IMG/VR virus record: IMGVR_UViG_3300028581_000116
Span: 1-36,254 of that record
Length of the DNA: 36,254 nucleotides
Reading direction: 5' to 3' (one strand)
Origin: a virus
Shown here: positions 1 to 36,254 of the stretch, one piece after another
Numbering within the stretch: the stretch's first letter is position 1
Layout of the letters: every line of letters begins with the position of its first letter
Position numbers and translations under genes: made by a program
Notes under the pieces: generated by a model
What the model saw: only the letters and a program-made list of their open reading frames with translations
What the model was told of the DNA's origin: nothing
The model's database searches: none

Positions 1-192
1 CAGGGAAAGAACTCGGGTGACGACATCTTTGTTATCAGCGGTCAACTTTTCGTTGTCAGCCGTAAGTCCCGCAATCTGTGAATCAAGACCTGCTTTAATG
101 GCTGCAAAAGCTGTTTCAGCTTCTACCTTACCAAGGGCAACGATCTCGGCAAACAGTTCCGGATGTTCGGCTTTCAGCTTTACCAGATCCAT
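1..192 (-). CDS. Nested in-frame scaffold protein start inside protease gene (partial)
   Basis: A second ATG at 190-192 is in frame with the protease (600 nt downstream of its start). It is preceded by a strong AGGAGG at 198-203 with 5-nt spacing, a better site than coding sequence needs by chance. It begins MDLVKLKAEHPELFAEI and continues as a charged helical coiled coil. Many phages (for example lambda C/Nu3) make the scaffold from an internal start in the protease gene. Here that is inferred from the ribosome site and the domain boundary. Runs off the left edge. Confidence 0.6.
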   Translation of the reverse strand, partial: MDLVKLKAEHPELFAEIVALGKVEAETAFAAIKAGLDSQIAGLTADNEKLTADNKDVVTRVLSL

Positions 193-792
193 GTTAACCT
201 CCTTATTTTCTGCAATTTTTTGAGACTGTTCTACTTCCATTACCACGTCTTCGTCTTCGGACATGGCTGCCGATTTGGTGTTCGCATCTGCCCCGAAAGT
301 CACAATTGAACACTCTTTTAAAACTGACTCACGCCAGACTGTACCCGGACCTTTTAACTTAAAACCATTTACTTCTGTTTCTTCATCTTTTGCTATACGC
401 TGAATCTTACTCGGTCGTCCGTAAATAGAAGCTTCATAAGGGTAACCTTCATCGGACAACTTAATAAATTCATTTGCAAAAGGGGTATCTACGAATGTGG
501 AATCTGAACAAACCACTTCGTGTTTATCATTGACCATGAACGCACCGAAACCTATTTTTCTATCTGTATCATGATCATGTAAAATGGGGATTTCTTTTTT
601 GGCGAATTTAATACCAGAAGTGTCAATAACAAGATCATCCCAGAACCAATGATTCTTTATGATCTTTCCTGAATAAGCTACCATACTAAGTTTTCGAGGT
701 TTGCCTTCTTCACAGGATGCTGCTTTTGCGAAAGTTTCTGTATCGGTAAAACGTAATGCGGATTTTGATATTTTCACAGTTTCTTTTTTCAT
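1..792 (-). CDS. Prohead protease with C-terminal scaffold domain (partial, runs off left edge)
   Basis: Open frame from ATG at 790-792 to the window edge (264 codons visible), with an AGGAGGT ribosome site at 799-805. Residues 1-175 read as an HK97/U35-type prohead serine protease: His72 and His74 in LHDHDT, the likely nucleophile Ser122 in YEASIYG, then the typical WRESVLKECSIVTFGADA segment. This family cleaves scaffold and capsid precursors during head maturation. From residue 201 the sequence becomes charged and helical, like a scaffold (coiled-coil pattern with repeated LTADN). Protease assignment rests on motifs and on synteny with portal and terminase. The major capsid gene is expected further left. 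Confidence 0.82.
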   Translation of the reverse strand, partial: MKKETVKISKSALRFTDTETFAKAASCEEGKPRKLSMVAYSGKIIKNHWFWDDLVIDTSGIKFAKKEIPILHDHDTDRKIGFGAFMVNDKHEVVCSDSTFVDTPFANEFIKLSDEGYPYEASIYGRPSKIQRIAKDEETEVNGFKLKGPGTVWRESVLKECSIVTFGADANTKSAAMSEDEDVVMEVEQSQKIAENKEVNMDLVKLKAEHPELFAEIVALGKVEAETAFAAIKAGLDSQIAGLTADNEKLTADNKDVVTRVLSL

Positions 793-818
793 AAAAAAAC
801 CTCCTGATATTATGAGGA

Positions 819-847
819 CAAATAACAGAAAAAGTCCTTTCTGTCAA
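819..847 (-). promoter_or_regulatory. Sigma70-like promoter for the protease/capsid genes
   Basis: On the minus strand: TTGACA (842-847), 17-nt spacer, TATTTG (819-824), with TG one base upstream of the -10 (TGTTATTTG). It lies in the 60-nt gap after the glycosyltransferase gene and 27 nt before the protease start. It shares TTCTGTTA with the promoters at 9553 and 12724. Confidence 0.6.
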
Positions 848-852
848 ACAAA

Positions 853-2502
853 TTATTTTAAATAAAAATTTGCATCTTCTTTCAGTATAGATTTCAACAT
901 GTTACTGTTCACATCTACTTTATATTTTCCATTGTCTACATTATGATGGGTTGTCAAACCTGTTCTACCAGACATTCCTTTCATGCCCACTGTTAAATAC
1001 TCTTCGCAACGCACTATTAATTTTTGACCTTTTGTAGGATTTTTATTAACCACATATTCTGCTCCATTTCTTCTATCAGCCCGTCTAATAATTCCTAATG
1101 GAAGGGGTGGGTAAAATATTGTTCCTTTACCAATAACCTGTCCGGAAGTTATTTTTAATGATGTTGTCAATCTTACTGCTCTTTCTTCTTTAAACATATC
1201 TAAAGAATGTTTCCACAATTCAGCATCCACAAGACCTTTCCCACACAATTCAAAATTAGAAGGTGCAGTATTACAAATTTTATGTATTATTGGGATTATT
1301 TCTTTTCGGAAAGCAGTTTGAGCAAGGGCTGGTTGTTTTGCTGTTCCTTTAATCATGTATTTCTGCAAAGAAGGGTAATAGAAAATAAGATTAGCAAAAC
1401 CTACCAAATCTGCTTTATCAAGAAGATTGCTCATGTAATCAATATAGGTCGGATGGTACCAATCATCATCCTCCATAATAATCACTTTTTCACATTTAAC
1501 TTTTTCCAAAGCTAAAGGAAAATTCAAACAAAGGGTATGAAGATAATCACCTTCTTTCGGTTCTCTTCTGTGGTATTCAAAACCAAAAATTGTTTTAATC
1601 GGAATTTTACCATCATCAACAACAATCCACTGTTTTGGTTTAACTGTCTGCTTATTCATCCACATTCTTAACAACTCAAATGATTCAGGTCTGTCACCGG
1701 TGCAAGTAACAACAGCAACTTCTTCTGCCTTTTTTATAACTGGTTGTACAAATGCTCTGTTCATTTTTGATTTAGGTGCTTCTATAAGTAAAGCACTTTT
1801 TAAACTTTGTCCTACATGCTGCATATAAAGTTTAGCATTTTCTAAACCAACCCACTTTATTAAAATGGATAATTTATCATCTACCCGATAATATTTAGAA
1901 TTAGCATCATGACCAGTTCCTATTCCTTTTCTCCCTTTTAATCCTTTAGTAGAACAATGCAACTTCAATTTGTCTTCCAAATCAGTAAAAATAAATTTAT
2001 TGGTATTAATAGTTTCCCAAAAACGAGCATCTAAATAAGGATTACCTGGAAAACACTGTTCAAAAACCGGCAACAATTCTCTTCTAAACCCTGTTTGACA
2101 AAGACTGGCGTGTTTTGTATTAGGTATTCTTCGGTACTGCAAAGTAGGCACAAGATAATATCGAGCATGTCCTTCCCCCACTAAACTATATTTGCTCAAA
2201 TATTGAGACATTGTTCGGACATAATCAGGGCCATACCAATCATCATCTTCAATAATCAGTATTTTGTCTCCCTTTATAAAAGGAAGAGCCTCTTTAAGAT
2301 TAAGAATAAGGGTATGTCCTTCATTTTGTTTTGGTTCTCTTCTTATGTAATCTACTCCTTTTCTTAAATCTTCTGGTAAAGGAATAGCACCATCATCAAC
2401 AACAATCCATTGATCAATCGGTATTGTTTGAGAAGACGTCCATTTTCTACAAAGTTTAAAAGCTTCTTCACGATTTCCTGTTGGGGTGATGGCTGTAATC
2501 AA
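853..2502 (-). CDS. Tandem-duplicated GT-A glycosyltransferase-like protein
   Basis: 549 residues made of two related halves (about 1-260 and 265-549). Each half starts with a GT2-like nucleotide-binding strand (AITPTGNREEAF; AVVTCTGDRPESF), then QWIVVDDG, a RREPK segment and a metal-binding acidic motif (IIEDDDWYGPDY; IMEDDDWYHPTY). Each ends in a shared KGxxGRxG...H...Y.VD block. The second half carries an extra stretch of about 50 residues before that block. GT-A enzymes transfer sugars from nucleotide-sugar donors. The acceptor is unknown. Start overlaps the previous gene by 4 nt (ATGA), so it is translationally coupled. It is the last gene of the sugar cassette. Confidence 0.72.
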   Translation of the reverse strand: MITAITPTGNREEAFKLCRKWTSSQTIPIDQWIVVDDGAIPLPEDLRKGVDYIRREPKQNEGHTLILNLKEALPFIKGDKILIIEDDDWYGPDYVRTMSQYLSKYSLVGEGHARYYLVPTLQYRRIPNTKHASLCQTGFRRELLPVFEQCFPGNPYLDARFWETINTNKFIFTDLEDKLKLHCSTKGLKGRKGIGTGHDANSKYYRVDDKLSILIKWVGLENAKLYMQHVGQSLKSALLIEAPKSKMNRAFVQPVIKKAEEVAVVTCTGDRPESFELLRMWMNKQTVKPKQWIVVDDGKIPIKTIFGFEYHRREPKEGDYLHTLCLNFPLALEKVKCEKVIIMEDDDWYHPTYIDYMSNLLDKADLVGFANLIFYYPSLQKYMIKGTAKQPALAQTAFRKEIIPIIHKICNTAPSNFELCGKGLVDAELWKHSLDMFKEERAVRLTTSLKITSGQVIGKGTIFYPPLPLGIIRRADRRNGAEYVVNKNPTKGQKLIVRCEEYLTVGMKGMSGRTGLTTHHNVDNGKYKVDVNSNMLKSILKEDANFYLK

Positions 2503-3212
2503 ATTTGTCCCTCATATCTTTCCCAAGCACCTTCAATTTCTGAAAGATTTTTAATTCTTCTTGCGGTTCTCGTTCCGGCTATATCGTGTCGAACATATTC
2601 TCTTGGAGCACTTGTCCAAGAATAACCGTTACCTGTTGAATGACCAAGTCCTGGAAATACTTTTATTACTTTATCTGATAATCCTCTTTTATGGATATCC
2701 ATCATTGTTAAAAAACAAGGTGCTCCGTGATGAACGTAAGGATAATATTTCCTATATTCTTTAACTTGCAACAAATGAAAGTATGGGTGAAGATATTTCA
2801 TTCCTGGTTCTTGATGATGGTGAGCATTTACACCATAGTCATAACCATCATAACCAGTTGTTTCACAATACCCGACACCAAATGTATCATCTTCCATCAT
2901 TTCTAACATCCCATGTACCGGGGATTTAAGCATTTCAATATCTGAATCAAATATGAGAGCATATGGAGTTTCAGAATAATGAATGCCTGTGCACATTCCT
3001 CTTCCATGACCTATATTATATTCAACTTGCAAACACATTGTTTTTTCGGAAATTAAAGAAGAAACATACGAATAACAAGGATCGGTATCATTAGAACCAT
3101 CTATGATGATTATTTTCATATTTGGGTGAAACTTTCTAACAGAATCATAAGCTCTTTTCATTAAATCTTTGGTGTTGCTGCAAACTGTAATTCCTGTTAT
3201 AAGTGAATCCAT
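2499..3212 (-). CDS. GT2-family glycosyltransferase
   Basis: 237 residues. It opens with a GT2-like strand (ITGITVCSNTKDLMKRAYDSV), then IIIIDGSNDTD and YNIGHGRGMCTGI, followed by the DxD-type metal motif FDSDIEM near residue 91. A His/Tyr-rich segment and TMMDIHKRGL follow. No membrane segment is evident, so the protein is probably cytoplasmic. It sits 2 nt after the GT-B-like gene and overlaps the tandem glycosyltransferase by 4 nt. Donor and acceptor cannot be read from the sequence. Confidence 0.75.
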   Translation of the reverse strand: MDSLITGITVCSNTKDLMKRAYDSVRKFHPNMKIIIIDGSNDTDPCYSYVSSLISEKTMCLQVEYNIGHGRGMCTGIHYSETPYALIFDSDIEMLKSPVHGMLEMMEDDTFGVGYCETTGYDGYDYGVNAHHHQEPGMKYLHPYFHLLQVKEYRKYYPYVHHGAPCFLTMMDIHKRGLSDKVIKVFPGLGHSTGNGYSWTSAPREYVRHDIAGTRTARRIKNLSEIEGAWERYEGQI

Positions 3213-3214
3213 TA

Positions 3215-4030
3215 TTAACCCTGTGTGACGGATATGAAATTATCCAATTGTTTCTGGAATCTTATTTCTAATTCGTCATACCTTTCTTTAAGTTTTTTAC
3301 TACTGATGGTATTTTTTGCATAATTCATCTCCTCTAATCCATATCCCATGCCTCCTGCTTCCCAAGTATCAAGCAGCAAACAATCTTCTCTTGACCATTG
3401 ATCATTGGGCATAAGAACAACTGGACAACCGCAAAGTCTTGCCACTTCATTCATGGCAGTCACACAATCATAACTAAAAAGAATAGCGGTATGATTTAAA
3501 AGATTTACTAATTCCTCTTGTTTCTCATTCCCTCTAAAAGCAGTTCCTACAGGCAACTGATCCACACCTAGAGCAAATTTTGCTAGTCCTTTGCCTTTAT
3601 AATAAAAAGCTTTTGTTCTTATAAAACCTTTGTCTCTGAACCTTTCAGTATTCAAACAAGGTGCGTAAAGAATCCTATCTTTTGGTAATCCTATCCGACT
3701 ATTAAAAATACCTGAATAAGCAAATAAAATGTCTGATTTCGGAAAAGTAGAAGGTCCTCCGATAACACCAGGTATATTCAAAAGATACCGTACAACTGTG
3801 CTACTATTGAAGGGATTGCCTGCAATGACTTCCGGATAAACAGCTATGCAAGTATTTAGATCCTCTTTGCACTGGTGAATAGTAGGAATATTCATTCCAT
3901 TTTGATCATCAGCCAACACAAAAACATTATTCGGAAATCTTTTCCATAAAGCAAATGCTAATTTATGCAAAACTATGTTACCGGCTGAAGCATCATCCCA
4001 ATTGTAAGTATGTATTAAATAAGATTTCAT
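3215..4030 (-). CDS. GT-B-like glycosyltransferase
   Basis: 271 residues. The segment YPEVIAGNPF...VVRYLLNIPG is typical of a family of bacterial surface-polysaccharide glycosyltransferases. The later FSYDCVTAMNEVARLCGCPVV resembles the GT-B donor-site helix. Length is slightly short for a full GT-B enzyme. Start overlaps the stop of the aminotransferase by 1 nt. With its neighbours it suggests synthesis and transfer of a modified sugar, but the target (virion or host surface) is inference only. Confidence 0.65.
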   Translation of the reverse strand: MKSYLIHTYNWDDASAGNIVLHKLAFALWKRFPNNVFVLADDQNGMNIPTIHQCKEDLNTCIAVYPEVIAGNPFNSSTVVRYLLNIPGVIGGPSTFPKSDILFAYSGIFNSRIGLPKDRILYAPCLNTERFRDKGFIRTKAFYYKGKGLAKFALGVDQLPVGTAFRGNEKQEELVNLLNHTAILFSYDCVTAMNEVARLCGCPVVLMPNDQWSREDCLLLDTWEAGGMGYGLEEMNYAKNTISSKKLKERYDELEIRFQKQLDNFISVTQG

Positions 4031-4665
4031 TATCTCCTCTGGTAAATAGGATAAACAGAAAGGTCAGGATAAGGCCATTCTTTATCTTCATTATGGATAG
4101 GTTGTTCTTGTATGTCGTAAAACTGCCCCATCAAAAGCAACCCTCTTGCAGCAAGTTCGGGCATCATATAAAAATTATACCCAAGCATATCAAAAAAGTC
4201 ATCGTGATAGCTACACTCTCTCCTACCACTAAATCTTGATCTTTTGAACCATAAATAAGCCTCATGATTGTCCGTAAGAATGGCTCCTCCTTTAGATAAT
4301 CGAAAATGCTTATAAGGCCCAGTGAATGACAAGCACATATAGGAATCAGGGATGTACATATTATGAGTGAATCTTAATGCAGAATCCCAAACTCTCGATC
4401 CTTCTAATTGGTAAGCTCCTTTTAAAGTCTTTCCTTCAACAGGTCTAAATTTAACAAAGCCTCCTGCATGTATGATTTCACATGGTACAGAAGGATATGT
4501 TCTTGCCGGAATTGTGATTTCTTTTCCTTTAATATTGTCAAACATCAAAGCGAGAAACAAAGCGTTGCTTTGGTTATCCAATGCAACTACATAAGGAGCA
4601 CCTGTGTACTCTGACAAAGCTTTTTCAAAATCTGCCGTGATTTTATGAGGATTAGCTATGTTCAT
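4030..4665 (-). CDS. DegT/DnrJ/EryC1/StrS-type aminotransferase (short)
   Basis: 211 residues, much shorter than the usual 370 or so for the family. The PLP core is recognisable: VWDSALRF (Asp94, which would pair with the PLP pyridine nitrogen) and LSFTGPYKHFRLSKGGAIL, with Lys119 in the place of the Schiff-base lysine and a conserved GG after it. The family transaminates nucleotide-linked keto-sugars. The C-terminal small domain appears reduced, so activity is uncertain. It overlaps the acyltransferase gene by 14 nt. An aminotransferase beside a hexapeptide acyltransferase is the classic pair for N-acylated amino sugars. Confidence 0.72.
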   Translation of the reverse strand: MNIANPHKITADFEKALSEYTGAPYVVALDNQSNALFLALMFDNIKGKEITIPARTYPSVPCEIIHAGGFVKFRPVEGKTLKGAYQLEGSRVWDSALRFTHNMYIPDSYMCLSFTGPYKHFRLSKGGAILTDNHEAYLWFKRSRFSGRRECSYHDDFFDMLGYNFYMMPELAARGLLLMGQFYDIQEQPIHNEDKEWPYPDLSVYPIYQRR

Positions 4666-5200
4666 TAGCTGACCATTCTTTCAAAAACTGATCTGCCAAT
4701 TCCAACATTTTTCTATCTCTTCCACCTATTCTACGAGCAGGAGCACCAACATAAATCATCCATGCAGCACAATCTTTAGTTACCAATGTGTGAGCACCAA
4801 AAATAGAACCTTCTTTCAAAGTTACACCAGGAAGAACAGTGCATTTAGAACCAAACGTCACATGATCTTCCAATATGATTGGTTTACCTCTTTTGTACTC
4901 AGGTTTGTATTTCATGGGAACTTGAGGACCAATCAAAGAACGACCACTGAAATCATCAGATTCAGACAATAGGATGGTGTAAGCACCGAATTGACAGAAA
5001 TCACCGATTTCTATTCCTGATCCTGCAAACATTGAAACATAACAAGCAATGTGGATGTGGCTACCAATCTTTAATCCACTTCCTCCAGACAATACGGAAA
5101 AATCGTCTATACGAACATTGTCGCCAATTTCGATCTTCTCGGGACTGTAAAACTGTGCCCGAGGACTGATGTTGCAATTCTTTCCTATTTTTTTAAACAT
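4652..5200 (-). CDS. Hexapeptide-repeat (left-handed beta-helix) sugar acyltransferase
   Basis: 182 residues from the ATG at 5198-5200, chosen because AAGGAG lies 6 nt upstream. An upstream in-frame start at 5245 would overlap the portal gene. Repeated [LIV]-G-x4 hexapeptides run from about residue 20 to 155 (IEIGDNVRIDD, LKIGSHIHIAC, IEIGDFCQFGA, VTFGSKCTVLPGVTL, SIFGAHTLVTKD), ending in the common WMIYVGAPARRIG. These trimeric enzymes acylate sugars using acetyl-CoA. It is the first gene of the cassette, 19 nt after portal. Confidence 0.85.
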   Translation of the reverse strand: MFKKIGKNCNISPRAQFYSPEKIEIGDNVRIDDFSVLSGGSGLKIGSHIHIACYVSMFAGSGIEIGDFCQFGAYTILLSESDDFSGRSLIGPQVPMKYKPEYKRGKPIILEDHVTFGSKCTVLPGVTLKEGSIFGAHTLVTKDCAAWMIYVGAPARRIGGRDRKMLELADQFLKEWSANEHS

Positions 5201-5219
5201 GCTATTCTCCTTCCGAAGA

Positions 5220-6908
5220 TTATTTGGCAATAGGTTTTTTAACAATTACTTTCTTTACCGGTACAACAGGTTTTACAGGTGCTACTGGTTCAGCAGGTTT
5301 ACCTGTTTTAGGATCAATAACTGGTTTCTTAGGTTTCAGACCTTGTTGATCCATCTGTTCTCCACCTTCATCAATAGCTGGAGTCAATTCAGGGTATTTC
5401 TCTTCCTCAGTAGCCTGGGCAAGTCTGAGTCTGCGGTAATTACCAAATCCGAGTTTCTTTGCAATCTCTTCATTGGGAATACCAAGATTATCATAAACAG
5501 AACCGTGTTTAACACCCAAGAATGCTCTTGCTCTTGTTTCGGCATCATCCACCTGAGAAACTGGGTATGTAATATCAATCAAAAACTCTGGTGCTCTTTC
5601 AACATCTTTAAAAATGGGCTTCTTTGCTTTGTAATCTACAGCTTCTTTTGTAGTGAATAAACGCGGGAAATTGCTCACTGCCGCTTTTAAATAGAAGACT
5701 GCTCTATAGAAGTCATACTTTAGAAAACGATCAAAAAAGGCGATTTCATCCGAGATACGATCCGACATCGGACCACGTGAAGCTTTAACGGAAGCAAAGG
5801 TTCCTTTACTCTGACCAGTAGAGACATCTTCAGGCTCATTAAGACCTCCGGTCACCATATGCAAGATGTCTGTGTCTGAATCACTGATTGAAGGAAGTTT
5901 TGGAGAGTGGGCTTCTATGGTCATACCAGGAGGAAGAACAAGTGTGCTGCCCGGTGTTTTCTTAGCCATGATGCCCGTCTTACGTCTTTCTTCATCGGTA
6001 AGACTAAGCCAAGTACGAAAAGCTTTAGGATCTTCAATAGAAACAACCCAAACATAAGCGCCAGATGATTTCTTATGGTCTATTTCATACTTCTTTAGAT
6101 TCTCGTAATGGTTGAGCCATTCAATAACTGTACGAAGGTAAGAGATATTACGATGGGTGATGAAAGACCTATCCCAAGAAACAATGAATCTCTGAAAACC
6201 ACCAATACCGTTATACATATTTTTAGGACTTTTCGATGATTTTGTTTGTTCCTCATTGAAATTATTTGTCTTTTTAGCAACCTTCAGCAATTCAGGATAA
6301 TAAGCCATAAAGATTGACGGCACCATCACCACTCCTTTGTCAAACAATCCTTCTGTGTATTTAGGAGTGACATAGTAAAACAAAGGCATTGTTGCTTTTT
6401 CTGGATGATAAAGAACTCCATCTTCTCCACCACCTGTGATGTTTGCAGGATCAATAAAGTCAACTTCGATGAAACCATCTGGATGGGCTGTAAGAAGAAG
6501 AAAAAGTTCTCCTTCAATAACGGCTCTGCCTACAAACTTGGGCCAATACGAATAAAGACGATTTCGAGGATCAAACTCTGTGTCCACTACAGCATCATTA
6601 ATTTCTGGAATATCTGAGGATATTTCAAATCCAAAACCAGTTAATCTTCCTACTTGACCTCTGACAGCAGTTCCTACAAACGGACTTTTATTGAATTTTG
6701 ACCAACAAATCTTTTGAAGTCTTGCCCTATCTTCTACACCATCAACAAAACCAGTAACTGTGGAAAAACCATCTTCATCTTTTCCGCCTTCTTCACCAGT
6801 TGCGTCATATTGCCAGGGCATGGCCAACCTTAATGAAGATAATTCTTCATCCGTAAGTTTTTCTAACGCAGAAGTCATAATAGACATCTGATTTGCATTA
6901 TTTTTCAT
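5220..6908 (-). CDS. Portal protein
   Basis: 562 residues. It directly follows the large terminase and precedes protease in the direction of transcription. The sequence shows portal-like features: an early segment FVGTAVRGQVGRLTGFGFEI, then EVDFIDPANITGG, a central helical region, and VDDAETRARAFLGV. The tail is rich in Pro, Lys and Val (last 35 residues or so), probably disordered. The portal forms the dodecameric ring at the capsid vertex through which DNA is packaged. A GGAGGT ribosome site precedes ATG 6906-6908. The call depends on gene order and length. Confidence 0.72.
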   Translation of the reverse strand: MKNNANQMSIMTSALEKLTDEELSSLRLAMPWQYDATGEEGGKDEDGFSTVTGFVDGVEDRARLQKICWSKFNKSPFVGTAVRGQVGRLTGFGFEISSDIPEINDAVVDTEFDPRNRLYSYWPKFVGRAVIEGELFLLLTAHPDGFIEVDFIDPANITGGGEDGVLYHPEKATMPLFYYVTPKYTEGLFDKGVVMVPSIFMAYYPELLKVAKKTNNFNEEQTKSSKSPKNMYNGIGGFQRFIVSWDRSFITHRNISYLRTVIEWLNHYENLKKYEIDHKKSSGAYVWVVSIEDPKAFRTWLSLTDEERRKTGIMAKKTPGSTLVLPPGMTIEAHSPKLPSISDSDTDILHMVTGGLNEPEDVSTGQSKGTFASVKASRGPMSDRISDEIAFFDRFLKYDFYRAVFYLKAAVSNFPRLFTTKEAVDYKAKKPIFKDVERAPEFLIDITYPVSQVDDAETRARAFLGVKHGSVYDNLGIPNEEIAKKLGFGNYRRLRLAQATEEEKYPELTPAIDEGGEQMDQQGLKPKKPVIDPKTGKPAEPVAPVKPVVPVKKVIVKKPIAK

Positions 6909-7001
6909 GGAAATACCTCCAAAATCATCAAAAACTTCTATTTTTCTTCAATTTTCTGTCTTTATATCAAAAATTTCCCCAAAATGCAAGAAATATTTTA
7001 T

Positions 7002-8969
7002 TTACCAAGCTCCTAAAGTAACCACTTCCTTGATCATGGTTCCGAAATATCTATCGGCTCTTCTTTCTTTAAAATCATTGGCTGATATTTCCCTACCACC
7101 ATAAATACACCAAGCAATGCTAAACATACAGTCATCCTGGATTCCGTTCTTTTCCATTTTCTCAGGAGAACCAAACCAATGTTTAGCAGGATCGTGGTAA
7201 AAGACTCTGGCTTCTTCTCTGAACAAATCTGTTTCTTTAGCCCCCCACACACCAATCGGAGGGCATTTAATTCGAGCACCAGTAGCTGTCAAATAAAGTT
7301 CACTAAAAGCGGCTTTCTGTTTATCATACGTAGGAAAGATTGCTTCAAACGGAATACCTTGTTCTTCACACCAAGGTACTAAATCCCAAATACCCCACCG
7401 CTCACCACAAAGCTTATCAAGACCGCCAAATTCACCATGAACAGCCATAACCAAATCTTTAATATCCGCCAGACTATGAGTTTCAACATTTACTATGTGG
7501 AGTATTATATAAACGTAATTTGGAACAGCCCCTGAATCAATTAAAAATGGTCGAGAACCACTGCCAGGAAGACCTTTAGCAATACAGACAAAAACTGTTT
7601 TTGCTCCATGATTTGTGATCTTCATCGGATCAGCTCTATCAAGACCAGCAAGAATAGCCCATTTTGTATCAAGAAGAGAACCTATCTTTTCCAAGTCATC
7701 TAAAGTAGCCATAATCGGAAAACCACCTTCATCTCTTAAACTGATATAGTTTTCCATTGCCATCGGTAGCATCCTCTTTTTAATATCTCGAATATGGATA
7801 AGAGCATGGTCATCCGCTTGTCTTCTGGTTTCCTCAAAAGACTTAATGGCGTCTTCCAATTTAATTTTCTCTTCGCAGGCTTTCATAAGAGAAGTGCTGT
7901 TACCAACAGCTCCATCAATTCCAAGATAATTCATAGCTTCAATAGTCTCTTCGGTAAAAACACGCAAAGACCCGGAACTCCATGTGTTCAAGAAATATCT
8001 TTCGTAATCACCAAGAGGAAACTTTGATCTATATGCGTCAAGTTGTGCTTGTGACATATTGGGGTTCCAGTAATCGGCAGCAGAACCTTCTTTACTAAAC
8101 CGATAACTAAAGAACAAAGATGGATCTTTCCGATGAATGTAAGCATCAAACAGATTGTAAAGGATATGAGTCTTTGCAGAAACAGTGGAGTCAATGACAC
8201 CAAAAGCATTTGGTATGTTACGAATAGAACCATCAAGCTGGACAAAGAACTTTGGATTCTTCATGTCAAAGATTTCAGAGAATGTATATCCGGTAATATT
8301 AGAAACAATTCCCGAGAAAGAAGAAATAGCCCGAATAACAGAAACATCATTACCTTGGTCATCAGTTAAACGAATCTTCTTTTCAAGAATATTCCGTTTA
8401 CCAATGGCACTAAGTAATGGCGGCGAATTAATAATGATGTCTTTTATGATGTCAAAATGAACAAAGGTGATTTGTTCTTTGGAGTTTGCTCCGAGGACTA
8501 TCTGCTGCTTTGACCAATTAAAGAACTTCCATAGCTGAATAAGACAAGCAAGAAGACTTTTGCCTTCTCCACGCATCCAACAGAGAACAATCAAACGGTG
8601 GATAAATTCCCCGTTAACCATCCGCAAAGCAGACCGACAAATCTCTTTTTGTTCATTCCAAATATTGTCATAAGATTTTCCGGTCTTTGGATTAATATCC
8701 TTTGGTAATTTTCCGATCGGACACCACTGGGCCATAACAGCTCCGACAGGATAAATCGGAATCGAAACCTTATCCTCACACCATTTAATAAATCCTTCCG
8801 GACCATCCTGGTAATTCAAAGGTACATAAGGAACATAAGGATCAAGGGTGTCGATGTCCACGGTGTAAATCTTATCCTCGGAAAACACATTCCGATTAGT
8901 GGCTTTAATCAATCGACGTGTGTTGGCTCTAGCAATATTGGATAACCTTTTCCGGATAATCTTACTCAT
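7002..8969 (-). CDS. Terminase large subunit (packaging ATPase and nuclease)
   Basis: 655 residues. The ATPase domain has a Walker A-like loop WMRGEGKS (residues 131-138). A terminase-style Walker B region follows, ITGYTFSEIFDM (about 226-236), then LDGSIRN...VIDST. The C-terminal RuvC-like nuclease begins near ILAGLDRADPMKI with the first catalytic Asp. It pumps DNA through the portal and cuts concatemers. Start overlaps the upstream gene by 4 nt (ATGA). The long N-terminal extension rich in basic residues may bind the small subunit (inference). Confidence 0.87.
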   Translation of the reverse strand: MSKIIRKRLSNIARANTRRLIKATNRNVFSEDKIYTVDIDTLDPYVPYVPLNYQDGPEGFIKWCEDKVSIPIYPVGAVMAQWCPIGKLPKDINPKTGKSYDNIWNEQKEICRSALRMVNGEFIHRLIVLCWMRGEGKSLLACLIQLWKFFNWSKQQIVLGANSKEQITFVHFDIIKDIIINSPPLLSAIGKRNILEKKIRLTDDQGNDVSVIRAISSFSGIVSNITGYTFSEIFDMKNPKFFVQLDGSIRNIPNAFGVIDSTVSAKTHILYNLFDAYIHRKDPSLFFSYRFSKEGSAADYWNPNMSQAQLDAYRSKFPLGDYERYFLNTWSSGSLRVFTEETIEAMNYLGIDGAVGNSTSLMKACEEKIKLEDAIKSFEETRRQADDHALIHIRDIKKRMLPMAMENYISLRDEGGFPIMATLDDLEKIGSLLDTKWAILAGLDRADPMKITNHGAKTVFVCIAKGLPGSGSRPFLIDSGAVPNYVYIILHIVNVETHSLADIKDLVMAVHGEFGGLDKLCGERWGIWDLVPWCEEQGIPFEAIFPTYDKQKAAFSELYLTATGARIKCPPIGVWGAKETDLFREEARVFYHDPAKHWFGSPEKMEKNGIQDDCMFSIAWCIYGGREISANDFKERRADRYFGTMIKEVVTLGAW

Positions 8970-9529
8970 CGAATTATCCCTTTCATGGAAACATTATTAT
9001 CGGTTATGGTTTTATAATAATTCGGATCACCTTTTTCATTATCCCCAGAACCGGAAATAACACTAGAACCACTACCAGAACCAGGATTAGGTTTCCCGTG
9101 AAAAGCAAAGGTTAAATCCAAATCTTTCCACAAACCATTAATACAAGCAAGAGTAGAACGGATTTCCCGGTATATCGGATGCACCACTAAAGCACCTTTT
9201 TCGGTTACAATCATCGGTGATTCCAAAGCCAACTCTTCCATCTGCATCTTCATCAACTGCACATATAAGGGAACAATCTGCATCCCTATCTTAAAGAGCA
9301 TTGCTTCATCAAGGTACTTATATGTGCCGAGGATGGAATTATACAAGGTTTCAAGATACTTTACCTGGACTGCACACTTACCACGCTTCAGGTAATTACA
9401 CATATTAACAACGGGACAGTTATGATCCGAACAATCACGGATACCATCCCAGGCAAATAATGCCACATCTTTGCGGACAAAACCTTTCTCTAACGCTAAG
9501 TCTCCGATCTTTAATTTCAGCGGACTCAT
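8966..9529 (-). CDS. Probable terminase small subunit (P27-like), with a cysteine cluster
   Basis: 187 residues, first gene of the late operon and coupled to the large terminase. The stretch MIVTEKGALVVHPIYREIRSTL followed by LWKDLDL matches the pattern of P27-family small terminases (V..KG...HP..........L..L.L). The N-terminal part has Cys33, Cys38, Cys44 and Cys52 plus His36, a possible zinc site not typical of the family. A Gly-Ser-rich linker (about 148-162) separates the C-terminal tail. An AGGAGGTGC ribosome site lies just upstream of ATG 9527-9529. Confidence 0.65.
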   Translation of the reverse strand: MSPLKLKIGDLALEKGFVRKDVALFAWDGIRDCSDHNCPVVNMCNYLKRGKCAVQVKYLETLYNSILGTYKYLDEAMLFKIGMQIVPLYVQLMKMQMEELALESPMIVTEKGALVVHPIYREIRSTLACINGLWKDLDLTFAFHGKPNPGSGSGSSVISGSGDNEKGDPNYYKTITDNNVSMKGIIR

Positions 9530-9552
9530 GATTGCACCTCCTGTTTAAAAGG

Positions 9553-9581
9553 AAAGTAACAGAACTTACATGGTTTGTCAA
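9553..9581 (-). promoter_or_regulatory. Promoter of the late (terminase-portal) operon
   Basis: Minus strand: TTGACA (9576-9581), 17-nt spacer, TACTTT (9553-9558), with TGT directly before the -10. It sits 24 nt from the small terminase start. The TTCTGTTAC block has the same sequence and spacing as the promoters at 819-847 and 12724-12752. Confidence 0.65.
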
Positions 9582-9738
9582 CTTAATTATACGGAAATTA
9601 ACATAGGTACGTTTAAATCCGAGTAAAAAACATATCTTTACTCATAAACTCATTTATTTTACGGTGTGAAGCATTGTCCGCTGTTGTGCATAGAAGTATA
9701 AGAAGCTTTAAAGCTGTAAGAAAGAAGAACAGAAAATA

Positions 9739-9786
9739 AGAAACCAAGGTTTTGTTGATTTTGACTAAAAAATTGGGAAAAAATTT
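9739..9786. repeat. 48-bp direct repeat, copy 1
   Basis: Identical over 48 bp to 9825-9872, starting AGAAACCAAGGTTTTG and ending in GGGAAAAAATTT. Each copy contains one CCAAGG, the reverse of a motif repeated further right. Function unknown. Confidence 0.9.
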
Positions 9787-9824
9787 GTGGAGCGGTTAAA
9801 TGCTTTTGTTTATGCTTATATGCT

Positions 9825-9872
9825 AGAAACCAAGGTTTTGTTGATTTTGACTAAAAAATTGGGAAAAAATTT
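9825..9872. repeat. 48-bp direct repeat, copy 2
   Basis: Exact second copy of 9739-9786, with 38 bp between the two. Duplication or a paired protein-binding region near the late promoter. Confidence 0.9.
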
Positions 9873-9920
9873 ACGGTGAGGTCCCTATCTCGATGTCTGC
9901 ACTAATCTTTTGAGATATAG

Positions 9921-9939
9921 CTTGACGTATCACGTCAAG
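9921..9939. promoter_or_regulatory. Perfect 8-bp inverted repeat (operator-like)
   Basis: CTTGACGT-ATC-ACGTCAAG: two perfect 8-bp arms with a 3-bp centre, the size and symmetry of a dimeric repressor operator. TATAAT occurs about 16 bp to the right (9954-9959), but -35 spacing is poor, so no promoter is claimed. Confidence 0.5.
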
Positions 9940-10046
9940 ACAAACAGTATTAGTATAATGCGATGGGGCTTGTTATTATGCTGATATGATATACAATGTT
10001 TGATGTATTATTCTTTTATATTATACTGTTATAATACTAACATATA

Positions 10047-10068
10047 ATCATATGTATATACATATGAT
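10047..10068. repeat. Perfect 22-bp palindrome
   Basis: Arms ATCATATG and CATATGAT around TATATA form a perfect 22-bp palindrome in an AT-only setting. It could be an unwinding or cruciform site, or an operator. Confidence 0.6.
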
Positions 10069-10115
10069 ATGTAATAACATAATATAATACTAATACTTAT
10101 ATTCAAGACAATAAA

Positions 10116-10146
10116 AAAGCGTAGCAGATTCAATCTGCTACGCTTT
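10116..10146. terminator. Bidirectional intrinsic terminator
   Basis: An 11-bp perfect stem (GCGTAGCAGAT / ATCTGCTACGC, loop TCA) is flanked by an A run on the left and TTTATTT on the right. It can end transcripts from both directions and directly follows the two-gene minus operon. Confidence 0.85.
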
Positions 10147-10151
10147 ATTTG

Positions 10152-10325
10152 CTATCGTAGATAACAAGCTATATGTTTTCGCAATATTACTACTCTATTA
10201 TAAAAAGTAGTAATACTATAATCATCATGTAAATGATCGTTAATAGCTTTGACATCTTCACTACTTACGTCATTTAAATCAGATAATAACGCTTTTAATT
10301 CTTTTACAAGCAGATGTTTTTTCAT
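10152..10325 (-). CDS. Small hypothetical protein
   Basis: 57 residues from ATG 10323-10325 to TAG at 10152-10154, starting MKKHLLVKELKALLSDLND and ending RKHIACYLR. Acidic and helical in the first half, basic at the end. No family recognised. It follows the larger gene by 12 nt and ends 6 nt before the terminator, which supports a real two-gene operon. No strong ribosome site is visible. Confidence 0.45.
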   Translation of the reverse strand: MKKHLLVKELKALLSDLNDVSSEDVKAINDHLHDDYSITTFYNRVVILRKHIACYLR

Positions 10326-10337
10326 ATCTTGTCATCA

Positions 10338-10742
10338 CTATGCGATACGTTTACTCATTTTCTTAGCTGTATCACTCGTCGCATGTCTCTCGATGCGTTT
10401 AGCGACTTCAAAATGCGTCATACGTCTATTTGTTGACTTCTCGTAGAAGCGTACATCATACTTGCAGACAAGCGATAACATCTTCGCAGCAACGAGCTTA
10501 TCGTGACAAGCTAGCTTCTCTAGTTCGCTTTGTGTCAATACTTGCGCTTTAAGCAATGCAGTTATAAACGCAGTTGCTGCGTACGCTTGCGTACAAGCGC
10601 TATAATCGTATGTTTCGCGCGTCATTGCGTCAATAGAGACAAGCGACTTTTCAGACTTTTTAGCGACTTTGTAAAGATCACAAACAGACTTATTTTCATT
10701 GCTGATTTTTCTGATAATGATCTTCGTTTTATTCGTTTTCAT
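10338..10742 (-). CDS. Hypothetical protein of small minus operon
   Basis: 134 residues from the ATG at 10740-10742 (MKTNKTKIIIRKIS), preferred over an in-frame ATG at 10778 that lies inside a leader hairpin. Basic, largely helical, with no recognisable domain. Bases such as GCG, TCG and CGC are more frequent than in the surrounding AT-rich DNA, giving it a different look from the phage genes around it. It is transcribed from the promoter at 10927-10954 through a structured leader. Position opposite the early genes is typical of a regulator or moron, but that is inference. Confidence 0.6.
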   Translation of the reverse strand: MKTNKTKIIIRKISNENKSVCDLYKVAKKSEKSLVSIDAMTRETYDYSACTQAYAATAFITALLKAQVLTQSELEKLACHDKLVAAKMLSLVCKYDVRFYEKSTNRRMTHFEVAKRIERHATSDTAKKMSKRIA

Positions 10743-10768
10743 TTCATATCTCTTTTCTTTATTCGTTA

Positions 10769-10825
10769 ATTGTCTCAATAACTTGCAATATTGCAGTTAA
10801 GCAATTTCAGTTATTGCAAACAATT
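10769..10825 (-). promoter_or_regulatory. Leader hairpin upstream of the small minus operon
   Basis: Nested perfect inverted repeats: AATTGT/ACAATT outside and CAATAACT/AGTTATTG inside (10776-10783 with 10809-10816). The loop contains the palindrome TGCAATATTGCA. It ends about 27 nt before the chosen start of the gene at 10742. It may act as an RNA leader or as a repressor site. Confidence 0.5.
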
Positions 10826-10926
10826 AGATTTACTTATGTCAAAGAACAAATGTCTTTATTTATCAGCTTCTACAGCTTATTTAAAGCGTCTAATAAATAA
10901 AGAGCACGTGCAACAAGCACGATTGC

Positions 10927-10954
10927 AGTATATAGACTTTCAATTTTTTGTCAA
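10927..10954 (-). promoter_or_regulatory. Promoter of small minus operon
   Basis: Minus strand: TTGACA (10949-10954), 16-nt spacer, TATACT (10927-10932). About 185 nt of leader follows before the gene. An 11-bp inverted repeat (TCTTTATTTAT ... ATAAATAAAGA) within that leader could be an attenuator. Confidence 0.6.
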
Positions 10955-11196
10955 TTATTCTTTTATTTCAGCAGACTGAGACAATCTCTACCCATCCATT
11001 TCCCTCGACTCTAAAATTAATCCTTCTTATATGCACACATGTACGGACATATCCGTTTTAGCAAATTAACCCTCATTCCGTTTCAAGTAGATAATCCGCA
11101 TTGAAAAAGGAATAAACAACCCTTCCCTTGGATAGGTGCTTATATAACTACCCGTTCCATGGATTATAGTCACTATTAAATGATTAAGGTTGTATG

Positions 11197-11222
11197 ACCG
11201 ATTACCATAAATAGAATAAAGG
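11197..11222. repeat. 26-bp direct repeat, copy 1
   Basis: Starts ACCGATTACCATAAATAG. Nearly identical (one difference near the end) to 11230-11255, with a 33-bp period, about three helical turns. Confidence 0.8.
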
Positions 11223-11229
11223 ACAAACA

Positions 11230-11255
11230 ACCGATTACCATAAATAGAATAAGGG
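11230..11255. repeat. 26-bp direct repeat, copy 2
   Basis: Second copy of the repeat at 11197-11222. Two iteron-like copies on the same face of the helix. Confidence 0.8.
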
Positions 11256-11859
11256 TAGTTATTCCTTATACCATAATAAACAAGTTATCTATAACAATAA
11301 AGGATGAAAGGTTTATTAACCATGGATTTTTTACTTATATATATAACTTTTTAAAACCTTTAAATGGTAAAAGGATAAACCTTCTTTTGGATTCCTTTTC
11401 TTGGTAATTAAATAAACATTCCATGGAATAAGCAATTTAATATAAAACCTAATATTTAATTTTTTAGAAGGGAACTCTGCTCTTTATCAAAAAGGGCCTG
11501 AAATGTTTAATTTCCGTAAAAATTCCCGGTAAATTCTTAAATTTAATTTGATGGAATAGCAGGGTCATTTAATAAAAATTAACAAAAAATCCATAAACCT
11601 TTATGAAAAAACCTTTTTTATGAAAAAACCTTTTATCAATTTTGACCAAATAACCATGGATTGGTAGATCCATGTCCATAATAAACAGTTTTATTTTCAT
11701 AAACAAGAGATTGCCCAATCCAAGTTTTAATGAAAATAAGCTGAAAGGCAAGGGAAGGTTAGCAATCCTTCCCTTGGAAAGATTAACCATTTAACAAAAG
11801 GTTATACGGGTGAAAGGGAAACCTTTAATCGGAAATCCTATGAAAGGAGTGCCCATTCC

Positions 11860-11945
11860 TTGGATCGGTTGCCCTAGTCCAAGGGTTGGGTCTGTTGCAA
11901 GAAGCTCTGTATTCATGCTGATGTCCGAATGATGGCCCGATCCAA
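11860..11945. other. Structured, tRNA-sized segment of unknown nature
   Basis: A perfect 9-bp pairing TTGGATCGG (11860-11868) with CCGATCCAA (11937-11945) encloses 68 nt, including a CCCT/AGGG hairpin and TCCGAAT. Size and acceptor-like stem recall a tRNA, but the D-loop GG, anticodon stem and T-stem are missing. It is listed only as a structured segment. Confidence 0.3.
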
Positions 11946-12538
11946 TTTTAGGGTCGGTCGTGCAGTCATGACCACGTGGGTGGATTGGCTCCGAGTCACC
12001 TCAGTTTTATATGGTTTTATTCAAAATTACTTCAAATAACTTTACTTCTCTTTAATCCTTACCATTCTCTACAATAGCAAACCTTATACCACAATTAAAC
12101 AATAACTTTACCGGTTAAGAACAATTACATTTACTCTTTCTCTTACAACTGTTTCTTCCCTTTCCTTTTCTTTAATAATTCTTGGTTATGGTTTTTTCTT
12201 TTCATTTTTCTTTCTTCCGATTTTTTTCTTTCCCTTTTCCATGGTTTTGGTTTTAATCTTTTTTAATAGTTCCTTGGTTTTTGGTTTTTTGGTTTTTATT
12301 CTTTTCCATGGTTCTTAGTTATTCTTTTGTTTCTTGTTTCAAGAGCTTGTTGGGCCGTGTTTAATCTGCTTTTAAACAGCGGACGTTTGTTTCTGCCGCG
12401 TTATCTTTTCTTTTGTGAAATTCTGTTCATCTATTACTTATTTTTGTGGTAACCGTCAAAAAAGTATTCAGAAAACCTTGATGGTTTTCTTTGTGGGAAA
12501 TTCCATGGGTTTTGTCAGAAAACTAATTATACCGGAAA

Positions 12539-12567
12539 TTTTCTTTTTCTTTTTCTTTTTCTTTTCC
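12539..12567. repeat. TTTTTC microsatellite
   Basis: About four tandem TTTTTC-like units inside the pyrimidine-rich stretch. Confidence 0.7.
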
Positions 12568-12723
12568 TTGGTTTTTCTCTTATTTTAATGGTTTTTATGC
12601 CATTTTTCTTTATTCCTTGGTTATCCACGGTTTATCCTGGTTTTGTTCAATTTGTCTTATTTTTGCCCCAGAAAACCTGCGGAAGTTGTTGATCTTACTT
12701 GAAAAAATAATTGTTTTATTTTC

Positions 12724-12752
12724 TTGACACCCCAGCATGATTCTGTTATCGT
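12724..12752 (+). promoter_or_regulatory. Promoter of the structured RNA and early operon
   Basis: TTGACA (12724-12729), 17-nt spacer, TATCGT (12747-12752), with TGT before the -10. The same TTCTGTTAY block at the same spacing occurs in the two late promoters on the other strand. It is the only good plus-strand promoter seen before the early genes. Confidence 0.6.
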
Positions 12753-12759
12753 TTTCACA

Positions 12760-13240
12760 TGATTAAACTGAAAAAACATAGTGAACCCCGAATTTCTGCT
12801 CTCGATATTACAGAGAAATTCGGAGTTTGTGAGACAAAACTTCCGTCCTCTTGGGACAGCGTAGCAGCGACTACGAAGATGTTTTTTGACATAGATTGAT
12901 ATAAAGCCCGGCTTTTATCAATGACAGTAATGTTTCCCCGGGAACGCAAGATTGTAAAGCGCGTATTTAAAAACGAGAAAAGCGCCGAGCGGAAACAATA
13001 AGTCGAAAATCCTTAAGGAACACGCACTAAGAGTCAGAAGCCTCGAGGGCAGAAAAGAAAATTACTGCCGAGTGGGACAAGTTTACAATATTGTTAATGT
13101 TCTCAGTTATTCCTTTTCGTGGAGAGTCTCAATAAGAACAGAGCTTGAAACGCCATACGCCAAATGGATGTCTCAGAAGAGAAGCATGTTGCTTAGCTAA
13201 TCGTGATGGCCTTAAGGTTTACTCTCTTTCTTTTCTCTTT
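12760..13240 (+). ncRNA. Candidate large structured non-coding RNA
   Basis: No open frame on the plus strand, but dense nested pairing. Examples: a 14-bp stem with one mismatch at 12784-12797/12814-12827; AAAACTTC with GAAGATGTTTT enclosing GTCC...GGAC and CGTAG...CTACG; ATTGAT...ATCAAT with AAAGC/GCTTT (12895-12922); ATTGT/ACAAT around GCGC/GCGC (12951-12999); a bulged GGCAG/CTGCC arm (13048-13069); and GTTC-tcag-TTATT with AATAA-GAAC (13099-13139). Two palindromes CCTTAAGG occur at 13011 and 13210. It starts just after a promoter and ends at two strong hairpins. Size and phage location recall GOLLD or ROOL RNAs, but I cannot identify the class. Confidence 0.6.
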
Positions 13241-13242
13241 TG

Positions 13243-13266
13243 GATCGTAATAATTTTATTACGATC
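13243..13266. terminator. Hairpin at the end of the structured RNA
   Basis: Perfect 24-bp palindrome (arms GATCGTAATAA / TTATTACGATC) followed by TTTC. The U tract is short, so it may be a processing or partial termination site. Confidence 0.45.
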
Positions 13267-13274
13267 TTTCACTT

Positions 13275-13308
13275 GATTCCCGAGAGGTTCTTATAACTCT
13301 CGGGAATC
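13275..13308 (+). terminator. Strong hairpin upstream of the first early gene
   Basis: 12-bp perfect stem GATTCCCGAGAG / CTCTCGGGAATC with a 10-nt loop, followed by ATTTTATC. It could be a leaky terminator or attenuator between the structured RNA and the gene at 13333. Confidence 0.55.
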
Positions 13309-13332
13309 ATTTTATCAGAAAATGGAGATAAT

Positions 13333-13902
13333 ATGAAGATAGCATTGCATGGATTTAGAATAGTAGAGACCCGAGCGGGAAAGCGAATAGAGCATTTCCC
13401 CTTACGGACTGCTAAACGCTACGAGTTAGCAAAATGCCGTATAATGGATCTTTGTCGTGATAGACGATTCAAGCATCTTCCCGAAAGGTTCTTTGAGATA
13501 TGGGACGGAATTACTGCTGTTATGAAAATCACAGTTGAATCCTCGGGACGTTATCACGAAAAAGATTATTTGCTGAAGCCTCGGGATATGATAGAAATCC
13601 AAGGTTATGAAAGAGATTGGGACATTTACACACGTCCAAGATTGAAGAATCAAAAGACCGGAAGAGATACTTCAGATATATCCAAATGGATCTTGAACGC
13701 AAATACTGCTCCGGGAAAGAATGATTCAGAAGTGGCATCTACAAATTATTCAAATAAAGTAGCTGCCGAGGATGTTGTAAAACGATACACTCGATGGTCG
13801 GGAAATCACAGAGATAATTTCTCTCTCGGGAAACAGTTTGAAACTCCCGGAGCTGATCGTGAAAGAATGAACAGTTTGGTGCTCAAAAAAACGGAAATAT
13901 GA
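13333..13902 (+). CDS. Hypothetical early protein
   Basis: 189 residues, with GGAG 6-7 nt before ATG. Very basic at the start (MKIALHGFRIVETRAGKRIEHF) with many Arg and Lys throughout. No domain recognised. The coding sequence repeats CTCGGGA or TCCCGAG many times (for example near 13477, 13540, 13578 and 13830), the same 7-mer found in the hairpin just upstream. First gene after the control region. Confidence 0.7.
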   Translation: MKIALHGFRIVETRAGKRIEHFPLRTAKRYELAKCRIMDLCRDRRFKHLPERFFEIWDGITAVMKITVESSGRYHEKDYLLKPRDMIEIQGYERDWDIYTRPRLKNQKTGRDTSDISKWILNANTAPGKNDSEVASTNYSNKVAAEDVVKRYTRWSGNHRDNFSLGKQFETPGADRERMNSLVLKKTEI

Positions 13903-13942
13903 TGTCAGTAGATTAGAAGAATAAACCTGATGGAGAATGAAG

Positions 13943-14038
13943 ATGAAGAAGCGACCTCGGACGAGAAAAGAAGAAATTAAGATGAAAAGAGCCATCCGTA
14001 AGGTATTCAAAGAAGCCACGCGGAATCGTAATCACTAA
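13943..14038 (+). CDS. Very small basic protein
   Basis: 31 residues, beginning MKKRPRTRKEEIKMKRAIRK, with GGAG 7 nt upstream of ATG. Almost half of the residues are Lys or Arg. Possibly an RNA- or DNA-binding micro-protein. No family recognised. Confidence 0.45.
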   Translation: MKKRPRTRKEEIKMKRAIRKVFKEATRNRNH

Positions 14039-14049
14039 GAGAAGAGAGA

Positions 14050-14119
14050 TGGTGATGGGTGTAAGTGCATAGTAGTGCTTGACTTACATTAACCCACATG
14101 GGCAGTCCAAAGTCTGTCC
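14050..14119 (+). ncRNA. Tandem-hairpin element, diverged copy
   Basis: First hairpin TGTAAGT/ACTTACA (14060-14088), then a linker. The second hairpin is GGGCAG/CTGTCC with the 8-nt loop TCCAAAGT (14100-14119), close to the TYCCMAGY loop of the other copies. The GCAGAGG and GTAATGC blocks are not conserved here and the GGR partner is absent. It precedes the gene at 14146 by 26 nt. Confidence 0.5.
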
Positions 14120-14145
14120 AAATACCGGGTAAAGGAGAAAGAGAG

Positions 14146-14502
14146 ATGGGAAATGTAACTGTTCTGAAAGATCATGTTTTTCCAGAAGGTTTTTGTCATG
14201 ATGAAAAGACCGGAGAAATGTATTTTCAAAGCTCTGATGGAAAGAAGCATACTGATTGGTATGGTAAATTCTTAGAGATTTGGGATGCACCGGAAAACAA
14301 AGAGTTTGCAGATCAAATGAGTCCGATAATTGGATTTGCTCGGGAGCATCAAGCTCTTAAAGATCGTATGATGGAAGCGGCCGACAACGGGTTTGAAGTG
14401 TTTTCTTATCCCCGGTATCTTGAACTTGTTGCTGAAATGAGAATCAAGTATGGTATTCCCGAAGAAGCGGAAACGGACAATGTTATTACTTTCAAGAAAT
14501 GA
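14146..14502 (+). CDS. Hypothetical early protein
   Basis: 118 residues. The ATG at 14146 is preferred over one at 14098 because an AAAGGAGAAAGAGAG ribosome site precedes it and the upstream ATG falls in the hairpin element. Begins MGNVTVLKDHVFPEGFCHDE and ends with an acidic-to-basic tail TDNVITFKK. Helical middle part. No family recognised. Confidence 0.65.
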   Translation: MGNVTVLKDHVFPEGFCHDEKTGEMYFQSSDGKKHTDWYGKFLEIWDAPENKEFADQMSPIIGFAREHQALKDRMMEAADNGFEVFSYPRYLELVAEMRIKYGIPEEAETDNVITFKK

Positions 14503-14531
14503 TTAACCAATAAAAGGAAAAGGAGAGAGAA

Positions 14532-14681
14532 ATGATTAAAGAAGTAAAGATTGCCGGGACATGGCGAGAAGTTGAATGGAGACTTAAAAAGAAAGTTTCC
14601 AAGGAAGATGCTGATAAACGGTTAACCACGCTCATTAAACAATTTGCTCAAAGTTGCCGTGAGGAGGTTAGAAATGTTTGA
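14532..14681 (+). CDS. Small hypothetical protein
   Basis: 49 residues, start MIKEVKIAGTWREVEWRLKK, with AAAGGAGAGAGA upstream. Charged and helical. Overlaps the next gene by 8 nt. No family recognised. Confidence 0.5.
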   Translation: MIKEVKIAGTWREVEWRLKKKVSKEDADKRLTTLIKQFAQSCREEVRNV

Positions 14682-14784
14682 TTTCATTCTTGTTTTCGGG
14701 ATGGTTGTGACTGCTTATTGGATCATGGAAAAAACAATTGATTTTCTCATTCGGAAAATGTATAAGAAAGGACGGTTTATATGA
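14674..14784 (+). CDS. Small single-span membrane protein
   Basis: 36 residues. GAGGAGG lies about 6 nt upstream, inside the previous gene. Hydrophobic residues 2-17 (FDFILVFGMVVTAYWI) form a likely membrane segment, followed by a basic tail KMYKKGRFI. Overlaps the next gene by ATGA. Phage membrane micro-proteins often act on host membranes, but nothing specific can be said. Confidence 0.5.
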   Translation: MFDFILVFGMVVTAYWIMEKTIDFLIRKMYKKGRFI

Positions 14785-14912
14785 CAAGGAAACAGTTCCA
14801 GGGTAACAAGAAGAAGGCAAGAAAAACCTCTAAGTTGTTGAAAGAGGCAAAGAAAAGCAAAAAAGCCGAACTTGAACAGATGATTAAGAATATGGGATTG
14901 CAGAATTTCTAA
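14781..14912 (+). CDS. Small Lys-rich helical protein
   Basis: 43 residues, coupled to the preceding gene by ATGA. Starts MTRKQFQGNKKKARKT, mostly Lys, Ala and Glu, predicted helix. No family recognised. In another frame, coding-like sequence without a usual start continues downstream to a stop at 15063. Confidence 0.5.
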   Translation: MTRKQFQGNKKKARKTSKLLKEAKKSKKAELEQMIKNMGLQNF

Positions 14913-15068
14913 CAGCTTTCGGAGACACAAATCCTTAGAGAAATCCCTAACCAAACTTCAGAATGTGGTTGAGAAAAAGACAGGAAAACCCTTTACATTC
15001 ATCGAACAAGAGCTTTCCGAACGTGTAGATGCTAAATGGCGTTATCGTTATTCACCGATGTAATTTTC

Positions 15069-15115
15069 ACTTTGACGGAATAATCTAATGATTACGCCGT
15101 CATAGGGACAATTAT
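15069..15115 (+). other. Pair of hairpins in a gene gap
   Basis: TGACGG/CCGTCA enclosing TAATC/GATTA, then GGGAC/GTCTC with a 6-nt loop. It has the two-hairpin layout of the recurring element but none of its conserved bases. Confidence 0.4.
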
Positions 15116-15153
15116 GTCTCACTAACCAAATAAAAAGAGAAAAGGAGAAGGAA

Positions 15154-15798
15154 ATGAGTAAATCGAAAAATGAGAAGAACGCGGAAAAGGCTATTGCAAA
15201 GAAAACCTTGACACCGGTTAAGAAAGTCGAAGAACCGGTAGTTGCGGAAACGCCCGTTGTCGAAGCCAAGACGGAAGAACCCGTTGCCGAGACGAAAACT
15301 GAAACTTCTGTTACCGTTGTGAAAGCAGAAAAGCCTGCTATGCCCGGTGACTTCTGTATGGATCCTTCTGATTGGGATTCTAATCGTCCGTGCTACGATG
15401 CGTCGGCAAATAACTGCAAATCCTGTGAATCGGATTTCCCGGTGTCTTTTGCTGCTTGTGTTGCCCGTGCAAAGTTTCTTGCAGGACCTGGTAAGCCCGT
15501 GAAAGCAGCAAGAAAATCTTCGGGTCCGAAAGCAGCAAGAGTGAACAAAGACGGCAAAACTCCTCAGTCTACTGTCATTGACGGTTATATCAAAGCGGAA
15601 ATGACCGTTGCTGAAATGATAGTTGAACTGGCAAAAGCTGACTTCGGTGGTGAAGAAGCTCCGGCTCTGAAAGCTTCGAAGGGTCGTGTTGCGTCCCATC
15701 TTAATGCGATCAGAAAGGGAACGTATTGCAGGACGGCAGAGATGCTTCCGTTGATTGCCTATCTGACGGTTGTTGCTGCTCCGGTTGTTGCTGAATAA
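15154..15798 (+). CDS. Hypothetical protein with low-complexity N-terminus and cysteine cluster
   Basis: 214 residues, strong GGAG site. Residues 1-62 or so are Lys, Glu, Val and Ala repeats (EEPV, ETKTE), likely disordered. Residues 67-102 contain five cysteines (CMDPSDWD...C...CKSC...C) that may bind metal. Residues 125-195 are basic then helical, with RVASHLNAIRKGTY resembling a helix-turn-helix-like end. The shape fits a nucleic-acid-binding early protein. Higher GC and Ala/Val use than neighbours. No family recognised. Confidence 0.7.
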   Translation: MSKSKNEKNAEKAIAKKTLTPVKKVEEPVVAETPVVEAKTEEPVAETKTETSVTVVKAEKPAMPGDFCMDPSDWDSNRPCYDASANNCKSCESDFPVSFAACVARAKFLAGPGKPVKAARKSSGPKAARVNKDGKTPQSTVIDGYIKAEMTVAEMIVELAKADFGGEEAPALKASKGRVASHLNAIRKGTYCRTAEMLPLIAYLTVVAAPVVAE

Positions 15799-15815
15799 GT
15801 CAGAAATTCCTTAAT

Positions 15816-15881
15816 GCAGAGGGCAAGAAGTCAGAATTTCTGACTTCTTGTAATGCACAATTCCAGTCCCCAGTCTGGAAT
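15816..15881 (+). ncRNA. Tandem-hairpin element A
   Basis: GCAGAGGGC, then a 10-bp first hairpin (AAGAAGTCAG / CTGACTTCTT, loop AATTT), GTAATGCACA, and a second hairpin ATTCCAG/CTGGAAT with loop TCCCCAGT. GGG pairs with CCC of the loop in the proposed pseudoknot. It is 28 nt before the next ATG and the only copy not starting within 2 nt of a stop codon. Confidence 0.85.
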
Positions 15882-15909
15882 AACCTTTAGAGAGAAAGGA
15901 GAAGGAGAG

Positions 15910-16077
15910 ATGTGTGACCACCGAAAAGAGGAGAGAGTCGTCAATACCTTATGCCGCAAGTGTAAGCGAAATGAGGAAACAGAGAAACGAGCCATTCAAA
16001 AAATCCAAAGTAATACTGATTGGTGGAAGATGTTCCGTTATGCTCACGGTGGAGGTGCTTTATGCCAGAACAGATGA
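15910..16077 (+). CDS. Small cysteine-rich protein
   Basis: 55 residues from the ATG after GGAGAAGGAGAG. Cys2, His4, Cys15 and Cys18 (CDH...CRKC) could form a small zinc site. The rest is basic and helical. Overlaps the next gene by 16 nt. No family recognised. Confidence 0.55.
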   Translation: MCDHRKEERVVNTLCRKCKRNEETEKRAIQKIQSNTDWWKMFRYAHGGGALCQNR

Positions 16078-16379
16078 CAAACGTGAACTGGATAAAGTGG
16101 AAAATGGGTGACCATTACAAAATCGGCAAAGATACTTACGTTTTAGCCCGAACAAACAATTACCTTGAACAAGTAAACCCTTCAAGGCTTCATTTTCAAT
16201 TCATTTGTATCGACACAGGAAACAGATTGACTAACCGAGTAATTACACACACAATTGGTGTGGATAACTGCTCAGAACTTGAGGAGTTTGAGGCTATTTA
16301 TCTGTTGGAAGCAGATAATGAGGTAGATGCTGTTCTATCTTTAAGGCACAATCACAAACTCGGCCCTGAATGGGAATAA
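16062..16379 (+). CDS. Hypothetical protein
   Basis: 105 residues from ATG 16062 (MPEQMTNVNWIKWKMGDHYK), chosen because GGAGG lies 6 nt upstream. A longer frame from 16020 is less likely. Beta-rich, with an acidic C-terminal part (SELEEFEAIYLLEADNEVDA). No family recognised. Confidence 0.6.
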   Translation: MPEQMTNVNWIKWKMGDHYKIGKDTYVLARTNNYLEQVNPSRLHFQFICIDTGNRLTNRVITHTIGVDNCSELEEFEAIYLLEADNEVDAVLSLRHNHKLGPEWE

Positions 16380-16384
16380 AGTCG

Positions 16385-16435
16385 CTTCAATACCTCAACA
16401 GAGCATCGTTGAGGTATTGCGGGGAAATTTACTTC
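16385..16435 (+). other. Two hairpins in a gene gap (unrelated loops)
   Basis: An 11-bp hairpin CAATACCTCAA/TTGAGGTATTG, then GGGAA/TTCCC with a 6-nt loop. It has the same place and layout as the recurring element but different conserved bases. Confidence 0.5.
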
Positions 16436-16468
16436 CCAATTTTAAAATGAGAAAGGAGAGAGCATATT

Positions 16469-16735
16469 ATGCCAGATGAAACAGAAGCAGTTAGGAGGGA
16501 ATTAGTCAGCAAGATCAACAATCGGGTTGAATCTAGTTCCGATGAGAATGAAAGAATCCGTCTTGAACAAGAATATGGTCAAGTATGGGACACAAAAGAA
16601 CTGTCTATGGATTTTGAAGTTCTAGGATTCATGGCTCCTTTTATCGTAGTAGTCAGAAAATCGGATCTTATGAAAGGAACTCTCATGTTCCAACACATGC
16701 CGAGATTCTACTTCTTGTTCACACCTTCAAAATAA
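16469..16735 (+). CDS. Hypothetical protein
   Basis: 88 residues, AAAGGAGAGAG upstream. The first half is charged and helical. The second half is hydrophobic (VLGFMAPFIVVVRKSD, FQHMPRFYFLFT). Not clearly a membrane protein. No family recognised. Confidence 0.6.
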   Translation: MPDETEAVRRELVSKINNRVESSSDENERIRLEQEYGQVWDTKELSMDFEVLGFMAPFIVVVRKSDLMKGTLMFQHMPRFYFLFTPSK

Positions 16736-16741
16736 TTTCAT

Positions 16742-16796
16742 CGGGGGGTGCACAATTTGGAGGAATTGTGTGTCCCGTGATGCGATTAAGCATCAA
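16742..16796 (+). other. Two hairpins in a gene gap (variant)
   Basis: CACAATT/AATTGTG with a TGGAGG loop, then GATGC/GCATC. A GGAGG sits in the first loop. It lies 26 nt before the start at 16822. Confidence 0.4.
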
Positions 16797-16821
16797 ACCA
16801 AACTACGGAGGAAAGAGAGAT

Positions 16822-17610
16822 ATGACGGAAGAATTGAGGAACAATATTATCAGCAAGATTATGAAATTATTGGAACTCGGCAATGCGGAAAAAAACAGTG
16901 ATGTTCATGAACAACAGGCAGCCGCTAACATGGCAGCAAAATTAATGTCCGACTACGCTATCGACTTTGCTCACCTGAGAGATGTCAACAAAGACACCGA
17001 CTCTTTTGTGCAGATGACCGTTGATGGTTCTGACACAAACAAAGTGGACTTTGAAGCTACGTTGGCTTACATGATTGCCAAAGCTTTTGATTGCAAGGTT
17101 ATCAACACTTATTGCAAAATCTTTGATGGTCCGCTTCCTTACGGATCATGGCAGATGTGTTTCGTCGGAACAAAGAACGATCTGGAAATTGCCGTGTTCT
17201 TCTTCAAGTATCTGCGAAGAACAGTTTATTCTTTGGCTCAGAAAAACGTAACTGCCGATAATGTTCGTCCCACTTACACAAGCAGTGGTAAACGAAAGGT
17301 TGATCTGAAGAATGCCAAGAGGAATTACTGTTACGGATTAGTCACAACAATCGGTGAACGTCTTGTGGATCTTTATCAGAGACGGGAACAGTTTATTCCT
17401 TCTGATTGTAAAGCGTTGATGGTTGTCAAAAAAGATGGTGTTGATAAAGCTTTTAAGGAGATGTTTCCTAATGCCGTGACCAGAAGAACATCTTCCCTTA
17501 AAGGAGATGTAGGTGCTTACCATTCGGGAAAAGCTGACGGTCAACGGGTGAATCTTTCTCGACCCATCAGTAATAACGGTGCTGCCGCAGCAGCCCAGAT
17601 AGGAGGTTAA
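16822..17610 (+). CDS. DUF2786-like protein
   Basis: 262 residues from ATG 16822, preceded by GGAGGAAAGAGAG. The N-terminal segment IISKIMKLLELGNAEKNSDVHEQQAAANMAAKLMSDYAID matches the DUF2786 pattern (K.L.LA....N..EA..A...A..LM..Y.I). A longer alpha/beta region follows, with FVGTKNDLEIAVFFFKYLRR near residue 115, and a Gly/Ala-rich C-terminus. The family is common in phages and mobile elements and has no established function. It ends 1 nt before the next start. Confidence 0.7.
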   Translation: MTEELRNNIISKIMKLLELGNAEKNSDVHEQQAAANMAAKLMSDYAIDFAHLRDVNKDTDSFVQMTVDGSDTNKVDFEATLAYMIAKAFDCKVINTYCKIFDGPLPYGSWQMCFVGTKNDLEIAVFFFKYLRRTVYSLAQKNVTADNVRPTYTSSGKRKVDLKNAKRNYCYGLVTTIGERLVDLYQRREQFIPSDCKALMVVKKDGVDKAFKEMFPNAVTRRTSSLKGDVGAYHSGKADGQRVNLSRPISNNGAAAAAQIGG

Positions 17611-17611
17611 T

Positions 17612-17782
17612 GTGCCAAAAAAAGTAAATGTAGACATGTATATTCGGTTGACCGTTGTAATGGAAAATCAAGATGCCCATGAAGTAATCAATGAATTGGA
17701 TTACTATTTTACTTCCCCCGATGAAAGTGTGGTTATTGAAGATGCGGAAATTGTTGACATGGAAATAACCGAAGTTGAATAG
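17612..17782 (+). CDS. Small acidic protein (GTG start)
   Basis: 56 residues from GTG 17612-17614, with AGGAGG 5 nt upstream. There is no ATG with a site. Sequence MPKKVNVDMYIRLTVVMENQ, then a very acidic second half. Beta-alpha pattern. The stop codon TAG overlaps the first base of RNA element B. Confidence 0.6.
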   Translation: MPKKVNVDMYIRLTVVMENQDAHEVINELDYYFTSPDESVVIEDAEIVDMEITEVE

Positions 17783-17839
17783 CAGAGGACTACGGCAGAA
17801 ATGCCGTAGCAATGCTGCAAATCGGTTCCAAGCCCGGTT
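17782..17839 (+). ncRNA. Tandem-hairpin element B
   Basis: GCAGAGGAC, 8-bp first hairpin CTACGGCA/TGCCGTAG with GAAA tetraloop, CAATGCTGCA linker, then AATCGG/CCGGTT with loop TTCCAAGC. GGA pairs with TCC. First base overlaps the upstream TAG. Confidence 0.85.
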
Positions 17840-17872
17840 AAGCATAATAAAACAAATGGAGGAAGAAAGAGA

Positions 17873-18778
17873 ATGGAAAATGCAGCGATGAATGAAATGG
17901 GTTTAGATTACGAATTGTCCGAAAATGAACGCCGTGATGTCAGAGAAAGGTATCCGAAAGTTTACTTTCCTGATCCTATTCTTGAACCGTTGTATTTCGG
18001 AAGACGAGACAAGAAACGCTATGAAGGCAAGAAGGTTATTGTCGATCAAGCTTTTACGGGAAATGGTGCAATGGCTTTTGGAATTTGCAGTGATTCATAT
18101 AAGGTTGTTCGGTATGAAGACATTGTCCACATGATCGAAAATTCTGTCGGACAGCTTACTGATTACGGCAAGATTCAGGTGTGTCCTCACACTTATCTTG
18201 AAGGTGCTCGTCTGAAGATCGGAATCAGGTTTCCTGATATGGCATCAGCAATTCGGGCTGTTGATTCAATCATTCCGAAAGTTGATGTGTTTTCGTCTTT
18301 GGATCTTAGCACAAAACTCAAAGGAATGTTCGGGGCATGGCAGCTAAAATGCCTCAATGGTATGGGTATCTGGAAGAGTATGGCTCAGTTTTCCAAGAGA
18401 CATCTTCAGAACCTTTTTCTTAACAATCTTGGTGAGACTATCAGCGGAGGTCTTGCTATCTTCGGAACACAAGTTGATAGTTGGAAGAACTGGGCTTCTA
18501 CTCAGATAAGTAAAGATATTTATGATGAAATCTGGGATGAATTGCCTTTCTCGGCTGCTGAAAAGATCAAGATCGAAGCATTGCCGGAAATTGGCACAAA
18601 TCTGCTTCTTTCCAATGCCGTCAATAGCTCTTCCCTTGATCTTTGGAGTCTGAATTCTATCCTTACCCAGTGGAATACCCATGAAGTCAAAAGCGAACTG
18701 AGGCGAATTGATCTTGAACCCGTTATTGCAAGGGTTATGGAAAGAACATATTCCCGTGCAATAGGGGGGAGAATCTAA
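17873..18778 (+). CDS. DUF932-like protein
   Basis: 301 residues, GGAGG upstream of ATG. The pattern of the DUF932 phage/plasmid family is seen: AFTGNGAMAFGICSDSYKVVRYEDIVHMIENSV, then a beta-rich domain, then VFSSLDLSTKL and LKCLNGMGIW, corresponding to the family's CsNGM motif near residue 160. Helical C-terminal half. Proteins of this family are frequent in early regions of phages and on plasmids, with unknown role. The stop codon overlaps the start of the next gene. Confidence 0.7.
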   Translation: MENAAMNEMGLDYELSENERRDVRERYPKVYFPDPILEPLYFGRRDKKRYEGKKVIVDQAFTGNGAMAFGICSDSYKVVRYEDIVHMIENSVGQLTDYGKIQVCPHTYLEGARLKIGIRFPDMASAIRAVDSIIPKVDVFSSLDLSTKLKGMFGAWQLKCLNGMGIWKSMAQFSKRHLQNLFLNNLGETISGGLAIFGTQVDSWKNWASTQISKDIYDEIWDELPFSAAEKIKIEALPEIGTNLLLSNAVNSSSLDLWSLNSILTQWNTHEVKSELRRIDLEPVIARVMERTYSRAIGGRI

Positions 18779-19008
18779 TGACAGGTCCTTTAAAGATGAT
18801 AACCTTAGAAGATTGTGAACAAGGCATCAAAGATGCGGAAACACGATTAATTTCCATGAGAGATTGTTTTAACTGCACCGATCAAGATAAACTTCAAGCG
18901 GCTGCTGGAATAATGCTCTGGGAAGAAATCAAAAAACTTGTATTTCTTGGAAATGCGGTAACAATTGATAACCAATCCCGTCTCAAATTATGGGGTAATG
19001 CTTCATAG
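18778..19008 (+). CDS. Small hypothetical protein
   Basis: 76 residues, TAATG overlap with the DUF932-like gene and GGGGGGAG upstream. Two cysteines (RDCFNC) and helical pattern. No family recognised. Its stop overlaps RNA element C. Confidence 0.6.
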   Translation: MTGPLKMITLEDCEQGIKDAETRLISMRDCFNCTDQDKLQAAAGIMLWEEIKKLVFLGNAVTIDNQSRLKLWGNAS

Positions 19009-19066
19009 CAGAGGGCAGTGGGCTTAACACCCACTGTAATGCACAGAACCAGTCCCCAGTCTGGTT
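19008..19066 (+). ncRNA. Tandem-hairpin element C
   Basis: GCAGAGGGC, first hairpin CAGTGGG/CCCACTG, GTAATGCACA, then AACCAG/CTGGTT with loop TCCCCAGT. GGG pairs with CCC. The first-hairpin loop is not GNRA in this copy. Confidence 0.85.
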
Positions 19067-19094
19067 ATAAATAAAAGAGAAAGGGAGAGAAAAG

Positions 19095-19472
19095 ATGAAA
19101 ATCACCACTGCTTTAGCAAAGAGAAGGAAAGCTGTAAGCCGATTGATTGATCTTTACAGCAGAGCAAGACATTGTGGTTTGCGTTCTTCGGACATTAACG
19201 AACAATTTGGTAAGATAAAGGCAGAAATGGGCAAAGTTCCGTATTGGGTTCTTGGCTATCTTGAAGGTTATCGTGATGCTTTAACTGCCGAAAACCATGC
19301 TCACCATCTTGATTTCAGATTCATGATGGAAGGTGGTGTGATGGTGTCAACATCAAGAAAATCTGACATCTATTACGAGAAACTTGGACTCAAGCCCAGT
19401 GATCTGTCAGACAGACCAAACGGTTATTATTGGGAAAAGAACGGTAAACCATACTTCAATCATGAAGATTAA
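19095..19472 (+). CDS. Hypothetical protein
   Basis: 125 residues. Basic helical N-terminus (KRRKAVSRLIDLYSRARHCGL), WVLGYLEGYRDAL in the middle, and an aromatic C-terminal part GYYWEKNGKPYFNHED. No family recognised. Confidence 0.6.
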   Translation: MKITTALAKRRKAVSRLIDLYSRARHCGLRSSDINEQFGKIKAEMGKVPYWVLGYLEGYRDALTAENHAHHLDFRFMMEGGVMVSTSRKSDIYYEKLGLKPSDLSDRPNGYYWEKNGKPYFNHED

Positions 19473-19482
19473 GGAGGAAAAC

Positions 19483-19686
19483 ATGTCAATGCAAACCGAT
19501 TTTGAAAATATGCGGAAACGTCTGGATGATTCAATTGTCAATCTGGATACTAAAATTGCTGAATTAAAAGAGGAATTAGAACCTCTTGAAGAACTCAGAA
19601 TCACAAAAGATGATCTTTATGACCGACTTAATGAGCTTGAAAAGGAAATTGACGATTTCATTGATGGGGCAAATTCCATAGAGTAA
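19483..19686 (+). CDS. Small coiled-coil protein
   Basis: 67 residues from ATG 19483 after AAGGAGGAAAAC. Heptad pattern over almost the whole length (LDDSIVNLDTKIAELKEELE...LNELEKEIDDFI). Probably an oligomer or an adaptor. No family recognised. Confidence 0.65.
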   Translation: MSMQTDFENMRKRLDDSIVNLDTKIAELKEELEPLEELRITKDDLYDRLNELEKEIDDFIDGANSIE

Positions 19687-19687
19687 T

Positions 19688-19745
19688 GCAGAGGACTGTG
19701 ACAGAAATGTCACAGTAATGCTACAATCCGGTTCCAAGTCCGGAT
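19688..19745 (+). ncRNA. Tandem-hairpin element D
   Basis: GCAGAGGAC, 8-bp hairpin CTGTGACA/TGTCACAG with GAAA tetraloop, GTAATGCTACA, then ATCCGG/CCGGAT with loop TTCCAAGT. GGA pairs with TCC. Starts 1 nt after the stop codon. Confidence 0.88.
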
Positions 19746-19770
19746 AATAAAAAGAGAAAGGAGAGAGTAT

Positions 19771-20055
19771 ATGAAAATTAAGGAAATTCCTGTAGAAATG
19801 CAAGGAAGGATTTACAGAATGATGAACAGAACCTGGGATATTATAGGTTCTGATACATTAGAATGTTCTGGTATTCCTTGTGACAGCGGCAAAACTATTC
19901 CCCGAAGTCATGTTATTGAAATAGTTTGTGATGCCGATCATATGGCAATGTATGGGGATGATAAAGAAGCTTATGAAATCTTCAAACAGCTTTCTTATCC
20001 TGACAAGCAGAAAATGGGAAAGGTAGCGTTTTCATTCAAACGCTATGGGTGGTGA
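19771..20055 (+). CDS. Hypothetical protein
   Basis: 94 residues, AAAGGAGAGAG upstream. Contains a Cys and acidic cluster (CSGIPCDSGK, VCDADH) and ends basic (VAFSFKRYGW). No family recognised. Two nt separate it from the next gene. Confidence 0.6.
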   Translation: MKIKEIPVEMQGRIYRMMNRTWDIIGSDTLECSGIPCDSGKTIPRSHVIEIVCDADHMAMYGDDKEAYEIFKQLSYPDKQKMGKVAFSFKRYGW

Positions 20056-20057
20056 TC

Positions 20058-20318
20058 ATGAAAATTAAAGGTTGTTATGATACCGAAGATTGGTTTGAAC
20101 GCTATACCATAGTGTTCAAAGAAAATCGTCCAAATCCAAAGAATCCAAATAGACGGTTGTATATGTGTCTCAGTATGAATGATCTTCCAGAACATCCGTC
20201 ACTCGGAATTTCTCAATTCGGAAAATGTATTATCGGCAAACATCTCGGTAAGAAAATTGCTTTTAATGATTTACCGGATAAGATACAGATTCATGTAAAT
20301 CGGCGTATGCTTGAATAA
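20058..20318 (+). CDS. Hypothetical protein
   Basis: 86 residues from ATG 20058, 2 nt after the previous stop. Basic, with a Pro/Asn-rich stretch (KENRPNPKNPNRR). No family recognised. A GTG start a few codons earlier is possible. Confidence 0.55.
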   Translation: MKIKGCYDTEDWFERYTIVFKENRPNPKNPNRRLYMCLSMNDLPEHPSLGISQFGKCIIGKHLGKKIAFNDLPDKIQIHVNRRMLE

Positions 20319-20342
20319 TCGTCTTAACTACTTGATAAACTG

Positions 20343-20382
20343 TAACGGCAACCGCTCACAATTGACGGTCGCCGCACGATCT
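20343..20382 (+). ncRNA. Second-type intergenic hairpin, copy 1
   Basis: Hairpin CGGCAACCG/CGGTCGCCG (one mismatch) whose 3' part, 20360-20382, is identical in 22 of 23 positions to 31456-31478. It follows a stop codon and precedes the gene at 20435. Confidence 0.6.
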
Positions 20383-20434
20383 CTAACAATGTGATAAAAG
20401 ATACACAACAAAAGAAAGAGAAGGGAGAAACGAA

Positions 20435-20644
20435 ATGGCAACAATGTTGATTTGGAATCGAAACAAGACAAATATGGTGGTTTTGTCGAAAATTAAGGAA
20501 TTTAAAATTATTCCCAATTCCTTCGATAACAAGTATTCAATTAGAGGATTTTTCAACAAGGAGAATTCATTCTTGTTTGGTGATGATTTTGAAACTTTGC
20601 CAATAGCACAGCAGTTCCTAACTGACATTAACAGAAAGACCTAA
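20435..20644 (+). CDS. Small hypothetical protein
   Basis: 69 residues, GGGAGAAACGAA upstream. Beta-rich, basic. No family recognised. Stop codon directly abuts RNA element E. Confidence 0.55.
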   Translation: MATMLIWNRNKTNMVVLSKIKEFKIIPNSFDNKYSIRGFFNKENSFLFGDDFETLPIAQQFLTDINRKT

Positions 20645-20699
20645 GCAGAGGGCACCGACGAAAGTCGGTGTAATGCACAGCCCAGTCCCAAGTCTGGGC
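20645..20699 (+). ncRNA. Tandem-hairpin element E
   Basis: GCAGAGGGC, hairpin ACCGAC/GTCGGT with GAAA tetraloop, GTAATGCACA, then GCCCAG/CTGGGC with loop TCCCAAGT. GGG pairs with CCC. A clear reference copy. Confidence 0.9.
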
Positions 20700-20728
20700 A
20701 AATAAAATACTAAGGAGGAAAGAGAGTT

Positions 20729-21169
20729 ATGGAATTAACAATTTCAAAAGAAAGAGTTTTGGAAGCTGCATCAAAATGTACGACAGCGAAAAGAACTTTG
20801 GAAATTATGTTTCCAGAAGCATTTGAAGAACAAGTGAGGTATTTCAGATCAGGGACAATTTTCCAAATTAAACAAAGATTTTTTGAATCATTAGGGGACT
20901 TTAAAGGAGCAGAACCTTCTGCTTATAATGGTTGCATTAAACACAGTTCCCCGTCTTTTGTTGCTAAAATCGGAGAAAGTTCAATCACTTCAAACAAACT
21001 TGTCCTGTTGATGCACGAAAAAAATGCCCATGAATATCGACTTATTCATGTAGCCACTGGTTACTCTTGGTCTCCAAAGAAAACGTATTATCGGAAATCT
21101 AAAGGAATTGAAATCCCGGTTGCTGACTTAGAATATCTTGATCCTGTATTTACAGGATCGGGTAAGTGA
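20729..21169 (+). CDS. Hypothetical protein
   Basis: 146 residues, AAGGAGGAAAGAGAG upstream. Helical first third (ERVLEAASKCTTAKRTLEIMFPEAFEE), then beta strands with VLLMHEKNAHEYRLIHVATGY. No family recognised. Confidence 0.6.
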   Translation: MELTISKERVLEAASKCTTAKRTLEIMFPEAFEEQVRYFRSGTIFQIKQRFFESLGDFKGAEPSAYNGCIKHSSPSFVAKIGESSITSNKLVLLMHEKNAHEYRLIHVATGYSWSPKKTYYRKSKGIEIPVADLEYLDPVFTGSGK

Positions 21170-21177
21170 GGTGAGAT

Positions 21178-21453
21178 ATGGAAATCGGACAAAGAGTGAA
21201 AATCTACATCTATGACCCTAAAAGATGGGCTTTAGGTGCAGTAGAATGTCTAAACGGTTTAACAGGTGTAATAAAGGAAATCAAGAAACAAGATACTATG
21301 TGGGAAAACTACATCTTGGTTGAATTTGATGAGCCTGCAAAAACGTGGCATTCTTTTCAGACACCCTGGGAATCTGCTTGGTTCAGAAAAGAAGATTTAC
21401 TCATTGAAATTCCCGCTGCATCTTGGCGTAAAAAGGAGGATTTAAGTTTATGA
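21178..21453 (+). CDS. Small beta-rich (SH3/KOW-like) protein
   Basis: 91 residues. MEIGQRVKIYIYDP, then GLTGVIKEIKKQ and ENYILVEFDEP: the spacing of V-G-x-V strands resembles SH3- or KOW-like small barrels. Overlaps the next gene by 4 nt (ATGA). Assignment to a fold is tentative. Confidence 0.5.
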   Translation: MEIGQRVKIYIYDPKRWALGAVECLNGLTGVIKEIKKQDTMWENYILVEFDEPAKTWHSFQTPWESAWFRKEDLLIEIPAASWRKKEDLSL

Positions 21454-21704
21454 GTAAGAAACTTCAAAAGGCTAAAATCAAAGATTGGAGAATCATTAAT
21501 AACCCAAGAAGTTGGAGGGTCTCTTTTGTCTGTTTAGCTGGTACAATTGTTGATCATCCCAAATTTCTTCCAGGTGCAAAAGTTGTCACTTCCAGTCTTC
21601 TTCGGATTGATTGTCTTAAAATGACCGCAAGATCACGTAATACCATCTATGAACTTATAGGTGGTATGAATATGGAAGATCATTCTTTAGAAAAGGAGGT
21701 TTAA
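21450..21704 (+). CDS. Small hypothetical protein
   Basis: 84 residues, start inside AAGGAGGATTTAAGTTT context, coupled by ATGA. Beta-rich (WRVSFVCLAGTIVDHPKF). No family recognised. Confidence 0.55.
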   Translation: MSKKLQKAKIKDWRIINNPRSWRVSFVCLAGTIVDHPKFLPGAKVVTSSLLRIDCLKMTARSRNTIYELIGGMNMEDHSLEKEV

Positions 21705-21705
21705 T

Positions 21706-21870
21706 ATGATGCAGCATGTAGAAATTCTTTGGGATGATCTCTCAGAGAAAGGACAAAAGAAGATGTCGGAGGCAATAAAAATTCCCGTCGAGGAAGTTAT
21801 TCCAGAAACGAACTGGGATATTTATCCTCTTGCTACCTACGATTATGACGATGATCCAAACAGTCTTTAA
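21706..21870 (+). CDS. Small acidic protein
   Basis: 54 residues from the first of two adjacent ATGs, AAAGGAGGTTTA upstream, 1 nt after the previous stop. Ends very acidic (YDYDDDPNSL). No family recognised. Confidence 0.55.
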   Translation: MMQHVEILWDDLSEKGQKKMSEAIKIPVEEVIPETNWDIYPLATYDYDDDPNSL

Positions 21871-21871
21871 T

Positions 21872-21925
21872 GCAGAGGACACCCCGTAAGGGGTGTAATG
21901 CTACAGACCAGTTCCCAGTCTGGTC
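21872..21925 (+). ncRNA. Tandem-hairpin element F
   Basis: GCAGAGGAC, hairpin ACACCCC/GGGGTGT with GTAA (GNRA) tetraloop, GTAATGCTACA, then GACCAG/CTGGTC with loop TTCCCAGT. GGA pairs with TCC. Starts 1 nt after the stop. Confidence 0.88.
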
Positions 21926-21951
21926 AATAAAACCATAGGAGGAAAGAGAGT

Positions 21952-22089
21952 ATGAAAAAAAGATTCCGTGTAATTTTAGAATTCGATGTGGATTTGCAGC
22001 AACATTCTAATCCAAAAGACTGGAATTGGGATGATGTTCTTGACCACAATAGGGTGGAAGTCATTGATGTTGTGGAGGTGAAGTCATGA
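21952..22089 (+). CDS. Small hypothetical protein
   Basis: 45 residues, AGGAGGAAAGAGAGT upstream, starting MKKRFRVILEFDVDLQQHS. Strand-rich with an acidic end. Coupled by ATGA to the next gene. Similar in start and character to the protein at 17612. No family recognised. Confidence 0.5.
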   Translation: MKKRFRVILEFDVDLQQHSNPKDWNWDDVLDHNRVEVIDVVEVKS

Positions 22090-22664
22090 TTAAAACACAC
22101 TATGGAGCAACCGTAGATTCAGAAGTTCCAACAACAGGGGTGTTTCAGAATAATAAGGTTGATTATCTTTTAGATGATCTTAATGATTGTATTGATCTGG
22201 CGTATGAATCCGCTCTTGAAGATTATGTTGGAGAACGGTTGAAAAAGATCAATGAGATCCTGTCTTCATCCATCTATGATGAAGCTGGATTAGACAATCT
22301 TGCCAAAGCTGTTAATCTTCTGGAAGAAATAATCAATCCTGAAATTGACCAATGTGACACACTTGATTGGTTAATCGGGTTCAAGAAAGTCACCGACAAA
22401 GAGGAAGCTTGGCATTGGTTTGAATCTCTGCAATATGGATATGCACCTGACGAAGAGGCAGAATGTTCTGTTATGGTCGGAGAAATCTATTCTCAGGTAG
22501 TAAGATCAAGATGGGTTCTTAAAGGTGCTTTATGCAGTCCTTGCTACCCTGGTCAAGTCGATGCTGATTCTAAAGGTGATTTTATCGGTTATTCTTTCCC
22601 ACCTGATTTCTATGAAGATTGTTCCACTAAGTCAAAAATCTTCTTGTTGGAGGTGAAAGAGTGA
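22086..22664 (+). CDS. Conserved phage protein with CxPCYPGQ motif
   Basis: 192 residues. The C-terminal motif LCSPCYPGQVDADSKGDF followed by GYSFPPDF resembles a motif I recall from uncharacterised proteins of many phages (SPCYPGQ.D.D..G...Y..P). The N-terminal part is helical and acidic, with YESALEDYVGERL. The cysteines may bind metal, and function is unknown. GGAGG lies just before ATG. Overlaps the next gene by 4 nt. Confidence 0.6.
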   Translation: MIKTHYGATVDSEVPTTGVFQNNKVDYLLDDLNDCIDLAYESALEDYVGERLKKINEILSSSIYDEAGLDNLAKAVNLLEEIINPEIDQCDTLDWLIGFKKVTDKEEAWHWFESLQYGYAPDEEAECSVMVGEIYSQVVRSRWVLKGALCSPCYPGQVDADSKGDFIGYSFPPDFYEDCSTKSKIFLLEVKE

Positions 22665-22840
22665 AAGGAATGAGTGTTTCAGAATGGTTATGTCCCGCTT
22701 GTATTGAAGAAGGTCGTGACGTTCCTGCACAAAAGAATGTGACCTACTCCGACATTGCTTGCTCAGGAATCCCTATCTGTAAAGAATGTGGTGAAGATAT
22801 GTCTTTTGTGTCAGAAAAATGGTTAACAAAAGTAGAATAA
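22661..22840 (+). CDS. Small zinc-ribbon protein (GTG start)
   Basis: 59 residues from GTG 22661-22663, chosen because GGAGG lies 7 nt upstream. Two CxxC knuckles (CPAC and CKEC) about 30 residues apart form a classic zinc ribbon. Likely nucleic-acid or protein binding. It ends 1 nt before RNA element G. Confidence 0.6.
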   Translation: MKGMSVSEWLCPACIEEGRDVPAQKNVTYSDIACSGIPICKECGEDMSFVSEKWLTKVE

Positions 22841-22841
22841 C

Positions 22842-22899
22842 TCAGAGGGCTGCGGCAGAAATGCCGTAGTAATGCACAATCACCGTCCCAAGTCGGTGA
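22842..22899 (+). ncRNA. Tandem-hairpin element G
   Basis: TCAGAGGGC (the outer clamp is weaker here, TCA instead of GCA), hairpin TGCGGCA/TGCCGTA with GAAA tetraloop, GTAATGCACA, then TCACCG/CGGTGA with loop TCCCAAGT. The second stem changes all base pairs yet stays paired. Confidence 0.85.
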
Positions 22900-22920
22900 A
22901 ATAGAAAAGGAGAAAGAGAG

Positions 22921-23364
22921 ATGAAAAATCCACAGTATGCCCACAGTTTGAAAACGGAACGAGTCAAAGAAAAGGATTTTCCTTACAACGGAGAAACTAT
23001 CACATGCACCAATGAACTTCTTTCCTTCGTTCGGAAATTACAAGATTCGGATATTGAGAAAATGCTGATCCTGTATCTTGATGCCCAAAACAAATTAACC
23101 TGTATGCAAGTAATAACGGGAACGGTTAATCAAGCGGTTGTGTTTCCAAGAGAAGTCATCAAACATGCCATATTGTCAGGTGCTTGTGCCATAATTATGG
23201 TGCACAATCACCCGTCAGGATACATTAAACCTTCTGATTCTGACATAAGAATGACCAATATCATCAAAGATGTTTGCAAACCTCTTGATATTTTGATTCA
23301 CGATCATATCATAATCGGAGGAACTGACTACTTTTCCTTTAGAGAGGAGGGAATTATATTTTAA
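22921..23364 (+). CDS. RadC-like JAB/MPN domain protein
   Basis: 147 residues. The JAMM metal site HNHPSG (residues 95-100) with Ser105 and Asp108 is complete, and the preceding strands (MLILYLDAQNKLTCMQVITGTVNQAVVFPREVIKHAI) match RadC proteins. It lacks the N-terminal helix-hairpin-helix part of chromosomal RadC, as phage and plasmid forms often do. Metal-dependent protease fold; true activity is not established. GGAGAAAGAGAG upstream. Confidence 0.85.
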   Translation: MKNPQYAHSLKTERVKEKDFPYNGETITCTNELLSFVRKLQDSDIEKMLILYLDAQNKLTCMQVITGTVNQAVVFPREVIKHAILSGACAIIMVHNHPSGYIKPSDSDIRMTNIIKDVCKPLDILIHDHIIIGGTDYFSFREEGIIF

Positions 23365-23373
23365 CGGAGGTGA

Positions 23374-23430
23374 ATGAAAAACTTAGTGATTCTAATAATG
23401 ATTTGGTGGTTTGTGAAACACATAATGTAA
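23374..23430 (+). CDS. Possible 18-residue membrane micro-protein
   Basis: ATG after CGGAGGTGA (3-nt spacing, short) encodes MKNLVILIMIWWFVKHIM, almost entirely hydrophobic. It fills the gap before the next gene. Real translation is uncertain. Confidence 0.3.
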   Translation: MKNLVILIMIWWFVKHIM

Positions 23431-23440
23431 GGAGGTGAAA

Positions 23441-23614
23441 ATGGCAAAAGACAGGTATGAAATAAGACAAGGATCATCGGGGAATTACCATATTTATGAT
23501 TTCAAAAATCTTGATGTGGTAAAAAAAGACAATGAGTGGTTCTTATCCAAAAATTACGATTTTGTTTATGCTTATTGGAAAGAACTGATGAAAGACGAAC
23601 CAAAACTTCCATAG
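23441..23614 (+). CDS. Small hypothetical protein
   Basis: 57 residues, AAGGAGGTGAAA upstream. Aromatic-rich (NYHIYDFKNLDVVKKDNEWF, YDFVYAYWKEL). No family recognised. Stop overlaps RNA element H. Confidence 0.55.
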   Translation: MAKDRYEIRQGSSGNYHIYDFKNLDVVKKDNEWFLSKNYDFVYAYWKELMKDEPKLP

Positions 23615-23668
23615 CAGAGGGCACCGTCGAAAGACGGTGTAATGCTACAAGCAAGTCCCAAGTCTTGC
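23614..23668 (+). ncRNA. Tandem-hairpin element H
   Basis: GCAGAGGGC, hairpin CACCGTC/GACGGTG with GAAA tetraloop, GTAATGCTACA, then GCAAG/CTTGC with loop TCCCAAGT. GGG pairs with CCC. Last recognisable copy, 20 nt before the next start. Confidence 0.88.
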
Positions 23669-23688
23669 TAATAAAGAAAGGAGAGAGT

Positions 23689-23901
23689 ATGAGTCAGGTA
23701 TTTAATAAATCTAAAGTAACTGTGGAAAACGCCAAAAAAGCACAATGCCCAAGATGCAAAGGATTTGGTGCTGTTTTCCCCAGAGATAAAGAAAGTCATT
23801 GTGATCTCTGTGAAGGGAAAGGTGAACTGTGGATGTCTATTCATAATACTGGATGGACCAGAGCTTTGTGGAAAAGACTCGGAGATTCTAAACTATATTG
23901 A
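23689..23901 (+). CDS. DnaJ-type zinc-finger protein
   Basis: 70 residues from ATG 23689 after AAAGGAGAGAGT. Two CxxCxGxG units (CPRCKGFG and CDLCEGKG) about 18 residues apart, as in one zinc centre of the DnaJ cysteine-rich domain. No J-domain. Probably a small zinc-binding protein. Gap of 8 nt to the next gene. Confidence 0.65.
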   Translation: MSQVFNKSKVTVENAKKAQCPRCKGFGAVFPRDKESHCDLCEGKGELWMSIHNTGWTRALWKRLGDSKLY

Positions 23902-23909
23902 GGTAAAAA

Positions 23910-24113
23910 ATGAAAACAATCGCTCGATGGGAAAGTAGAGGAAAGAAACATTGGTATGCACTTTACCAAGATGATTTCGGATACAATTACGAAGGAAATG
24001 GTTGCTCGGGTTTCATGGGAGGTGTCACTGAAGAAGAGGCATTTGCTAAAATGGAAGACATGATTTACTGGGCTAAGAAAATCGACGGGCACAATATGAA
24101 GAGGGTAATATAA
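23910..24113 (+). CDS. Small hypothetical protein
   Basis: 67 residues. Begins MKTIARWESRGKKHWYALYQDD, with a Gly-rich middle (GYNYEGNGCSGFMGG) and a helical end. No family recognised. Start of the next gene overlaps its last base. Confidence 0.55.
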   Translation: MKTIARWESRGKKHWYALYQDDFGYNYEGNGCSGFMGGVTEEEAFAKMEDMIYWAKKIDGHNMKRVI

Positions 24114-24454
24114 TGAAACTGACTGCACCAAATGATCCTGGATGGGAAAGAATGGTAGATCATGTTTACAATTGTCACGGATGGTGCCGAATTGAAGACC
24201 TCAGTGGTGATTGTGAATTAGGTATTTACATGGCTTCTTTCAATGATGACTACCGAATCATTTTTGAATACAATGATGGTGATCTTGAATTGATGTTGAC
24301 CAAAGATCAAATAAAAACTTTTGAAGAAGCTGGTAAAGACGCCTTATTTTCTACAACCTGTGAAATTATGGTTTTCTTCAATCGTTATCTGGAAGAAAAA
24401 GAACCTGATTTTTATTCAACATGTCTTTTGAAAGGAGAAGAAAATGCCGGATAA
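24113..24454 (+). CDS. Hypothetical protein
   Basis: 113 residues, acidic, alternating strands (WCRIEDLSGDCELGIYMASF, YRIIFEYNDGDLELML) and a helical end. No family recognised. Overlaps the next gene by 11 nt. Confidence 0.6.
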   Translation: MKLTAPNDPGWERMVDHVYNCHGWCRIEDLSGDCELGIYMASFNDDYRIIFEYNDGDLELMLTKDQIKTFEEAGKDALFSTTCEIMVFFNRYLEEKEPDFYSTCLLKGEENAG

Positions 24455-24671
24455 ATGTGCTGGATGCGTATATTTAAAGGAAATGTCACAAAGACATCCT
24501 TATGGTTCAACCACTGCTACCGAATACTGGTCTGAATGTGTCATTGATGAAGTAGAAGGAGCAGAAATTACCGAAGAGGATATTGAAGAAATTGACAAAG
24601 GTAACGGTTGTCGTTTTTACAAGAAAGCGGAAATAGATGTTGATGTTCCTGATCCTTACTCGGAATACTAA
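24444..24671 (+). CDS. Small acidic cysteine-containing protein
   Basis: 75 residues, AAAGGAGAAGAA upstream. Cys5, Cys8 (CAGC) and two later Cys (SECVID, NGCRFY) in a compact acidic protein, possibly metal-binding. Last gene before the replication promoter. Confidence 0.55.
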   Translation: MPDKCAGCVYLKEMSQRHPYGSTTATEYWSECVIDEVEGAEITEEDIEEIDKGNGCRFYKKAEIDVDVPDPYSEY

Positions 24672-24691
24672 AAAGTAACCAAAACAAAAAC

Positions 24692-24720
24692 TTGACAAAC
24701 AATCAAGAAATTGTTATATT
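24692..24720 (+). promoter_or_regulatory. Strong promoter of the replication block
   Basis: TTGACA (24692-24697), 17-nt spacer, TATATT (24715-24720), with TGT upstream of the -10 (extended -10). The strongest promoter in the window by match, placed exactly at the change from small early genes to replication genes. Confidence 0.75.
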
Positions 24721-24749
24721 AACCAGTGAAAGTGAGGTGATTCCAAAAA

Positions 24750-25187
24750 TTGAAAACCCTATCGCTTTTTGATGACGACGAAGAGGAGGTCCTTAAACCA
24801 AAAATAACTGTAAAACCTAGACCTACGGTCATAAAAAGGATGGTTAGGCAACTCCAGAATTCAGGAGAAATCCTTTATGAGGAAGAAATCAACCGTCTCC
24901 TTAGGGCTACAAATAACCGGCAATACGATGATGAATCCGTTCACCATGAAAAGGAAAACATTTCTAAAGTGTTGGTCAAAGCCTTGGAAACATCGGGAAG
25001 GTCTTTAGAAATAATTATCCATGTTGCGGAGCAAATCTTGAAAGCAAAACCTAACTTCTATGTAGAATATGCCATTGATTATGCCATAGAAGGTGAGTCG
25101 GTTCAGATATTACGCAAGTACATGTGTGCGCCCGTTGGCGACTTGGAAGATAATCCGAGTAAACCCAAATTAACAATAAGGAGGTAA
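24750..25187 (+). CDS. Hypothetical protein (TTG start)
   Basis: 145 residues if TTG 24750 is used, with GAGGTGA upstream at a rather long distance. An internal ATG is possible. Acidic start (LSFDDDEEEV-like), then basic (KPKITVKPRPTVIKRMVRQL), then helical (ISKVLVKALETSGRSLEII). First gene after the strong promoter. No family recognised. Confidence 0.55.
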   Translation: MKTLSLFDDDEEEVLKPKITVKPRPTVIKRMVRQLQNSGEILYEEEINRLLRATNNRQYDDESVHHEKENISKVLVKALETSGRSLEIIIHVAEQILKAKPNFYVEYAIDYAIEGESVQILRKYMCAPVGDLEDNPSKPKLTIRR

Positions 25188-25189
25188 AA

Positions 25190-25426
25190 ATGCAGACGAC
25201 TGGTCCACTGAGAGATTTTAAAACAACTATTGCCGGAGATGAATTCATTGAAGAAGGAAAAGATTTAATTTCCTATGTCCGTTTACCTTATGCAATAGCG
25301 GTAAGAGTGCAGCGGCAAGCAAAACGATTGTCCTGTTCAAGAAATGTTTTTGCAAGAATGGCAATCATCAAACTTGTGGAAGAAGAAGAATCCAAAGAAA
25401 GAGCTAATTCAGAAAGGACTGGATAA
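25190..25426 (+). CDS. Small helical, possibly ribbon-helix-helix protein
   Basis: 78 residues, AAGGAGGTAAAA upstream. SYVRLPYAIAVRVQRQAKRLSCSRNVFARMAIIKLVEEE has the strand-helix-helix layout of Arc/CopG-like DNA-binding proteins. Could regulate this operon. Last base overlaps the next start. Confidence 0.5.
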   Translation: MQTTGPLRDFKTTIAGDEFIEEGKDLISYVRLPYAIAVRVQRQAKRLSCSRNVFARMAIIKLVEEEESKERANSERTG

Positions 25427-25737
25427 TGCAATGCAAATATTGTACCACTTATCAATGTTCCTCAATAAGAACTAACGGTACCAGATTTTGTGTGATAGCA
25501 CTTAAAATGATGAACGGAACGGATAAAATCTGTGACCGTTTCAGTCTTGCCGACATCTTTTATTGTGCCAAAAATGAATGTCAATTAAGCGTCCCGATCT
25601 GCCTAGCAAGGCAAGATAAAGATGATCCTACTTGTTCAAGATGCAGGCAGAAATCTATTATCTGGGACATTAAACGATTTATCGGTAGACAAGTCAAAAG
25701 AGAAAAACCTACAATCATTCGGAGGCAATCTGTATGA
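25426..25737 (+). CDS. Small cysteine-rich protein
   Basis: 103 residues with nine or more cysteines, including CKYC near the start and CSRC near residue 70. Probably one or two zinc sites. Basic C-terminus (KREKPTIIRRQSV). Overlaps the next gene by ATGA. No family recognised. Confidence 0.6.
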   Translation: MQCKYCTTYQCSSIRTNGTRFCVIALKMMNGTDKICDRFSLADIFYCAKNECQLSVPICLARQDKDDPTCSRCRQKSIIWDIKRFIGRQVKREKPTIIRRQSV

Positions 25738-26066
25738 AGCAAGTGGACATCGTAGAACGAGCTGCGGAAATTCATTGGGGGCAGTATCTTGACGTTTCTA
25801 ATATCGTATTACAAAACAATGAAACTTTATTGCAAATGGTAGACACCCCAGAATCATTGTTGATTGAAAAAGATAAGTTCTGGAAGATGCCTCAAGAGTG
25901 TAGAACTGTTGCGGAAATCATTCTTAATCTTCCAGAAGAAATGTTTACAGCAAACGGGAAAGTAAAGAAAGGAGAACTTCTTAAAGTTATGAAAGAAAGA
26001 CTAGGATGGAATGAACGAAAAACAGCAAAAGTCACAAGGAAAATGACTACTTGCTTGACATCCTAA
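25734..26066 (+). CDS. Hypothetical protein
   Basis: 110 residues, GGAGG upstream. Helical; the C-terminal part (ANGKVKKGELLKVMKERLGWNERKTAKVTRKM) looks like a small helix-turn-helix, possibly DNA-binding. Ends at the promoter of the helicase gene. Confidence 0.55.
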   Translation: MKQVDIVERAAEIHWGQYLDVSNIVLQNNETLLQMVDTPESLLIEKDKFWKMPQECRTVAEIILNLPEEMFTANGKVKKGELLKVMKERLGWNERKTAKVTRKMTTCLTS

Positions 26067-26084
26067 AAATCTTTCTGATATTTC
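26055..26084 (+). promoter_or_regulatory. Promoter of the SF2 helicase gene
   Basis: TTGACA (26055-26060), 18-nt spacer, TATTTC (26079-26084) with TG one base upstream. The block TTCTGATATTTC resembles the other promoters with one extra spacer base. It overlaps the end of the preceding gene. Confidence 0.5.
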
Positions 26085-26137
26085 TGAAAAGTATGTTATG
26101 ATGAAAGTGATAAAAGAACTCAATCAGAGGTTGCAAA

Positions 26138-27517
26138 ATGAAACCTGAATACTGGATGCGATTTTTAGATCCGATCGAATCTATAATGTCCCCTGCTCTG
26201 TCTGAACTTGTCAGAAATTCCTTATCTTTTCCGACAGTCTGGTATAGACAGGGGGCATTTAAGAAAACCAGAATGGAGGGTGTTAAATCTACGATCATTA
26301 GCAGAACTGCTAAAGGTCACATTTTCTTTACGGGTTTGATTCCTCGGGTTCTTCAAGAAGCTGCTCGGCAGAAAGTTTCTGTGGATTACACACCTCCTGA
26401 GAAATTCTTAATTCCCAAAAAAGAAGTAATTCTTCCGAAAGGATTAGAGCTTCGGCCATTTCAGCAGGATTTGATTAACAAGGTGCTTATCGCAGAAAGA
26501 GGAATCCTTAAAGCTCCAACAGGAACTGGAAAAACCTTCTTAGGACTTTCTCTTATCGCTTCTATAGAAGATGTTGACCAAGTTTTGTGGTTGTGTCATA
26601 CGAAAGATTTACTTTATCAAACGACTAATGAGGCTGAGAAATTCTTTGGTAAGAAAGCTGTTGGTATAATCGGGGATGGTAGAAAAGAAGATAGCAGATT
26701 CTTGACTGTGGCTACAAGACAATCATTCAAAGATTTAGCTGATGATCTTGGAACCTCCTATGATATTGTAATAACTGATGAAAGCCACCACCTCAGCACT
26801 TTAAGGGGAGAATATGCCGAGATACTTCACAAAGTCTTTGCTCCGATAAGAATTGGTCTAACAGCTACTTTGCCCACCGATGCCGAGGCTAAGTTAGCTA
26901 TGGAGGCACTCATAGGCCCTCTTATCGGAGAATTTTCAATCAATGAAGGCATGGAACAGGGATTCATGGCAGAAATCAAGATCAAGATCATGAAAGTCCC
27001 GAAACTTCAGCGCATCCGAGATTTGAGAAAATATCCTGATGTTTATGAACAAGGGATTGTCCGAAGACTTGATCGGAATAAAATGATTGTGGATTTGATA
27101 AAAGAATACACCAAGAAAAATATGGGTTGCTTAGTTATGGTAAATCACATTGCTCATGGTGAACTTCTTATGTCTATGTGTCGTCATTGTGGTCTTGATA
27201 CTGTCTTTGTGCAAGGAGCAACAGAATCAGAAAACCGACTTCTTGCTAAACAAGCTCTTAATGAAGGACATATTCGAAGTGTCATTGCCACAGCTACATG
27301 GCGGGAGGGCATATCAATACCTGAATTAAATGTAGTAATCAATGCTGCCGGAGGCAAGTCAGAAATTATGACTCTTCAAAGTATTGGTCGAGGTACCAGA
27401 ACCACTCTCACAAAGAAAGAAGTTATTATCCATGATTTTTTCGATCAATCACATCCGTTCTTGTTGGATCACTTTGGAGAAAGGTTTCTAATTTATTTAG
27501 ATAACGGATGGATATGA
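26138..27517 (+). CDS. SF2 DNA helicase (UvsW/XPB-like)
   Basis: 459 residues. Walker A APTGTGKT (126-133), DEAD-box-like DESHH (214-218), SAT-like LTATL (241-245) and motif VI QSIGRGTR (414-421) are intact. ELRPFQQDLI before Walker A acts as the adenine-binding region. About 105 residues precede the core, as in T4 UvsW. Such helicases unwind or remodel branched DNA in phage recombination and replication. Weak ribosome site (AGAGG). A broken copy of its C-terminus lies directly downstream. Confidence 0.88.
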   Translation: MKPEYWMRFLDPIESIMSPALSELVRNSLSFPTVWYRQGAFKKTRMEGVKSTIISRTAKGHIFFTGLIPRVLQEAARQKVSVDYTPPEKFLIPKKEVILPKGLELRPFQQDLINKVLIAERGILKAPTGTGKTFLGLSLIASIEDVDQVLWLCHTKDLLYQTTNEAEKFFGKKAVGIIGDGRKEDSRFLTVATRQSFKDLADDLGTSYDIVITDESHHLSTLRGEYAEILHKVFAPIRIGLTATLPTDAEAKLAMEALIGPLIGEFSINEGMEQGFMAEIKIKIMKVPKLQRIRDLRKYPDVYEQGIVRRLDRNKMIVDLIKEYTKKNMGCLVMVNHIAHGELLMSMCRHCGLDTVFVQGATESENRLLAKQALNEGHIRSVIATATWREGISIPELNVVINAAGGKSEIMTLQSIGRGTRTTLTKKEVIIHDFFDQSHPFLLDHFGERFLIYLDNGWI

Positions 27518-27537
27518 AAAACAATTGGGGTGAATAG

Positions 27538-27758
27538 ATGCACAATTTTCAACATAAAAGAAGGCAAAACATGGAAACATGTACCATGCTGAAACACACT
27601 TCAGAAATTTCAACTCTTCAGAGTATTGGTCGAGGTCTTAGAAAAACTACTACAAAAAAGGAACTAATTATGGTGGACTTCTTTGACCAGTCTCATCCTT
27701 TTTACTTGATCATTGGGGTGAGAGATTTTGCCTGCACCTCGACAATAATTGGATATGA
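27538..27758 (+). pseudogene. Frameshifted partial duplicate of the SF2 helicase C-terminus
   Basis: Begins with unrelated residues. From about 27600 it repeats the helicase end: SEISTLQSIGRGLRKTTTKKELI...DFFDQSHPF against SEIMTLQSIGRGTRTTLTKKEVI...DFFDQSHPF. Near the T run at 27699-27703 one base is missing. After restoring the frame, LDHWGERF...LDNNWI matches the parent to its last residue, ending at TGA 27756-27758. In the current frame the product would run to 27780 with an unrelated tail. Protein similarity is higher than DNA similarity, so the duplication is not recent or came from a related phage. Confidence 0.75.
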
Positions 27759-27767
27759 AAGGAAAAT

Positions 27768-27910
27768 ATGGCACTCGTAACATATGATCAGGTGGTAGGG
27801 CAAAAGACGCAGAGATCAGTGCCCTCAAGAAGAGGGTGCGAGAACTGGAAGAAGAACTGGCACAAATGAAAGTAGATCATTTAGATATAAAGGAGATACC
27901 ATGTCCATAA
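27768..27910 (+). pseudogene. Broken small coiled-coil gene
   Basis: ATG 27768 after AAAGGAAAAT gives MALVTYDQVVGQK, but the coding-like sequence continues in the -1 frame from about 27800 (AKDAEISALKKRVRELEEEL). That is a clear coiled coil, ending at TAA 27908-27910, inside the ligase gene. One base seems lost near 27795-27805. A programmed shift is possible, but no standard slippery heptamer is seen. Confidence 0.5.
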
Positions 27911-28830
27911 GGCGTGTAATGAAAGCACCAACTGATCCTATTTTAGATTCAGAACTTAAAACATTGCTCTTTCCTTTAGTAGGAAGTCCTAAACTTGATG
28001 GTTTCAGATGTATTGTTGGTGATGACGGAGGACTTACTTCATCAATGAAACCTTTTTCAAATCGTTTTGTTGCAGAAACACTTAGAAACCCTATATATCA
28101 CGGATTTGATGGAGAGATTGTTGTAGGCAAACCTTATAAAGAAAATGAAGAGGATGACGTTTTTCACCGCACATCAGGTCCAATTCGTAGATTTGATGGA
28201 GAGCCTGACTTCACATTATTTGCTTTTGATTTATGGAAAATGGGGGATTTATCTTATAAAGACAGATGGTTGGATTCCTATCACTCACTATACAGTGAAC
28301 GTATTTCCCCTAATACCCGACTTGTAGTGTTAGAACAAAGACTCCTTCACACTTCTGATGAAGTAATCTCTTTTGAACAAGAGATGGTTGATAAAGGATA
28401 TGAGGGAGCCATGATTCGTTCTCTTAACGGTAGATACAAAGAAGGAAGATGCACTCTCCGAGAAATGAATATTTTCAAACGAAAACCTTTTGAGGAATGT
28501 GATGCTGAAATTATTGGTCTTGAAGAGCAAATGGCTAACCTCAATGAGAAAATAACTGATTCACGAGGTTTAAGTCACCGTTCATCTCACCAAGCAAATC
28601 GTCATCCGAAAGGAACTCTCGGAATGTTTGTGCTTCAATCTGTTAGATGGAATAAACCATCCAAAGCTTCTGCTGGACGAGGTTTTAATGATAAACAAAA
28701 ACAGGAGATTTGGGACAACAGAGAAAGTTTCATTGGCAAAATAGCCACAATCAAATACCAAAAATATGGTAGTATAGAAGCTCCCAGAATGCCTAAAGTT
28801 ATTAGGATTCGAGATAGTTGGGATTTGTAG
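27901..28830 (+). CDS. ATP-dependent DNA ligase
   Basis: 309 residues, AAGGAGATACC before ATG. Nucleotidyltransferase motifs: KLDGFR with adenylated Lys31, FDGEIVVG (motif III, 69-76), YEGAMIR (motif IV, 167-173) and FKRK (motif V, 192-195). The C-terminal part forms a small OB-like domain. Length is close to the short T7-type phage ligases (about 360 residues) and somewhat smaller. Seals nicks during phage replication. Followed by a strong terminator. Confidence 0.87.
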   Translation: MSIRRVMKAPTDPILDSELKTLLFPLVGSPKLDGFRCIVGDDGGLTSSMKPFSNRFVAETLRNPIYHGFDGEIVVGKPYKENEEDDVFHRTSGPIRRFDGEPDFTLFAFDLWKMGDLSYKDRWLDSYHSLYSERISPNTRLVVLEQRLLHTSDEVISFEQEMVDKGYEGAMIRSLNGRYKEGRCTLREMNIFKRKPFEECDAEIIGLEEQMANLNEKITDSRGLSHRSSHQANRHPKGTLGMFVLQSVRWNKPSKASAGRGFNDKQKQEIWDNRESFIGKIATIKYQKYGSIEAPRMPKVIRIRDSWDL

Positions 28831-28875
28831 ACCCTTAGACGAGAGGTTTTGATTACCTCCATTTCCTCTTGTCGG

Positions 28876-28924
28876 TGAACAGAGAGCGGGGACTTTCCCT
28901 CCCCTCACTCTCTGTTCATTTTTA
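28876..28924 (+). terminator. Intrinsic terminator after ligase
   Basis: 11-bp perfect stem TGAACAGAGAG/CTCTCTGTTCA with an inner GGGG/CCCC, followed by TTTTTAG. A second hairpin (GACGAGAGG/CCTCTTGTC) precedes it. Confidence 0.7.
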
Positions 28925-28941
28925 GTTAAGAAAGGTTTTCC

Positions 28942-29832
28942 ATGATCAAATCAGAAACCTTCGATGTTCTCTCGTATCTTCAAAGTAGAAATGTCAGATA
29001 TTATTCATCGGGAAAAAACGTAAGTCAAGGATGGGTGGGAATAAATTGCCAATTCTGTCTTGATAGGAGCAATCACCTGGGGATAAATCTTAAATCAAAA
29101 ACCTTTAACTGTTATCTTTGCGGAGAAACAGGTAATCTTTGGAAACTCATTCAAACAATAGACGGAACGACTTCTAACAAAGAAGTCTTCCGAGTAATTG
29201 AAGATTTCCAAGGAGGTGCTTATACTCCGAGAGAAAAAGAATATTCCTCAAAAGTAAAATTCCCAATAGGAACAACAAAAACGTTCCCAGAAACTGCTTT
29301 ATCTTTCTTAGAAAGCAGACGATATGATCCGGAAAAAGTAATTAAGCAGTATGATCTTTCAGTAACCGGTCCTATCGGAGATTACAAACATCGAATTATC
29401 ATCCCTATTGTCATAAATAACAGGATCATGTCTTTTGTTGGTAGAGATTTTACTAAGAAAGCTGCTATTTCCTATAAAAACTCTGCTCCAGAAACATCCA
29501 TTAAAGATGTAAAATCTTGTTTATACAATTTAGACACAGTTATCCAGAACAAAGCTGTTATTGTAGAAGGTATTCTTGATGTTTGGCGTATTGGTGACGG
29601 TGCTGTTTGTACATTCGGAAAACAATATACCCATTCCCAACTGCAATTATTACGTGGTCTTAAAAAAGCATTTGTTCTTTATGATGCAGATGCCTCGGAA
29701 ATGGCTTACAAGCTTGCTCATGATCTTGCCGCTATTGTTCCTTCTGTTGAAGTTTTAGAATTATCATCAGGTGACCCGGATGATATGTCTGATGCTGATG
29801 TTCGGGCTTTGCGGAGAGATTTGAAGCTGTAA
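28942..29832 (+). CDS. DnaG-like primase
   Basis: 296 residues. N-terminal zinc finger with Cys36, Cys39, His45, Cys57 and Cys60 (CQFC...RSNHLGIN...FNCYLC), as in CHC2-type primases. TOPRIM region with Glu209 in VIVEGILDV and Asp248/Asp250 in LYDADASEMA. Shorter than bacterial DnaG and without the helicase-binding C-terminal domain. Makes RNA primers for lagging-strand synthesis. Paired here with a separate DnaB-like helicase. Confidence 0.87.
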   Translation: MIKSETFDVLSYLQSRNVRYYSSGKNVSQGWVGINCQFCLDRSNHLGINLKSKTFNCYLCGETGNLWKLIQTIDGTTSNKEVFRVIEDFQGGAYTPREKEYSSKVKFPIGTTKTFPETALSFLESRRYDPEKVIKQYDLSVTGPIGDYKHRIIIPIVINNRIMSFVGRDFTKKAAISYKNSAPETSIKDVKSCLYNLDTVIQNKAVIVEGILDVWRIGDGAVCTFGKQYTHSQLQLLRGLKKAFVLYDADASEMAYKLAHDLAAIVPSVEVLELSSGDPDDMSDADVRALRRDLKL

Positions 29833-29838
29833 AAAGAC

Positions 29839-29867
29839 TTGACAAAGACAAATAAATAAATTATACA
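29839..29867 (+). promoter_or_regulatory. Promoter of initiator/helicase genes
   Basis: TTGACA (29839-29844), 17-nt spacer, TATACA (29862-29867). It lies in the 58-nt gap after the primase and before the small regulator gene. Confidence 0.7.
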
Positions 29868-29890
29868 GATAATGAGAAAAGGAGAAAATC

Positions 29891-30061
29891 ATGAGACCTA
29901 AATTAGATGATGCTAAAGAAGCTATAAACATTTCAATCACAAAGGGCTGGAAAGAACAGTTACAAAGACTTGCCCGAATTCAGTCCGTTGAAGAAAACAA
30001 AACTTTAACCTATCTTGACTTAATCCGAAGAGTAGTAAAAGAAAAATACGATTTGAAATGA
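29891..30061 (+). CDS. Small ribbon-helix-helix-like regulator
   Basis: 56 residues, AAAGGAGAAAATC upstream. AINISITKGWKEQLQRLARIQSVEENKTLTYLDLIRRVVKEKY fits the strand-helix-helix pattern of MetJ/Arc-type DNA-binding dimers. Being first after a promoter and overlapping the initiator gene, it may control initiator synthesis (inference). Confidence 0.55.
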   Translation: MRPKLDDAKEAINISITKGWKEQLQRLARIQSVEENKTLTYLDLIRRVVKEKYDLK

Positions 30062-30069
30062 GGTACAGC

Positions 30070-31455
30070 ATGGAATCAGAAGAAAATGAAAAACATGAAT
30101 CTTATTTGCGGTTTTTTCATATAGATGTAGAAGTTGGTCTAAATAAAAATTTAGATAGGACAAGTCTGCTTTTATTTTCAGTGATAAATGGACTTGATCA
30201 TTGTAAAAAACACTGTACCGCAAGTAATGCTTATTTGGCATCCTGTCTCGATGTCATTCCTAACACAATAAGCGCCTCTCTTTCTTCTTTAATAAAACAA
30301 GAGTATGTAGAATTAATTCATTTTGATGGAAAAACAAGGACAATTAGAATTAATCCTAATTACAAAACAATCCATAAAAACATCAAAGACGAATCTGATC
30401 TTAGAATTTCTTGTTGTAGAAAGGGAAGTAGGCTGCCTAATGCAAATGACTTAGGCAGAAATAGCGCACAGGAAAGTAGGCAGCCTAATGCGGATGACTT
30501 AGGCAGCCTAATGCGGATGAATGAGCATATAAAAGACATAGAAGATAAAAAAAATAGTGTAAGTCACTCCGTGATAAGTGGGAACTTCGTTCCCACGAAA
30601 AAAAGAATAATAATCCTATCAAAGAGAGAAATAATAAAAAGAGACAAAACAAACCTTGTTCCTGTTTTTAGAAAAGAAAAGAAACAACCACCTCTTGTTG
30701 TTTCTTCTGCTGTCCAAGAAGTGATTGATTACTGGAAAAGTTTCGGTTTTAAAGTACCCAAAGAATCTACAAAAGGTTTTAGAGATGCTGTAAAAGACAT
30801 AAATAATGTTTTGAACGGAACAAGGTTCACTGACTACACAGAACCAACTTTTAAACCTTACACTAATCAAAAATATTCCGTAAAAGACATTAAGTCTGCC
30901 ATTGATTTTCACAAATCTAGAAGAAAAAACATAAACTATTTACCGACTAATAAGGATTATTTAGAAAGCATAACCTTGTCTAACTTCTTTTTTAATCGGT
31001 ATTCTACCATAGAAGAAACAAAAAGTGAATTCCTGATCTGCATTGCCCAACCTCTTGTTAAAACAACCAATAATAGTAAGCTTTTATTAAAAGATGATTT
31101 GCCAAATGTTACGAAGCTGCTAACAGATTGGTACAAAAAAACCTTTTCTTACAAGATAAACGGAAGTTATTCTATGAGAGACCGGAACGTAATCATACGT
31201 TCTGGTCTAAAGTTAAAAGCTTTTTCGGAAACAAACAAAGACAAGTTAACCATCAATGAGGAACATTGTCGCATGTACCGGATTACAAATGATCCTGTTC
31301 TATATCTTGCAAAAGCTTTGATTCATTTTTGGGATAATGAAATAAGCAGAAATGGTGGTTTATTAGAAAAGTTTGAAATAAACTTCCTTGCTTCGGAAAA
31401 TCTTCTGACTACAAAATTTCCGAAGTTTCTAAAAGAAGAAAAAGCAATGCGGTAA
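30070..31455 (+). CDS. Replication initiator with winged-helix N-terminus and internal iterons
   Basis: 461 residues. ATG 30070 is preferred because GAGGT (30060-30064) sits 5 nt upstream; ATG 30058 would overlap the preceding stop. Residues 25-105 or so (LLLFSVINGLDH...NAYLASCLDVIPNTISASLSSLIKQEYVEL) are a winged helix as in phage replication proteins. A low-conservation linker (about 115-165) is coded by three DNA repeats. The C-terminal half is helical and basic. The layout matches lambda O, where origin iterons lie within the initiator gene. Neighbours (primase, DnaB-like helicase) agree. Confidence 0.68.
   Translation: MESEENEKHESYLRFFHIDVEVGLNKNLDRTSLLLFSVINGLDHCKKHCTASNAYLASCLDVIPNTISASLSSLIKQEYVELIHFDGKTRTIRINPNYKTIHKNIKDESDLRISCCRKGSRLPNANDLGRNSAQESRQPNADDLGSLMRMNEHIKDIEDKKNSVSHSVISGNFVPTKKRIIILSKREIIKRDKTNLVPVFRKEKKQPPLVVSSAVQEVIDYWKSFGFKVPKESTKGFRDAVKDINNVLNGTRFTDYTEPTFKPYTNQKYSVKDIKSAIDFHKSRRKNINYLPTNKDYLESITLSNFFFNRYSTIEETKSEFLICIAQPLVKTTNNSKLLLKDDLPNVTKLLTDWYKKTFSYKINGSYSMRDRNVIIRSGLKLKAFSETNKDKLTINEEHCRMYRITNDPVLYLAKALIHFWDNEISRNGGLLEKFEINFLASENLLTTKFPKFLKEEKAMR
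30429..30520. repeat. Three iterons, probable replication origin
   Basis: TAGGCWGCCTAATGC followed by RRATGA occurs at 30429, 30477 and 30500. Copies 2 and 3 are identical over 21 bp. Spacings of 48 and 23 bp mean the third copy is read in another frame, so conservation is at DNA level. TAGGC-W-GCCTA is itself palindromic. An A-rich segment follows at 30530-30560. Confidence 0.65.
30578..30596. repeat. Perfect hairpin next to the iterons
   Basis: GTGGGAAC-TTC-GTTCCCAC, 8-bp arms, then an A run. It lies inside the initiator gene just past the AT-rich segment, and may be part of the origin. Confidence 0.6.
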
Positions 31456-31478
31456 AATTGACGGTAGCCGCACGATCT
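31456..31478 (+). ncRNA. Second-type intergenic hairpin, copy 2
   Basis: Starts directly after the initiator stop codon. 22 of 23 bases equal 20360-20382. Together with the end of the gene it forms TGCGG/CCGCA. A second hairpin (GTCTTTCTTC/GAAGGAAGAC, 31491-31528) follows before the helicase gene. Confidence 0.6.
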
Positions 31479-31559
31479 ATTTTAAGACGAGTCTTTCTTC
31501 ATAAACAAGATTTAAATTGAAGGAAGACACTACTCCCGACGTTACAGAGAGGATTTAGA

Positions 31560-34295
31560 ATGACAATCAAGCGCACTTTGATAGATTCAACGATAGAAGA
31601 ACAAATTGTCACCGGAATGATCACTTCAACCAAATTCTTAACAGAAATAAAACCTTTATATACTCCAGACAGCTTCCAAAGTTTCATTGCTAAATATGTA
31701 GGAGCATGGTGCATTGATTATTTTGAACAATACGAAGAAGCTCCGGGAAAATGTATTGAAGATATTTATAATATAGAATCCGAACATTTAGGTCCTGAAA
31801 ATAAAGAACTTATTGGGATATACCTGTCTAAAATAAGTAAAAGATACGAAAAAAGTGGTGAAATCAATATTGACTATGTTCAAGACAATGCTTTTAGGTT
31901 TTTTAAGAAACGGGCATTGGAGATTGATTCTGTCAAAATGCAAAGTCTTCTTGTTATGGATAGAGTAGAAGAAGCGGAAGAAATAATGACCGGTTATAAA
32001 AAAATAACCATAGGAACAGAAGGTTTTTGTTCTCCTTTTGAACCAAGAAAAATAATGGATGTCTTTTTTGATGATGACCGGGATTATTTGAAATTGAATG
32101 GTGCTTTAGGAGAATTAATCGGTAAAATAGAACGTGGTTGGACTGTGGCTCTAACGGCTCCTTTCAAAACCGGAAAATGCCTTATTAAAGGTTCTTTAAT
32201 TACAATGTCTGATGGGGCTATAAAACCTATAGAAACAATTATTAAAAATAAAGATTTCACTGTGAGCAAAAATGAACATGATAATTTTGTTTTTAATAAG
32301 GTTTTAGATGTTGTAAAACAAGGTGTTAAATGGGTTTATCAAGTGAAAACCCGAACAGGTCGAGAAACAGAAGTAACCATAGATCATCCTTTTTATTCTT
32401 CTAAAGGATGGTTGCCACTAAGTCAATTATTTGTAGGGAACCATATAGCAGTTCCTAGAAGATACCCTATTTTAGGAACAAAAAGATACCCCGAATATAG
32501 ATTAAAAATACTGGCTTATTTAATTGCAGAAGGGTGTTTTCGAAGTAATGGTAGTTATACGTTTACTAATAAATGTAGCAGAATACAAAAAGATTTTAAA
32601 AACTGTATTAAAATGATGGGAGACAAAATAACGCAAGAATCGGAAATGACTGTGCGGGTTATTTGTGAAGAAGAAGGCAGAGGACGTGTTGGGGGATCCA
32701 ACACAAGAAAATGGATCACAAGTTTAGGGCTGCATCAAAAATTATCAAAAGAAAAAACAATTCCGGATTTCGTATTCCAATTAAACAACCAAATGCTTTC
32801 TGTTTTTTTATCTGTTTTGTTCACTTGTGACGGGTCTGTTTTCCAAGTTAAAAATAATATTGCCGTTAGTTATTCCTCAGCAAGCAAAAAACTTGTATAT
32901 CAAGTACAGCATCTTTTGTTACGATTTGGAATAATAGGAGCAATACAAAAAAATATTTTCAAAGGGTTCTATTCTTGGGAATTAGAATTTCAAGACACTA
33001 TTAACGTAAATAGATATTTATCAGAAATTGGTTTTTTATTTGAAAAACAAGAAAGGGCGGAAAACATAATAAAAAATCTAAATAAAAAAAGATGTGCTAA
33101 GAGCAACATTGAAGCTATTCCTTTTGAAGTTATTAAAGAAATAATTCCTTATGAATTACGATGGAAATCCAATGCTGTAGGACAGTCTTTTAAAAAGAAG
33201 GGAAAAATTAGTCGATCACGATTATCTCAAATTACGGTTTGTTATCCTGATAATGAAAAACTTCAAAATTTATTAACTGATGATATTTTATGGGATGAAA
33301 TTGTAGAAATTACTTGCATAGGTGAAAAAGAAACCTATGATTTAGTAATAGAAAATAATCATAATTTCATTTCTAATGACATCATTGTTCATAATTCTTG
33401 GTTTCTGTTAGAAGTAGCAGTGCAAGCCTATTTCAAAAAATTCAAATCCCTCATTGTTTCCTTAGAAATGTCTGAAAAATATGTAAATGATAGGCTACTT
33501 AAAAGGCTAACAGCTCTGGGAAATAGGGAATCTGAAGAAACTTGTACCTATCCCGTTTTTGATTGTTTATATAACCAAGACAATTCCTGTGAACGAAAAG
33601 AAAGAACCAACCGAATAAATCTTAAAAGAAATGGTGTTGTTCCTCATTATGATGTAGATATGGAATACCGTCCTTGCACATATTGCCGAGAACAAGGATT
33701 GAAAGATTACAAAGTGGAAACATGGTTTGAAAGCATAGGTAAGCGGCAATATAAACAACCGATTGTTAAAAAAGAAATAGATGCCATTCAAAAAATGTAT
33801 GGAGATGGCATACAAATAAAAACATACCCTCGATTTTCCGCAAGTTTGCATGATATTGAGACCCATTTACATAAATTAGAGCAGAAATTGGAATTCATCC
33901 CTGATATTATTCTTATTGACTATGTTGATATTTTAAAACCTCTTTCAAAAAAAGAATCATATATGCAAATTGATGATACTTGGAAAGAAGCAGTAGCAAT
34001 GGCTCAAAAACATCATTGTACATTATTCACAGTAGGACAGGTTAATAGAGGAGGTTTAGGAAAACCAGATGTTGATGACAGAGATTCTTCGGGTTGGATA
34101 GGTAAATTAGCTCATGTAGATGTACAATTAACTCTTAGCCGACCCTCTGAAGATAAAAGAGCAGGCACAGCTCGGGTTGCTGTTACTGAGCATCGGTATA
34201 AAGCTTTTGATAGAGCAAAACAGGCTTTGATACTTCAGCAATTAGATATTGGTCAATTTGCTTTAGACAGTGAAATAATATGGAGAAACTTATGA
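31560..34295 (+). CDS. DnaB-like replicative helicase interrupted by an intein
   Basis: 911 residues, of which 505 remain after removing the intein (residues 207-612). N-terminal helical domain of about 150 residues, then the RecA core: P-loop TAPFKTGK-[intein]-SW, LIVSLEMSEKYVNDRL, Walker B IILIDYVDIL, and FTVGQVNRG. Between the P-loop and Walker B is an unusual insert with at least six cysteines (CTYPVFDC...C...CTYC), probably a zinc-binding domain. The replicative helicase unwinds DNA at the fork with the primase upstream. The intein is a typical insertion at an invariant active-site motif. Confidence 0.88.
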   Translation: MTIKRTLIDSTIEEQIVTGMITSTKFLTEIKPLYTPDSFQSFIAKYVGAWCIDYFEQYEEAPGKCIEDIYNIESEHLGPENKELIGIYLSKISKRYEKSGEINIDYVQDNAFRFFKKRALEIDSVKMQSLLVMDRVEEAEEIMTGYKKITIGTEGFCSPFEPRKIMDVFFDDDRDYLKLNGALGELIGKIERGWTVALTAPFKTGKCLIKGSLITMSDGAIKPIETIIKNKDFTVSKNEHDNFVFNKVLDVVKQGVKWVYQVKTRTGRETEVTIDHPFYSSKGWLPLSQLFVGNHIAVPRRYPILGTKRYPEYRLKILAYLIAEGCFRSNGSYTFTNKCSRIQKDFKNCIKMMGDKITQESEMTVRVICEEEGRGRVGGSNTRKWITSLGLHQKLSKEKTIPDFVFQLNNQMLSVFLSVLFTCDGSVFQVKNNIAVSYSSASKKLVYQVQHLLLRFGIIGAIQKNIFKGFYSWELEFQDTINVNRYLSEIGFLFEKQERAENIIKNLNKKRCAKSNIEAIPFEVIKEIIPYELRWKSNAVGQSFKKKGKISRSRLSQITVCYPDNEKLQNLLTDDILWDEIVEITCIGEKETYDLVIENNHNFISNDIIVHNSWFLLEVAVQAYFKKFKSLIVSLEMSEKYVNDRLLKRLTALGNRESEETCTYPVFDCLYNQDNSCERKERTNRINLKRNGVVPHYDVDMEYRPCTYCREQGLKDYKVETWFESIGKRQYKQPIVKKEIDAIQKMYGDGIQIKTYPRFSASLHDIETHLHKLEQKLEFIPDIILIDYVDILKPLSKKESYMQIDDTWKEAVAMAQKHHCTLFTVGQVNRGGLGKPDVDDRDSSGWIGKLAHVDVQLTLSRPSEDKRAGTARVAVTEHRYKAFDRAKQALILQQLDIGQFALDSEIIWRNL
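32178..33395 (+). mobile_element. Intein with LAGLIDADG homing endonuclease in the helicase P-loop
   Basis: 406 residues, Cys1 (helicase residue 207) to HN at the C-terminus with Ser as +1. Block A CLIKGSLITMSDG, block B VTIDHPFYSSKGW (TxxH), block F/G ETYDLVIENNHNFIS...VHN. Endonuclease motifs: ILAYLIAEG and LSVLFTCDG, both retaining the acidic residue, so it may still be active. Insertion is between Lys and Ser of the P-loop GK-S, a known DnaB intein site type. The sequence is more AT-rich than its host gene, consistent with transfer. Confidence 0.93.
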
Positions 34296-34741
34296 AAGAA
34301 GGAAACATGAATAATTGGACAAGTGTATTAAATGGTTGGTCATGTGATAGTCGGTTTTTTCAATATCTACCAAATAATCTGGATAGAGCTGCAAAAAGAA
34401 AAATGACAATCAATTATTTTGAATTGGTAAAAAGAAAAGAGCAAAAGGAATTGGAATTAGAGAAGAAAGGAACTCCATTAAAACATCATTTAACCATACT
34501 GAAAGAAAGATTAGAAGAAGCCCCTTTACATATGCAAAACGATGTGCTTTTTCAATGGATGGAGGAAAATAAATGGAGATATCCTAAACTAGCCAATATA
34601 GAAACTTCTTATTGGTTTAATCTGCTTAAAGCAGCACCAGGACAAATAAGCACTCTGTTTCCACATTACGAATCCGATGAAGAAAAAGAATATAAGGAGG
34701 AAGCAAAACATGAACAAGAAAGAGAAAATGTCCGAAGATAG
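34292..34741 (+). CDS. Hypothetical protein, perhaps helicase partner
   Basis: 149 residues if ATG 34292 (ATGA overlap with the helicase stop) is used; ATG 34307 after AAGGAAAC is an alternative. Highly charged helical protein (KRKEQKELELEKKG...ILKERLEEAP) with an acidic Lys/Glu tail. Position after DnaB suggests a loader or accessory factor, but no motif supports it. Confidence 0.6.
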   Translation: MKEGNMNNWTSVLNGWSCDSRFFQYLPNNLDRAAKRKMTINYFELVKRKEQKELELEKKGTPLKHHLTILKERLEEAPLHMQNDVLFQWMEENKWRYPKLANIETSYWFNLLKAAPGQISTLFPHYESDEEKEYKEEAKHEQERENVRR

Positions 34742-34928
34742 TTTTAGCACTTTAAAACAAGCATTGATTCCGGTTATTGATGATTTAAAAACTTTAATTG
34801 GAAAAGTAGCACCAGATGACGAAAGAGTTTTGAATAAAAGCATAAACACCCTCAAAATCATTGCTGCATCTGCTTATGCTATGGAGAAACAGAATGCCGA
34901 CTCTGCACAAGAAAAGACCGCAGGATAA
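34710..34928 (+). CDS. Small helical protein
   Basis: 72 residues from ATG 34710 after AAGGAGGAAGCAAAAC. STLKQALIPVIDDLKTLIGK...NKSINTLKIIAASAYAME suggests two helices. Overlaps the genes on both sides. No family recognised. Confidence 0.55.
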   Translation: MNKKEKMSEDSFSTLKQALIPVIDDLKTLIGKVAPDDERVLNKSINTLKIIAASAYAMEKQNADSAQEKTAG

Positions 34929-35103
34929 AGCTTCACAAAGAGCTTGGGACTATGTTGTTGCTAAACATGGAGTTCCAGACAGTATTGTTTTTATTGCTTC
35001 ATGCTGTGCTCCAGGTTATTGGTCAGTAAAAGTCAATGATAAGCTCATTTCTATCTTTCCCAAGGAAATGAGGGATTTTGGTAAAAAATTGGAAAAAAAT
35101 TAA
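34894..35103 (+). CDS. Small hypothetical protein
   Basis: 69 residues from ATG 34894 after GGAGAAACAGA. Basic, with FIASCCAPGYWSVKVNDKL. Overlaps the preceding gene by 35 nt. No family recognised. Confidence 0.5.
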   Translation: MPTLHKKRPQDKASQRAWDYVVAKHGVPDSIVFIASCCAPGYWSVKVNDKLISIFPKEMRDFGKKLEKN

Positions 35104-35150
35104 ATTTCATCCACGAAACAAGAAGTCTAAAACTCAGGAGGAGGAAGAAG

Positions 35151-35732
35151 ATGGGAAGTAAAGAAGATTTCTATAAAGAAGCAGGGATAATCAAGAGAGC
35201 AGGTAAAGAAAAGTTTATGGAGTATCTGGAATCAACAGATTTCTTCCAAGCACCAGCATCAACGATGTTTCATGGTGCTTATGAGAAAGGATTAATCCAT
35301 CACAGTCTCAGTGTTCTTGACATTGCCAGAGAACTGAATGAAACATTCGATCTTAATTTTGAACCGGAAACAATCGCTATCTGTACCTTGTTTCATGATG
35401 TCTGCAAAGCAAACTATTATGTAAAAGAAATCAGGAACAAGAAGATTGACGGTAAATGGCATGAAGTAGAAGTCTGGGGAGTTAAAGAACAGCTTCCGTT
35501 AGGTCACGGAGAAAAATCTCTTTACATAATTTCCAAATATATGCAGTTATCGGATCAAGAAGCTCTTGCAATCAGATGGCATCTCGGAGCATCAGAACCT
35601 GGAACACACTTCAATTATCCTACAGGCTTTGCACAACGACAAGCTTTTAAAGAAAACAAACTGGTTGCTTTAGTTCATGTTGCCGATATGTCCGCATCAT
35701 ATCTCATTGATGCCTGGGAGGCAGAAAAATGA
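35151..35732 (+). CDS. HD-domain phosphohydrolase
   Basis: 193 residues, AGGAGGAGGAAG upstream. Metal-binding pattern of the HD superfamily: His51 in LIHHSLSV, FHDVCK (82-83), HGEKS, RWHLG and VHVADMSA. This family hydrolyses phosphate esters of nucleotides or nucleic acids; the substrate is unknown. Phages often carry one beside replication genes. Overlaps the next frame by ATGA. Confidence 0.8.
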   Translation: MGSKEDFYKEAGIIKRAGKEKFMEYLESTDFFQAPASTMFHGAYEKGLIHHSLSVLDIARELNETFDLNFEPETIAICTLFHDVCKANYYVKEIRNKKIDGKWHEVEVWGVKEQLPLGHGEKSLYIISKYMQLSDQEALAIRWHLGASEPGTHFNYPTGFAQRQAFKENKLVALVHVADMSASYLIDAWEAEK

Positions 35733-36254
35733 TTACGGTAAATAATGCCAATTGTTGTTTACAAGATGACGTTTTGTTTGTTGGAGAAGAATGTCCTAAA
35801 TGCCTGGGTCGTTCTTATTACCCGTTAAAGAAGTGGTTGAAACCTCTCCACTCTTTTGCGAGCATAAGGGAGGAAAGACATGAAGAACATAAGAAGCGGA
35901 ATTTACAGGCACAAATCATCAGAGAAGGGAACATACTCAGTGCTGATCGTCTTGATCCTATTGGTTTGCTTTCTACCGAAGAGTTTAAGCACAGGATCGC
36001 AGAACTTCAATCCCGTGAGTCGGCAGCAGCTTATGGAGATAGTGAAAGACAACCATCCCAACCCTGGCCTCGTAAAGGCGATAATACAAGTGGAGAGCAG
36101 GTGGCGACCAAATGCAGTATCTCCAAAAGGAGCCATTGGTTTGATGCAAGTCATGCCCTCTACTGCAAAGTGGCTGACTGGTTTCTCAAGAGAAGACTTA
36201 TTCTGTCCGGCAAAAAATATATTGGCGGGTATTGCAATCCTGAAGTATTATCAG
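35729..36254 (+). CDS. Open frame overlapping the transglycosylase gene (partial)
   Basis: ATG 35729 overlaps the HD gene stop (ATGA). The frame stays open for 175 codons to the window edge. The first 50 residues precede the transglycosylase and include CCLQDD and CPKC, suggesting a small zinc protein. The remaining part lies in another frame over the transglycosylase (EEFKHRIAELQSRESAAAYG). The first part is probably real; whether the overlap is coding is open. Confidence 0.45.
   Translation, partial: MITVNNANCCLQDDVLFVGEECPKCLGRSYYPLKKWLKPLHSFASIREERHEEHKKRNLQAQIIREGNILSADRLDPIGLLSTEEFKHRIAELQSRESAAAYGDSERQPSQPWPRKGDNTSGEQVATKCSISKRSHWFDASHALYCKVADWFLKRRLILSGKKYIGGYCNPEVLS
35880..36254 (+). 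CDS. Lytic transglycosylase (SLT domain), partial
   Basis: ATG 35880 after GGGAGGAAAGAC, runs off the right edge (125 residues visible). Residues 19-36 (YSVLIVLILLVCFLPKSL) form a signal sequence or anchor. Then VKAIIQVESRWRPNAVSPKGAIGLMQVMPSTA, the SLT core with catalytic Glu72 and the GLMQ motif. Cleaves peptidoglycan glycan strands; in phages used for entry or exit. Position next to early genes, far from the lysis region, is uncommon. It could be an entry enzyme or part of a virion. Confidence 0.85.
   Translation, partial: MKNIRSGIYRHKSSEKGTYSVLIVLILLVCFLPKSLSTGSQNFNPVSRQQLMEIVKDNHPNPGLVKAIIQVESRWRPNAVSPKGAIGLMQVMPSTAKWLTGFSREDLFCPAKNILAGIAILKYYQ

Follow-up and report, generated by a model that had tools for sequence, protein, structure and literature searches.

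The sugar-modification genes lying between the portal and protease genes of this phage belong to a hypervariable locus at a fixed site, which is the most telling feature of the region. Our preferred explanation, to which we give a little better than an even chance, is that enzymes of the locus make an N-acylated 4-amino-4,6-dideoxy sugar in the cytosol and that this sugar is then attached to a protein of the virion, which would create swappable particle “serotypes”.

Within the window, by which we mean the whole stretch of 36,254 nucleotides analysed and whose virus is contig L002 among its relatives, five co-directional, closely spaced genes occupy positions 853-5200 of the minus strand between the portal and the head maturation protease; all five open reading frames lie where the original prediction had placed them. 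The phage lineage is uncultured. Upstream of the insertion site lies a portal gene of the lambda family (5220-6908; PF05136, E 1.3e-4), followed by genes for an AntD-like left-handed beta-helix N-acyltransferase of 182 aa (4652-5200; Hexapep, E 1.1e-13), a miniature DegT/DnrJ/EryC1 sugar aminotransferase of 211 aa (4030-4665; PF01041, E 1.8e-13), a protein of 271 aa with an unassigned fold, listed as an ORF (3215-4030), a GT2 glycosyltransferase of 237 aa (2499-3212; PF00535, E 5.7e-11) and a tandem GT2 (853-2502; PF00535, E 2.8e-8), all on the minus strand. The protease gene (1-792, minus strand; phrog_3244, E 2e-19) is incomplete at the window end and complete in contig L002 (374 aa, E 2.5e-19), where the MCP gene occupies 10211-11440 and is preceded by a gene for a 232-aa protein. 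From the portal to the tandem GT2, the junctions are a 19-nt gap, overlaps of 14 and 1 nt, a 2-nt gap and a 4-nt overlap, and this spacing is operon-like. For the acyltransferase gene, the ATG at position 5200, which is accompanied by AAGGAG, serves as the start, and there is no need to invoke the longer ORF that reaches a TTG at 5245; the tandem GT2 gene has a TTG start within the TTGA overlap. GC3 is moderately lower in the three distal cassette genes than in the head genes (0.21-0.25 against 0.28-0.39). Across the ORFs of the sugar-cassette clade, no 19-residue KD segment exceeds 1.6, and all the cassette proteins look soluble.

The product of the acyltransferase and DegT pair is a well-supported prediction. 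Residues 2-176 of the 182 in the acyltransferase align to the 3vbi-3vbp structures (best 3vbk, E 7.7e-42), which we take to be AntD, the acyltransferase of dTDP-4-amino-4,6-dideoxyglucose in the Bacillus anthrose pathway. The aminotransferase scores 50.9 bits against the 19.8-bit cut-off of PF01041, and its AF2 model (pLDDT 84.7) has GDP-perosamine synthase 3bn1 as best fold match (Z 18.0); Lys119 aligns with the catalytic lysine of NtdA and of GDP-perosamine synthase and, with Asp94 and Ser113, is invariant across 24 sequences. The claim that the enzyme set fits an N-acylated amino sugar is thus borne out by the AntD-like match (8e-42) together with the perosamine-synthase fold. A DegT-type aminotransferase had been announced, and the family assignment holds, but not a normal-size enzyme: standard DegT enzymes have about 360-370 aa with a C-terminal small domain, whereas the 190 aligned residues here span positions 27-330 of the 365 in 3bn1 and skip large pieces of it, so that the protein appears to be a miniature relative rather than a standard family member, devoid of the C-terminal domain that usually aids substrate binding. 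Its 69-80% identity across relatives points to purifying selection, and this compact enzyme would be a worthwhile structure target. No dehydratase was detected in the cassette, nor any GDP_Man_Dehyd-type match in the relatives searched; because the cassette has none, the substrate dTDP-4-keto-6-deoxyglucose would presumably come from the RmlA/RmlB pathway of the host.

Three glycosyltransferase (GT) genes had been proposed, of which the GT2 and the tandem GT2 are upheld by Pfam and the 3215-4030 gene lacks a supporting match. The tandem protein contains two GT2 domains of the EDDDWY type (residues 2-227 and 260-548), the second of which is a constant element, present in all ten cassettes with a visible protease end at 42-76% identity. 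The profile of the EDDDWY family has as its nearest solved structure the PglI-type 9jma (E 1e-4); PglI acts on a lipid-linked glycan. The idea that tandem genes differ in how many copies of a single domain they have was considered and rejected: L110, L036, L032 and L115 share domain 2 only and differ in the N-terminal parts preceding it. Relatives carry orthologues of the 2499-3212 GT2 within the same cassette (58-72% identity). As hhalign found no relation between this GT2 and the EDDDWY family, the two GT genes did not arise by recent duplication. For the 3215-4030 protein, Pfam, NCBIfam and PDB gave no match and PHROGs none of significance, PDB sequence searches returned noise, and the AF2 model from three sequences is poor (pLDDT 31). 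It accompanies the DegT and the acyltransferase in L033 and L016, and a weak hhalign profile match to a GT-B protein (31%, 37 columns) makes it possibly, and unprovenly, a GT-B.

Comparison with relatives reveals how the site is used. A portal search returned 140 viral relatives, with 67 loci scorable at the portal-protease junction: 50 are empty, 14 hold a sugar locus of varying content and 3 an unrelated GT/methyltransferase island. This comparison supports the suspected interruption of a normal portal-protease order, and the state of the junction changes only twice on the portal tree, against 15.7 times in shuffles. The flanks are conserved (TerL, portal and protease at 57-81% identity, capsid at 85-95%) while the middle sugar genes differ, with methyltransferases including FkbM and CmcI types, radical SAM and B12-radical SAM proteins, WbqC, a NeuD/PglD-like acyltransferase and other GT2s among those exchanged. 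The window's virus and L110, whose portals are 81% identical, come from the same metagenome. In seven relatives a second-site GT cassette lies farther down the same operon and shares a radical SAM family with the first site (45-50% identity), and no GT2 match lies outside the cassette in G001 and G002, two relatives of 91 kb. The finding of different blocks at the same spot in relatives suggests a strain-specific sugar coating of the phages' own particles.

The insertion site also coincides with a conserved promoter-like element. Directly before the protease (819-847, minus strand), the sequence reads TTGACA-N17-TATTTG, the second hexamer being preceded by TG. Both where the cassette is present and where it is absent, TTGAC-N16..18-TA recurs at this position, in 24 of 50 relatives overall compared with 1.6 in shuffles; the promoter-like motif is therefore read as predating the cassette. 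A second candidate, TTGCAT-N17-TATAAA, precedes the portal (6961-6989, minus strand), where the stricter TTGAC motif is found in 31 of 61 relatives (2.9 in shuffles). In a standard sigma-70 scan the protease promoter did not stand out (25 sites against 27.6 in shuffles), a standard terminator scan was likewise at chance level, and only the comparative motif test is informative; despite the former result, the conserved motif bears out the prediction that the protease has its own promoter after the cassette. The cassette would plausibly form the tail of the portal unit and be expressed together with the late genes.

The EDDDWY glycosyltransferases extend this association beyond the immediate relatives. 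They lie within 5 kb downstream of a portal or MCP gene, on the same strand, in 22 of 25 records from other phages against 4.7 expected, although these records represent few lineages and are not independent. Among 50,697 phage records, the portal has no match and the EDDDWY GT a single weak, unannotated one; a GTDB scan with the GT alignment returned four bacterial contigs. Close homologues of the mini-DegT occur in large marine phages, within GT islands away from head genes. An EDDDWY GT beside portal or capsid genes may serve as a genomic signature for glycosylated phages, of which cultured collections are nearly devoid.

The sugar, its source, the acceptor, the order of transfer and the selective advantage are what we infer in the following scheme. 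The mini-DegT would aminate C4 of a host-made nucleotide-4-keto-6-deoxyhexose, and the AntD-like enzyme would N-acylate the resulting amine to give an N-acyl viosamine-like sugar, which soluble glycosyltransferases, working in the cytoplasm, could then add, along with host sugars, to a protein of the virion. Every complete cassette has the C-terminal EDDDWY domain, which would make a common, probably protein-proximal linkage, and the exchanged middle genes would supply outer sugars specific to the strain. Placed after the portal gene and before the conserved protease promoter, the cassette could swap cargo without touching capsid expression. An excess of MCP conservation in cassette carriers, expected if glycosylation constrained the MCP, was not seen relative to cassette-free pairs.

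The main rival, which we judge unlikely, is that the genes act late on the host surface, changing LPS, capsule or S-layer sugars to block superinfection or the re-adsorption of progeny. O-antigen loci resemble the cassette in combining DegT, acyltransferase and GT, and they can include WbqC, NeuD/PglD-like and perosamine-type enzymes; the lipid-linked substrate of PglI would suit such a role, and the mini-DegT homologues of marine phages sit apart from head genes. Phage GT islands are, moreover, usually read as O-antigen modification, as are the hypervariable host-recognition islands with LPS genes of pelagimyophages and cyanomyophages, interpreted as O-chain modification (PMC7029224); these share with our locus a hypervariable, GT-rich region in environmental phages, but they adjoin tail-fibre genes, whereas the cassette lies inside the head operon. 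No sugar-clade cassette encodes a membrane protein, flippase, polymerase or phosphoglycosyltransferase, in contrast to gtr-type seroconversion clusters, with their GtrA flippase and membrane-embedded glucosyltransferase, and to O-antigen/capsule pathways, whose initiating phosphoglycosyltransferase, Wzx/Wzy and ABC exporter are absent among the annotated cassette ORFs. Genes for host-surface modification would also be more useful early than in a head operon, yet the cassette is always within the virion operon, and unrelated phages have their EDDDWY GTs concentrated near head genes.

It is improbable, in our estimation, that the junction is simply a gap between transcription units that tolerates inserts, the sugar genes being passing host-derived cargo with no common virion function. 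A junction before a promoter is a natural safe site, two unrelated GT islands have used it, and the lower GC3 of the distal genes would fit; but the identifiable cargo of the sugar clade is nearly all sugar-related, and the one GT domain kept in all ten complete cassettes and the purifying selection on the DegT speak against mere passage. Least probable is that the GTs add sugars to modified bases in the DNA of the phage and thereby let it evade restriction, as do reported phage GT clusters that put diverse glycans on DNA (Pyle 2024, as cited in PMC12619734). No protein of the thymidylate synthase/hydroxymethylase superfamily was found in ten contigs, which include the two 91-kb relatives but may be incomplete, in a search whose positive control was detected; TET/JBP gave no match in these contigs either, but nor did its positive control give a signal. 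The cassette is tied to head rather than replication genes. The position of the cassette, the solubility of its proteins and the recurrence beside head genes favour the virion as the putative target of the glycan.

Virion glycosylation by viral enzymes has precedents. Mycobacteriophages (Che8 and relatives) use their own GTs to place glycans on capsid and tail-tube subunits (Freeman 2023, as cited in PMC11256854 and PMC12619734). These too are tailed phages with their own glycosyltransferases, though the glycans of ours are putative; the F1 mycobacteriophage Maravista carries its GT genes near the genome 3' end rather than between portal and protease, and here a sugar-nucleotide pair joins the GTs and is exchanged with them as a block among relatives. 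In the chlorovirus PBCV-1, soluble multi-domain GTs and methyltransferases encoded by the virus act in the cytoplasm to glycosylate the capsid, and the glycans vary between virus strains (PMC7019647). It offers a likeness in its soluble viral GTs (here two confirmed GT2 genes, one multi-domain) and differs in being a large DNA virus of eukaryotes. Mimivirus L136 and L142, an aminotransferase and an acetyltransferase, make UDP-Vio4NAc for virion fibrils (PMC9614988); they match the predicted pairing of a type I fold aminotransferase with an N-acyltransferase to yield an N-acylated 4-amino-4,6-dideoxy sugar, but mimivirus has its own 4,6-dehydratase and a full-size 352-aa aminotransferase, where our phage encodes a 211-aa enzyme and lacks a dehydratase. 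The phage acyltransferase aligns over nearly its full length to Bacillus AntD, which differs in belonging to a bacterial glycoprotein pathway.

Glycans on phage virions have been described for only a handful of isolates and seem to be curiosities. It is conceivable, at somewhat less than an even chance, that the present locus is a true virion “serotype locus” in tailed phages: a recombining, O-antigen-like block, fixed in its position within the head operon, in which swappable sugar genes accompany a single protein-proximal GT domain that stays constant. Such a locus would put different glycans on the nearly identical capsids of close relatives in one habitat. If a fixed locus tied to the head operon does exchange between close relatives, particle glycans would be under diversifying selection in the environment, and candidate selection pressures, among them sticking to host surfaces, binding to mucus or biofilm, grazers and immune systems, would become testable.

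In this 36,254-base viral contig the head genes are read from the minus strand: a small terminase-like ORF (8966-9529), the large terminase (7002-8969), the portal (5220-6908), a five-gene block (853-5200) and the head maturation protease (1-792), which is cut by the contig end. Contig L002, from the same virus, reaches farther and holds the complete protease, then a 232-aa protein and a major capsid protein of the lambda E type. Taken together, the two contigs give the order known from lambda (large terminase, portal, protease, small protein, E-type capsid), with the 232-aa protein standing where lambda has gpD; unlike lambda, the portal-protease junction holds the extra block. Its five ORFs are tightly spaced, with overlaps or gaps of 2-19 nt, and ribosome-binding-like sequences precede several of the starts.

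The first gene of the block (4652-5200) encodes a left-handed beta-helix acyltransferase whose top solved relatives, 3vbi-3vbp, match over nearly the full length (E 8e-42). These entries carry the label galactoside acetyltransferase, and we take them to be AntD of Bacillus cereus, an enzyme of the anthrose pathway whose substrate for acylation is dTDP-4-amino-4,6-dideoxyglucose. The second gene (4030-4665) encodes a DegT-family aminotransferase of only 211 aa. Its AlphaFold2 model, built from 24 relatives, is confident (pLDDT 84.7) and has GDP-perosamine synthase and other nucleotide-sugar aminotransferases as top fold matches (Z 18 to 15). Lys119, invariant across relatives, aligns with the catalytic lysine. 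Identity is 66-80% across 24 viral sequences, very different phages among them, and this miniature form is a separate family. Homologues 60-78% identical are carried by phages as large as 253 kb and by Flavobacterium phage immuto (contigs L003-L026, e.g. L012, L009, L016), in islands made up of large glycosyltransferases with several domains and of methyltransferases. The original prediction also counted three glycosyltransferase genes; two hold up, a GT2 (2499-3212) and a tandem protein (853-2502) with two GT2 domains of one family bearing the motif (I/M)EDDDWY, while the protein at 3215-4030 matched nothing in Pfam, NCBIfam or PDB and its glycosyltransferase label is a guess, made slightly likelier by a relative placed after DegT and acyltransferase genes in the unrelated phage L016.

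We fetched 80 portal relatives and mapped their gene order. On the 78-row portal tree, 14 junctions carry sugar genes, three another glycosyltransferase/methyltransferase island and 50 neither, with 11 cut off; portal and protease are directly adjacent in 39 of the 50 and separated by short gaps in the others, one gap reaching 3.7 kb with no recognised sugar genes in it. These states require two changes on the tree against 15.7 in shuffles, and the sugar-cassette carriers form one side of a branch, so a single origin is likely but, given the low support (46), unproven. Flanking genes in this clade are 57-81% (terminase, portal, protease) or 85-95% (capsid) identical to those of our virus, and the middle cassette genes vary from virus to virus, exchanging methyltransferases, FkbM and CmcI-type methyltransferases, radical SAM and B12-radical SAM proteins, a WbqC protein, NeuD/PglD-type acyltransferases and other GT2s. 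One relative, L033, retains homologues of all five genes (55-77% identity), which makes the set a recurring module. The miniature DegT is present in nine of the 14 cassettes and the C-terminal EDDDWY domain in all ten whose protease end lies on the contig, its N-terminal partner being exchanged; in one relative, L107, the GT2 gene rather than the protease directly follows this domain. The predicted cassette is real, and more interesting than first stated, since what looked like a lone oddity proves, once relatives are compared, to be a locus with swappable content.

A separate protease promoter after the cassette had also been proposed. A standard promoter scan did no better than chance, and it is a comparative motif test that supports the proposal: TTGAC-N16..18-TA precedes the protease gene in 24 of 50 relatives, against 1.6 (at most 5) in shuffles, and the portal gene in 31 of 61, against 2.9; before cassette or capsid genes it does not exceed chance. 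The predicted copy in our virus is TTGACAGAAAGGACTTTTTCTGTTATTTG (847-819, minus strand). Because the pre-protease motif occurs with or without a cassette, this predicted promoter is older than the insertion. By the distribution of the motif, the cassette apparently closes the portal unit and lies immediately ahead of the capsid unit. One promoter class is suggested by three TTGACA promoter-like sites that all have TTCTGTTA at their second hexamer: before the protease (819-847, minus), before the first terminase gene (9553-9581, minus) and where the rightward early region begins (12724-12752, plus).

That early region carries eight type-P5 twister self-cleaving ribozymes (RF02684, 45-62 bits) on the plus strand between 15815 and 23667 (at 15815, 17781, 19007, 19687, 20644, 21871, 22841 and 23613), five of which lie 24-36 nt ahead of the following start codon. 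Relatives have 13 copies (contigs L179/L180; G006, whose portal is 81% identical) or seven (contig L181; the 91-kb G001), and 40 kb of the cassette-free G004 has none; the array looks conserved and may cleave polycistronic early mRNA between genes. A ResIII/DEAD helicase (26138-27517) is followed by a short ORF (27538-27780), apparently a partial duplication of the helicase gene, repeating its C-terminal motif LQSIGRGLRKT...VDFFDQSHPF. A 23-bp perfect tandem repeat (1.9 copies, 30477-30520) lies within a 465-aa ORF (30058-31455), and the DnaB-like replicative helicase (31560-34295) is split by an intein that bears a homing-endonuclease domain of the LAGLIDADG type.

Seven relatives lacking the portal-protease cassette (L053, L059, L061, L071, L088, L098, L099) have a glycosyltransferase cassette farther downstream in the same operon, past the 150-aa and 210-aa genes that come after the capsid gene. 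In L053 (17030-21426) and L098 (17033-21363) it comprises a GT-B protein (with two recognised GT parts in L053), a GT2, an unknown protein and a radical SAM protein. Two of the seven carry a radical SAM protein 45-50% identical to the one in the portal-protease cassettes of L029, L031 and L037, implying that a similar gene set entered one operon at two places. The EDDDWY glycosyltransferase is also found in dozens of viral contigs beyond this lineage. An HK97-type portal or capsid gene could be recognised in 25 records; in 22 of these the glycosyltransferase follows it on the same strand at a distance of no more than 5 kb, against 4.7 expected at random placement, a count that overstates independence because many records are near relatives. 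Examples are L160 (terminase-portal-protease-capsid-x-x-GT-x-head closure) and L154 (capsid-portal-x-GT-tail terminator-tape measure). This placement by head genes in other phages is the strongest indirect tie to the particle.

Evident at the locus are an aminotransferase/acyltransferase pair, predicted soluble glycosyltransferases, variable tailoring genes, a constant glycosyltransferase domain and a head-operon site. We suggest that host dTDP-4-keto-6-deoxyglucose would be aminated and then N-acylated to an N-acyl-viosamine-like sugar, that the constant EDDDWY domain would form a common linkage near the acceptor, and that the exchanged glycosyltransferases and methyltransferases would complete a strain-specific glycan, with a virion protein as the probable acceptor. 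The keto-sugar should be host-supplied, since no GDP_Man_Dehyd-family dehydratase was found in this virus or nine relatives. Modification of the host surface is the standard interpretation of phage glycosyltransferase islands (PMC7029224), and in large marine phages the miniature DegT likewise belongs to such islands, which there are not near head genes; it is the main rival reading here, less probable than a virion target. The sugar-clade cassettes contain no ORF that looks membrane-bound and no recognised flippase, polymerase or phosphoglycosyltransferase, which speaks against the making of a cell-surface product on a lipid carrier. The strong conservation of the DegT and the constant domain makes neutral cargo less likely. 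For hypermodification of DNA the needed base-modifying enzymes were not found in 10 contigs, though the control of the TET search gave no signal.

The proposed glycosylation of a virion protein has relatives elsewhere. Chloroviruses use multi-domain glycosyltransferase/methyltransferase proteins of their own to add glycans to the capsid protein in the cytoplasm, and glycan variants are seen (PMC7019647); mimivirus uses an aminotransferase and an acetyltransferase to make UDP-Vio4NAc for its fibrils (PMC9614988); and mycobacteriophages bear glycans on capsid and tail-tube subunits, according to the passages on Freeman 2023 in PMC12619734 and PMC11256854. These are precedents for each step. Phage-encoded glycosylation of virions or surfaces is of a known kind; what is new is the organisation of this locus, whose position would let the cargo change without harming capsid expression.
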